Made by a program: the position numbers and the translations under genes | The notes under the pieces: generated by a model | What the model was told of the DNA's origin: nothing | The model's input: the letters and a program-made list of their open reading frames with translations, nothing else | Databases searched by the model: none | In this document: piece by piece, positions 1 to 42,910 of the stretch | How the letters are laid out: each line of letters starts with the position of its first letter | Position numbering within the stretch: position 1 is the first letter of the stretch | Source of the DNA: an unicellular cyanobacterium SU3 | GTDB taxonomy: Bacteria > Cyanobacteriota > Cyanobacteriia > Cyanobacteriales > Microcystaceae | Length of the DNA: 42,910 nt | Assembly (NCBI GenBank): GCA_002172675.1 | Contig: NETF01000183.1 | Span: 1 to 42,910, forward strand | Direction: 5' to 3'

Positions 1-1
1 A

Positions 2-127
2 AAACATGGACGAAGAGAAAGAAGTCTTTTTCGCTATGGACTTGACCATTTACGTTCCATTGTTAATGATCTTGACTTAAAACATTCTGAGTTTTTAGAA
101 TGCTTATATTTTTTGTCCTGTACTTAG
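2..127 (+). pseudogene. C-terminal end of a DDE transposase (cut by the window edge)
   Basis: An open frame enters from the left edge and stops with TAG at 125-127, giving 41 residues. It contains the stretch RRERSLFRYGLDHLRS and ends in FLSCT. That basic 'FRYGLD' block followed by a terminal LSCT is how I remember IS4-type transposases of cyanobacteria ending. This is recognition by memory, not a search. The stop lies only 8 bases from the stop of the convergent DUF2252 gene, so one end of the insertion sequence probably lies close to or inside that gene's 3' flank. Whether the element is intact cannot be seen. The family assignment is tentative; transposase identity is more secure than the family. 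Confidence 0.6.
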
Positions 128-134
128 AAATTAT

Positions 135-1640
135 TTAGTCACATTTGGGACAATTAGTCATTTGTTTTTCTTGCTTCAATTTTGTTACAAATTCTAAAAA
201 ACCATCATAATCACTTTCCACTTGATTAGCATAAGCAAATGCTACTTTTTTAACTAATTCTCGAAATTCTTTATGTTTTCCATTAGTTAATTGTATCACT
301 TCCTTTTCAAAGGAATAAGGAATATATTTTTCTTCAAAATCTTTATCAGCACGAGCATGATCTGTGGCTAAAATCTTACCCCATAATTTAGCAATTTCCA
401 ATAAATCAGATTGCTTTGCATTAGCAAAATTAAAAACATTACCTTCTTTATCTTCAATTTCATCTAATGATGCTTTATTGGGAGAAATTTCTCTGACAGA
501 ATAATAACCAGAAAACTCACCATTTTTATCAGAAAAATACATCCATCCTAAGAAATCATCAGTATGTTTGATTAAAGCACGATAAGCGATCGCATGACGT
601 TGTGCATCGTTATCAAAAAGCTTATCATAAGTAGCTTTTTCTGTTGAATTAAAGACATGATAAGGACTTGGTTTACGTTGACGTTTAATATCTAAAATGC
701 GATCGTCTTCTAGAGAATCTGATTTTCCTTCAATTAATATATAATAACGAGGAGTGCCTAAAGATCCTAATCCAGCTTTTAACCTTGATGCAATATCTTT
801 AACGTTAAAGTAATTTTCATCATACTTAAGTTTTCCTGTTAAAGTATTATCATAAGCTATCATTTGTGAGATAATTGTTGCTTTTTCTTCTGGGGATACT
901 ATTTCTAATTCATCCCTTTCTTCAGGTGTTTTAAAGCGTCTTTTATCCTTTTCATTTCTTGTCCATTGTTCGAGTAGTTTTTTTCGACTTATTTCTTCAG
1001 TATATTCAATAAGATCCTTTATTTTTCCGTCAGTATTATCCTTAGTAAAATAAGTGTCTGTTTCATCATTATTTCCTTGGTATTCAGCTAAAGTATCTAG
1101 ATAAGATTCAATGAATTTATCAATCACATCAGCAATTTTTTCTTTCTTATCTGCATTTAAAGCAGTAGGATGACTATTGCTGATAGAAAGAATAATACTG
1201 GTAGCCATACGCCATATATCATATTGATAGTCAGCAATAACTGATTCATCAAAGTCATTAAGGTCAAAAATTACTTCGTTTTCATCATTATTATAGGTTC
1301 CAAAATTATCTACGTGCAAATCACCAGATATCCAGATATTTGTCTGTTCACTAGAAAACTCATTTAATCGATTATCTTCGGAGAAATCATCCCAAAATAA
1401 ATAATTAGTTCCTCGATAAAAAGGAAAAGCTGCACAAGCAAGACGACAATATTTTTCATATTTAATGTCATTTTTTAAGTTTTTATTCACTTCTTTTATC
1501 TTGAGAATAATTTCTTCTTTTCTACTTTGATTTTCATTGAATTCTGCCCAAGCTAACCTAGGAAATATACCAAAACTAATTAAAATGATAACAAGACAAA
1601 TAGTACACAATTCTATAAAAAATAAATTTTTCTTTTCCAT
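135..1640 (-). CDS. DUF2252 family protein with N-terminal membrane anchor
   Basis: A 501-residue protein. Residues 5-31 form a hydrophobic segment ending in a possible signal-peptidase site (AWA|EF), so the protein is probably exported or membrane anchored. The DUF2252 signature is clear: WISGDLHVDNFG at residues 103-114, followed by DLNDFDES at 126-133. In this family these blocks resemble the catalytic loop and metal-binding Asp of the aminoglycoside-phosphotransferase/kinase fold. Biochemical function is not established for the family, so phosphotransfer is only an inference. The protein ends in CPKCD, a short Cys pair that could bind metal. It is convergent with the transposase fragment at the left edge and is followed upstream by moeA on the same strand, 123 bases away, so the two are probably separate transcripts. 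Confidence 0.8.
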   Translation of the reverse strand: MEKKNLFFIELCTICLVIILISFGIFPRLAWAEFNENQSRKEEIILKIKEVNKNLKNDIKYEKYCRLACAAFPFYRGTNYLFWDDFSEDNRLNEFSSEQTNIWISGDLHVDNFGTYNNDENEVIFDLNDFDESVIADYQYDIWRMATSIILSISNSHPTALNADKKEKIADVIDKFIESYLDTLAEYQGNNDETDTYFTKDNTDGKIKDLIEYTEEISRKKLLEQWTRNEKDKRRFKTPEERDELEIVSPEEKATIISQMIAYDNTLTGKLKYDENYFNVKDIASRLKAGLGSLGTPRYYILIEGKSDSLEDDRILDIKRQRKPSPYHVFNSTEKATYDKLFDNDAQRHAIAYRALIKHTDDFLGWMYFSDKNGEFSGYYSVREISPNKASLDEIEDKEGNVFNFANAKQSDLLEIAKLWGKILATDHARADKDFEEKYIPYSFEKEVIQLTNGKHKEFRELVKKVAFAYANQVESDYDGFLEFVTKLKQEKQMTNCPKCD

Positions 1641-1763
1641 ACTTTTTGACTCAATTAATATTCTTTTTTAGCCTAACATAATATTCTTAATCGAGATTAA
1701 AAAATATGTAAATAAATGAAGCTAATAATCTTATATTTTGCTAAGTAATGTAAATAATTGTTT

Positions 1764-2996
1764 TCAATTTGATAAAGAAAGAACGTTAACTGTTTCTCCT
1801 CGATTAATTTTGGTGACTCCTACTGGTAAAATGGCTAAGGCATTAGTTAAAGCTAAGTTGATTAAATTGGCTGAATTTTGACTTCCTTGGGCTAAAGTAA
1901 ATACATATTCACCATCTATTAATTTTAACTGTCCCCAAATATAGGTTTCTCTTTGACCTTTAGAAGATAAATTATTTTCAGATTTTACGGTGATCAATTT
2001 TGGTTGATAATCTCCTTTAATTCCCGATAATTTATCTAAAGCAAGTTTAACAAATCGCCAACAACTAACCAAAGCAGATACAGGATTTCCAGGTAGTCCA
2101 AAATAGACGCATCCGTTATTAAATTTAGCCACTGTTAACGGTTTTCCTGGTTTCATTGCAACACCATTAACCATAATTTGACCACCTAATTTAGCCAAAA
2201 TACTATTAATATAATCATAATCACCAACAGAAACCCCACCAGTCGAAAGCACAAAATCTGCTGTACTGATAGCCTCGCTAATTTTCTGTTTAATCAGTTC
2301 AGGTTCATCTTTAACAATACCTAAAGAAATAGGAATTCCTCCATTTTTAAGAATAAATGCTTTAAGTCCATATTTATTAGAATCAATAATTTGTCCAGGA
2401 TGTAACTGTTCAGTTGGGGTTATCAATTCATTTCCAGTCGATAAAATAGCCACACGAGGACGACGATAAACCCTAATAGTAGAACATTGTGCCGTTGCTA
2501 AAACAGCCATTTCTGACTCATTAATGTAAATACCTGGATTTAATAAAATATTACCAGCCTGATAAAAACTGCCTTGTTTTCTAACAAATTCTCCTAGATT
2601 ATTAGGTGGAGATAAAATAATAACTTTTTTTCCTTCCTTGCGCGTATTTTCCTGCATGATAATAGTGTCAACCCCATCAGGTAACATCGCCCCAGTAAAA
2701 ATTCGACAAGCTTCCCCTGATTTAATTGATTGTTTCGGGTTAATTCCTGCAGGAATTTCTGCTACAATATCCAGAGTGATAGGATAGCCAGAGTTTGACT
2801 GTTTAACATCCTCAAAGCGAACCCCATAACCATCCATAGCGGAATTATCCCAATAAGGAAAATTTAAGGGACTACTAATAGATTGAGCTAAAATTCTTCC
2901 CATTGCTTCATCTAAGGAAATGGTGTCTGTCTCTTGTAAGCTTTCTACTAACTCTAAAATAATAGTTTGAGCTTCTTGAACGGAAATTATAGTCAT
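1764..2996 (-). CDS. moeA: Molybdopterin molybdenumtransferase MoeA
   Basis: A 410-residue protein of normal MoeA length. MoeA inserts molybdate into adenylylated molybdopterin, the last step of molybdenum cofactor synthesis, in the cytoplasm. Visible family blocks are NSAMDGYGV at residues 51-59, the IFTGAMLPDGVD block near residue 100, LSTGNELI near 185, GGVSVGDYD near 255 and GLPGNPVSA near 300. The last three belong to the MogA-like domain that holds the cofactor intermediate. It reads divergently from the pix operon leader gene, with 183 bases between the two starts. A likely role is supply of cofactor to nitrate reductase, but no other moa/moe gene is in the window. Confidence 0.95.
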   Translation of the reverse strand: MTIISVQEAQTIILELVESLQETDTISLDEAMGRILAQSISSPLNFPYWDNSAMDGYGVRFEDVKQSNSGYPITLDIVAEIPAGINPKQSIKSGEACRIFTGAMLPDGVDTIIMQENTRKEGKKVIILSPPNNLGEFVRKQGSFYQAGNILLNPGIYINESEMAVLATAQCSTIRVYRRPRVAILSTGNELITPTEQLHPGQIIDSNKYGLKAFILKNGGIPISLGIVKDEPELIKQKISEAISTADFVLSTGGVSVGDYDYINSILAKLGGQIMVNGVAMKPGKPLTVAKFNNGCVYFGLPGNPVSALVSCWRFVKLALDKLSGIKGDYQPKLITVKSENNLSSKGQRETYIWGQLKLIDGEYVFTLAQGSQNSANLINLALTNALAILPVGVTKINRGETVNVLSLSN

Positions 2997-3179
2997 GATG
3001 TTAGGTTTTAACTTGATAAAAAGTTATCCCAATCATAAAATATTCTCTGTTTAATTTGATCCTCGATGGCATTTTTAAATTGATTAGATTAAGAATTTCT
3101 CTTCTAAAATAAGTATAAATTGCTATAGTATTAAAGCGAAAATGTGCTAAAAGAGTGGCAATAGGGATTTAAAGATGCT

Positions 3180-3854
3180 ATGCACCAGTGCAGGAACAAA
3201 AACCTAAATCAAATAGAAGCATTATTGAGTCGCTACGGATTCGAGATCAAAGAAGTTAGCATTTCTGAGTTAATCGAAAAGTGGGTAGCATCTTACTCAG
3301 TTTATTGGATTCGTTTGGCTATTGTCGAAGCCCTTTATCAAGGACGTTATAAAGCCATTTCTGTTGAGCATATTCTTGCCCTTTGGAAACGTCTGGGACA
3401 TCCTACCTATCATTTTACCTACGAGTTTGAACGATTTATTACTCGTAATCTTTTTGTTGAAGATGTCAGCAATCATAAAATAGTAGAAGAACAACAACCA
3501 GAAGAACAGTCATCAACTCCAGAAAAACTTATAGAACCTGCCCCAAAAAATAATATTACCTTAACGCCGATTCAAGAATTAGTGAAGAAAATAGCAATTC
3601 CCATTTCTATTGCCACTGAGAAATTAAATCACAAAACTGAGAGAATTGAAGAGTTAAACGGGGCAGTTGCCGAAAAAGTAGAGCAAGAAAATACCGCGAT
3701 CGCAGAACAAGAAATAAACTCCCAAACTACCTTAACTCCACAAAAGACCCCTCGTACCATTAATCAATTTACTCCCCATTCCGATGCTTCAAACTTTTAT
3801 GGAAAATTGAGGGCTGTCGCTTATCAAGAACTAGAAGAAGATCAAGATAATTAG
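3180..3854 (+). CDS. Conserved cyanobacterial protein of unknown function, leader gene of the pix operon
   Basis: A 224-residue protein that I do not recognise as a named domain. Residues 1-95 look like a compact, mostly helical domain rich in aromatic residues (WIRLAIVEALYQGRY, HPTYHFTYEFERF). The rest is a low-complexity, Glu/Gln/Pro/Thr-rich tail that is probably disordered, and the last 25 residues look ordered again. It ends 55 bases before the first possible start of pixG and on the same strand, which suggests co-transcription with the phototaxis genes. A role as an accessory or adaptor for that array is an inference from position alone. No signal peptide or membrane segment is visible. 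Confidence 0.6.
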   Translation: MHQCRNKNLNQIEALLSRYGFEIKEVSISELIEKWVASYSVYWIRLAIVEALYQGRYKAISVEHILALWKRLGHPTYHFTYEFERFITRNLFVEDVSNHKIVEEQQPEEQSSTPEKLIEPAPKNNITLTPIQELVKKIAIPISIATEKLNHKTERIEELNGAVAEKVEQENTAIAEQEINSQTTLTPQKTPRTINQFTPHSDASNFYGKLRAVAYQELEEDQDN

Positions 3855-3984
3855 TGACTCATCATCATCCCTAATTTTTTCTTTTATCCTCAGGTCTAAA
3901 CCCCCTGAAATGTTATTTTTCTTGAAATTTAGGGAATCCTATAACCGTAACACTGTGATTAGTCACTTTATCGAAGATGCAATG

Positions 3985-5187
3985 ATGACAGCTTCCTATC
4001 CTCCTCAAAATCCAATTTCCATACCAGAATTTACACCCTCAAGACAAACTAGCTTTTTTGATACCCTCAAACAACCTAGATTTAGTGGTCAATTGATCCT
4101 GACTAATAGTAAAGGGGATAAATGGTTTTTTTACTTGTATTTAGGGCGCATTATGTATGCCACTGGGGGAACCCACCCAGTCAGACGGTGGCGAAGACAT
4201 ATCGCTCGTTATTTGCCTGAAATTGCCTCTAAATTATCCTCCTTGCAGCTAGATTTAGCCAGTTTAGGAAATCAAGACTTTCGCTTATGCTGGGAATATC
4301 AACTGTTGTGTTTGTGGGTAGAACAACAGAAAATTAGTCGCGAAAAAGCAGCGAGAATGATTCGTTCGGTCATTATCGAAGTGCTATTCGATATCACCCA
4401 AAGTATCGAAGTTACCTGTGAACTCAGACAAGATAACTTGCTTTCAACTCGATTGGTGTTAATCGATGCCGATCAATTAATTAACGAAGCTCATCAACAA
4501 TGGCAAGCTTGGCAAGGGGCAAAAGTTGCCGATCGCTCCCCTAACTCTGCCCCCATCATTAGACAGGCCGAAGAATTACAACAACGGACTTCCCCCCAAG
4601 TCTACCAGACCTTAAAACAACTCCTAGACGGCAATCAAACCCTACGGGATCTCTCAGTACGGATGAAACGGGATGTCGTTACTGTCACCAGTTCTCTACT
4701 GCCCTATGTTCAAATGGGATTAGTCGAATTAATCACCATCGAAGACTTATCCCCTCCCGTTTCCACTCCCACTCCCACCGCCACTGCAGCCACTCCAGAG
4801 GTTTCTGCCGGCCCATTGGTAGCTTGTGTCGATGATAGTCCCCTGATGTGTCAAACCCTGGAGAAAATTCTCGTCGGAGCCAACTATCAATTTTTAGGCA
4901 TCAACGATCCCTTAAGAGCGATCGCTATCTTATTAGCCCGTAAACCGGCTGTTATTTTCTTAGATTTGGTGATGCCCAACGCCAACGGTTATGAAATTTG
5001 TGGCCAACTGAGAAAACTCTCCTTTTTCCGTCATACCCCCATCATTATCCTGACTGGTAATGACGGCATTGTGGATCGCGTTCGGGCAAGAATGGTAGGT
5101 TCAACGGATTTTATGAGTAAACCGGTCAATCCTGATGTCGTTTTAAGTGCCATTCGCAAACATCTTAAACAAGAAAACGTAGCTTAA
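3985..5187 (+). CDS. pixG: PatA/PixG-type response regulator (PATAN domain plus receiver)
   Basis: The frame is open from 3910, but the first 24-25 residues look like read-through of untranslated leader. The ATG pair at 3982/3985 gives a start MTASYPPQ and about 400 residues. The N-terminal half carries a PATAN-type domain (the block GDKWFFYLYLGRIMYATGG). A Pro/Thr-rich linker follows, and a C-terminal receiver has VDDSP, the phosphoacceptor in FLDLVMP and a conserved Lys in MSKPV. In Synechocystis the homologous PixG heads the pix phototaxis operon and is thought to be a motility output regulator. In this window it precedes pixH, pixI, two pixJ-like genes and pixL in the same order. Assignment is by domain layout and synteny. 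Confidence 0.85.
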   Translation: MTASYPPQNPISIPEFTPSRQTSFFDTLKQPRFSGQLILTNSKGDKWFFYLYLGRIMYATGGTHPVRRWRRHIARYLPEIASKLSSLQLDLASLGNQDFRLCWEYQLLCLWVEQQKISREKAARMIRSVIIEVLFDITQSIEVTCELRQDNLLSTRLVLIDADQLINEAHQQWQAWQGAKVADRSPNSAPIIRQAEELQQRTSPQVYQTLKQLLDGNQTLRDLSVRMKRDVVTVTSSLLPYVQMGLVELITIEDLSPPVSTPTPTATAATPEVSAGPLVACVDDSPLMCQTLEKILVGANYQFLGINDPLRAIAILLARKPAVIFLDLVMPNANGYEICGQLRKLSFFRHTPIIILTGNDGIVDRVRARMVGSTDFMSKPVNPDVVLSAIRKHLKQENVA

Positions 5188-5210
5188 AGGAAATTGAAAC
5201 TTTTTCCTTT
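5186..5210 (+). terminator. Short hairpin after pixG, possible attenuator
   Basis: Inverted repeat AAAGGAAA (5186-5193) and TTTCCTTT (5203-5210) separated by 9 bases, beginning at the pixG stop codon. The stem is AT-rich and there is no downstream T-run, so full termination is doubtful. It could lower transcription into pixH or stabilise the upstream message. Confidence 0.3.
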
Positions 5211-5319
5211 GTAAATTTTACGTACCCTATCCATTAAAAATGTTACTTTCCTTAGGTTTTAGGGAATTGTAAGACTATAGAACCAGCTTAATCAAACATC
5301 AACTGAGGCAGAAATCATC

Positions 5320-5682
5320 ATGGGAACCGTCCTTGTCATTGAAGATTCTTTAACAGAAAGAGAAATTATTACCCAATATTTAAAACTTGCAGGTATCACC
5401 GCCGCCATCGCCAGTAGTGGAGAAGAAGCCTTAGAAAAATTAAATGGAGAATTGCCTGATCTCATTGTTTTAGATGTCGTTTTACCCGGAGTCAGTGGCT
5501 TTGAAATCTGTCGAGCCATCAAAGGCGAAGAACGGACCAGTAAAATTCCGATCATTATTTGTTCAACCAAAGACACAGATATGGACAAATTTTGGGGCAA
5601 ACGTCAGGGTGCAGATGCTTACATTCCCAAACCCATTGATCAAGATACCTTTCTCAGCACCATTAAACAACTGATTCCCTAA
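5320..5682 (+). CDS. pixH: Single-domain CheY-like response regulator PixH
   Basis: A 120-residue stand-alone receiver. All active-site residues are present: acidic pair E8/D9, phosphoacceptor D52 in VLDVVLPG, a Ser/Thr at the CSTKD block and K104 in YIPKP. It has no output domain and so should act as a diffusible CheY or a phosphate sink for PixL. It sits between pixG and the CheW gene pixI, 132 bases after pixG, matching the pixG-pixH-pixI order of the Synechocystis phototaxis operon. Start ATG at 5320. Confidence 0.88.
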   Translation: MGTVLVIEDSLTEREIITQYLKLAGITAAIASSGEEALEKLNGELPDLIVLDVVLPGVSGFEICRAIKGEERTSKIPIIICSTKDTDMDKFWGKRQGADAYIPKPIDQDTFLSTIKQLIP

Positions 5683-5703
5683 ATTTAAAAGGAGTGACCC
5701 ATT

Positions 5704-6258
5704 GTGGTTCAACATGGATTTTCTCAGATCAACTCGACAACAACCTCCCTAGAAAGCAAAGAACGTCATCAATTAGAGCAATTTTTACGATTTCAGTTAG
5801 TTCCAGACACTACCTTACTCTTACCCGTTAACCAGTTAACCGAAGTCATTACCATTCCCCTGGGTCAAATTGTTCCCATTCCTCAAATCCCCTCTTGGGT
5901 AATGGGAGTCTATAACTGGCGTGGAGAAATTCTCTGGATCATCGATTTAGGGGAATTATTAGGGTTAACCCCTTGGCATCAACAGCCCCGAGTCACCCCC
6001 ATTTATCGCACCATTGTTCTTCATTCTGGTAAAACCTCCCACAAAGTCGCTAAAGCTCATCGTCAGCATATTGGGGCGGTGGTTAGTCAAGTCGATGATA
6101 TGGAATGGTGTAATCCTAATGAAATTCAATCTCCTCCGGGATCAGCCGTGACCTCTGGCTTAGCCGCCTTTCTGCGAGGTTATTGGTTGCCACCCCGTGG
6201 AGATATGGTAGTGGTTCTCGACGGAGAAGCTATCCTAGCAGCCATGCCTAAACCTTAA
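5704..6258 (+). CDS. pixI: CheW-like coupling protein PixI
   Basis: A 184-residue CheW-domain protein. It begins with GTG at 5704, supported by AAAGGAG ending about 8 bases upstream; no ATG start fits this ribosome site. Features of CheW are visible: a beta-rich fold with LLLPVNQLTEVI, the block PSWVMGVYNWRGEILWIIDL typical of CheW beta-strands, and a C-terminal VVVLDGEAILA. CheW bridges MCP receptors and the CheA kinase. It follows pixH by 21 bases, so translation is probably coupled. It differs from the second CheW-like gene at the operon's end (16910), so the array has two distinct couplers. Confidence 0.85.
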   Translation: MVQHGFSQINSTTTSLESKERHQLEQFLRFQLVPDTTLLLPVNQLTEVITIPLGQIVPIPQIPSWVMGVYNWRGEILWIIDLGELLGLTPWHQQPRVTPIYRTIVLHSGKTSHKVAKAHRQHIGAVVSQVDDMEWCNPNEIQSPPGSAVTSGLAAFLRGYWLPPRGDMVVVLDGEAILAAMPKP

Positions 6259-6481
6259 TGATTCAACGGTTCAATTCAAAATCTTGACAAGATTCTACTA
6301 TAGACTTGCTTATTTTCTACATTGATTGCCTATTACTTAATTGAAAAAATTTAATTACTTTGAGCTTCTTCTTTATTTATCTTTACTACTCCTAACTTTT
6401 CACACCGAACTTAAGTAGCTATAGCACTACACATTAGGGTTAAGACATACCCAAGTTATGAACTCTAGTCCCAGCTGCCTT

Positions 6482-6512
6482 TTGACTTTTGCCTTTCCCG
6501 TAGCGGTATAGT
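6482..6512 (+). promoter_or_regulatory. Possible internal promoter in front of the first pixJ gene
   Basis: TTGACT at 6482-6487 and TATAGT at 6507-6512, separated by 19 bases, lie in the roughly 290-base gap between pixI and the likely ATG of the first receptor. The spacing is two bases longer than ideal and the -35 lies in a 'gcctt/gactt' repeat-like sequence, so this is only a candidate. The remaining gap (6259-6481) shows no gene. Confidence 0.25.
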
Positions 6513-6548
6513 ACCCCTTTATTGAAAACTCACTCTTTGGTTAACGTT

Positions 6549-9500
6549 ATGACTCAGACTTCTCCTAACTCAAATTCCCAGAATAATCACGAAAGCAACG
6601 GTTTTGTTTCTCAAGATGTTTCTGTTGAAAACGATCAATCCCCCCAAACCCCTGACACTGAAAGCAACGAATCCCAAATTTTAGCCATTGAAAGGGAAGT
6701 TACCCTTCCCCCAGAAAGTCCTAGAGACAAACCAACCACCAGCTCGAAACATTCGCCGATTATTCAATGGTGGCAAGATTTAACTTTACGTTCCAAAAGT
6801 ATTATCGCTGCTACAGCTATTGGTATCACCCCAGTTGTGGCAGTGGGTTCTTTAGCTTATGGTATTTCTAACAAGATTATCTACCATCAGACCAAAGCAA
6901 CAGAAATTTCCCGTGCAGTCGGGTTGAGCGATGAGGTGTCTCGGTTTATAAGCGATCGCTATCTCGATATCCAAGGGTTAGCCACCTTAGACACTTTTAC
7001 TAAAGCTGAGTTAAGAAATCAACTTTCTCCTCAAGATAAACAAAAAGTCTTAGATCGTTATATCAATATTTATCAGTTGTATGACAGTATTGCTGTCTTT
7101 GATTTACAAGGGGATGTGATTGGTCAATCCGGCGGAACCCCCCTGAAAAATCATGCTGATCGCGGTTATTTTCAAGAAGTTCTTAACACTAAATCCCCGA
7201 CTGTGACGCAACCTCTCATTTCTACCACAGAAGGAACATTTAACGTCTATTTCGCGGCTCCTGTATTGGATAGTCAGACGGGGGATGTGGTGGCGGTTAT
7301 TCGTTCTAGAATGCCTGTTAAACATCTGCAAAACGTGGTTAAGCAGGGGATGAATCAAGGAGAAGATATTTACTTAGTTAATAAGAATGAAGAGGTTTTT
7401 CTTGCTCCTGAGGGGATTAAAGTAACCCAAACCAATAGTGCAGGTAAAGTTGATGAGAGAAGCGAGAAGTTTGAACACCAAGCAGTTAAAGCGTCCTCCT
7501 TGTTTTCTGTTTATTCTACTCTTAACGATCAACAACAACCAGGAGCCAAGCTAGGTGCAACAGAATTAGTGGCTTTATCCCCTTTTACTAGCATCGATAA
7601 GCTACCTGATCTAGGATGGAATGCCGTTGTTACCCTCGATAATGCTGTCGCCTTTGCAACCCAGCGACGACTACTATCAGCTATCTTTTTGGGAACCTTA
7701 GTCACTGCTGGTTTAGCAGGGGCTGTCGCTATTCTGCTTTCTGAACAAATTACCCGTCCTCTACGCCGAGTTACCTCTGCAGTAAAGAAAATTGGTGAAG
7801 GGGACTTAGATGTAGAAGTAGAAGTATTAGGTCATGATGAGTTTGCTATTTTAGCCGAAAACGTCAACACCATGACCCAACAGATTCATACGTTAGTAGA
7901 AAAACAAACTTTCTCGACTCAACAAGCTAACCTCCTCGCTGAAATTGCCAGTAGCGTTATTGCCGATCGCCATGCCTTACAACGGATTTTAGATCGAGCC
8001 TTAGAAGGGTTACGAGAAGTCCTGAGAGTTGATCGGGTGGTCATTTATGAATTTAATTTTGATGGCTGTGCTTTTATTTCCCATGAATCCGTTGATCCGT
8101 CTTATCCCAGTGCTAAAGAACTACAAATCGGCGATCGCTGTATTCCTCCAGAACTCATTGAACAATACCGTAAAGGCCGCGTAGTAGCCACTGATAATGT
8201 CCATGAAGCTGGCTTTCATCCTGAACATTATCAACTCATGGAACAGTTGCATATTGACGCTAATTTAGTGGTTCCCATCATGAGACAAGGGGATGTGTTC
8301 GGATTATTAATTGCCCATCATTGCCAAGGAACTCATCAATGGCAAGCCGAGGAAATCTCCTTTATGCAACGTTTAGCCGAACAGTTAACTATTACCCTAG
8401 ATCGTATTATCTTACAACAGCAACAACGGGGAGATGCCAAACGGGCCCAACTATTACGGGATATTACTATTAAAGCTGCAGCCGCCCTCAACACAGAAGA
8501 AGTGATGCAGATAGCGGTTGAAGATATGCGTCGCGCTTTGAAAACCGATCGCGTACTGATTTACACTTTCGATGAGCAATGGCTAGGAACCATTGTGGCC
8601 GAAGACGTAGCCGACGAATATCCCAAAGCATTAAACGCCGAAATTATGGATCCCTGTTTTGCCACTAAATTCGTCGATAAATACCTCAATGGTCGGGTTA
8701 AAGCGATTTCAGATATCTATAACGCAGGACTGACCGAATGTTACCTCAATGAACTGAAACCCTTTAAAGTGCGTGCTAATTTGGTTGCGCCCGTTATTCG
8801 TAAAGGAAAATTATTAGGATTATATATTGCCCATGAATGTTCGGGCCCTAGAAACTGGACTCCTTCAGAAATTAGCTTTTTCTCCCAAGTGGCTGCTCAG
8901 ATCGGGTTTGCTCTAGAAAGGGCTGATCTGCTTGAACAACAGAAAATTTCTGAACAAGAACAAAGAAACGCCAAAGAACAATTACAACGACGGGCATTAG
9001 AATTACTCATGGAAGTTGATCCCGTTTCTCAAGGGGATCTCACCATTCGGGCTAGGGTAACAGAAGATGAAATTGGCACCATTGCCGACTCCTATAACGC
9101 CACCATTGAAAACCTGAGAAAAATTGTAAACCAGGTACAAGACGCGACCGGACAACTCTCTAACACCACTAATAAAAACGAGTCGGCGATTCGTTCTTTG
9201 TCCCAAGAAGCCTTTGAACAAGCACAGGATATTTCAGCAGCTTTAGATAAACTGCAGGCCATGAACGAGTCCATTCGCGCCGTTGCTGCCAACGCAGAAT
9301 TAGCCGAAGCCACCGTACAACAAGCCACCGAAACCGTAGAACATGGAGAAGATGCCATGAACCGTACGGTAGACGGCATTATGGCCATTCGGCAGACAGT
9401 AGCAGAAACTGCCAAAAAAGTAAAACGGTTAGGGGAGTCGTCCCAGAAAATTTCTAAAGTTGTGAACTTAATTAGTAGTTTTGCTGACCAGACGAACTTA

Positions 9501-9968
9501 TTGGCGTTGAATGCTTCCATTGAAGCAGCCCACGCAGGAGAAGAAGGACGAGGCTTTGCCGTGGTTGCCGATGAAGTGCGATCGCTGGCGCGTCAGTCCG
9601 CCTCAGCTACCGCAGAAATTGAAGCTTTAGTGGCCAGTATCCAAACGGAAACCAACGAGGTAGTAGCAGCTATGGAAGCAGGGACAGAACAGGTGGTAAC
9701 GGGAACAAAATTAGTGGATGAAACCCGTAAGAGTCTTAATCAAATTACGGCCGCCAGTATTCAAATTAGCGAATTAGTCGAAGCCATTACCCGGTCTGCC
9801 ATTGAACAGTCCCAAACCAGTCAAACCGTAACCCAAACCATGACTCAAGTGGCAGCCATCTCCGATAAAACCTCTACGGAAGCAGCTCAGGTATCTGACT
9901 CGTTCCGAGAACTCTTAGGGGTTGCTCAGTCCTTACAAGAAAGTGTCCGACAGTTCAAAGTCCAGTAG
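6549..9968 (+). CDS. pixJ1: PixJ-type photoreceptor/methyl-accepting chemotaxis protein, first copy
   Basis: Probable start is ATG 6549 (MTQTSPNS), giving 1139 residues; a TTG nine codons upstream is also in frame. Numbering from 6549: disordered tail to about 75, membrane helix 82-107, a Cache-like periplasmic sensor to about 370, second helix 375-397, HAMP 398-447, GAF1 465-619, GAF2 631-791, a second HAMP-like segment 823-860, then the MCP signalling domain to the end. GAF2 is a cyanobacteriochrome of the two-cysteine DXCF type: D701-P-C703-F and the chromophore Cys C731. C731 is followed by Tyr, not the usual His. GAF1 has DRCI (529-532) but Glu559 where the chromophore Cys would be, so it should not bind bilin. 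The MCP hairpin tip has His995 where Tsr has Arg388. It should sense light and control PixL. Confidence 0.9.
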
Positions 9969-10048
9969 TTGTCAAATAGAGTTTGAGAAGAACATTGAGA
10001 TGTTTCTTCTCACTCTTGTCCCTTCCATATCCTAACAAGACTTATCCC

Positions 10049-13000
10049 ATGACTCAGACCCCTTCTAAACCCACGACCCAAAAAATTGCTGATAATTGGA
10101 GTAATCCTAATCCCGACTCCAGTCCTTCTGTCAGTCCATTACACGCACCACAAGATTCTCTTACTAACTCCCCAGAAGCATCAACCCTTGAACCTCAGAC
10201 TTTTTGGTGGCAACGGTTGAGTCTTAAGGCCAAAGCGGCCATCATTGTTGTAACCATTGGTATCGTTCCGGTGGTCGCCACTGGCTTCATTGGCTATTCC
10301 ATTGCTCAAAAATCTATGGTGCAGCAAATTAAGCAAGAAAGTCAAGACGATGCCATTACTTTAGCAGAACAAATTAAATTATTCATAGCAGAACGCTATG
10401 ACGATATTCAGTTATTGGCTAATCTTCCTGTCTTTAGCGATCCTCAGATTGCCACAGCCACTTCTACTGAAGAAAAACAAAAAATATTAGCTGACTACGT
10501 TCAATCAACCGGAACTTATCAAGACGCTATTTTATTTAATCTTAATGGGGATGCCATTATTCATTCCCAAGGAAAAAGTATTCCCAACCATAAAAACTCT
10601 CCTTACGTTGGTAAGGTATTGCAAACGGGTAGACCATTTATTTATAAACCTAGTGCTGCTAAACTGCCAAAAGGTTCGATTAAAATTGTTGCTCCAGTTA
10701 AAGATCAAACCACTGGCAAAATGATTGGGGTAATACGCTTGGGAATGCCTGTTAATAATTTAGATAAAGTTGTTGATGCTTATTCTTTACTCGAAAAAGA
10801 TTACAAATTAATTGATGATTTTGATGCTTATTTTATCGCACCAGATGCTAAATATATTGGGAAAAACCCCAAAAAAGAATTTCAACATTTCTCTCAAAAG
10901 ACCTTAGACCAGAAAGCCCATACTTGGAAAGATATCAGTCAAATCACAGGTCAAAAAATCTTAGGTGCTTACGCTCCTATCAATAATGTCGCTAATTTTC
11001 CTGATTTGAATTGGGGCGTAATTATCGAAGCTGATACAAAAACAATTTTAGCAGCTCAAAGACAATTATTATTCACAATTGCTGTGGGAACATCGGTTGC
11101 CAGTCTTTTATGGGCATTAATTGCTGTTTTATTAGCCAATCGTTTGACTCGTCCTATTGTTCAGGCAACAAACGCTCTGACAAAAATTGGTCAGGGAGAA
11201 TGGGATACTCGCCTCAAGGTTTCAGGAACCGATGAATTAGGACAATTGGGAACAAATATCAACAGAATGTCCAGGCAACTTCAACAGTTTAGTCAACAAC
11301 AAACGGATTTAGTCGAAAAATCCCGTTGGTTGGCTAAAATTAGTGGCATGGTTGCGACCAATGAGAAGGAGATTAGAAAAAACTTTGATCAGATATTAGG
11401 CGAAGCAAAAGAAATGTTAGGCTTAGATCGCCTTGTTATCTATCGTTTTAATGATGATTGGAGCGGTTATATTGCTAATGAAGCTGTTTCTGCTGGTTGG
11501 CCTGTTGCTCTCAATGAAACAATTAATGACCCTTGTATTAGCGCAGAATTACTTGAAGCGTACCGAAACGGGCGAGTTGTTCCCACTGAGGATGTGTTTG
11601 CAGCAGGATTCCACCCTGATCATCAACAGTTAATGACACGACTGCAAATTAAAGCTAATTTAGTTGTTCCTGTGATCAATCAAGGTCAACTGTTTGGTTT
11701 ATTAATCGGCCATTACTGTAGAACGACCCATCAATGGCAAGAAGAGGAAATTAACTTCATGCGCCAGTTAGCGGGTGACTTAGGTTCTGTTCTTGATCGC
11801 GTTAGTTTATTACAAACCCAAGTTGCTGAAAATAAACGCTCCCAAGTGTTAAAAGATTTGGTGTTGAAATTGATTGGGTTATCTCAAACTAACATCATTT
11901 TTAATACGGCTGTTGAAGAAATTCGTCAAGCCCTTCAATGCGATCGCGTGATTATTTATGAGTTTGATGAAAATTGGCAAGGATTAATTATAGCCGAATC
12001 TGTCGATGAACATTATCCTCAAGCGTTAGGAGCATATATAAACGACCCTTGTTTTACCGAAAACTACGTAGATAAATATCGCCAAGGAAGGGTTCAAGCC
12101 ACCGATAATATTCATAATGCAGGTCTAACCCAATGTCATCTTCAACAGTTAGAACCCTTTGCAGTTCAGGCTAATTTAGTTGCCCCCATTGTCGTCGATG
12201 GGGAATTATTAGGGTTACTCATTGCCCACCATTGCGAATCGCCCCGTCATTGGCAACAGCCTGAAATTGATTTTATGACTCAGGCTGCCATTCAGATCGG
12301 GGTAATTTTAGAACGGGCTAACTTAATTAAACAACAAGCAATTGCCCAAGAAGAACAACGTATTGCTAAAGAAATGCTACAAGCAAGAGCAATGGAACTG
12401 ATTATGGAAGTAGAACCCATTAGTCACGGGGATCTCACAACTCGGGCTAAAATTACTGAAGATGAAATCGGTACCATCGCTGACTCCTACAACGTAACAG
12501 TGGATAACTTGCGTCGTTTAGTTTTAAACGTAAAAACCGCTGCACAACAATTTTCTAACACCACCGAAAATAATGAACAATTAATTAAAACCTTAGCCGA
12601 AGAAGCCCTCAAACAAGTTGAACAAATTACCGTGGCGGGCGATCGCCTCACGGCTATGAATCATTCTATTAATTTAGTTGCCCAAAATGCGGAGCAAACT
12701 CTCATGGCTTTTCAACAAGCTTCTGAGACAGTAGTTGTGGGGGAAAATGCCATGAATGAAACCGTAGAGGGAATGCTTGCCATTAAAGATACGGTGTCAC
12801 AAACCACTAAAAAAATACAGCATTTAGGGGAATCGTCGCAAAAGATTTCTAAGGTGGTTAGTTTGATTAGTCGTTTTGCTGCACAAACCCATTTATTAGC
12901 ATTAAAAGCCTCTATTGAAGCAGCCCGCGCTGGCGAAGAGGGACGAGGATTTGCAGTAATTGCTGATGAAGTTCGAGGGTTAGCCACCAGTTCGGCTGAA

Positions 13001-13363
13001 GCGACTGCAGAAATTGAAACTTTAGTTAATAGTATTCAAACGGAAACCAAAGAAGTAACCCAAACGATGAAAATAGGAACCGAACAAGTCGAAAAAGGCA
13101 CAGAATTAGTTGAACAAACTCGCCGTAGTCTTCAAGCAATAACAGTCGCTTCCGAGCAAATTAATGAGTTAGTTCGTGCCATTTCCCAAGCAACCGAAGA
13201 ACAATCTTTAACCTCTGAATCTATGAACAAGGTGATGGGGGAAGTCTCTGCCATTACTCACAATACTTCCGTTTCTGCCACTCAACTTGCTGACTCTTTC
13301 CAAGAAGTGCTTGCCCTTGCCCAACAGTTACAAGCCAACGTTAAACAATTCAAAGTTAATTAA
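10049..13363 (+). CDS. pixJ2: PixJ-type photoreceptor/methyl-accepting chemotaxis protein, second copy
   Basis: ATG 10049 (MTQTPSKP) is the likely start because it matches the start of the first copy; the 22 residues encoded upstream look like leader. The product has 1104 residues with the same architecture: membrane helix 61-85, Cache-like sensor, helix 339-364, HAMP 365-415, two GAF domains, HAMP-like segment and MCP domain. GAF2 is a canonical DXCF cyanobacteriochrome: D666-P-C668-F and chromophore C696 followed by His697. GAF1 keeps DPCI (494-497) but has Asp524 instead of the second Cys. At the MCP tip it has Ala945, His948 and Lys953 where most MCPs have Asp (or Phe), Asn and Asn. It lies 80 bases after the first copy. 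As I recall, Synechocystis PixJ2 lacks GAF domains, so the gene name is positional. Confidence 0.88.
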
Positions 13364-13398
13364 GGAATGGGGAATAGGCAATAGGAAAGCTTAAACCT

Positions 13399-13446
13399 TG
13401 CTCCCCTGCTCCACTGCTCCCCTGCTCCCCTGCTCCCCTGCTCTCT
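13399..13446 (+). repeat. Tandem 8-base repeat (TGCTCCCC) just before pixL
   Basis: Six consecutive units starting at 13399, 13407, 13415, 13423, 13431 and 13439. Four are exact TGCTCCCC, the second is TGCTCCAC and the last is TGCTCTCT. The repeat sits in the 109-base gap between the second receptor gene and the likely pixL start at 13473. It happens to be open in the pixL frame, which produces a spurious Cys/Pro/Leu-rich N-terminal extension. Short tandem repeats of this kind are common between cyanobacterial genes. Confidence 0.85.
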
Positions 13447-13472
13447 TATGCTTCCTGATTCTCTCAAAAACC

Positions 13473-16400
13473 ATGATGAACCCCGACATCCGCGATCAAG
13501 CCTATCAATTTTTTATTGAAGAAGTCCCCGAACTTCTGCAAATCATTGAAACTGGACTACTCCATCTCAAAGAAGAGCGTGATAAGTCCACTGTTCATGA
13601 AATTATGCGGGCTGCTCATTCTATTAAGGGTGGGTCTGCTAGTGTAGAACTCAATACGATTAAAGTCCTCTCCCATCGTCTCGAAGATATTTTTAAAGCT
13701 TTGTACGACGAGACGGTAGTCATTGATGATGATTTAGAAAGCTTGTTGTTAGAAGCGTTTGATCGCTTGCGTGAGCCTTTAGAAGAACAAATGAAGACGG
13801 GGAGTTTTGATGAAGACCAGGCCATTGAAACCGCGCTTCCGGTGTTTGAAGCCATCGAAGCGATTTTAGGGGATAGTATGGCTCAAGGAGAACAGTATAT
13901 TCCCTCTTCAGCAGATTTGGGGATTGATATTGTTTCTTCTTTGTTTGAAGTGGATGTGGCTCAGGGTTTAACTGATATTGAAAATGCCTTAGCTTCTGGG
14001 GACAATGAACAAGTTGCTCAAAGCTTACGCACTCAAGGGGAAGTGTTTAATGGATTCGCTGAACTCCTCGGTTTACCGGGGTTTGGGGAAATTGTAGAAA
14101 CAATATTGCAAGCCTTAGAAACCTCCCCATCGGAGGCTGTAACCATTGCTCAAGTGGCGTTAACTGATTTAAAACAGAGTCAGCATTTAGTTTTAGTTGA
14201 AGGCGATCGCATTTCGGGCGGTCAACCTTCTGAGCAGTTGTTAAGTTTGGCTACTGGAAATCGAGTTGAGACACCCACATCAGACCTATCTCCCTCAGTA
14301 GAAGAAACTGCCCCAGAGCCTTCTGCTCTCTCTTTAGATGATCTATTTCAAGAAACAGAAGAGGAAGCAGACTCATTATTGTTATCTGTAAATGAGGTGG
14401 ATACTTTCGAGCATCAAGAGATTCTAGAAGAGACAGCCGATAGTACCGTCGATTTTACTAACGCGCCTCCCTTAGATGATATTTTTGGCTCAACTGGTAT
14501 CGAAATAGAAGAACTAGACTGGGAAGGGGTTCCGGCTTTAGATGATGTTTTTGGAGAACCTTCTGACGAGCCATCGGAGTCAGTTGAAGAGACGGCTTCT
14601 CTCAATGATGTGTTTGCTCCTGCAGAAACCCCAATCGAAGAACCGTTATCTTTAGAACTTAATGAAACAGAAATTCAAGAAAATTTCAATACTTTTGTCG
14701 AGTCGGTAGAAGATGTTTTTGACACCTTACCTAGTGTTGAAGAAGAGAATAATCAATCCGCTTCACAAAAACCACTCTCTCCTGAAACTGTTAAACAATC
14801 TTTTCGTAAAACTCGTTCAACTCGTTCTTCTAGAAATCGTACAAGAACCCGAAGTTTGAGCCAACAAGAAGTATCAGAAACACAAAAAACGGCGGCTCCT
14901 CTTTCCGTTAGAGTCGATTTTAACCGATTAGAAAAAATGAATAATTTAGTAGGGGAATTAGTGATTAACCGTAATAGTTTATCCCTACAAAATGATCAAT
15001 TACAAAATAAAGTAAAAGATTTACTTGACCGATTTTCTTACTTCCAAAAAATTACCAATACCCTTAAACAATTATCTGATCAAATGGTCATTGCTCCTGA
15101 ACGTTATGGAGCTATACCAGTGACAGGACAAGCTTTAAATCGACAGGAAATTTTTACTCGTTCTCCCTTTCCTAGTGCTTCTGAATCTTCGGATTTTGAT
15201 TCTTTGGAAATGGATTCTTATAGCACTGTTTATTCTATTGTACAGAGTTTACTAGAAGAAATGATGCAATTAGAGGAATCTGTTGATGATATTGTTCTAT
15301 TTGCTCGTTCTTCTAATCAAACCTTAGAACAACAAAGACAAATGCTCACAAATCTTCGGGATGAATTAATGTGGGCGAGAATGTTACCTCTAGGGGAAGT
15401 TTTAAATCGCTTTCCTCGAGTCTTAAGAGATTTATCGAATAAGTATCATAAACCTGTTAAATTAAAGCTGACAGGCACTTCAGTTTTAGTGGATAAAGCA
15501 GCGTTAGAAAAACTTTATGATCCTCTACAACATCTTCTAAGAAACGGCTTTGATCATGGAATTGAAGCCCCAGAAATTCGTCGCAAGTTGGGCAAACCAG
15601 AACAGGGACAAATCGAAATTCGCGCTTATCACCAAGGCAACCAAACCATCATTGAAATGCACGACGATGGTGGGGGCTTAGATTTGGAAAAAATTGCTAA
15701 AAAAGCCGTTGAAGCAGGCTTAGTGACCCCAGAACAGGTGGCTGTGATGACAAAAGAAGCCCTACAAAATATTATTTTCGAGCCTGGGTTTTCTACGGCG
15801 AGTCAAGTCAGTGATCTTTCTGGTCGTGGGGTTGGTTTAGATGTGGTCAGAGAACAATTACGAGCTTTAAAAGGAACGGTTGCGGTCAGTTCTATGTCTG
15901 GCAAAGGAACGACGTTTACCCTTCGTTTACCCTTCACGTTAACCATTTCTAAACTATTAGTCTGTTTGATTCAACAGCATAATTATCATCAAGGATCAGC
16001 GATCGCTTTACCCTCCGATAGCATCGAAGAAATCATTATGCCAGAACCTGAACAGATTAAAACCTCAGGAGAACAACGGTTTTTGGCTTGGCAAAAACAC
16101 ATTATCCCCATTTATCCAGTACAGACATTACTTGAGTATCGTAGTCCTTGCCCTGAAGGGTTTACATCTCAGTCCCTACAGGGAATCACGACTCCGGATA
16201 ATTGGGGTTCACCCTTGCTAATTTTGCGACGAGGAGAGCGTTTATACGCTCTAGAAGTGAATCGTTTAGTTACTGAACAAGAATTAGTCATTAAACCCTT
16301 TGGTAAAGCGATCGCCGCCCCTGCTTACATTTATGGTTGCACCATTTTAGGGGATGGAACGTTAATTCCTGTGGTTAACGGAACGACATTACTTGAAGAA

Positions 16401-16859
16401 TGTTTAGACAATTATAATGGGTCAGCAAAATCGGCAGGTATTACAGTAGAAACTTCTGGGGATGAATCTTATACCCCCACGCCAATCACACAAAATCCTA
16501 CTATTTTAGTAGTGGATGATTCAGCAGCTCTAAGACGGACGTTAGCCTTAACGTTACAAAAATCAGGGTATCGAGTGCTACAGGCTAGAGATGGTAGAGA
16601 AGCCTTAGAACAATTACAACAGCCAGGCATTCAACTGGTGATTTGTGATGTAGAAATGCCTAATATGAATGGATTTGAATTTTTGGGGCAGCGTCGTCGT
16701 GATTCTGAACTGATGAAAATTCCTGTGGCAATGTTAACATCTCGAAGCAGCGAAAAACACCGTCAGTTAGCCACTCATTTAGGGGCAAGTGCTTACTTTA
16801 CTAAGCCTTATATTGAACAACAATTTCTCGAGACTATTCAAAATATGATTTCCGCTTAA
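13473..16859 (+). CDS. pixL: Hybrid CheA histidine kinase with receiver domain (PixL)
   Basis: Start chosen at ATG 13473 (or 13476), because upstream residues come from the octamer repeat; about 1128 residues. Numbering from 13473: HPt domain with His49 in AAHSIKGGS; a second HPt-like helical domain around 148-240 without His; an acidic linker with five short repeats LDDLF (288-292), LDDIF (334-338), LDDVF (356-360), LNDVF (377-381) and VEDVF (412-416); dimerisation/kinase core with N691 in the N box, DDGGG and GRGVGLDVV; a CheW-like regulatory domain; and a C-terminal receiver with phosphoacceptor D1059 and K1111. It should autophosphorylate under control of the two PixJ receptors and pass phosphate to its own receiver, PixH and PixG. 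The order is that of the Synechocystis pix operon. Confidence 0.9.
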   Translation: MMNPDIRDQAYQFFIEEVPELLQIIETGLLHLKEERDKSTVHEIMRAAHSIKGGSASVELNTIKVLSHRLEDIFKALYDETVVIDDDLESLLLEAFDRLREPLEEQMKTGSFDEDQAIETALPVFEAIEAILGDSMAQGEQYIPSSADLGIDIVSSLFEVDVAQGLTDIENALASGDNEQVAQSLRTQGEVFNGFAELLGLPGFGEIVETILQALETSPSEAVTIAQVALTDLKQSQHLVLVEGDRISGGQPSEQLLSLATGNRVETPTSDLSPSVEETAPEPSALSLDDLFQETEEEADSLLLSVNEVDTFEHQEILEETADSTVDFTNAPPLDDIFGSTGIEIEELDWEGVPALDDVFGEPSDEPSESVEETASLNDVFAPAETPIEEPLSLELNETEIQENFNTFVESVEDVFDTLPSVEEENNQSASQKPLSPETVKQSFRKTRSTRSSRNRTRTRSLSQQEVSETQKTAAPLSVRVDFNRLEKMNNLVGELVINRNSLSLQNDQLQNKVKDLLDRFSYFQKITNTLKQLSDQMVIAPERYGAIPVTGQALNRQEIFTRSPFPSASESSDFDSLEMDSYSTVYSIVQSLLEEMMQLEESVDDIVLFARSSNQTLEQQRQMLTNLRDELMWARMLPLGEVLNRFPRVLRDLSNKYHKPVKLKLTGTSVLVDKAALEKLYDPLQHLLRNGFDHGIEAPEIRRKLGKPEQGQIEIRAYHQGNQTIIEMHDDGGGLDLEKIAKKAVEAGLVTPEQVAVMTKEALQNIIFEPGFSTASQVSDLSGRGVGLDVVREQLRALKGTVAVSSMSGKGTTFTLRLPFTLTISKLLVCLIQQHNYHQGSAIALPSDSIEEIIMPEPEQIKTSGEQRFLAWQKHIIPIYPVQTLLEYRSPCPEGFTSQSLQGITTPDNWGSPLLILRRGERLYALEVNRLVTEQELVIKPFGKAIAAPAYIYGCTILGDGTLIPVVNGTTLLEECLDNYNGSAKSAGITVETSGDESYTPTPITQNPTILVVDDSAALRRTLALTLQKSGYRVLQARDGREALEQLQQPGIQLVICDVEMPNMNGFEFLGQRRRDSELMKIPVAMLTSRSSEKHRQLATHLGASAYFTKPYIEQQFLETIQNMISA

Positions 16860-16909
16860 CAGCAATCATTAAAACCTAAATAATTCATGATTGATTATCT
16901 TAAAAAACT

Positions 16910-17431
16910 ATGACTACTAAAACAATTTCTTATTACACAGCCAGCGTTGATCCCTCTTTAAGAGAAGTCGACACCCGTCGCCGTAAGTTGTTGGTCTTTC
17001 AAATAGGGACGCTTCATTTAGCGTTATCTGTAGAATCGGTCAAAAAAATCACTCACTACACTCCTCTGCAAGGGAGTGGCATCACTGCAGTGGGATTAAT
17101 TCATGTTGATGATATGGAAATTACCGCTATTGATCTTCACAAACGTCTCTTTAAAGTGTCTCAAACGCCAATGTCAGGGCGACAGTTTCTAATTTTAGCT
17201 AAAAATAGCGTTGACGAATTATTTGGAGTTTTAGTCCCTCAAACCCCTTCTCTTGTTGAATTACCTCTGAGTGAAATTCGCACTCTACCTAATTCATATC
17301 GTAATGGAGATACTTTAGAGATAGCGAGTCACGTGACGAGAGTGCAAGAAAATGAGCAGTTATTAACTGTATTTATTTTAGATGTTGATCGTTTAGTTCT
17401 ACCTATGGGCATGGAAAACTTTGTATTTTAG
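16910..17431 (+). CDS. CheW-like protein at the end of the pix operon
   Basis: A 173-residue protein whose middle matches a CheW fold: RRKLLVFQIGTLHLALSV, then VGLIHVDDMEITAIDLHKR and FLILAKNSVDELFGVLV. It follows pixL by 50 bases and is clearly on the same transcript path. It is diverged from pixI: the block corresponding to the receptor-contact strand has Thr/His-rich residues instead of the usual GVYNWRG-type segment. As I recall, the Synechocystis pix operon ends with pixL, so this is an extra coupler that may serve one of the two receptors. The function is inferred from fold and position. Confidence 0.7.
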   Translation: MTTKTISYYTASVDPSLREVDTRRRKLLVFQIGTLHLALSVESVKKITHYTPLQGSGITAVGLIHVDDMEITAIDLHKRLFKVSQTPMSGRQFLILAKNSVDELFGVLVPQTPSLVELPLSEIRTLPNSYRNGDTLEIASHVTRVQENEQLLTVFILDVDRLVLPMGMENFVF

Positions 17432-17575
17432 AAAGGGAACGCCGGAATGGGAAACAGGTAACAGTTTTTTTTTATCTTGCTTGGCTTTTGACTGAGGCTA
17501 CTAATAACTCACCAATCAAAGCAGATTTGATCTATCCTAAAATTTGAGTATTGTGTGTGTGGTGTGAGCAAAACA

Positions 17576-18826
17576 ATGATAAATCGTCAAAAGAGATTTA
17601 AACCAACCCGAAAAAAAATATTGAGGTTGCCTTTGTTAGCTTCAATATTTTACGGTTGTTCTCAAGGGATTTTAGGTTGGAGTTTAATGCAAAGTTTCGT
17701 AATCCCTGCTAGTTTAGCGCAAGAAGTTAATCAAGAAGAAATGGAGCCTCTAGAAGTTCCGGAGTCGCCTCCAGCTACCTTTGGCGATGAGTATATTCCC
17801 CCAGGCACTGAGCCACCCCCTTTGTTTGATGTTAGAACCTCAGAGCAGTTTAATCTCTATCGTTTAGCCATTGGAGATGCCATTAACGTTAGAGTTCTTA
17901 ACTTTGAGGAATTTAGTTTTTCAGGGGCGATCGATCCTGAAGGTAAAATTCGTGTTCCTTTTCTAGGAGAAATCTCTGTTGTAGGATTGACTCTAGATGA
18001 AGTACAAACTAAAGTGGCCTATGAATTAGGACAGCGTTATTTACAAGAACCACCAGAAGTTATTGCTGTTCTCTCAGGACCGCGTCCAGTACAGTTGACG
18101 GTTTTAGGAGAAGTCAGTCGTCCTGGTTATTACTTTTTTGCCCCAGGAATTACTTTGAATAACGTGATTACAGGGGTCGGTGGTAGTACCCCAGAAGCAG
18201 ACTTGCGATCAATTATTATTCGCCGTCCTTTGGTAGATGGCACTATACTCGAAGAACGGGTTGATTTGTATAGTCCCTTAATCGAAGGCAGTCGTTTACC
18301 ATCCTTTCGCCTACAGGGAGGAGATACAATTATTGTGTCTAAGCTAGATGCAGGACAAAAAGACTATGATCGAACGTTAATTTCTAAAACCAATCTAGCA
18401 CAACCGACAATTATCGTCCGTGTTCTCGTACCAACCGAACCCATTGGCTTAGCTGTTCGCAATATCACTCTTCCTAATGGGAGTACCTTTTTAGATGCAG
18501 TGGCCGCTTTACCACCGAGTAGTCCTTTGCTCACCAATGAAGAAGTAACCTTACTGAGATTTGATCCTGAACAGGGGAAAGTGGTAACACAGGGCTTAAA
18601 TCCCATTAAGACAGTAGAAAATCTCGATGTGACTCAATATGTTACCCTACAAAATGAAGATGTGATTGTTGTCAGTCGAACCCTATTAGGTAAGGTTTTA
18701 TCTGCTTTCCGAGTTATTACTCAGCCCATTCGAGATGTGTTAGGCTTTAGTAACTTTATTATCGGTTTACCTGATAGAAACTTTGGTGGTGGTGGCCGTA
18801 ATCGCAACAACAACTTTAGATTTTAG
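17576..18826 (+). CDS. Polysaccharide biosynthesis/export protein (Wza-like, SLBB domain)
   Basis: ATG 17576 gives 416 residues; a GTG seven codons earlier is also in frame. A long signal peptide ends near the block PASLAQEV. The mature N-terminus is Pro/Glu-rich. The polysaccharide-export domain follows (YRLAIGDAINVRVLNFEE, then DPEGKIRVPFLGEI), and then SLBB-type domains (PVQLTVLGEVSRPGYY). The family forms the periplasmic/outer-membrane channel for exopolysaccharide or capsule in cyanobacteria (GumB/KpsD/Wza group). The tail is Gly/Asn/Arg-rich. It stands alone, between the pix operon and prfB, with no glycosyltransferase beside it. A link between phototaxis and slime export is attractive but rests only on adjacency. 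Confidence 0.85.
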   Translation: MINRQKRFKPTRKKILRLPLLASIFYGCSQGILGWSLMQSFVIPASLAQEVNQEEMEPLEVPESPPATFGDEYIPPGTEPPPLFDVRTSEQFNLYRLAIGDAINVRVLNFEEFSFSGAIDPEGKIRVPFLGEISVVGLTLDEVQTKVAYELGQRYLQEPPEVIAVLSGPRPVQLTVLGEVSRPGYYFFAPGITLNNVITGVGGSTPEADLRSIIIRRPLVDGTILEERVDLYSPLIEGSRLPSFRLQGGDTIIVSKLDAGQKDYDRTLISKTNLAQPTIIVRVLVPTEPIGLAVRNITLPNGSTFLDAVAALPPSSPLLTNEEVTLLRFDPEQGKVVTQGLNPIKTVENLDVTQYVTLQNEDVIVVSRTLLGKVLSAFRVITQPIRDVLGFSNFIIGLPDRNFGGGGRNRNNNFRF

Positions 18827-18840
18827 ATAGTTAGGAATCT

Positions 18841-19954
18841 ATGGAAACAACAGAACTGAAACGAGAAATTGAATTAATTGGTTCGCGCCTGGGGAAAACC
18901 CAGGACTACCTTTGACTTACCGGCTCTCAAAGCCAACATCAAAAATCTGGAAAATACCGCAGCACAACCCCAGTTTTGGGATGATCCTGAAACGGCTCAA
19001 AGAACTTTACAACAATTAAATGATCTCAAATCACAATTAGAACAGTATCAAAAATGGTGTGAGCAGTTGGAAGACACTGAGGCGATCGCTGAACTATTGG
19101 AACTCGAAGACGATACGACTCTGCGTCGAGAAGCCCAAGAGAATATTACTCAACTTAACCATAATCTTGATCGTTGGGAATTACAGCAGTTATTATCCGG
19201 GATTTATGATACGAAAGGGGCAGTTTTAACCATTAATGCAGGGGCAGGTGGTACAGATGCCCAAGACTGGGCTCAGATGCTGCTGAGAATGTACACTCGT
19301 TGGGGAGAACAACAGGGATACAAGGTAATGATGACAGAACTCTCGGAAGGGGATGAAGCAGGTATTAAATCAGCTACATTAGAAATAGACGGCCGTTATG
19401 CGTTTGGTTATTTAAAAGGAGAAAAAGGAACTCATCGATTGGTGAGAATTTCTCCGTTTAATGCGAATGGCAAACGTCAAACCAGTTTCGCAGGAGTTGA
19501 GGTAATGCCGGTATTAGAAGAAGATGATCTTAAGGTAGATATTCCCGATAAAGATTTAGAAATTAGCACCTCTCGTTCCGGAGGAAAGGGGGGACAAAAT
19601 GTTAATAAGGTAGAAACGGCGGTCAGAGTTGTCCATCTTCCCACCGGTATTGCAGTTCGTTGTACCCAAGAACGGTCTCAACTCCAAAATAAAGAAAAAG
19701 CCCTAGCTTTATTGAAGGCTAAACTATTAATTATTGCTCAAGAACAACGGGCCCAAGAAATTGCCGAAATTCGAGGGGATATGGTCGAAGCGGCTTGGGG
19801 TAATCAAATTCGTAATTATGTTTTTCATCCTTATCAGATGGTGAAAGATTTACGAACCAATGTAGAAACGACAGATATTAGTGGGGTGATGGATGGAAAT
19901 TTAGATCCGTTTATTGAAGCTTATTTGCGTTACGATACTGCCCCGACAGGGTAG
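18841..19954 (+). CDS. prfB: Peptide chain release factor 2 with programmed +1 frameshift
   Basis: Translation starts at ATG 18841 and runs 24 codons to an in-frame TGA at 18913-18915. The sequence CTT TGA C (18910-18916) is the classical RF2 autoregulatory slippery site. Slipping one base gives GAC at 18914 and continues to 19954, for 370 residues in total. RF2 marks are the SPF tripeptide ([10 protein letters not shown]), which reads UGA/UAA stop codons, and the GGQ loop ([11 protein letters not shown]), which triggers peptide release. When RF2 is scarce the TGA is read slowly and frameshifting rises. An AGGA at 18902-18905 sits 4 bases before CTT and may act as the internal Shine-Dalgarno, although it is part of a hairpin. 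Confidence 0.95.
18888..18904 (+). promoter_or_regulatory. Hairpin immediately upstream of the prfB frameshift site
   Basis: CCTGGG (18888-18893) pairs with CCCAGG (18899-18904) around a GAAAA loop, ending 5 bases before the CTT of the slippery site. The right arm overlaps the possible internal Shine-Dalgarno AGGA. The pairing may be accidental, because the coding sequence (RLGKTQ) constrains these bases. Confidence 0.45.
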
Positions 19955-20053
19955 AGAAATGATAAATAAACTGTTTTGTCCCACTTGGCTTTTAACGGTA
20001 ATATCACCCTGATGATGATGGGCGATCGCTTATTCCTGTGGTATGTCTTCAAT

Positions 20054-20341
20054 TTAGTCTATACTTCGTTGTTCACCGATAGAATATCCTTGCTGTTTTG
20101 CCAAAATAATCCCTTGATGACTTTTCCCTTCAGCCAAGTATTGACTATGTAAACGATAGAAATCTCTACGATTGAAAGAAAATAAAACTCTTTTTTGTGA
20201 TGTAGCATAATCTAATTGTTGTAAATCACTAACCTCCAACATATCAGCATCTGCGGCACTCATAACATCTACATTTCTAGCCCGTAAAGCAGATAATAAG
20301 GCTTAATCCATTGAATCTTCATCAAAATACAAACATAACAT
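20054..20341 (-). pseudogene. DUF5615 PIN-like toxin gene interrupted by a stop codon
   Basis: Reading from ATG at 20341 on the minus strand gives MLCLYFDEDSMD, then TAA (20303-20305), then ALLSALRARNVDV continuing in the same frame to 20054. The joined product, about 95 residues, has the DUF5615 layout: N-terminal acidic FDEDS, DADML, then LFSFNRRDF and GIILAKQ. DUF5615 proteins are predicted PIN-like ribonucleases that act as toxins with DUF433 partners. A single base change (probably CAA, GAA or AAA to TAA) explains the break. The gene starts 8 bases after the intact DUF433 gene. Re-initiation at an internal Met could make a 69-residue piece lacking the first catalytic acidic residues. Confidence 0.75.
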
Positions 20342-20349
20342 CACTATTA

Positions 20350-20649
20350 TTATTGTTGATTAAATTGTAACCATTCTTGTTCAAATTGTTCTGCTTCTGC
20401 TAATTCTGCGGATAATTCAGTTTCTATCTGTTCTTGATTAGCATGATAATAACTTAAAGCTGCATAAATTTTTGCTAAATCTAAGCGAGGGTGTCCAATT
20501 CTGTTGAGGATTTCTTCTGGTGTTAAACCGAGTTTATACCAACTAACAATCCGATTAACTGTAACCCCTGTTCCAGTAATAATCGGTTTACCGTTTTTAA
20601 TTTTATCAGAATGGGTAATTAATGTTCCAATCTCAATTGATGTTGTCAT
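20350..20649 (-). CDS. DUF433 antitoxin
   Basis: A 99-residue protein with the DUF433 signature: GKPIITGTGVTVNRIVSWYKLG, then TPEEILNRI and DLAKIYAALSYYHAN. The family carries a small helix-turn-helix and is the usual upstream partner of DUF5615 toxins. The typical order antitoxin-then-toxin is kept here on the minus strand, but the downstream toxin has an in-frame stop. The antitoxin itself looks complete, with a Gln/Glu-rich tail. It probably represses its own operon and now has no cognate toxin. Confidence 0.85.
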   Translation of the reverse strand: MTTSIEIGTLITHSDKIKNGKPIITGTGVTVNRIVSWYKLGLTPEEILNRIGHPRLDLAKIYAALSYYHANQEQIETELSAELAEAEQFEQEWLQFNQQ

Positions 20650-20706
20650 TGATATTTGTGACCTAGAATCTTATTTCATATCATAACTTAATCCGTAAGA
20701 TAAGGT

Positions 20707-20769
20707 TCAAGAAAGGGCAAGATTTGAGTTAAAACGATACCCTTGACCTCGAATCGCTTCAATGGGACA
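20707..20769 (-). pseudogene. C-terminal scrap of an OmpR-type response regulator
   Basis: On the minus strand, the frame that ends at TGA 20707-20709 reads PIEAIRGQGYRFNSNLALS. 'IEAIRGQGYRF' is the winged-helix end of OmpR/PhoB-family DNA-binding domains. The match stops abruptly at about 20769, where the same frame continues as transposase-like sequence, so only about 20 codons remain. Its neighbour on the other side is a heavy-metal RND pump fragment. Together they could be the debris of a metal-resistance operon, but this is inference. Confidence 0.45.
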
Positions 20770-20772
20770 AAA

Positions 20773-20889
20773 GTGCATCTTTAAAAACTTCCAAAGTAAC
20801 TCTATCTGCCATTTTTGTACGTATATTTCCCCTATCTCTTCATTACTTACTCCTTCTTCTCCGTCAATCAAAGTGGTTATTTTGCTTTT
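20773..20889 (-). pseudogene. Fragment of an IS4-type transposase
   Basis: The minus-strand frame from 20889 to 20773 reads TLIDGEEGVSNEEIGEIY followed by VQKWQIELLWKFLKMH. The string 'WQIELLWKFLKMH' is highly characteristic of the C-terminal catalytic block (around the Glu of DDE) of IS4-family transposases. The frame is closed upstream by a stop at 20890-20892. Downstream it fuses in frame to the response-regulator scrap. No intact element ends are visible. Confidence 0.7.
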
Positions 20890-20937
20890 CTATATTTTTT
20901 CCAATTTTATCATTTTTGATAAATTTTTTCCAGGCTT

Positions 20938-21165
20938 TTTTCTAACATTCAACATTTCTGGTCTATTGCCTCTTTAATTGGTTTTATTACCTTGTTTGGG
21001 GTGGCGGTTCGTAATGGGTTATTGCTGGTAGATAATTACAACAGCAAATTTGCTCAAGGAATGGGTCTTAAAGATGTCATTGTTAAGGGTTCTCTTCACC
21101 GAGTTAACGAGAAAAAAGAGTTTCAGGGAAAAAAACAATCTTTTAGTGTTGGTAACTTCTTATAA
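20938..21165 (+). pseudogene. Fragment of an RND-type (CusA/CzcA) metal efflux permease
   Basis: The plus frame reads SIASLIGFITLFGVAVRNG, then LLLVDNYNSKFAQGMGLKDV and GSLHRVNE, and ends with unrelated residues at TAA 21163-21165. 'LIGFITLFG..RNG' is a typical transmembrane stretch of CusA/CzcA heavy-metal pumps, which are normally over 1000 residues, so about 60 codons survive. Both ends are lost. The stop overlaps the 3' end of the convergent glycosyltransferase gene, so the deletion ran right up to that gene. Confidence 0.7.
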
Positions 21166-22056
21166 GGATAAAGACTCAGAGGAGTTAGCTGATTCTTCGG
21201 GATCAGGATATTTTAGGGAATTAGGATAGGGAGATTCTAAGTTAGTTTCTCTCAATTCATCTACTTTTAAGAGGATCAGATATTCATAAAAGGCTTGTAA
21301 GGTACACCAAGCAAACCCTGCTTTACCGTCTAAGATTCCCCCTAAAATAAAATACATATAAAACCAACGGACAACGGGACGCAAAGGTATTCTTAAGGAT
21401 AAATCCTTTAAAGCCCGTCTGCGTTCAACTTCGGTAGCCCCAAAAAACAATTTTTTCCAATTAACGCCCCCTTGTTCTAGTTGATAGAGGGTTTCTTTAG
21501 CTTCATCGGTCGAATAACGATTATGTTTTTCGATCCAACGACTTAACCCTTTACCACAAGTGTAATGGGGATAGGTTTCTTTGAGAAAGTCCACAGGTTC
21601 GGTGTAAATTTCTCTTTCTGTATGGCCATAATCTCCAAACCACACTCGGCCTTTTTCAAATAAACGCATTTGATAACGGGGATATTGGGTACTGTGACGA
21701 ATCCACTCACCCATAAAAATAACCCGTTCTGCTACATAATAGCCTACCGCTTCTTTGCTTTGACTGGCCGCGACACATTCAGCAAATAATTCTGGGGTCA
21801 TGCGTTCATCTGCTTCTAAAATATAAACCCATTTATATTTAGTTTGAATGTTTTTTAGCATCCAAGTCCGTTGTTTTCCGTGACTTTCAAATTCATGTTG
21901 AACAATTTTTACGGGGTAACGAGAGGCGATGTCAATGGTGCGATCGCTACTATAAGAGTCCACTACAATCACATCATCAGATAAAGCAATTACCGACTCA
22001 ATACATTCGGCAATATCGACTTGTTCGTTATAGGTAAGAATATAAACGGAGATCAT
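21160..22056 (-). CDS. Family 2 glycosyltransferase
   Basis: A 298-residue GT-A fold enzyme. It begins MISVYILTYNEQVDI, followed by DVIVVDSYSSDRT and the metal/nucleotide-sugar block YILEADERM near residue 80. It resembles the WaaE/KdtX-like GT2 group, which adds sugars to lipopolysaccharide cores or other glycolipids. A hydrophobic/amphipathic stretch around residues 215-260 (VVRWFYMYFILGGILDGKAG) suggests membrane association. The substrate cannot be read from the sequence. It stands alone and overlaps the stop of the RND pump relic. Confidence 0.85.
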   Translation of the reverse strand: MISVYILTYNEQVDIAECIESVIALSDDVIVVDSYSSDRTIDIASRYPVKIVQHEFESHGKQRTWMLKNIQTKYKWVYILEADERMTPELFAECVAASQSKEAVGYYVAERVIFMGEWIRHSTQYPRYQMRLFEKGRVWFGDYGHTEREIYTEPVDFLKETYPHYTCGKGLSRWIEKHNRYSTDEAKETLYQLEQGGVNWKKLFFGATEVERRRALKDLSLRIPLRPVVRWFYMYFILGGILDGKAGFAWCTLQAFYEYLILLKVDELRETNLESPYPNSLKYPDPEESANSSESLSL

Positions 22057-22223
22057 TAATCTTTAAGACTATTTTAAGCTTATGGTCAAAATTTAAAGGT
22101 TTTTCTTCTATGAGTTAGTTTATCAGGGGAATTTAAGTTTGTCTTTCATGTTTCCTAATTTGTAACATTCTCTTGCTAATCGCTATAAAATAAATCTTAA
22201 ATATACAGCACCAGGAGGTTTTT

Positions 22224-23273
22224 GTGGCACTTTACGCGGACTTACATCGTCATCTCGGAGGTTCTGTGGTTCCTCGCATTCTCTGGCGATATTTCAAGCG
22301 TCATAACCCAGATATGGCGCAACGGTTTCCTGAATACCCTACTTTTGAAGAATTTTATACCCGCAAACGAAACACCCTGGATGAGTATTTAGAACTCCAT
22401 ACTTTAGTCGAAAGTGTACAAACTGAACAAACCCTTCCTTACTTCATTTATCGTTTAATTCGTGGGGCTTATATTTTTGAAAATTTGGCTTATCTAGAGT
22501 TGCGTTATACTCCTTATCTTCGCACTCCAGACCATCTTAATCAGTCTCAAAGAATTGAGGCGATGACTAACATTGTGCAAATAGTGGGGAAAGCGAGTCA
22601 AGTCAAAGAATATCCCATTATTATTAGTCAAATTCTTTGTATGCACTCCCGTTTACCCTATGAAGTTAATAAGGCGATCGTTGATTTAGCTGCACAAATG
22701 AGAGACTATGTCTGTGCAATTGATGTAGCTGGAGGAGATTCCCATTACGGAGAACGATTAGACGAGTTTATTGATCTGTATAAATATGCGCGATCGCTTG
22801 GATTAAAAACCACTGGTCATCTTTATGAAACCCCAGAGGGTTGTTATCCTGAATTATTACCCTATTTAATGAGAATTGGTCACGGTATTCAAATTCCTTT
22901 AAAACATCCTGAACTATTACCCCAACTTGCTGAAGCAAATCAGTGTTTGGAAGTGTGTCCTACCACTTATTTAAAAACAGGAACGTTAGAGAATCTATAC
23001 GAGTTAAAAACAGTATTTGACCGCTGTTTTGATGCCGAAGTTGATATCGCTATTTGTACGGATAATGCTGGGCTTCATAATGTTCGTTTACCGTTTGAGT
23101 TTGAAAATCTTTTGACTCAAGATGTAATTGATTTTCATCAGTTACAAGCTTGTCAAGATGCAGCGTTTCGTCATGCGTTTGCTTGGCCTTATAAAGAACC
23201 TCCTGCTTCTTTATTAATTGGCTTATTGAATGATGATTCTTCAGAGGAAGAACAAGAATTATTGTCGGTTTAA
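22224..23273 (+). CDS. Adenosine-deaminase-like metal-dependent hydrolase
   Basis: A 349-residue amidohydrolase. Start GTG 22224 is fixed by a perfect AGGAGG about 8 bases upstream. Zinc-site residues of the adenosine/AMP deaminase family are visible: H8 and H10 in DLHRHLGG, H199 and E202 (HLYE, replacing HAGE), H220 in RIGHG and D280. The residue after D280 is Asn281 (TDN), where adenosine deaminase has a second Asp that helps bind the base. Either this is a subgroup with another substrate or the exchange is tolerated. Deamination of a purine nucleoside or nucleotide in the cytoplasm is the likely activity, but the substrate is uncertain. Confidence 0.8.
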   Translation: MALYADLHRHLGGSVVPRILWRYFKRHNPDMAQRFPEYPTFEEFYTRKRNTLDEYLELHTLVESVQTEQTLPYFIYRLIRGAYIFENLAYLELRYTPYLRTPDHLNQSQRIEAMTNIVQIVGKASQVKEYPIIISQILCMHSRLPYEVNKAIVDLAAQMRDYVCAIDVAGGDSHYGERLDEFIDLYKYARSLGLKTTGHLYETPEGCYPELLPYLMRIGHGIQIPLKHPELLPQLAEANQCLEVCPTTYLKTGTLENLYELKTVFDRCFDAEVDIAICTDNAGLHNVRLPFEFENLLTQDVIDFHQLQACQDAAFRHAFAWPYKEPPASLLIGLLNDDSSEEEQELLSV

Positions 23274-23280
23274 TCTTTCC

Positions 23281-23308
23281 GTAGAGGTGTTTACTAAAAC
23301 ATCTCTAC
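23281..23308 (+). terminator. Strong hairpin after the deaminase-like gene
   Basis: A 12-base stem, GTAGAGGTGTTT (23281-23292) with AAACATCTCTAC (23297-23308), and a 4-base loop. All pairs are Watson-Crick except one G-T. It starts 8 bases after the stop codon. There is no T-run on the plus strand, so it is either a terminator of the cyanobacterial U-poor type or an mRNA 3' stabiliser. Confidence 0.55.
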
Positions 23309-23358
23309 AACCAATAAAATGACTACAATCAACTAATAACAATTATCAAACATTAACT

Positions 23359-23751
23359 ATGAATAATTTAGAAGTTGTTCAAAATCTATATAAATGGTTC
23401 GCTAAAAAAGATTTTGATAAAATTAGAACTATTTTGAGTCCAAACATCGAATGGATACAAAACCAAGGATTTCCTAATGGTGGTGTTCATCATGGTATTG
23501 AGCAAGTTTTGAGTGGAGTTCTCACTAACTTTAAGAAAGATTGGAAATCATGGAATGCGATTGTTAACCAATGGTTAGATTCAGGTGACGCTATCATTTG
23601 TCTTGGATATTATCAAGGAATTCATAGGATAACCGACAAGTCAATGAAAGCTGAGTTTGCTCATATATATTGGCTAAAAAATTCTAAAATTTATAAATTT
23701 CAGCAATTTACTGATACACTCATTATTCAAAAAGCAACAGAACAAGAATAA
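23359..23751 (+). CDS. SnoaL-like (NTF2-fold) protein
   Basis: A 130-residue protein that begins with the typical SnoaL helix (LEVVQNLYKWFAKKDFDKIRT), then SPNIEWIQNQGFP, GGVHHGIEQV and a beta-rich half ending IYKFQQFTDTL. The NTF2-like cone fold serves as a small-molecule binding or enzyme scaffold, and the ligand is not predictable. No signal peptide. It is separated from its neighbours by the hairpin above and a 137-base gap, and base use is more AT-rich than in the gene before it. It may be a stand-alone accessory gene. Confidence 0.7.
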   Translation: MNNLEVVQNLYKWFAKKDFDKIRTILSPNIEWIQNQGFPNGGVHHGIEQVLSGVLTNFKKDWKSWNAIVNQWLDSGDAIICLGYYQGIHRITDKSMKAEFAHIYWLKNSKIYKFQQFTDTLIIQKATEQE

Positions 23752-23888
23752 ATCAAATTTTTTCTTAACCCAAACCATTAACTTCAAAAAAGTTTATCGG
23801 TTATCCGTACCTAACTGACTACAAATTATTTAAGCTAAACTGTAAATAGTAGTTTAATGATCTAACAACACCTATCAATAATTATATA

Positions 23889-24191
23889 ATGAAATTTCCT
23901 TTACAATTTGTTTATGATTGGTATCGTAGAGTAATTCGTCATCCTCAATATCGTTGGTTAGTAATTTTGGGGACATTAGTGTATTTTGTCAGTCCCTTTG
24001 ATATTTCTCCCGATATCTTTCCTATTGCTGGACAAGTTGATGACTTTGTGTTACTCACCTTATTGATAACAGAGTTATTTTCAATGGTAGTTGAAAGATT
24101 ACAAAACTCAAATCAAGTTACTGTAGAAGATTCTCCAGAAGGTGAGACAATAGAGGTTAATGCGGTTTCTGTAGATGACAATTTTAATTAG
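23889..24191 (+). CDS. DUF1232 (YkvA-like) membrane protein
   Basis: A 100-residue protein with the DUF1232 core: LVILGTLVYFVSPFDISPDIFPIAGQVDDFVLL, two short hydrophobic segments joined by the invariant SP.D..PD and DD motifs. The family is membrane associated and its role is unknown. The tail is acidic. It ends 18 bases before rre1 and is probably co-transcribed with it. Confidence 0.85.
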   Translation: MKFPLQFVYDWYRRVIRHPQYRWLVILGTLVYFVSPFDISPDIFPIAGQVDDFVLLTLLITELFSMVVERLQNSNQVTVEDSPEGETIEVNAVSVDDNFN

Positions 24192-24209
24192 AATAGATAA
24201 ACCAAAATC

Positions 24210-24908
24210 ATGAGTGATTCTGCAACAATATTATTAGTAGATGATGAACCGAGTGTTAGAGAATCGGTACAAGCTTATTTAGAATATAGTGGAGATTTAA
24301 CGGTTAAGGTTGCGAGTAATGCAACAGATGCGTGGCAAATGTTAGAAAAAGTAACTCCTGATGTGATTATTTCTGATATTATGATGCCAGAAGTCGATGG
24401 CTATCAGTTCTTAGAAAAGTTAAGAAATGACCCCAGATTTGAAGGGGTTCCTGTTATTTTCTTAACCGCTAGGGGAATGACCTCGGATCGCATTAAAGGT
24501 TATAATTCTGGTTGTGATGCTTATTTACCGAAACCGTTTGACCCAGAAGAATTAGAAGCAATTGTCAAGAATTTATTAGAACGACGCAAAACAAATGAAA
24601 AAACCGCTACTGACTCAGCAAAATTAGAAGAAATCGCCCAAGAAATCCGAGAATTAAAACAACAACTGGGACAACAACAAAGCAATTTTACTACCACTCC
24701 ATCCCCGATAAAAATTGATTTAACTCCCAGAGAACAAAGTGTTTTAGACTTGGTTGCAGAAGGTTTAATGAATAAGGAAATTGCGGCCCGTTTAGAGACA
24801 AGTGTGAGAAATGTAGAAAAATATGTTAGTCGTTTGTTTAGTAAAACGGGGACAAATAGTCGTACGGAGTTAGTGCGTTTTGCTTTAAAACATGGATTAA
24901 CGGAATAG
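24210..24908 (+). CDS. rre1: NarL/LuxR-type response regulator Rre1 (Ycf29)
   Basis: A 232-residue two-domain regulator. The receiver has D11/D12, phosphoacceptor D56 in VIISDIMMP, FLTARGM and YLPKPFDPEE. A Gln-rich coiled linker (about 143-160) follows, then a LuxR helix-turn-helix (LTPREQSVLDLVAEGLMNKEI, NVEKYVSRLFSKTG). The sequence, including the GYNSGCDAYLPKPFDPEELEAI block, is what I remember for Rre1/Ycf29, the general stress regulator paired with Hik34 or Hik2 in cyanobacteria. No histidine kinase lies nearby, which fits Rre1, whose kinases are encoded elsewhere. Assignment to Rre1 rather than a paralogue is likely but not proven. Confidence 0.8.
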   Translation: MSDSATILLVDDEPSVRESVQAYLEYSGDLTVKVASNATDAWQMLEKVTPDVIISDIMMPEVDGYQFLEKLRNDPRFEGVPVIFLTARGMTSDRIKGYNSGCDAYLPKPFDPEELEAIVKNLLERRKTNEKTATDSAKLEEIAQEIRELKQQLGQQQSNFTTTPSPIKIDLTPREQSVLDLVAEGLMNKEIAARLETSVRNVEKYVSRLFSKTGTNSRTELVRFALKHGLTE

Positions 24909-24994
24909 TTTATTTATTAAGTGTATAGGAGATATACAAGAGTCAATCACTTTCGTTACAATAACAGAATAAGTAATAATTTAAGGAAAAAATT

Positions 24995-25305
24995 ATGACA
25001 ATTCGGCACACAAAAACACAGTGGCAATATCTTGAACCTCGTCCTGATTCTTGGCGGAAGCAACTTTATCTTAAGGGTCGAAAATTGACAGCTTTTGGAT
25101 TGTGGAGTGACATGATGGTAAATGGTGATACTCCAGAAGAAACTGCTAATAATTGGGATGTTCCACTTGAAGCGGTACTCGAAGTAATTAAATATTGTGA
25201 AAATATTGTGAAACTCATCAAGAACTTATCGCTTCTGAAGCTGATTCAGAACGTCGTTATTTAGAAGAGCGAGGAATCCCTTTTGAGCCTAAAGTTGTTC
25301 ATTGA
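24995..25305 (+). pseudogene. DUF433-like antitoxin frameshifted by an 11-base tandem duplication
   Basis: The frame opens at ATG 24995 with an AAGGA ribosome site. It has the long-form DUF433 layout: LYLKGRKLTAFGLWSDMMVN, TPEETANNWDVP, LEAVLEVIKYC. At 25190-25211 the 11-mer AAATATTGTGA occurs twice in exact tandem. As it stands the frame runs to 25264 with 22 meaningless residues. Removing one copy restores ETHQELIASEADSERRYLEE and a stop at 25303-25305, giving 99 residues. The restored stop overlaps the toxin start by 23 bases, as expected for such a pair. The helix-turn-helix part survives; the toxin-contacting C-terminus is lost. Confidence 0.75.
25190..25211 (+). repeat. Exact 11-base tandem duplication inside the antitoxin gene
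   Basis: AAATATTGTGA at 25190-25200 is repeated at 25201-25211 with no spacer. 11 is not a multiple of 3, so the second copy shifts the reading frame. Slippage of one unit would restore the gene. Confidence 0.9.
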
Positions 25306-25543
25306 TGAAGATTCTTTATCTAAACCTTTGGTGAAATTCTTGAGAAAAGCTGGTTATAATGTCGTAACCGTGAATGAGGTAGGCTTAAATGGAAAAAGTG
25401 ATCTTATGGTCTTAAATTATGCCATAGAAATAGGACGTATTATCCTCACCCATAACTGCCAAGATTTTGAAAATCTTCATAAGGAAACTATAACACATCC
25501 AGGTATTTTTGCTATTCGTAATGATTCAAATTACTCTAAATAA
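25283..25543 (+). CDS. DUF5615 PIN-like toxin (C-terminus possibly short)
   Basis: An 86-residue product that starts with TTG 25283, inside the end of the restored antitoxin frame. DUF5615 features: SLKLFIDEDSLSKPLVKFLRKAG (N-terminal acidic catalytic pair), then RIILTHNCQDF and HPGIFAIRND. These proteins are predicted metal-dependent RNases. Typical members continue for another 15-25 residues after the HPGI block, so this one may be truncated by a late frameshift. If still active, its antitoxin is damaged upstream, so cells must tolerate it or neutralise it in another way. Confidence 0.65.
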   Translation: MSLKLFIDEDSLSKPLVKFLRKAGYNVVTVNEVGLNGKSDLMVLNYAIEIGRIILTHNCQDFENLHKETITHPGIFAIRNDSNYSK

Positions 25544-25691
25544 TGAACCAGAAGAATTAAATTTAGGACAACTTTCTGATGATTATTCAGAAATACACGA
25601 AATTTCTCTTGGGGACAAAGAAGCTATAGGATATGCTTTAGTTTGGTTAGCCTCTTTGTACAAAATTATAGGAGAAAAAAGCCCTTCCTAG
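25521..25691 (+). CDS. Small ORF of unknown function overlapping the toxin end
   Basis: From ATG 25521 a 56-residue product contains LGQLSDDYSEIHEISLGDKEAIGYALVWLASLYKI (split here into ordinary words: acidic start, then a helix rich in Ala and Leu). It overlaps the last 23 bases of the toxin gene in another frame. I do not recognise the family. It may be a real small gene, the end of a longer lost gene, or chance. Confidence 0.3.
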   Translation: MIQITLNNEPEELNLGQLSDDYSEIHEISLGDKEAIGYALVWLASLYKIIGEKSPS

Positions 25692-25741
25692 AGCAATATG
25701 TTGTGAGAGTATAGTATAAAAGTCATAAAAACTATCTTTTC

Positions 25742-25912
25742 TTAATCTTTAGTTAACCAACCTTCAGTAAGACTAAACTCACTAAATAATAAAGAGTCAG
25801 AAACTTCATACTGTTCGTGACTCTCTAATAATTCTATACAATTTAATAATACGGTTAATATAAACTCGGGAATCTCTTCAATTGATTCGATAATCTGTCG
25901 TTTAGTATTCAT
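25742..25912 (-). CDS. DUF2281-like small antitoxin, C-terminally short
   Basis: A 56-residue frame on the minus strand from ATG 25912. It starts MNTKRQIIESIEEIPEFILT, the usual opening of the DUF2281/VapB-type cyanobacterial antitoxins (leading helix 'E.I..IP..IL..VL'). It then has SLLFSEFSLTEGWLTKD, matching the family's '..LSE..L...WL' block, but stops where members normally continue with an acidic tail of about ten residues. No toxin gene lies next to it. The assignment is from pattern memory and is moderate at best. Confidence 0.5.
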   Translation of the reverse strand: MNTKRQIIESIEEIPEFILTVLLNCIELLESHEQYEVSDSLLFSEFSLTEGWLTKD

Positions 25913-25930
25913 ACTTAATTTCCTAACTCT

Positions 25931-26083
25931 TTAATGGCTGCAATTACTAACAGCAGCGTTTTTAAGCTCCTGTTTTAATTGCTGGTTGCGTTTTTTTAGC
26001 TGTCTTAATCTTGCTGATGCTAGACGGCCTTTATCATTACGCCGATTCATTTTACGGGGGGATTCCCATGATTTGATTTGCAT
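25931..26083 (-). CDS. Small basic coiled-coil protein, unknown function
   Basis: A 50-residue frame on the minus strand from ATG 26083 to TAA 25931-25933. It is rich in Arg/Lys/Gln: KMNRRNDKGRLASARLRQL followed by KKRNQQLKQELKNAA, a likely single helix. It ends 18 bases before the DUF2281-like gene, so the two may form one transcript. Its charge suggests nucleic-acid binding. It could be the other half of a toxin-antitoxin cassette, but I do not recognise it. Confidence 0.4.
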   Translation of the reverse strand: MQIKSWESPRKMNRRNDKGRLASARLRQLKKRNQQLKQELKNAAVSNCSH

Positions 26084-26193
26084 AAATTTCCCCTAATTGT
26101 TTACATAATTATATTATAACTTAAAGAACTAGAATTTGTACTACCTATAATGTCAAGGTTTCTTGACTTATAAAAAAGCCATAAAGACTCTCT

Positions 26194-26757
26194 TCAAAGA
26201 TTGCGTTTTAATTGATCTAACTCATCATCTAATTCCCACCTTTGAAACTCTGCTTCTAGGGGGTCAGTCGCCTTATTATAGGCACTATAGTTAATGGTTT
26301 GATTCCATCCTTTCGTATCGTAATTAGGTTTAGCTTGAGCAGCTTGAGCTTGCCTTGCTTTAGTTTGAATTTCTTCTTTTCGCTGTCGAATTTGAGTTAA
26401 TAGGGTTTTTCCGTTAGCGATTTGTTGTTTTGCTCCTTCCATTTGTCCCCATAATTGATTGCCTTGCCGCAATAGAGCAGCTTCTCTTTCTTGAGCCCGT
26501 TGAGCTAAATCTAAGCGTCCGGCAGCTTGAGCTTTTGCCACTCGTTGATGCCAATTCTGGATTTCTTCGGCTAAGGAAAGAATTTCAGTTTCTAAACGCT
26601 TTTTTTGTCCTTCTTTTTCAATAATTAGTTTTAAAGCTTGTTGTTCTTGTTCTCTTAATTGTTCTAAAAGTGCCTGCAATTCTAGGTGAGGATTATTTTT
26701 CAGAAATTCCTCTAATCGTGTTTCTAGAAAGCGACTGAAATCATCAAAAATACTCAT
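26194..26757 (-). CDS. TIGR04376 family coiled-coil protein
   Basis: A 187-residue protein with the conserved cyanobacterial opening DDFSRFLETRLEEFLKNNPH, then a long helical coiled coil from about residue 28 to 145 (Gln/Glu/Leu-rich, with LDLAQRAQEREAALLRQGNQ) and a C-terminal block DPLEAEFQRWELDDEL. I recall this as the TIGR04376 family, which is restricted to cyanobacteria and of unknown function. The layout is reminiscent of PspA/Vipp1-type helical proteins, but it is too short and lacks their N-terminal amphipathic helix sequence. It follows the PilP-like gene on the minus strand by about 30 bases and is probably in one operon with it. Confidence 0.75.
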   Translation of the reverse strand: MSIFDDFSRFLETRLEEFLKNNPHLELQALLEQLREQEQQALKLIIEKEGQKKRLETEILSLAEEIQNWHQRVAKAQAAGRLDLAQRAQEREAALLRQGNQLWGQMEGAKQQIANGKTLLTQIRQRKEEIQTKARQAQAAQAKPNYDTKGWNQTINYSAYNKATDPLEAEFQRWELDDELDQLKRNL

Positions 26758-26787
26758 ATAGCAAATAATAAATTTCTAAACTCTAAA

Positions 26788-27513
26788 TTAAAAAGCTTGT
26801 CCCACTTCTATGTGTTTAGTTTGACCATTGTGATAGATAATGGCTTTTTGATTTTGGACTCCCATAAGAATACCACCGCTATTACCCACTGCTTCCCCAA
26901 TTTCAAAGCGTCGACTAATCCCATTGAACGTAAAAATAGCCGTTGATTGTTGTCCTGACTCCAAAACACCCACTAATTGATGATCGGTATCTTGGGGCAG
27001 TTGACTATTAGCAGCAACTTCTGGGGGAACAGAAAAGGTATTTTGCTTAGGAGTTAATACAGGAACACTCGAAGGTGGAGAAGCAGTAGAAGGTGAAGGA
27101 GGAGCCGAGGGAATCTTACTATTACTGGTGGGAGGGGAAGGAGGTTGTAAGTTAGAAGGGGCTGAATGAGACTGAGTTGGGGGATACATTGGCACATAAA
27201 CCCGTTCGATTACCTTTTCTTGTGTAGGAGGTGAAGGGGGTTTAACCGCTACGGTAGAAGGTTCTTTGTCTTCTGGGTTAACTAATGTTTTTTCCGTTTT
27301 AGGTTGATTAAGAACATTTAAAGATTGTTGTAGATAAGCAATAAATTGAGCATTAGCAGCAGAAGAGCTAGTATTTTCAGCTTTTTCTTTATCTGAGTCA
27401 GATATCTGGATAAATACCCACATTGACACTAATAAGAAATAGATACTCGCTACTCCAAAGAGAATTTTATCGAGGTGTTTTGGAATTTGGCGACCGCTTT
27501 GAGTTGAATTCAT
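26788..27513 (-). CDS. Single-pass membrane protein with PilP/GspC-like C-terminal domain
   Basis: Likely start is ATG 27513 (MNSTQSG), six codons inside the open frame; about 241 residues. A cytoplasmic stub is followed by a membrane helix (ILFGVASIYFLLVSMWVFIQI), a long Pro/Ser/Thr-rich periplasmic linker with several PPSPP blocks, and a C-terminal beta domain (HQLVGVLESGQQSTAIFTF, RRFEIGEAVGNSGGILMG). This layout matches the inner-membrane clamp proteins PilP or GspC of type IV pili and type II secretion. No pil gene is adjacent, so a link to pili is inferred from fold only. Confidence 0.5.
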   Translation of the reverse strand: MNSTQSGRQIPKHLDKILFGVASIYFLLVSMWVFIQISDSDKEKAENTSSSAANAQFIAYLQQSLNVLNQPKTEKTLVNPEDKEPSTVAVKPPSPPTQEKVIERVYVPMYPPTQSHSAPSNLQPPSPPTSNSKIPSAPPSPSTASPPSSVPVLTPKQNTFSVPPEVAANSQLPQDTDHQLVGVLESGQQSTAIFTFNGISRRFEIGEAVGNSGGILMGVQNQKAIIYHNGQTKHIEVGQAF

Positions 27514-27682
27514 CGGTTTCCCTCCCCACATTAAATAATCGCTGTTGTCATTATAATCTTAACCCCTACTTTCTTTCTTCTTAGTTCAAATGATGGCCAA
27601 ACATCGTCTTGAGAATGATGTTAATTTTACTGAGGTTTTCGGGAATATTATCAATATAAATCTTTACTCTCGATAAACTGTG

Positions 27683-30256
27683 ATGAGTAATGCCTCTGAA
27701 GTCCGCCACCTGCTAGTAATCGCTGATCAACAATCTAGACGTATTGTTCCTTTAACGAATAATACGTATTCCATTGGTCGCGATCCTAATAGTAATATCT
27801 TGTTGTACGACCGCCAAGTCTCTCGCCATCATGCTACCTTATTAAAAATTGATAACGATAAAAATGATCAACCTTGTTATCGCATTATTGACGGTAATCT
27901 AGAGGGAAAAAAAAGTACCAACGGCATTGCTGTTAATGGAAAATATTGTTTATCCCATGATTTAGCCCCAGGGGATTTAATTCGGTTTGGGAATCAATCT
28001 CAAGCGAACTATCATATTATTGTTGATTCTGCTGAACTCGATTTACTAAAAAATCCCAACTCAGATAATCAAGTTGTTAATACTTACTTACCCTTAGATA
28101 ATGCTCCTTCTGAGGATAATTTGGCCTCTCTTGATGAAATTTTCTTAGAGGATGAGAATGAGGATGATGAACAATCTAACACGATGGCATTTAGTCATCA
28201 GGGAAAGAAGAAAGATTCAGAACCTTTTGAAAATCAAGCTTCTTTAGCTGATTCTAATCCTAACCCTATTATAGAAGTTGATTTCCAAGGACAGATTACC
28301 TATGTGAATGCTGCTGCTAAAATCAAGTTTCCTAACTTAATGAAATTACAATCATTTCATCCCGTTCTCCAAAATCTCATCGGAAATAGAACCCCTACCG
28401 AGGGAACTTCCTTTGTGCGAGAAGTGCAATTTGAACAAACATTCTTTGAGCAACATATTCACTATTTAAAAGAAAGTGAATGCTTAAGAAGTTATTTATT
28501 TGAAATCACGAAATATCGTAAAAGAGAATCGAAGTTAACGGCGGGGAAAGATCGCTATCGTTTCTTTTTTGAACAAAGTACAGAGGGGATTTTAGTTATT
28601 AATCCAGATACAAAACATATTATTGAAACGAATCAAGCTTATTGCCAATTATTAGGCTATAGTAGTGCTGAAATTATTGGTTGTAATCTGTATCAATTAT
28701 TAGAAACAGAACGGGATACTTTTAATGAAGAATTAGGAAAAATCACCCTTGACAATCCTTATATTATTAAAGAATCTTTTCATCGTCATCAAAATGGTTC
28801 ATTACTAGCGGTTGCTGGCAAAATTAGCCTTACTAGCTATCAAGGACAAGAGGTTTTATGTTTAACTGTTCGGGATATTCGTGAACGAAAACAAGCCGAA
28901 GAAGAACTACAATATCAACTGCTTCATGATCCTCTGACTAATTTACCCAATCGGGAATTATTTAAGCAACAATTAGGGGTAGCTTTAGCCCATGCCCAAC
29001 GTTATGAACATTTATTGGCAGTGATTTTTATTGATATTGATTCCTTTACCCATATTAATAATACATTGGGTCATTCTCTCGGTGATAAAGTATTACAAAG
29101 TTTTGGGGAAAGATTAAGTTCTTGTATTCGTGCCGGAGATACAGTTACCCGTTGGGGAAGTGATGAATTTGTTTTATTATTACCTCAGATTAAAAATACG
29201 GAAGATACTGTTAGATTAGCCCAACGTATTTTTGAAACCTTACAAGGTCCTTTTATTTTTGATGAGCATCGTCTACAAATTAAATGTAGTATTGGTATTG
29301 CCATTTATCCTCAAGATGGAAACAATGGAGAAGAATTATTAAAAAATGCGGATACCGCTTTATATCGCACTAAAGAACAAGGAAAGAACCACTATCAATT
29401 TTATAGTCCCCATTTAACGGCAGAAGCTGAACTTTTGTTACGGTTAGAAAGTCTCCTGCATCAAGCCTTAGAAAAGAAACAATTTTCTCTTCAATATCAA
29501 CCCCAATTGCAATGTAAAACAGGAAAAATTGTGGGGATGGAAGCTTTATTACGGTGGGAAACTCCAGCGTTTGGTATGATTATGCCCCAAAAATTCTTAC
29601 CCTTAGCTGCAAAAACAAACCTTATTTTACATTTGAGTAAATGGGTATTAAAAACGGCTTGTGAACAAAATTTATCTTGGCAAAAAGATGGTTTACCGCC
29701 TATTCCTGTCACCGTTAATCTGTCTGCAAAGGAATTTCAACAACCTCATTTAGCCACAGTAGTGGCCAGTATTCTAGATGAAACAGGACTTGATCCGCAG
29801 TGGTTAGAATTAGAATTAACAGAGTTAACCTTACGACAAAATTTGAATTTAGCTCGTAAGACATTACAGGATCTTCAAAATTTAGGGGTTCGTATTGCTT
29901 TGGATGATTTTGGTTGCGGTTTTTCCTCTTTAGGATACCTAAAACAATTTACTTTTCGCACTTTAAAACTTCATCAAGATTTCATCCGAGACTTACGGGG
30001 AACCTCGGAAGAATTGGGGTTAATTTCTGCTATTTTAGCCATAGGTAAGGGCTTTAATATGCGTGTTGTTGCTGAAGGAGTCGAAACCTCTGAACAACTG
30101 AAAATATTGCAGGATCTCGATTGTACGCAGATCCAAGGTTATTGGTTTAGTCGTCCTTTACCCACAAAAGAAGCGACAGAACTCCTCAGTAAAATTACGA
30201 GGAACAATTATATAGATTCTGCAAATTTTATGTCTTTACCGATGATAGATAGTTAG
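27683..30256 (+). CDS. FHA-PAS-PAS-GGDEF-EAL signalling protein, first of three
   Basis: Start ATG 27683 (a GTG codon directly before it is also in frame); 857 residues. Numbered from that GTG: FHA 25-110 (SIGRD, VSRHHATLL, STNGIAVNG), an acidic linker with SLDEIFLED at 150-158, a first PAS-like region about 190-280, a second PAS 290-405, GGDEF about 410-575 and EAL about 595-845. The GGDEF signature is GSDEF (493-497), so cyclase activity is doubtful. The EAL domain keeps E621, the NLS Asn, the DDFG pair and the catalytic Lys763, but reads KLH instead of KID. It probably acts as a c-di-GMP phosphodiesterase or sensor controlled by phosphothreonine binding at the FHA domain. Confidence 0.85.
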   Translation: MSNASEVRHLLVIADQQSRRIVPLTNNTYSIGRDPNSNILLYDRQVSRHHATLLKIDNDKNDQPCYRIIDGNLEGKKSTNGIAVNGKYCLSHDLAPGDLIRFGNQSQANYHIIVDSAELDLLKNPNSDNQVVNTYLPLDNAPSEDNLASLDEIFLEDENEDDEQSNTMAFSHQGKKKDSEPFENQASLADSNPNPIIEVDFQGQITYVNAAAKIKFPNLMKLQSFHPVLQNLIGNRTPTEGTSFVREVQFEQTFFEQHIHYLKESECLRSYLFEITKYRKRESKLTAGKDRYRFFFEQSTEGILVINPDTKHIIETNQAYCQLLGYSSAEIIGCNLYQLLETERDTFNEELGKITLDNPYIIKESFHRHQNGSLLAVAGKISLTSYQGQEVLCLTVRDIRERKQAEEELQYQLLHDPLTNLPNRELFKQQLGVALAHAQRYEHLLAVIFIDIDSFTHINNTLGHSLGDKVLQSFGERLSSCIRAGDTVTRWGSDEFVLLLPQIKNTEDTVRLAQRIFETLQGPFIFDEHRLQIKCSIGIAIYPQDGNNGEELLKNADTALYRTKEQGKNHYQFYSPHLTAEAELLLRLESLLHQALEKKQFSLQYQPQLQCKTGKIVGMEALLRWETPAFGMIMPQKFLPLAAKTNLILHLSKWVLKTACEQNLSWQKDGLPPIPVTVNLSAKEFQQPHLATVVASILDETGLDPQWLELELTELTLRQNLNLARKTLQDLQNLGVRIALDDFGCGFSSLGYLKQFTFRTLKLHQDFIRDLRGTSEELGLISAILAIGKGFNMRVVAEGVETSEQLKILQDLDCTQIQGYWFSRPLPTKEATELLSKITRNNYIDSANFMSLPMIDS

Positions 30257-30309
30257 TTTCTAAATACTTCTGGGAACAATAGAAATAGCCCTTGTTTTGT
30301 GTATCTGTG

Positions 30310-32406
30310 ATGAACACTCTATCATCCTTTCGTCATATTCTTGTTATCGAGGATCAAAAAGCGCGACGTATTGTTGCTTTAGAAGAAGCTGCTTATAGCG
30401 TTGGTCGAGAATCGAGTAACGATATTGTTATTTATGAGCAAGTTGTTTCCCGTCGTCATGCTACGATCGTAAGAGTTAGATTGACTCCCCGATTAGATAG
30501 TTATTCTTATCGGATTATTGATGGAGATTTAGAAGGTCATCGCAGTACCAATGGTTTATTAATTAATGGGAAGTTAAAAGAATCTCATAATTTAAAACAT
30601 GGTGATATGGTTGTTTTTGGTCCTCAAGCAAAAGTTAGTTATTATATTATTTCTACAGCCTTAGATATTGATTTATTTAATCCTCTTGATCCTGGACAAT
30701 TAGAACAAGAGGAAGATGCAATGATCGAAACCATGATCGCTGATGAGAATAATAAATTAACGATAATTAATGACGAGAATTTACAAGAGCGCGATCGCGA
30801 TGATTTAATTAGATTGGCTTCTTTTCCGGAACTCAGTCCTAACCCTATTATTGAAATTGATTTTACTGGAAATTTAACCTATCTTAATCCAGCAGCTAGT
30901 ATTAAGTTTAAAACTATTGGGCAAGATAAATTAAAACATCCTGTTTTAGCAGGTTTATTGTCAGAAGTTCACAATATTCAGGGTAATTTATTGTTAAGAG
31001 AAGTCATTATTGGTTCGGAAATTTTTGAACAATATGTTCATTATTTATCAGAACATCAACTTATTAGGAGTTATTTATTTAATATTACTGCTAGAAAACG
31101 TGCTGAAAAAAATTTAGAATATCGCGCTTTTTACGACACATTAACAGATTTACCAAACCGAAATTATTTTGATGAAAAATTAGAAATTGCCTTAGTGGAA
31201 GCGAGAAACAATGATTATTTAATGGCCTTACTTTTTCTGGATTTAGATTCTTTTAAAAATATTAATGATACGTTGGGTCATAAAATTGGAGATCAATTAC
31301 TAAAAAGTTTTGCTCAACGATTAAGTTCCTGTGTCCGAAATGATGATGTCGTTTCTCGTTGGGGAGGAGACGAATTTACCTTATTATTACCTCAAATTAA
31401 TAGTCCAGAAGATACCATTAACTTAGCACAACGTATCCTTGATGATCTTAAGCAACCCTTTGAGATTTCAGGACATCAATTATATATTAAAACCAGTATT
31501 GGTATTGCTATTTATCCTCAAGATGGGGAAGACGCAGAAACTTTATTAAAAAATGCTGATGCAGCCCTTTATCGTGCAAAAGAACGAGGTAGAAATCATT
31601 ACCGTTTTTATCGTTCAACCATGACATCTAAAGTATCTTTATTATTAAAATTAGAAAACCTTTTATATCAAGCTTTAGAAGAAGAATCATTTTCTTTATA
31701 TTATCAACCTCAATTAAAACTGGCGACTCATAAAATTAGTGGGATGGAAGCACTTTTACGATGGTATCATCCAGAATTAGGTCATGTTTCTCCTGTGAGA
31801 TTAATTCCTTTAGCTGAACAAACAGACCTAATTATTCCCATTAGTATATGGGTTTTAAAAACAGCTTGTAGGCAAAATAAAGCTTGGCAAAAGCAAGGAT
31901 TATCTCCTATCCCTATCGCAGTTAATTTATCTCCAAAACAATTTCAACAACCTAATTTAGTTAATATTGTTAGCCAAGTTTTAGAAGAAACAGAATTAGA
32001 ACCTCATCTTTTAGAGTTAGAAATTACTGAAACAGCTATGATGGAAAATATTGATTTTTCCCAAGAAACCTTAGACAAATTGCGAAATTTAGGAGTACAA
32101 ATTTCCTTAGATGATTTTGGAACAGGTTATTCTTCACTGGGGTATTTACAAAAATTTCCTGTCACGACTCTAAAAATTGATCAATCTTTTATTCAAACGT
32201 TACAAAATAATTCTAGAAATATAGCAATCATTTCTGCTATAATTGCTCTAGGAAAGAGCTTCGATCTGAGGGTTGTCGCTGAGGGAGTGGAAACTTTGCA
32301 ACAGCTAGAATTTTTACAAAGATTAAATTGTCAAGAAATTCAAGGATTTTGGTTTAGTCGTCCCCTAAAATCGACCGATGCAACAACATTTTTAAGTCAA
32401 GTTTAA
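30310..32406 (+). CDS. FHA-PAS-like-GGDEF-EAL signalling protein, second of three
   Basis: ATG 30310 matches the start of the first paralogue; 698 residues. FHA (SVGRE, VSRRHATIV, STNGLLING), then one PAS-like region beginning at PNPIIEIDFTGNLTYLNP, GGDEF and EAL. All catalytic marks are intact: GGDEF at 352-356 with an upstream RNDD inhibitory site, EAL at 480-482, NLSPKQFQ, EITE, DDFGTGYSSL, KIDQSF and AEGVET. It can in principle make and break c-di-GMP. It lacks the second PAS domain of the first copy. It follows that copy by 53 bases in the same direction. Confidence 0.88.
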   Translation: MNTLSSFRHILVIEDQKARRIVALEEAAYSVGRESSNDIVIYEQVVSRRHATIVRVRLTPRLDSYSYRIIDGDLEGHRSTNGLLINGKLKESHNLKHGDMVVFGPQAKVSYYIISTALDIDLFNPLDPGQLEQEEDAMIETMIADENNKLTIINDENLQERDRDDLIRLASFPELSPNPIIEIDFTGNLTYLNPAASIKFKTIGQDKLKHPVLAGLLSEVHNIQGNLLLREVIIGSEIFEQYVHYLSEHQLIRSYLFNITARKRAEKNLEYRAFYDTLTDLPNRNYFDEKLEIALVEARNNDYLMALLFLDLDSFKNINDTLGHKIGDQLLKSFAQRLSSCVRNDDVVSRWGGDEFTLLLPQINSPEDTINLAQRILDDLKQPFEISGHQLYIKTSIGIAIYPQDGEDAETLLKNADAALYRAKERGRNHYRFYRSTMTSKVSLLLKLENLLYQALEEESFSLYYQPQLKLATHKISGMEALLRWYHPELGHVSPVRLIPLAEQTDLIIPISIWVLKTACRQNKAWQKQGLSPIPIAVNLSPKQFQQPNLVNIVSQVLEETELEPHLLELEITETAMMENIDFSQETLDKLRNLGVQISLDDFGTGYSSLGYLQKFPVTTLKIDQSFIQTLQNNSRNIAIISAIIALGKSFDLRVVAEGVETLQQLEFLQRLNCQEIQGFWFSRPLKSTDATTFLSQV

Positions 32407-32483
32407 GAAACTATAAATTAAAAGCTCAAGAACCAATTAAAACCTAAAAAAAGATGCAACATAAATCAAAATAGTTACAGACA

Positions 32484-34292
32484 ATGAATAACACTAACAA
32501 AAATACCGAAAATCGTTATATTTTGGTTCTTGAAGACAGTAATTCCCGTCGCACTATCTCGTTAGAAGACTCTAAATATTCTTTAGGACGACATTCTAGT
32601 AATTCGATTGTCATCCACTCTAAACAAGTTTCTCGAAGACACGCCACTTTAATTAGAAAATTTAATCGAAAAATAAACCAAGATTCTTTTTGGATTTTAG
32701 ATGGAGATTTAGAGGGTCAAAAAAGTCAAAATGGTATTTTTATTAATGGAGAAAAATGTACAATTCATGAACTAAAAAACGGAGATTTAATTAATTTTGG
32801 TTGTGAAGTAAATGCTAGTTACCATGCTGTTTCACCTGCTACAATTTCAGAAAGCTTTATTGATAAAAATACGCCCAAGCAATCCAAGAAACCTAAAGGA
32901 CAACCCATTAATCAAGTACCAACATTATATTTAGATAATCCTGTACAACAATCTACTTTTGTCTTAGAAACTTCTTCTCTCAAAGATTTAGGAAATGATG
33001 ATACCTTTCAAGAAGAATCTTATCTTGATCCAGTTACTGAATTGCCCAACCGTATTCTATTTAATGAATATGTTTCTATTGCAGTCACCAACGCAAAACG
33101 CAATCAAAATTGTTTGGCTATTTTTTTAATAGACATTAAACATTTTAGCAAAATTAATGATAGTTTTGGCTATAAAATAGGAGATTGTTTTTTACAAGCG
33201 ATCGCAGAACGTTTAAAAAGTTGTATCAGAACAGGTGATATTGTTTCTCGTTGGGGAGGGGATGAATTTGCTATTTTATTACCTCATATCAAAGAAGAAG
33301 ATAATTTATATAAAATTACTCAACGTATTATTAAAGAATTAAAATATTCTTTTACAGTTCAGGATAAAACTCGATCTTTGGTGACTTATTTAGGCATGGC
33401 AATTTATCCCAAAAATGGTCAAGTTCCTCAGCAACTTTTAAATTATGCCGAAACTCAATTAATTCACCATAAAAAAACAGGTAATTATAACAGTCTCAAT
33501 GAAAACTTAAGCAAAGCTGATGTCTCATTATCACAGGTTGAAAAGCGACTCTATGAAGCATTAGCCAAAGAAGAATTATGTTTATATTATCAACCTCAAC
33601 TAAATAGTAATACCCAAAAAACAGAAGCTTTAGAAGCCTTTATTCGCTGGAATCATCCTAAATATGGTTTAATTCCTCCTCGACAATTCTTACCTTGGGT
33701 AGAGAAAACAGAATTAGTTGTGCCATTAACTCGCTGGATTTTAGAGAAAGCTTGCACACAAAATAAAGTATGGCAAACTAAGAAACTACCAGAGGTTTTA
33801 GTATCCGTTAATCTATCTATGTCTCAATTTCATCATCCTCAATTAGTTGATCTCGTCGATGAAATATTAAATTCTACAGGTCTTGATCCTCAATGGTTAG
33901 AATTAGAACTAACTGAATCAATTATTTTAAAAGATATAAAACTAGCATATAACGTATTAAGAGAATTAAAAGCATTAGGCGTTAAAGTCAGTTTAGATGA
34001 TTTTGGCATTGGTTATGCTGCTGTAAATAATTTACATCAAATGCCTTTTGATACCATCAAAATCGATGTTTCTTTAATTAAAGATATGAATGAAAACCCC
34101 GATAATACCACCTTGATTTCTGCACTTATCTCTTTAGGAGAAAGTTTTAAGATGAGAGTGGTTGCTGAAGGGGTAGAAACTCAACAACAACTAGATATTT
34201 TACATAATTTACATTGTCAAACTGTACAGGGATATTATCTTAGTAAACCCCTTTCTACAAAAGAAGCCACCCAATTTTTAACCTTTCGTTAA
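32484..34292 (+). CDS. FHA-GGDEF-EAL signalling protein, third of three
   Basis: A 602-residue paralogue with no PAS domain: FHA (SLGRH, VSRRHATLI, SQNGIFING), a linker without PAS similarity, GGDEF (258-262) and EAL. The GGDEF loop is intact, but the domain's C-terminal helix, normally NAD.ALY.AK, reads NYAETQLIHHKK, so the cyclase is probably impaired. The EAL motif is EAF (384-386); the other phosphodiesterase residues (NLS, ELTES, DDFG, KID, AEGVET) are kept. It lies 77 bases after the second copy and ends at a bidirectional hairpin. Confidence 0.85.
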   Translation: MNNTNKNTENRYILVLEDSNSRRTISLEDSKYSLGRHSSNSIVIHSKQVSRRHATLIRKFNRKINQDSFWILDGDLEGQKSQNGIFINGEKCTIHELKNGDLINFGCEVNASYHAVSPATISESFIDKNTPKQSKKPKGQPINQVPTLYLDNPVQQSTFVLETSSLKDLGNDDTFQEESYLDPVTELPNRILFNEYVSIAVTNAKRNQNCLAIFLIDIKHFSKINDSFGYKIGDCFLQAIAERLKSCIRTGDIVSRWGGDEFAILLPHIKEEDNLYKITQRIIKELKYSFTVQDKTRSLVTYLGMAIYPKNGQVPQQLLNYAETQLIHHKKTGNYNSLNENLSKADVSLSQVEKRLYEALAKEELCLYYQPQLNSNTQKTEALEAFIRWNHPKYGLIPPRQFLPWVEKTELVVPLTRWILEKACTQNKVWQTKKLPEVLVSVNLSMSQFHHPQLVDLVDEILNSTGLDPQWLELELTESIILKDIKLAYNVLRELKALGVKVSLDDFGIGYAAVNNLHQMPFDTIKIDVSLIKDMNENPDNTTLISALISLGESFKMRVVAEGVETQQQLDILHNLHCQTVQGYYLSKPLSTKEATQFLTFR

Positions 34293-34305
34293 GGCAAAAA
34301 AGAAT

Positions 34306-34327
34306 ACTCTCCCAATGATAGGAGAGT
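34306..34327 (+). terminator. Bidirectional terminator between convergent genes
   Basis: ACTCTCC (34306-34312) pairs with GGAGAGT (34321-34327) across an 8-base loop, 14 bases after the stop of the third FHA-GGDEF-EAL gene and 37 bases from the stop of the convergent secreted protein gene. AT-rich runs flank both sides (TTATTTATTATTT on the plus side, TTCTTTTTTGCC on the minus side), so it can work in both directions. Confidence 0.75.
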
Positions 34328-34363
34328 TAATTATTTATTATTTACGATCAATCCTTTAACCTA

Positions 34364-35053
34364 CTATTGTAGGAAAACTTCTCCAGAAGGTTGAATTCGT
34401 ACGACACCTTGAACATCATCAAACATAGTATCGTCGTCCAAAGTAACTTCGAGATAATGTGAGTCAGATCCACTGGTCATGAATTCTAATAATCCATTAT
34501 CTTCTCGGATGATGGTTACGGTTACCGGAGTAGGAACATCGGTGAGCATGATCTCTTCGTTACCTTCTAACCATCTTTCATCCGTATGACCTAACACCTG
34601 ATAAGTGACCAAGGCATTACTATCGTTATCTATCTTGATGTCTACAGTACCGTCATCACTTGGATTGATGAAGGCGACGGGATCGTTAAGTACCTCAGGA
34701 AGAGGGGGAACGACTCGAGTGTTAGGTTCAAGATAATCAGGTTCAGGATCATAAACTTGGAAATCGTCGCGATCAGGTTCACGATCATAAGCTTCATAAT
34801 CATCAATATCAGGTTCTGGATCATAAAGTTCTGACTGATTTGTATAAAGTTCTTTTTCATTAGCAGGACAACCTGCAGGGGGTTCTATGATATCGTTCCA
34901 AGGTTCTTGGTAGTATAATCCAGGACAGATCGGTTCAATGATAACTTGGGAAGATGCAGGTAATGCCATTAAAGGAATTCCTGCCAAAATACTACTAATT
35001 AAACCGACAACACTAGCTTTATTGATCTTCTTTTGGTTGTTTAATAAATTCAT
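34364..35053 (-). CDS. Secreted acidic protein with a 12-residue repeat, unknown function
   Basis: A 229-residue protein with a signal peptide (hydrophobic 13-31, cleavage near PASS|Q36). The mature part has two Cys near 43 and 62, then a triple repeat of about 12 residues: YDPEPDIDDYEA (77-88), YDREPDRDDFQV (89-100) and YDPEPDYLEP (101-110). The C-terminal half is beta-rich (VDIKIDNDSNALVTYQVLG, then a Thr/Val-rich stretch). It is strongly acidic, and the Asp spacing would suit calcium binding. It starts after a clear GGAGGT ribosome site (35059-35064). I do not recognise the family. Confidence 0.65.
   Translation of the reverse strand: MNLLNNQKKINKASVVGLISSILAGIPLMALPASSQVIIEPICPGLYYQEPWNDIIEPPAGCPANEKELYTNQSELYDPEPDIDDYEAYDREPDRDDFQVYDPEPDYLEPNTRVVPPLPEVLNDPVAFINPSDDGTVDIKIDNDSNALVTYQVLGHTDERWLEGNEEIMLTDVPTPVTVTIIREDNGLLEFMTSGSDSHYLEVTLDDDTMFDDVQGVVRIQPSGEVFLQ
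34724..34825 (-). repeat. In-frame 36-base repeat coding YD.EPD units
   Basis: Two full 36-base units and one partial unit encode YDPEPD/YDREPD blocks in the secreted protein. The DNA copies remain similar ('tcaggttc..gatcataa' recurs at about 36-base steps), which suggests duplication within the gene and possible length variation between strains. Confidence 0.7.
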
Positions 35054-35569
35054 AAATGACCTCCGTCTCGTTTCTAGGAAAACAGTTAATATTGCTAATC
35101 ACACACCACACACTCTATATAAAAAAGACTGATTTATTTTTAAACACTCTTAACTGAAACTTCCTATTATTATCACAACAAAAATACTTACTTATTACCA
35201 TCTTTCCTTGGTTAGGTTAATTGAAAAATTATGATTTTTTTTCTATCACTTAAGAATGACTGCTGAGTTCCTTAAAAAACTCAATAGTGCAAAAAATATA
35301 GTCATACTTTCTCTAAATTCATTTTCTCAAAAAACCAGTATTTTAGAGTAAATTTCAGTAAAAAGCTAAGGTTTTTAGTTCTTTATTACTAAATTTGATT
35401 ATAGAGAGTTCATACTCATCTGAAACTGGGACTTTTCATGGTATTCTTATAGCATTCGCCTAGAGTTCCCTTTTGTCAAACGAGCGCAATATAAATTAAC
35501 CCTCTCTCAAAAGACGGATAAACTCAAAGTCGTATTTGTCCACATTGCATCTATATTAATAAATTGAAG
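35054..35569. other. 516-base non-coding gap between divergent genes
   Basis: No credible gene on either strand. The region is AT-rich and lies between the divergent secreted-protein gene and the pseudo-receiver regulator. It probably holds both promoters and upstream control sites, but I could not pick a convincing promoter or riboswitch by eye. Only the ribosome site GGAGGT (35059-35064) of the minus gene is clear. Confidence 0.6.
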
Positions 35570-36328
35570 ATGAGTAAAATTAGCCTTGTGTTGGTAGAAA
35601 ATCACGATTTAACCCGTGTTGGTCTACTAGCTGCATTGAAACAGGTTGAAAACATAGACGTATTAGGAGCAGCACCTGATGGTCATCAGGGAGTAAAAAT
35701 TATCAAGGAAAAAAACCCTGACGTGGCGATCATCGCTCTTAACTTACCTGATATAGATGGCATCGAAGTAACCCAACGCCTCAAAAAAGACCCTCACACC
35801 CATTCAACAGGTATTTTGATCTTAACTAATACAACCAACGAAGAAGACGTTTTAGCGGCCTTTGTGGCCGGGGCAGATTCTTATTTACTCAAAGACATTG
35901 AGTTTAACCAACTCATAGAAGCTATCAAAAATACCCATGAAGGCAACGCTTGGATCGATCCGAACATCGCTAATATTGTCCTTCAACAAATCAAAAAACC
36001 AGTAACAGATAAAGTAGAGCCTGCTTCCGTATCCGCTCCTCGTTCATCCAATGGTTTATCTAATAACAATTCATCCCTTCAACTTGAGGAGAAAACTATC
36101 ATTAATGAGACGAGTATGGAACTATTAGAAATCTATCCCCTAACTGATCGTGAATTAGATGTTTTAAAATTAATTGTAGGTGGTTGTAATAATGCTGATA
36201 TTGCAGAAAAATTGTGTATTACCGTAGGCACTGTTAAAACCCACGTTCGCAATATTCTCAATAAACTCTGTGTTGATGATCGCACTCAAGCCGCAGTTCG
36301 GGCTTTAAGGTCTGGATTAGTTGAATAA
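35570..36328 (+). CDS. NarL-type regulator with a pseudo-receiver domain
   Basis: ATG 35570 is preferred over the upstream TTG; 252 residues. Receiver-like domain 1-120, linker, LuxR helix-turn-helix at the end (LTDRELDVLKLIVGG, then GTVKTHVRNILNKL). The receiver lacks phosphorylation residues: the acidic pair is E10-N11 (VENHD) and the phosphoacceptor position is Ala56 in IIALNLP. The Thr and Lys positions (LTNTT, YLLKD) are kept. It therefore cannot be controlled by normal Asp phosphorylation. It may respond to a ligand, a partner or its abundance. No kinase gene is adjacent. Confidence 0.85.
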   Translation: MSKISLVLVENHDLTRVGLLAALKQVENIDVLGAAPDGHQGVKIIKEKNPDVAIIALNLPDIDGIEVTQRLKKDPHTHSTGILILTNTTNEEDVLAAFVAGADSYLLKDIEFNQLIEAIKNTHEGNAWIDPNIANIVLQQIKKPVTDKVEPASVSAPRSSNGLSNNNSSLQLEEKTIINETSMELLEIYPLTDRELDVLKLIVGGCNNADIAEKLCITVGTVKTHVRNILNKLCVDDRTQAAVRALRSGLVE

Positions 36329-36427
36329 ATTATTACAATTCTCTCTAGAGATACATGAATTATTGTTGAATTCATGTTTATCTTAAAAAAGTGAGTCAAT
36401 ATAGTTAGGGTTAAATCATTATTACTT

Positions 36428-36799
36428 ATGTCTGCACTATCTAGCGTCATTTTTTTGCTTTTACCGGTTTATTTGTGTGTTGCTAGTTTTTTTGTTAATT
36501 TTGTTTCCTCGCCCCAGAATTTTACGATCGATGAACTTCCTTTTGTCGTGACAATTAAGCATTCTGACTTATCAGAAGAGCCTCAAATGAAGGAAAAGGA
36601 ACGAACAAAGGCTAAGCAAAAATCTCAGCAGAAACAATGGAATTTTACAGAATCTCCACAAAATAGCCCACAACAACCCAAACAGCAACAATATATCCAA
36701 GAAATGAAAAGTCAAATCGAAAACTCAAGTTCTGGTATTCAAGGAACCTCTGAAAACGCAACCATGTTAAGAACCTATTTGAATAAAGATAGTAATTAA
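36428..36799 (+). CDS. Small protein with N-terminal membrane segment, unknown function
   Basis: A 123-residue protein. Residues 4-27 are hydrophobic (SSVIFLLLPVYLCVASFFVNFV), which could be a membrane anchor or signal. The rest is very Gln/Lys/Ser-rich and probably disordered. I do not recognise a family. It lies 99 bases after the pseudo-receiver gene on the same strand and could share its transcript. Confidence 0.5.
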   Translation: MSALSSVIFLLLPVYLCVASFFVNFVSSPQNFTIDELPFVVTIKHSDLSEEPQMKEKERTKAKQKSQQKQWNFTESPQNSPQQPKQQQYIQEMKSQIENSSSGIQGTSENATMLRTYLNKDSN

Positions 36800-36924
36800 T
36801 AGTTGAGCAATCTATAGCCATACAATCTATCCTGGGTTAGATAGAAAATCTATCTAATTCGAGATGAATCAATTCATATTAAAGAGCATAATTGACCCAT
36901 GAAATATGATAAAGGTTATAATTT

Positions 36925-37383
36925 ATGACTACCGTAAACCAATCTAACTTATCCTTCTTAGAAAAGGTAATGGCTAGGGCTAATTTAACTGATGTTTATG
37001 AAGCCAGAGAAATGACAGAGGTTGTATATCGAACTATGAGAGATTTAGTACCAACAAAAACCGTCGATAATGTAGCATCTGAATTAAACAAGAAAGCAAC
37101 AGAAAGTAACCAAAAACAAATACAAGAAGATATCGCTGACTTATGGAAAGATACTAATCCCATTGTGGCTTGGATAAGTCGTATTCGCGGAACCCTTGAT
37201 ATTGACGATCAACTCTTTATTAGACGAGTCGAACAAGAAGGGGCAATGCCACAAAGAACTACTGGGGAAATTGTGATTAAAGCCGTTTTTGCTGCTACGA
37301 AAGATGAATTATCCCAAGAAAGAATTACAGAACTGTCGGGTTTTCTTCCTGGAAAAATCCGAGAAATTTGGGAACAAGCTTAA
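36925..37383 (+). CDS. DUF2267 family protein
   Basis: A 152-residue all-helical protein with the DUF2267 pattern: FLEKVMARANLTDVYEAREMTEVVY, RTMRDLVP, then a second half with FIRRVEQEG, AVFAATKDELS and GFLPGKIREIWEQA. The family is soluble and widespread in cyanobacteria, with no known activity. It is 107 bases upstream of the ABC1 kinase-like gene, with a hairpin between them. Confidence 0.8.
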   Translation: MTTVNQSNLSFLEKVMARANLTDVYEAREMTEVVYRTMRDLVPTKTVDNVASELNKKATESNQKQIQEDIADLWKDTNPIVAWISRIRGTLDIDDQLFIRRVEQEGAMPQRTTGEIVIKAVFAATKDELSQERITELSGFLPGKIREIWEQA

Positions 37384-37418
37384 AGTCATTCATCATAATG
37401 GGTAATAGCTAATAAAAA

Positions 37419-37439
37419 CCTCTCCCTGTTGGGGAGAGG
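37419..37439 (+). terminator. GC-rich hairpin after the DUF2267 gene
   Basis: CCTCTCCC (37419-37426) pairs with GGGAGAGG (37432-37439) with a 5-base loop. There is no T-run after it. It is a likely terminator, placed between the DUF2267 gene and the ABC1 kinase-like gene. Confidence 0.6.
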
Positions 37440-37490
37440 CTCATCATAGTTCGGAAATTATACTATAATGAGTGAGACTATAATCAAAAA

Positions 37491-39146
37491 ATGTCAATGT
37501 TATCATTAACAAAAAATACATCCCGTCAAAGAGAAATCTTAGAAGTCGTATTTCATCACGGATGGGATTATATGAAGGGTTTACTAACAGGAAACCAATC
37601 CAAAGAACCCCAGTTACCCACCCCAGAAGTCTTATGTAATATTCTCATTGATTTGGGTCCGGTTTATGTCAAATTAGGACAACTTTTATCCACTCGTCCT
37701 GACCTATTACCTAAACACTATATCGAAGCCTTATCGGAATTACAATCGAATGTTCCTCCCGTTTCATGGCCAGAAATTAACCAATTCTTAAAATTAGAAT
37801 TACCTCAACCTAGTCAAGAAATCTTCCAGGAAATTAAACAAGTACCCATCGCTGCCGGGTCTATTGCCCAAGTGCATCAGGCGATCTTAAAAAATGGCCA
37901 AAAAGTTGCTTTGAAAGTGCAAAGACCAGGCATTGAAGCAGTGGTAGACCAAGATATTCAACTCATTAAAGGCATCGCAGAATTAGTGTCTTTTACAGAC
38001 TTTGGAGAAGATTATGATATCGTTGCCATCGCCGATGAATTTACTACCGCCCTCAAAGCAGAGTTAGACTTTACGATGGAGGCTGAATATACAACCCAAC
38101 TTCGTTTAAACCTAGCCGAAAGTCGTTGGTTTGACCCTAAAAAGTTAGTCATTCCTAAAGTTCATTGGAAGTTAACTACGTCAAAATTGCTGATTTTAGA
38201 CTGGTTAGAAGGAACGCCTTTACTATCAGCAAAAATCCCTGAAAAAGCTTATCAAGAATCACAAGAAAACCCTAAAAGAGAGATTACAACCCTTCTCTTT
38301 CGTGCGTTTTTCCAACAAATTTATCTTAATGGTTTTTTCCATGCTGATCCTCATCCCGGTAATATATTCTATTTAGAAGACGGTCGAGTAGCCCTTTTAG
38401 ATTGTGGTATGGTAGGGCGTTTAGATCCGAGAACTCAACAAATTTTAACAGAAATGTTACTGGCGATCGTTGATATTGATGCCCAACGTTGCGCCCAATT
38501 AACATTAGAATTAGCCGAAGCCGGGCAACCCATGAGTTTAGCTCGTTTAGAAAACGATTATGATAGTATGTTGCGGAAATATTACAATTTGAGTATTTCG
38601 CAACTGAACTTTAGCGAAGTATTTTATGAAGTTCTACAAGTGGCTAGAAATAATCGCATTCGCCTACCCAGTAATATGGGATTATATGCTAAAACTTTAG
38701 CTAATTTAGAAGGAGTAGCGAGAGCATTTGATCCAGAGGTTAACCTACTCAATCAAATTAAACCCTTAATGACGGATTTATTCCGCCGTCAACTATTAGG
38801 AGATAACCCCGTAGAAACCTTTTTGAGAACCGTATTAGATATAAAAAGTTTATCCTTGCGATCGCCCCGTCAAATGGAATTATTATTAGATAGGGTTACC
38901 TCTGAAACGCTAAAATGGAATGTTAACCTAAGAAATATTGATCCCATTCGGAGTAGTTTAGATAATTCTGCTAATAGAATCGCTTTTAGTATTATTGTAG
39001 GTTCTTTAATTATGGGTGCGTCTAATATTTCTAGTAGCGCACAAAGTTCACAGCTATTCTGGTTAAGTAACATTTTGTTTGCAGCAGCTAGTCTGTTAGG
39101 ATTATGGTTAGTTGTTAGTATTATCCGTTCAGGAAACCTAAAATAA
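37491..39146 (+). CDS. ABC1/UbiB family atypical kinase-like protein
   Basis: A 551-residue protein. ABC1/ADCK/UbiB marks in order: the KxGQ motif at K61-GQ64 (YVKLGQLLSTRPDLLP), an Ala-rich loop AAGSIAQVH, the ATP-site Lys in VALKVQRPGIE, ELDFTMEAEY, the catalytic HADPHPGN and the metal Asp in LLDCGM. Two hydrophobic segments at the end (about 500-520 and 525-545) anchor it to a membrane. In bacteria UbiB acts in ubiquinone synthesis; cyanobacterial members are tied to plastoquinone, tocopherol or other prenyl-lipid metabolism. The exact role of this paralogue is not clear from the sequence. Confidence 0.88.
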   Translation: MSMLSLTKNTSRQREILEVVFHHGWDYMKGLLTGNQSKEPQLPTPEVLCNILIDLGPVYVKLGQLLSTRPDLLPKHYIEALSELQSNVPPVSWPEINQFLKLELPQPSQEIFQEIKQVPIAAGSIAQVHQAILKNGQKVALKVQRPGIEAVVDQDIQLIKGIAELVSFTDFGEDYDIVAIADEFTTALKAELDFTMEAEYTTQLRLNLAESRWFDPKKLVIPKVHWKLTTSKLLILDWLEGTPLLSAKIPEKAYQESQENPKREITTLLFRAFFQQIYLNGFFHADPHPGNIFYLEDGRVALLDCGMVGRLDPRTQQILTEMLLAIVDIDAQRCAQLTLELAEAGQPMSLARLENDYDSMLRKYYNLSISQLNFSEVFYEVLQVARNNRIRLPSNMGLYAKTLANLEGVARAFDPEVNLLNQIKPLMTDLFRRQLLGDNPVETFLRTVLDIKSLSLRSPRQMELLLDRVTSETLKWNVNLRNIDPIRSSLDNSANRIAFSIIVGSLIMGASNISSSAQSSQLFWLSNILFAAASLLGLWLVVSIIRSGNLK

Positions 39147-39184
39147 GTTAATTGTGAAGCGTTGATGATTATTAATTTTAAACA

Positions 39185-40609
39185 ATGATTACTACACCCA
39201 TTGAAGATAATCAAAGTCAAAATTTTGATATTTCCAGTTTCTGGAATAAAGTAGTGGCAGTGATTGCTATTATCAACTTTATTCTAGTTATTTTTAATGT
39301 TAGTTATATTCCTTTGCGGGATGTGTACTTAAAACGAATCCCTGCTATTGTTACTCTTTATGATCCCATTAAAGCGATTGAACCTCATCCAGAAACAACG
39401 TATTATTTACAAACTGTGGATGAATTAGAACAAGAAATCGAGCAAAATGGTTTAGAGGCGAAATCAACTGAAATTTTACTGGATAGTTTACAAAAACAGA
39501 GTTTAACCTTACTAGATGAAAATCCTTTTCTAATCTCTAATAAATTGGCAACTTTGGCAACAATTAAGCGTTTAGTTCGCCACGAATTTAATAGTTTATC
39601 TGCTAAAAATGGATTTTATCAGTTATGGAGTAAAGAGTATTTTCAATCCGTAGGAACGACAGAAGCTTTAGACTTTTTCAATAGTAAACTGCGTCCATTG
39701 TTAGCGAGTAATTATTTTCGCCCGATTGATGAAAATGGATTATATGTTGATGAATTTTGGCGCATTGATAGCGTTTTTGTTTTATTCTTTTTCTTAGAAA
39801 TTATGCGGAAAGCAATTTGGCGATCCGTTCATGATCATGACGTTAGTTTTATCGATAGATTATTGCGTCGTTGGTATGATTGGTTGTTTTTATTACCGAC
39901 ATGGCGTTGGCTAAGAATTATCCCCGTTACAGTTAGAATACATCAATCTAAATTAATCGATTTTGAACGAGTCTTAGCCCAATTAACCCATGAACCAGCA
40001 GCTTATTTAGCCGACAGAATTTCTAACTTTTTATTAGTAAGATTAATCAATCAAACTCAAGATTCTGTGGCTAGTGGAGAAGCAGCAAAAGCCTTGTTTA
40101 GTTCTGATTCTTATGTTAAACTTGGTTCGGTAAATAAAGTGGATGCTATTAGCGATCGCCTATTAGAATTAACCATAGAAAGGGTGTTACCCGAAGTTAA
40201 ACCGGAATTAGAAGCCCTATTAAGACACAGTTTACAAGAATCTTTTAAAGACTCTAATGTCTATCAAGGTATTGCAACCATTCCAGGCATTCAATCCCTT
40301 CCTAGTGGTGTCATTCAACAACTAGCTGACTATTTAGCGGAGTCTACCTTAGAGATTTTAATGAATTCCTATGCTGATCTCGAAGGGCGGGAATTATTTA
40401 ATCATCTTTCCACTCAATTTAAACAGTCACTAAGTCGAGAATTACAAGATCCTAAAACACAATCTCACTTACAATCTCTACTGGCTGAACTATTAGAAGA
40501 AATGAAAATTAATTATATTCAAAAATCCAGAGAAGAAGATCCTGAAGCAACCCTAGAAGAAGCAGAACATTTAAGAGAATTACAAGAAGATCAAGAAAAA
40601 GAAACTTAA
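39185..40609 (+). CDS. Large cyanobacterial membrane protein of unknown function
   Basis: A 474-residue protein 38 bases after the ABC1 gene, probably one operon. Hydrophobic segments: about 22-42 (VVAVIAIINFILVIFNVSYI) and 194-206 (SVFVLFFFLEIMR), and a Trp/Arg-rich block about 223-245 (RRWYDWLFLLPTWRWLRI) that resembles the charged S4-like helix of voltage-gated channels. The C-terminal half is long, helical and soluble. The channel resemblance is only suggestive. I do not recognise a named family. Confidence 0.65.
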   Translation: MITTPIEDNQSQNFDISSFWNKVVAVIAIINFILVIFNVSYIPLRDVYLKRIPAIVTLYDPIKAIEPHPETTYYLQTVDELEQEIEQNGLEAKSTEILLDSLQKQSLTLLDENPFLISNKLATLATIKRLVRHEFNSLSAKNGFYQLWSKEYFQSVGTTEALDFFNSKLRPLLASNYFRPIDENGLYVDEFWRIDSVFVLFFFLEIMRKAIWRSVHDHDVSFIDRLLRRWYDWLFLLPTWRWLRIIPVTVRIHQSKLIDFERVLAQLTHEPAAYLADRISNFLLVRLINQTQDSVASGEAAKALFSSDSYVKLGSVNKVDAISDRLLELTIERVLPEVKPELEALLRHSLQESFKDSNVYQGIATIPGIQSLPSGVIQQLADYLAESTLEILMNSYADLEGRELFNHLSTQFKQSLSRELQDPKTQSHLQSLLAELLEEMKINYIQKSREEDPEATLEEAEHLRELQEDQEKET

Positions 40610-40679
40610 AAAAGATAATTTATCAAACTGATAAACTTTTGGTGTAGTATAAAAAAACTAAACAAATTTTCTAAGTAAC

Positions 40680-41432
40680 ATGACTTCTGTTACAAGATCA
40701 TCCTTTGACATTAAATGGGAAAAATTGCCCGACGATTTTATCTTACCTGATGACCCCGTGGACAATATTCATCAACCTGCTTTAGCTGCAGCTTTAACGG
40801 ATAGTTTAGCAGTTGCGGGCAAACTTTCTGATACTACTGTCACAACCACCAATTACGGCATCTGCGCCACAGTAAATGGCAAAATTGTCGTAAAAGCTCC
40901 CGACTGGGCTTACATACCCCATATTCGTGTCTCTCAACAGGAAATTGATCGCAGCTACACCCCCCAACTTCAAGGAGAACCGCCGATTATTGTGATGGAG
41001 TTTCTCTCGCATAACAATGGTCACGAATATTCTAGTAAACCCACTTATCCCCCTGGAAAATGGTTTTTTTACGAGAAAATTCTCAAGGTTCCTCACTATA
41101 TTATTTTTGAACCTTACAGTGGGTTAATTGAACATTATCAACTCGATGAATCTGGTGGATATGAAATACAATCTAGTGATGATAATGGACGTTATTGGAT
41201 TTCTCAATTACAGCTTTATTTAGGGCTTTGGGAAGGTACTAGAGAACAACGTAAAGGCTATTGGTTGCGCTGGTGGAATGAAGCAGGAGAATTGTTACTG
41301 TGGGGGTCAGAATTAGCCCTTCAAGAACGTCAAAAGGCTGAAGTTGAAAGACAAAAAGCCGAATTTGAAAGACAGAAAGCTGAACGTTTAGCTGCACAAT
41401 TAAGAGCTGCTGGTATCGAACCTGAATTATAA
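40680..41432 (+). CDS. Uma2 family (DUF820) endonuclease-like protein
   Basis: A 250-residue protein. The PD-(D/E)XK-like core is recognisable: VVKAPDWAYIP (the PD), GEPPIIVMEFLS (the E) and FYEKILKVPHYIIFE with the following Lys/Tyr. A charged coiled coil with three 'RQKAE' units (ERQKAEVERQKAEFERQKAE) is at the end, then AAQLRAAGIEPEL. Uma2 genes are expanded in cyanobacteria and their biological role is unknown. A damaged second copy remains about 700 bases downstream. Confidence 0.85.
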   Translation: MTSVTRSSFDIKWEKLPDDFILPDDPVDNIHQPALAAALTDSLAVAGKLSDTTVTTTNYGICATVNGKIVVKAPDWAYIPHIRVSQQEIDRSYTPQLQGEPPIIVMEFLSHNNGHEYSSKPTYPPGKWFFYEKILKVPHYIIFEPYSGLIEHYQLDESGGYEIQSSDDNGRYWISQLQLYLGLWEGTREQRKGYWLRWWNEAGELLLWGSELALQERQKAEVERQKAEFERQKAERLAAQLRAAGIEPEL

Positions 41433-41442
41433 TAAATTAACT

Positions 41443-41472
41443 TGTAAGGGTTAGCCGCTGTTGACCCTTACA
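41443..41472 (+). repeat. Long hairpin between the Uma2 and antitoxin genes
   Basis: TGTAAGGGTTAGC (41443-41455) pairs with GTTGACCCTTACA (41460-41472) around CGCT: 13 pairs with two G-T wobbles. It starts 11 bases after the Uma2 stop. It resembles short palindromic repeats scattered in cyanobacterial genomes and can also serve as a terminator for the Uma2 gene. Confidence 0.6.
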
Positions 41473-41513
41473 TAAAGTTATCAGGAACCCTAATATCCTC
41501 ATCTAATCTATCT

Positions 41514-41774
41514 ATGAAAGCCTACGAATTAACTGCCAATGTAACGGTTGATGGCAAAATTGAATTACCCGATTTTCGTCTCGCTTCTACCTCACCACAA
41601 CCCTCAAAGGTTAAAGTAATTATTTTAGTTTCTGAACCAGAAGAAATTAATGATGAATTAGTTAATGTAGATGATAATTTCTCAGAAGAAAGCTTTAAGA
41701 GATCATGGCAACAAGCCATAGCAGGTGAAACTTTACCCCTCTCTCAATTATGGGAAGAAACCGATATTGACTAA
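41514..41774 (+). CDS. RelB-like antitoxin
   Basis: An 86-residue acidic protein. The N-terminus has a small beta pattern (YELTANVTVDGKIELPDFR), the middle KVKVIILVSEP, and the C-terminus FKRSWQQAIAGETLPLSQLW, a common ending of cyanobacterial type II antitoxins. It is followed after 10 bases by the RelE-like toxin gene, the expected order for such a pair. The acidic tail should wrap the toxin; the DNA-binding part cannot be confirmed by eye. Confidence 0.75.
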   Translation: MKAYELTANVTVDGKIELPDFRLASTSPQPSKVKVIILVSEPEEINDELVNVDDNFSEESFKRSWQQAIAGETLPLSQLWEETDID

Positions 41775-41784
41775 GGGTAAACTA

Positions 41785-42114
41785 ATGGAAATTAAGGCGA
41801 CTCGTGAATTTCAACGTAAAGTACAATTATTATCTAAAAAATACCGTCACCTTAAAACCGATTTACAGCCAATTTTAGAAAAGCTAAGATTAGGAGAAAC
41901 TTTGGGTGATCGCCTTTCTGGTGTTAAATGTATTGTTTATAAGGTTCGCATTAAAAATACTGATATAAAAAAGGGTAAAAGTGGTGGATATCGTCTCATT
42001 TATTGGCTGCAAACAACTGATGGCATTGTTTTATTGGATATTTATACAAAATCTGAGCAAGATGATATTAGTGTAACTAGAATTAAGCAGATTATCACTA
42101 ATTTTGAGTCATAA
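41785..42114 (+). CDS. RelE/ParE-like toxin
   Basis: ATG 41785 gives 109 residues; the longer open frame from 41725 overlaps the antitoxin and its extra residues do not look real. The small RelE fold is visible: an N-terminal helix pair (REFQRKVQLLSKKYRHLKTD), LRLGETLGDRLSG, KCIVYKVRIKNT, then KSGGYRLIYWLQTTDGIVLLDIYTKSEQDD. The Arg/Tyr residues at YRLIYW and the Lys at the end match mRNA-interferase members. It is likely a ribosome-dependent or free RNase held inactive by the upstream antitoxin. Confidence 0.8.
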   Translation: MEIKATREFQRKVQLLSKKYRHLKTDLQPILEKLRLGETLGDRLSGVKCIVYKVRIKNTDIKKGKSGGYRLIYWLQTTDGIVLLDIYTKSEQDDISVTRIKQIITNFES

Positions 42115-42122
42115 CCTCCTAA

Positions 42123-42218
42123 ATTAAAGGGGAACTCCCCATCATCGTCATAGCGTTTCAGAAAGCTGAACGTTTAGCTGCTCAATTAAGGGCTGTTGGT
42201 ATCGAACCTGAACTATAA
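42123..42218 (+). pseudogene. Internally deleted relic of a second Uma2 gene
   Basis: The frame reads IKGELPIIVIAF and then, without a break, QKAERLAAQLRAVGIEPEL and TAA at 42216-42218. Both parts align with the intact Uma2 gene: GEPPIIVMEF around residue 100 and QKAERLAAQLRAAGIEPEL at its end. About 130 codons between them are missing. A stop at 42120-42122 (TAA for CAA) precedes it, where the intact gene has PQLQ. The relic is thus a deleted, nonsense-mutated copy just downstream of the RelB/RelE-like pair. Confidence 0.75.
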
Positions 42219-42220
42219 TA

Positions 42221-42240
42221 CCTGAGTTCGATGTAAGCAA
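42221..42240 (-). other. Possible terminal repeat of the IS982 element
   Basis: ACCTGAGTTCGATGTAAGCA begins 3 bases after the Uma2 relic's stop and has the ACC start expected of IS982-family ends. The opposite end lies outside the window, so the inverted repeat cannot be matched here. Between it and the transposase stop (42241-42424) I see only an imperfect hairpin near 42303-42327 and no gene. Confidence 0.35.
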
Positions 42241-42424
42241 AAGCAATAAATTCCTAAAAAACAAAGGAGCATCTTAAGAAAAACAAACATAGCAATTTCA
42301 GCCAGTTAGTATTTAAAAATACTGGCTAAAACCAATCTATTTGATTAAGTGATTATTTCAAAATAGAAAACTTTCAGAAGGAATTAAATTACTAGGAAGT
42401 AAAGAATATTCATCATCAAATAGA

Positions 42425-42910
42425 TTAAGAGATGGCTTCTTGATTCAGTCGCTTCAAGTCGGGGAACCCGCCCAACGCGCTGAATCGCTTTTTCTCTTGA
42501 TGTGTATAAGCGATTAAACCAGCAATTATATTAACCATAAAGTTCACAACACTTCTATGTCTTGAATGAGAAATTTGGGAAATATTTTTAAGTTGATCAT
42601 TAACCGTTTCAATCAAAGAGCGTTTTCTTAACATTATTTTATCAATCATAGGCAACAAACGGTTTTTCATCTTTTTTCTGAAAGGAGTAATGAATTTAAC
42701 TCCTTTCTCAAAAAGTTCTTGAAATAAAGGAGACGAAATGTATCCTTTATCACCATATAGTTTTCCAAAAAGTTCCTGAACTAAATCTTTTACTGGAACT
42801 CTATCATCGACATTACCTGGAGTTACTTGAAAAGATAATAGTTCACCTTTATCATTAATAATTAGATGAAGCTTAAACCCGAAAAACCAACCAATTGAGC
42901 TTTTTCCCCA
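42425..42910 (-). CDS. IS982-family transposase, C-terminal part (runs off the right edge)
   Basis: The minus-strand frame is open from the window edge to TAA 42425-42427, 161 residues. It shows the middle and end of an IS982 DDE transposase: GWFFGFKLHLIINDKGELLS, VTPGNVDDR, LYGDKGYIS with the second catalytic Asp, and LIETVNDQLKNISQISHSRHR with the Glu. It ends with FMVNIIAGLIAYTHQ and a basic tail. The first Asp and the start are beyond the edge. No frameshift is visible in the part seen, so the element may be active. Confidence 0.88.
   Translation of the reverse strand, partial: WGKSSIGWFFGFKLHLIINDKGELLSFQVTPGNVDDRVPVKDLVQELFGKLYGDKGYISSPLFQELFEKGVKFITPFRKKMKNRLLPMIDKIMLRKRSLIETVNDQLKNISQISHSRHRSVVNFMVNIIAGLIAYTHQEKKRFSALGGFPDLKRLNQEAIS

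Follow-up and report, generated by a model that had tools for sequence, protein, structure and literature searches.

Why should a cyanobacterial phototaxis operon encode two complete receptors for one CheA-type kinase? The question is raised by a locus at positions 3180–17431 of the window, the whole 42,910-nucleotide stretch (positions 1–42,910) of contig NETF01000183.1 from an unicellular cyanobacterium SU3. This locus encodes two full-length receptors, here called R1 and R2, within a phototaxis operon of the pix type, and contains the following features, all on the forward strand.

3180–3854, +: leader gene, 224 aa; a Pfam search gave no family and its link to pix is uncertain
3910–5187, +: pixG, output regulator with DUF4388 (PATAN-like) and receiver domains (Pfam)
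5320–5682, +: pixH, CheY-like receiver (Pfam)
5704–6258, +: pixI, CheW (Pfam)
6522–9968, +: R1, H-type receptor in the PixJ1 position; TM-dCache-TM-HAMP-GAF1(DRCIP)-GAF2(DPCF..CY)-MCP
8655–8741, +: R1 GAF2 cysteines; second Cys C712 (8655–8657) and canonical Cys C740 (8739–8741)
9486–9533, +: R1 tip in Tsr numbering; Asp373 (D989, 9486–9488) and His388 (H1004, 9531–9533)
9983–13363, +: R2, K-type receptor in the PixJ2 position; TM-dCache-TM-HAMP-GAF1(DPCIS)-GAF2(DPCF..CH)-MCP
12050–12136, +: R2 GAF2 cysteines; second Cys C690 (12050–12052) and canonical Cys C718 (12134–12136)
12890–12907, +: R2 tip in Tsr numbering; His376 (H970, 12890–12892) and Lys381 (K975, 12905–12907)
13398–16859, +: pixL, CheA-type kinase with Hpt, HATPase, CheW and receiver domains (Pfam)
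16910–17431, +: second CheW, the usual companion of multi-receptor pix operons (Pfam and locus survey)

The first-pass annotation, made from the letters alone, had proposed a pix gene order and two receptors that each carry membrane, Cache-like, HAMP, two GAF and MCP domains, and both proposals are borne out. The open reading frames and Pfam domains give the pixG-H-I/pixL neighbourhood. In the receptors, dCache_1 scores 52.6 bits for R1 and 51.7 for R2 against a cut-off of 45, while HAMP, GAF (two stretches) and MCPsignal lie above their Pfam cut-offs in both. The C-terminal MCP signalling domain is recognized by PF00015 with 148.9 and 137.1 bits, respectively, and hydrophobic stretches, taken as membrane anchors, flank the Cache region on both sides. 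Gene order and parts are as in the Synechocystis pix/tax1 operon, whose order we take to be pixG-pixH-pixI-pixJ1-pixJ2-pixL. The locus tags sll0038, sll0041 and sll0042 appear for that operon in a table of PMC7076178.

The two receptors depart from the usual chemoreceptor sequence at the signalling tip. In E. coli Tsr numbering, mapped from 6s1k, the usual residues are Asn at position 381 and Arg at 388; R2 has Lys at the former and R1 has His at the latter. R1 and R2 thus form an asymmetric-tip pair, defined here as a Lys381 receptor adjoining a His/Asn388 receptor in one operon. Asn381 is called a “key trimer contact residue” in the title of a 2011 paper by Gosink. A lock between dimers made by E385 and R388' is described in a passage of PMC8144572. 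E. coli receptors of different kinds, such as Tsr and Tar, share trimers, and a section of PMC4692393 describes their contact residues as nearly invariant; R1 and R2 have the MCP signalling domain and tip in common with them, but depart from the canonical residues, in reciprocal fashion, at two of these positions.

This pairing is widespread. The first-pass annotation had named, as evidence against its own reading, a two-receptor layout that is common in related genomes with identical spectra; the layout half of this holds, as two or three receptors occur in 60 pixL loci among those retrieved (at least two readable receptors each, counted after removal of duplicate contigs but including near sister genomes). 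A Lys381 receptor is present in 44 of the 60, and a His/Asn388 partner accompanies it in 44/44: 35 loci combine His and Lys, eight are triples with Asn388 and Lys, and one triple has Lys, His and Asn. The other 16 loci show neither Lys381 nor His/Asn388, and do without the swap. Where a locus has only one receptor and its sequence extends 1.5 kb or more upstream (n = 33), 32 have Asn381/Arg388 and one diverged receptor (L147) has His381/Arg388; seven duplicate contigs, four of them holding receptor rows, were dropped from the 60-locus and single-receptor counts. Of the lone pix receptors with Lys381 in this survey, seven are no more than 0.8 kb away from a contig end and the other (L052) is frame-broken. 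Lys381 and His/Asn388 never occur in the same MCP domain (0/212 distinct domains).

Other tip positions follow the same division. First-type receptors have His/Asn388 with a mostly acidic residue 373, and second-type receptors have Lys381 with Ala373 and mostly His376; residue 373 is acidic in 50/58 His/Asn388, 0/59 Lys381 and 13/89 canonical receptors. Fisher p-values for such associations take no account of shared ancestry. Across 265 columns of 44 H/K pairs (L018 and L168–L171 excluded, L173 included) only positions 373, 381, 388 and 399 pass a fixed-difference test, and the fixed tip differences persist in four operons in which the partner MCP domains are 80–83% identical. With 16 duplicates and the contig-end fragment L156 removed, as for the GAF-cysteine tallies below, the mean tip charge is −3.4 in H (n = 62), +0.3 in K (n = 64) and −2.1 in canonical receptors (n = 89), and it is higher in K than in H in 55/58 pairs. 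A separate Che system repeats the swap, with His388 and Lys381 in two loci (L170, L171) and His388 and Arg381 in a third (L169); the charge trend does not hold in these three. Widespread tandem pix receptors carry reciprocal, conserved substitutions at tip contact positions.

The pair is also found in a genus (g2) that we take to be Synechocystis, in all four inspected genomes (L014, L016, L053, L179). Its second MCP is a stop-to-stop frame of 173–224 aa without a GAF domain, unlike the full-length R2 with its dCache and two GAF domains, and no sensor domain was found in these second MCPs by Pfam (one tested) or by the GAF profile. This fits the statement in the first-pass annotation that GAF domains occur in Synechocystis only in PixJ1. 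The first receptors of g2 gave no dCache match at E 0.001 (two tested), whereas R1 has one.

The paired tips suggest that the receptors are built to act jointly in a mixed unit, and not simply to see two colours. We give slightly better than even chances to the reading in which R1 and R2 each supply one half of a heterotypic receptor unit in the pix phototaxis array. Position 388 would normally form the inter-dimer lock with Glu385, and position 381 a trimer contact; given these roles, R1 appears to have lost a positive charge and R2 to have gained one. R1–R1 packing would then be without the lock and R2–R2 packing would be over-charged, so that trimers of dimers combining both receptors, or neighbouring dimers of the two kinds, would be favoured; from these sequence features we infer mixed trimers of R1 and R2. 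The mixed unit would pass a joint signal to PixL via the CheW proteins. Light would enter mainly through R1, by way of its DXCF-type GAF2 and possibly its DXCIP-type GAF1. R2 would serve as the partner by which the tip is completed, and perhaps as a further light or Cache input; the bilin cysteines of this partner are intact here, and elsewhere it would be blind or reduced to the tip. A stricter form, to which we give somewhat less than even chances, is that the unit of two paralogous chemoreceptors is obligate and relies on a two-part contact code, Lys381 versus His/Asn388 plus acidic 373, the second receptor essentially completing the tip and hence being free to be blinded or to become sensorless.

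A literature search that reached few subscription papers turned up no previous report of the asymmetric tips or of such a role for the second receptor. A natural, widespread reciprocal pair would offer a ready-made test of partner choice and signal passing in receptor teams. In the model phototaxis operon it would explain what the second receptor, which has no sensor, is for, and would caution against studying PixJ1 in isolation. If the stricter form holds, PixJ2 (Sll0042 by position), the sensorless second MCP of Synechocystis, would contribute only its tip to a partnership with PixJ1.

The tip data could also mean CheW specificity, since outer-subunit tip contact residues probably bind CheA/CheW, according to a part of PMC4692393. 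R1 would then pair with either PixI or the second CheW, and R2 with the other. The second CheW, which the first-pass annotation regarded as extra, is in fact a regular member of such operons: with duplicate contigs kept, it follows pixL in 46/48 asymmetric-tip loci, compared with 13/16 canonical multi-receptor and 20/40 canonical single-receptor loci. These figures agree with a choice between two CheW partners, but the gene is present in half of the single-receptor and in most of the canonical multi-receptor loci, so its occurrence follows the number of receptors more closely than it follows the Lys/His swap. We consider this partner choice unlikely, with a minor share of the probability.

About as unlikely is the two-colour comparator put forward by the first-pass annotation, in which R1 and R2 see different colours and PixL compares their outputs. 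The two cyanobacteriochrome receptors and the one CheA stand, and so do the DXCF-type GAF2 domains: each has DPCF and a canonical Cys 28 residues downstream, the dual-Cys arrangement of DXCF cyanobacteriochromes, and both are predicted bilin binders. Their best-scoring solved relatives are 3vv4 and 4fof. R2 GAF2 aligns residue by residue with 3vv4, 4fof and 2m7u, all presumably TePixJ, with both cysteines in register; R1 GAF2 has the same best matches and the same Cys columns, but differs from the DXCF domains of TePixJ and SyPixJ1 by a Tyr after the canonical Cys (CY), where R2 has His (CH). The two GAF2 domains are 52% identical, which, like the CY/CH difference, would suit two colours. GAF1 has a Cys at the DXCF position in both receptors, and the canonical Cys is absent from both. 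With DRCIP and a Glu in the canonical Cys column, R1 GAF1 resembles the DXCIP cyanobacteriochrome class without canonical Cys mentioned in PMC5578081 and is a candidate bilin domain, a further point in favour of two colours, whereas the DPCIS of R2 GAF1 departs from that motif.

Across operons, the two-colour reading was probed through the residue after the canonical Cys, and no tie to receptor type was found; in several genus relatives R1 has CH and R2 has CY. PCB-to-PVB isomerization depends on residues other than the CY/CH position in the account given in part of PMC11284453, and no colour is therefore predicted from CY versus CH. Among receptors uncut by locus ends, a dual-Cys GAF is kept in 36/58 of the K-type, as a second light input would require. 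However, GAF cysteines are absent from 16/58 R2-type compared with 7/61 R1-type receptors (one of the seven, L148, being a fragment of a broken frame), and in 7 of the 16 no GAF was found with a profile derived from the four GAF domains of R1 and R2. R2-type receptors, including the second MCPs of g2, are thus often without bilin cysteines or an entire sensor and still retain Lys381: what is conserved is the tip pair and not a two-colour design. In SU3 itself, two colours may still be compared within one array, as a secondary feature.

Insulation is less probable still: the odd tips would exclude the pix receptors from the cell's other Che arrays, with no special contact between R1 and R2. The two further MCPs found in the host genome (C170, C184) have Asn381/Arg388, as this would require. 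It leaves two different reciprocal changes unexplained, however, and single pix receptors are canonical even in genomes with several CheA-like matches.

Much of the tip pattern reflects shared descent, as the H/K labels are strongly clustered on a tree of 152 rows thinned at 90% identity. With the tip columns masked, a single clade is nevertheless rejected both for the pix Lys381 rows (p 1.2e-5) and for the pix His/Asn388 rows (p 7.9e-6) among 71 chosen rows; both pix sets exclude other-Che rows and L162. Functionless inheritance of paralogue differences agrees with the clustering but is very improbable, given repeated emergence or survival through homogenization, recurrence of the swap in another Che system and retention of Lys381 by second MCPs that have no sensor.

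At the genome level, both tip patterns occur in 90 of the 388 genomes of the order, Lys only in 17, His/Asn only in four and neither in 277. For the 141 genomes outside the order the figures are six, zero, three (His only) and 132; five of the six positives are from one family (f43), and G430 is the genome of L126, which was used in pattern design, so that this test rests on two families and is weaker than the bare figures indicate. Three of the six were opened (G441, G397, G430) and all show a tandem pair. The 17 Lys-only genomes comprise two cut by contig ends (G307, G224), two without an MCP in the region (G077, G382), five more from the genus of G382 with a similar motif, seven of genus g54 and one true single, G174, whose 5.7-Mb contig (L154) encodes a lone pix receptor with Lys381. 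In g54, the Lys381 receptor belongs to another Che system and has a canonical MCP as its neighbour (3/7 genomes inspected, L158–L160). One His/Asn-only genome is cut (G070), one is real, with a His388 receptor adjoining a canonical receptor (G173, L162), and in two, G253 and G118, one His388 MCP stands alone in a Che locus of a more distant kind (L163, L164). The same is true of G526 (L175) outside the order, where the G391 region shows no MCP and G415 is the third His-only genome. Further exceptions are a His388+His388 pair in another system (G086, L168) and, in G050, G024 and G027 (L166, L167, L172), one more His388 receptor that lacks a Lys neighbour within the stretch examined.

The leader gene has homologues in 47/50 genomes of the host's family. 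In the window, as in L189 and L190, its neighbour is pixG; in G304 and G316 some 12 kb separate it from the pix tip pattern, and in others, such as G007 and G129, it lies elsewhere. Its tie to the pix system is uncertain. No stand-alone CheR/CheB adaptation pair was found in the host genome; its one CheR and one CheB match are adjacent within one 1501-aa frame.

The window lies on contig C183 of a cyanobacterial genome of 5.6 Mb in 208 contigs. Its PixL is closest, among named matches, to that of Cyanothece sp. BG0011 and then to those of Crocosphaera MAGs (83–74% best-segment identity). The stretch 3180–17431 is an ordinary, well-preserved pix operon, with gene order and receptor domains as described in the first-pass annotation, and includes:

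3180–3854, leader gene, with homologues in 47 of 50 family genomes
6522–9968, first receptor (R1, PixJ1 position)
9983–13363, second receptor (R2, PixJ2 position)
13398–16859, pixL, a CheA-type kinase gene

The leader gene adjoins pixG in loci L189 and L190; in genomes G304 and G316 about 12 kb separate it from the pix tip pattern, and in others it is found elsewhere.

R1 and R2 each contain a dCache region flanked by hydrophobic segments, followed by a HAMP domain, two GAF domains and an MCP domain. DPCF and the canonical Cys are present in the GAF2 of each receptor; the cysteines of R2 align in register with solved DXCF structures, which are also the best matches of R1 GAF2, and the Cys columns agree in our own alignment. 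The motifs of the GAF1 domains had been overlooked: that of R1 (7977–8399) contains D-R-C-I-P without the canonical Cys, a DXCIP-class motif, and that of R2 contains D-P-C-I-S. An excerpt of a review describes bilin attachment in the DXCIP class via that Cys alone (PMC5578081), and GAF1 may bind bilin. In an alignment of 274 GAF domains, 27 that carry CIP here and 11 that carry CIS have no canonical Cys.

The part that a specialist might not expect is a reciprocal difference at the signaling tips. In E. coli Tsr numbering, obtained by alignment to full-length Tsr (6s1k; Tsr residue = query position + 346), R1 carries Asp373, Asn381 and His388, while R2 carries Ala373, His376, Lys381 and Arg388; the canonical pair is Asn381/Arg388. 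No earlier description of the reciprocal tip was found in the literature searched, which did not cover most subscription journals.

The regions sampled were those around the best 60 PixL matches after the window's own (genomes of the order) and 79 named loci. With duplicate contigs removed and near-identical sister genomes kept, two or three receptors are readable in 60 pixL loci and a single one in 50. The reciprocal residues occur together: Lys381 is present in 44 of the 60 multi-receptor loci, and in 44/44 a neighbouring receptor has His388 or Asn388. Among 212 distinct MCP domains, 59 are Lys381/Arg388, 49 Asn381/His388, 9 Asn381/Asn388, 89 Asn381/Arg388 and 6 other; none (0/212) combines Lys381 with His/Asn388. 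The remaining 16 multi-receptor loci, with neither Lys381 nor His/Asn388, comprise 13 canonical pairs (11 of them Pseudanabaena-type loci, L114–L149), two Arg388+Gln388 pairs and one triple. Of the single-receptor loci, 33 extend upstream for 1.5 kb or more: 32 of these are Asn381/Arg388 and one, diverged, is His381/Arg388. Another 16 are cut closer and have nine canonical and seven Lys381 receptors. When one His/Asn388 (H-type) row is compared with one Lys381 (K-type) row in each of 44 operons, 373, 381, 388 and 399 are the only ones of 265 columns in which 90% or more of the pairs differ and the commonest letter of each type reaches 70%; at position 370 the difference is seen in 98% of pairs, but H-type rows are less uniform there. 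Three-receptor pix operons with one Asn388 and one Lys381 receptor are L018, L021, L046, L049–L051, L054, L055 and L092.

Exceptions are a lone Lys381 receptor (genome G174), a His388 receptor with a canonical partner (G173), Lys381 MCPs paired with canonical ones in another Che system (genus g54; L158, L159, L160), more distant loci whose one MCP has His388 (G253, G118, G526), and two His388 receptors in another system (G086). G050, G024 and G027 have additional His388 receptors with no Lys neighbour within the fetched stretch, and the Lys381 pattern elsewhere in the genome.

Earlier papers describe E385–R388' as an inter-dimer lock (PMC8144572) and trimers shared by receptors of different kinds (PMC4692393), and a paper title names N381 as a trimer contact. 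A shift of positive charge from position 388 of R1 to position 381 of R2 would favour mixed packing. The mean tip charge is −3.4 for H-type, +0.3 for K-type and −2.1 for canonical receptors. The K-type partner has the higher charge in 55 of 58 pairs; the other three belong to the separate Che system described below.

Alternatively, though less likely, the tip residues may choose between the two CheWs. Among loci extending 900 bases or more downstream (duplicates kept), a second CheW lies 3' of pixL in 46 of 48 with asymmetric tips; it is also there in 13 of 16 others with several receptors and in 20 of 40 with one receptor. Tandem receptors are frequent among the sampled pixL loci, so neither the receptor pair nor the "extra" CheW stands out.

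On the tree the Lys381/His388 pattern falls in clusters, and counting genomes therefore exaggerates how many cases are independent. With tip columns masked, single clades are rejected for all Lys381 rows (p 5e-61), pix Lys381 rows (p 1.2e-5) and pix His/Asn388 rows (p 7.9e-6, L162 excluded), on a quick tree of 71 rows from loci picked by the author, with groups defined by residues, though after an earlier tree had been seen. Partner MCP domains are 80–83% identical in L017, L083, L085 and L087 (median 55%), with tip columns still different. The swap thus either arose more than once or outlasted homogenisation. In a separate Che system, whose two receptors have 450–490 residues and whose kinase is 32–34% identical to PixL, His388 lies next to Lys381 in L170 and L171 and next to Arg381 in L169. 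Outside the window's order (141 sampled genomes), all six Lys381-pattern genomes also have the His/Asn388 pattern, and three more have the His pattern alone, a modest replication because five of the six are from one family and one was already seen earlier.

Sensing by the second receptor varies between loci. K-type receptors clear of locus ends (n=58) have a dual-Cys GAF in 36 cases, one Cys in 6, a Cys-less GAF in 9 and no GAF found in 7; the corresponding H-type numbers (n=61) are 49, 5, 5 and 2. In genus g2 (taken as Synechocystis) and in Snowella the second MCP is an open frame of 173–224 residues, Lys381 is kept in 5/5 inspected, and Pfam gave no domain besides MCPsignal in the two run (L016, L103). 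In the window, segments of R2 from its N-terminus to GAF1 (9983–11812) share 17–37% identity with five relatives of the genus, versus 75–89% for its MCP domain, while R1 is more evenly similar (53–94% by segment to two of them). The R1–R2 gap is 14 bases, versus 721–874 between open frames in L189–L192. The segment identities and the gap make a sensor swap in the N-terminal half of R2 likely. Because this region varies or is absent while the MCP domain and Lys381 are kept, the second receptor appears to change or lose its sensor but to retain its tip.

A single 1501-residue frame on contig C51 contains adjacent CheR and CheB matches, the only ones in the genome (L152, L153); a stand-alone CheR/CheB pair was not found in the genome. 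Window positions 27680–34292 hold three large consecutive genes whose translations, read by eye, are of FHA and GGDEF/EAL type, and which probably encode c-di-GMP enzymes.
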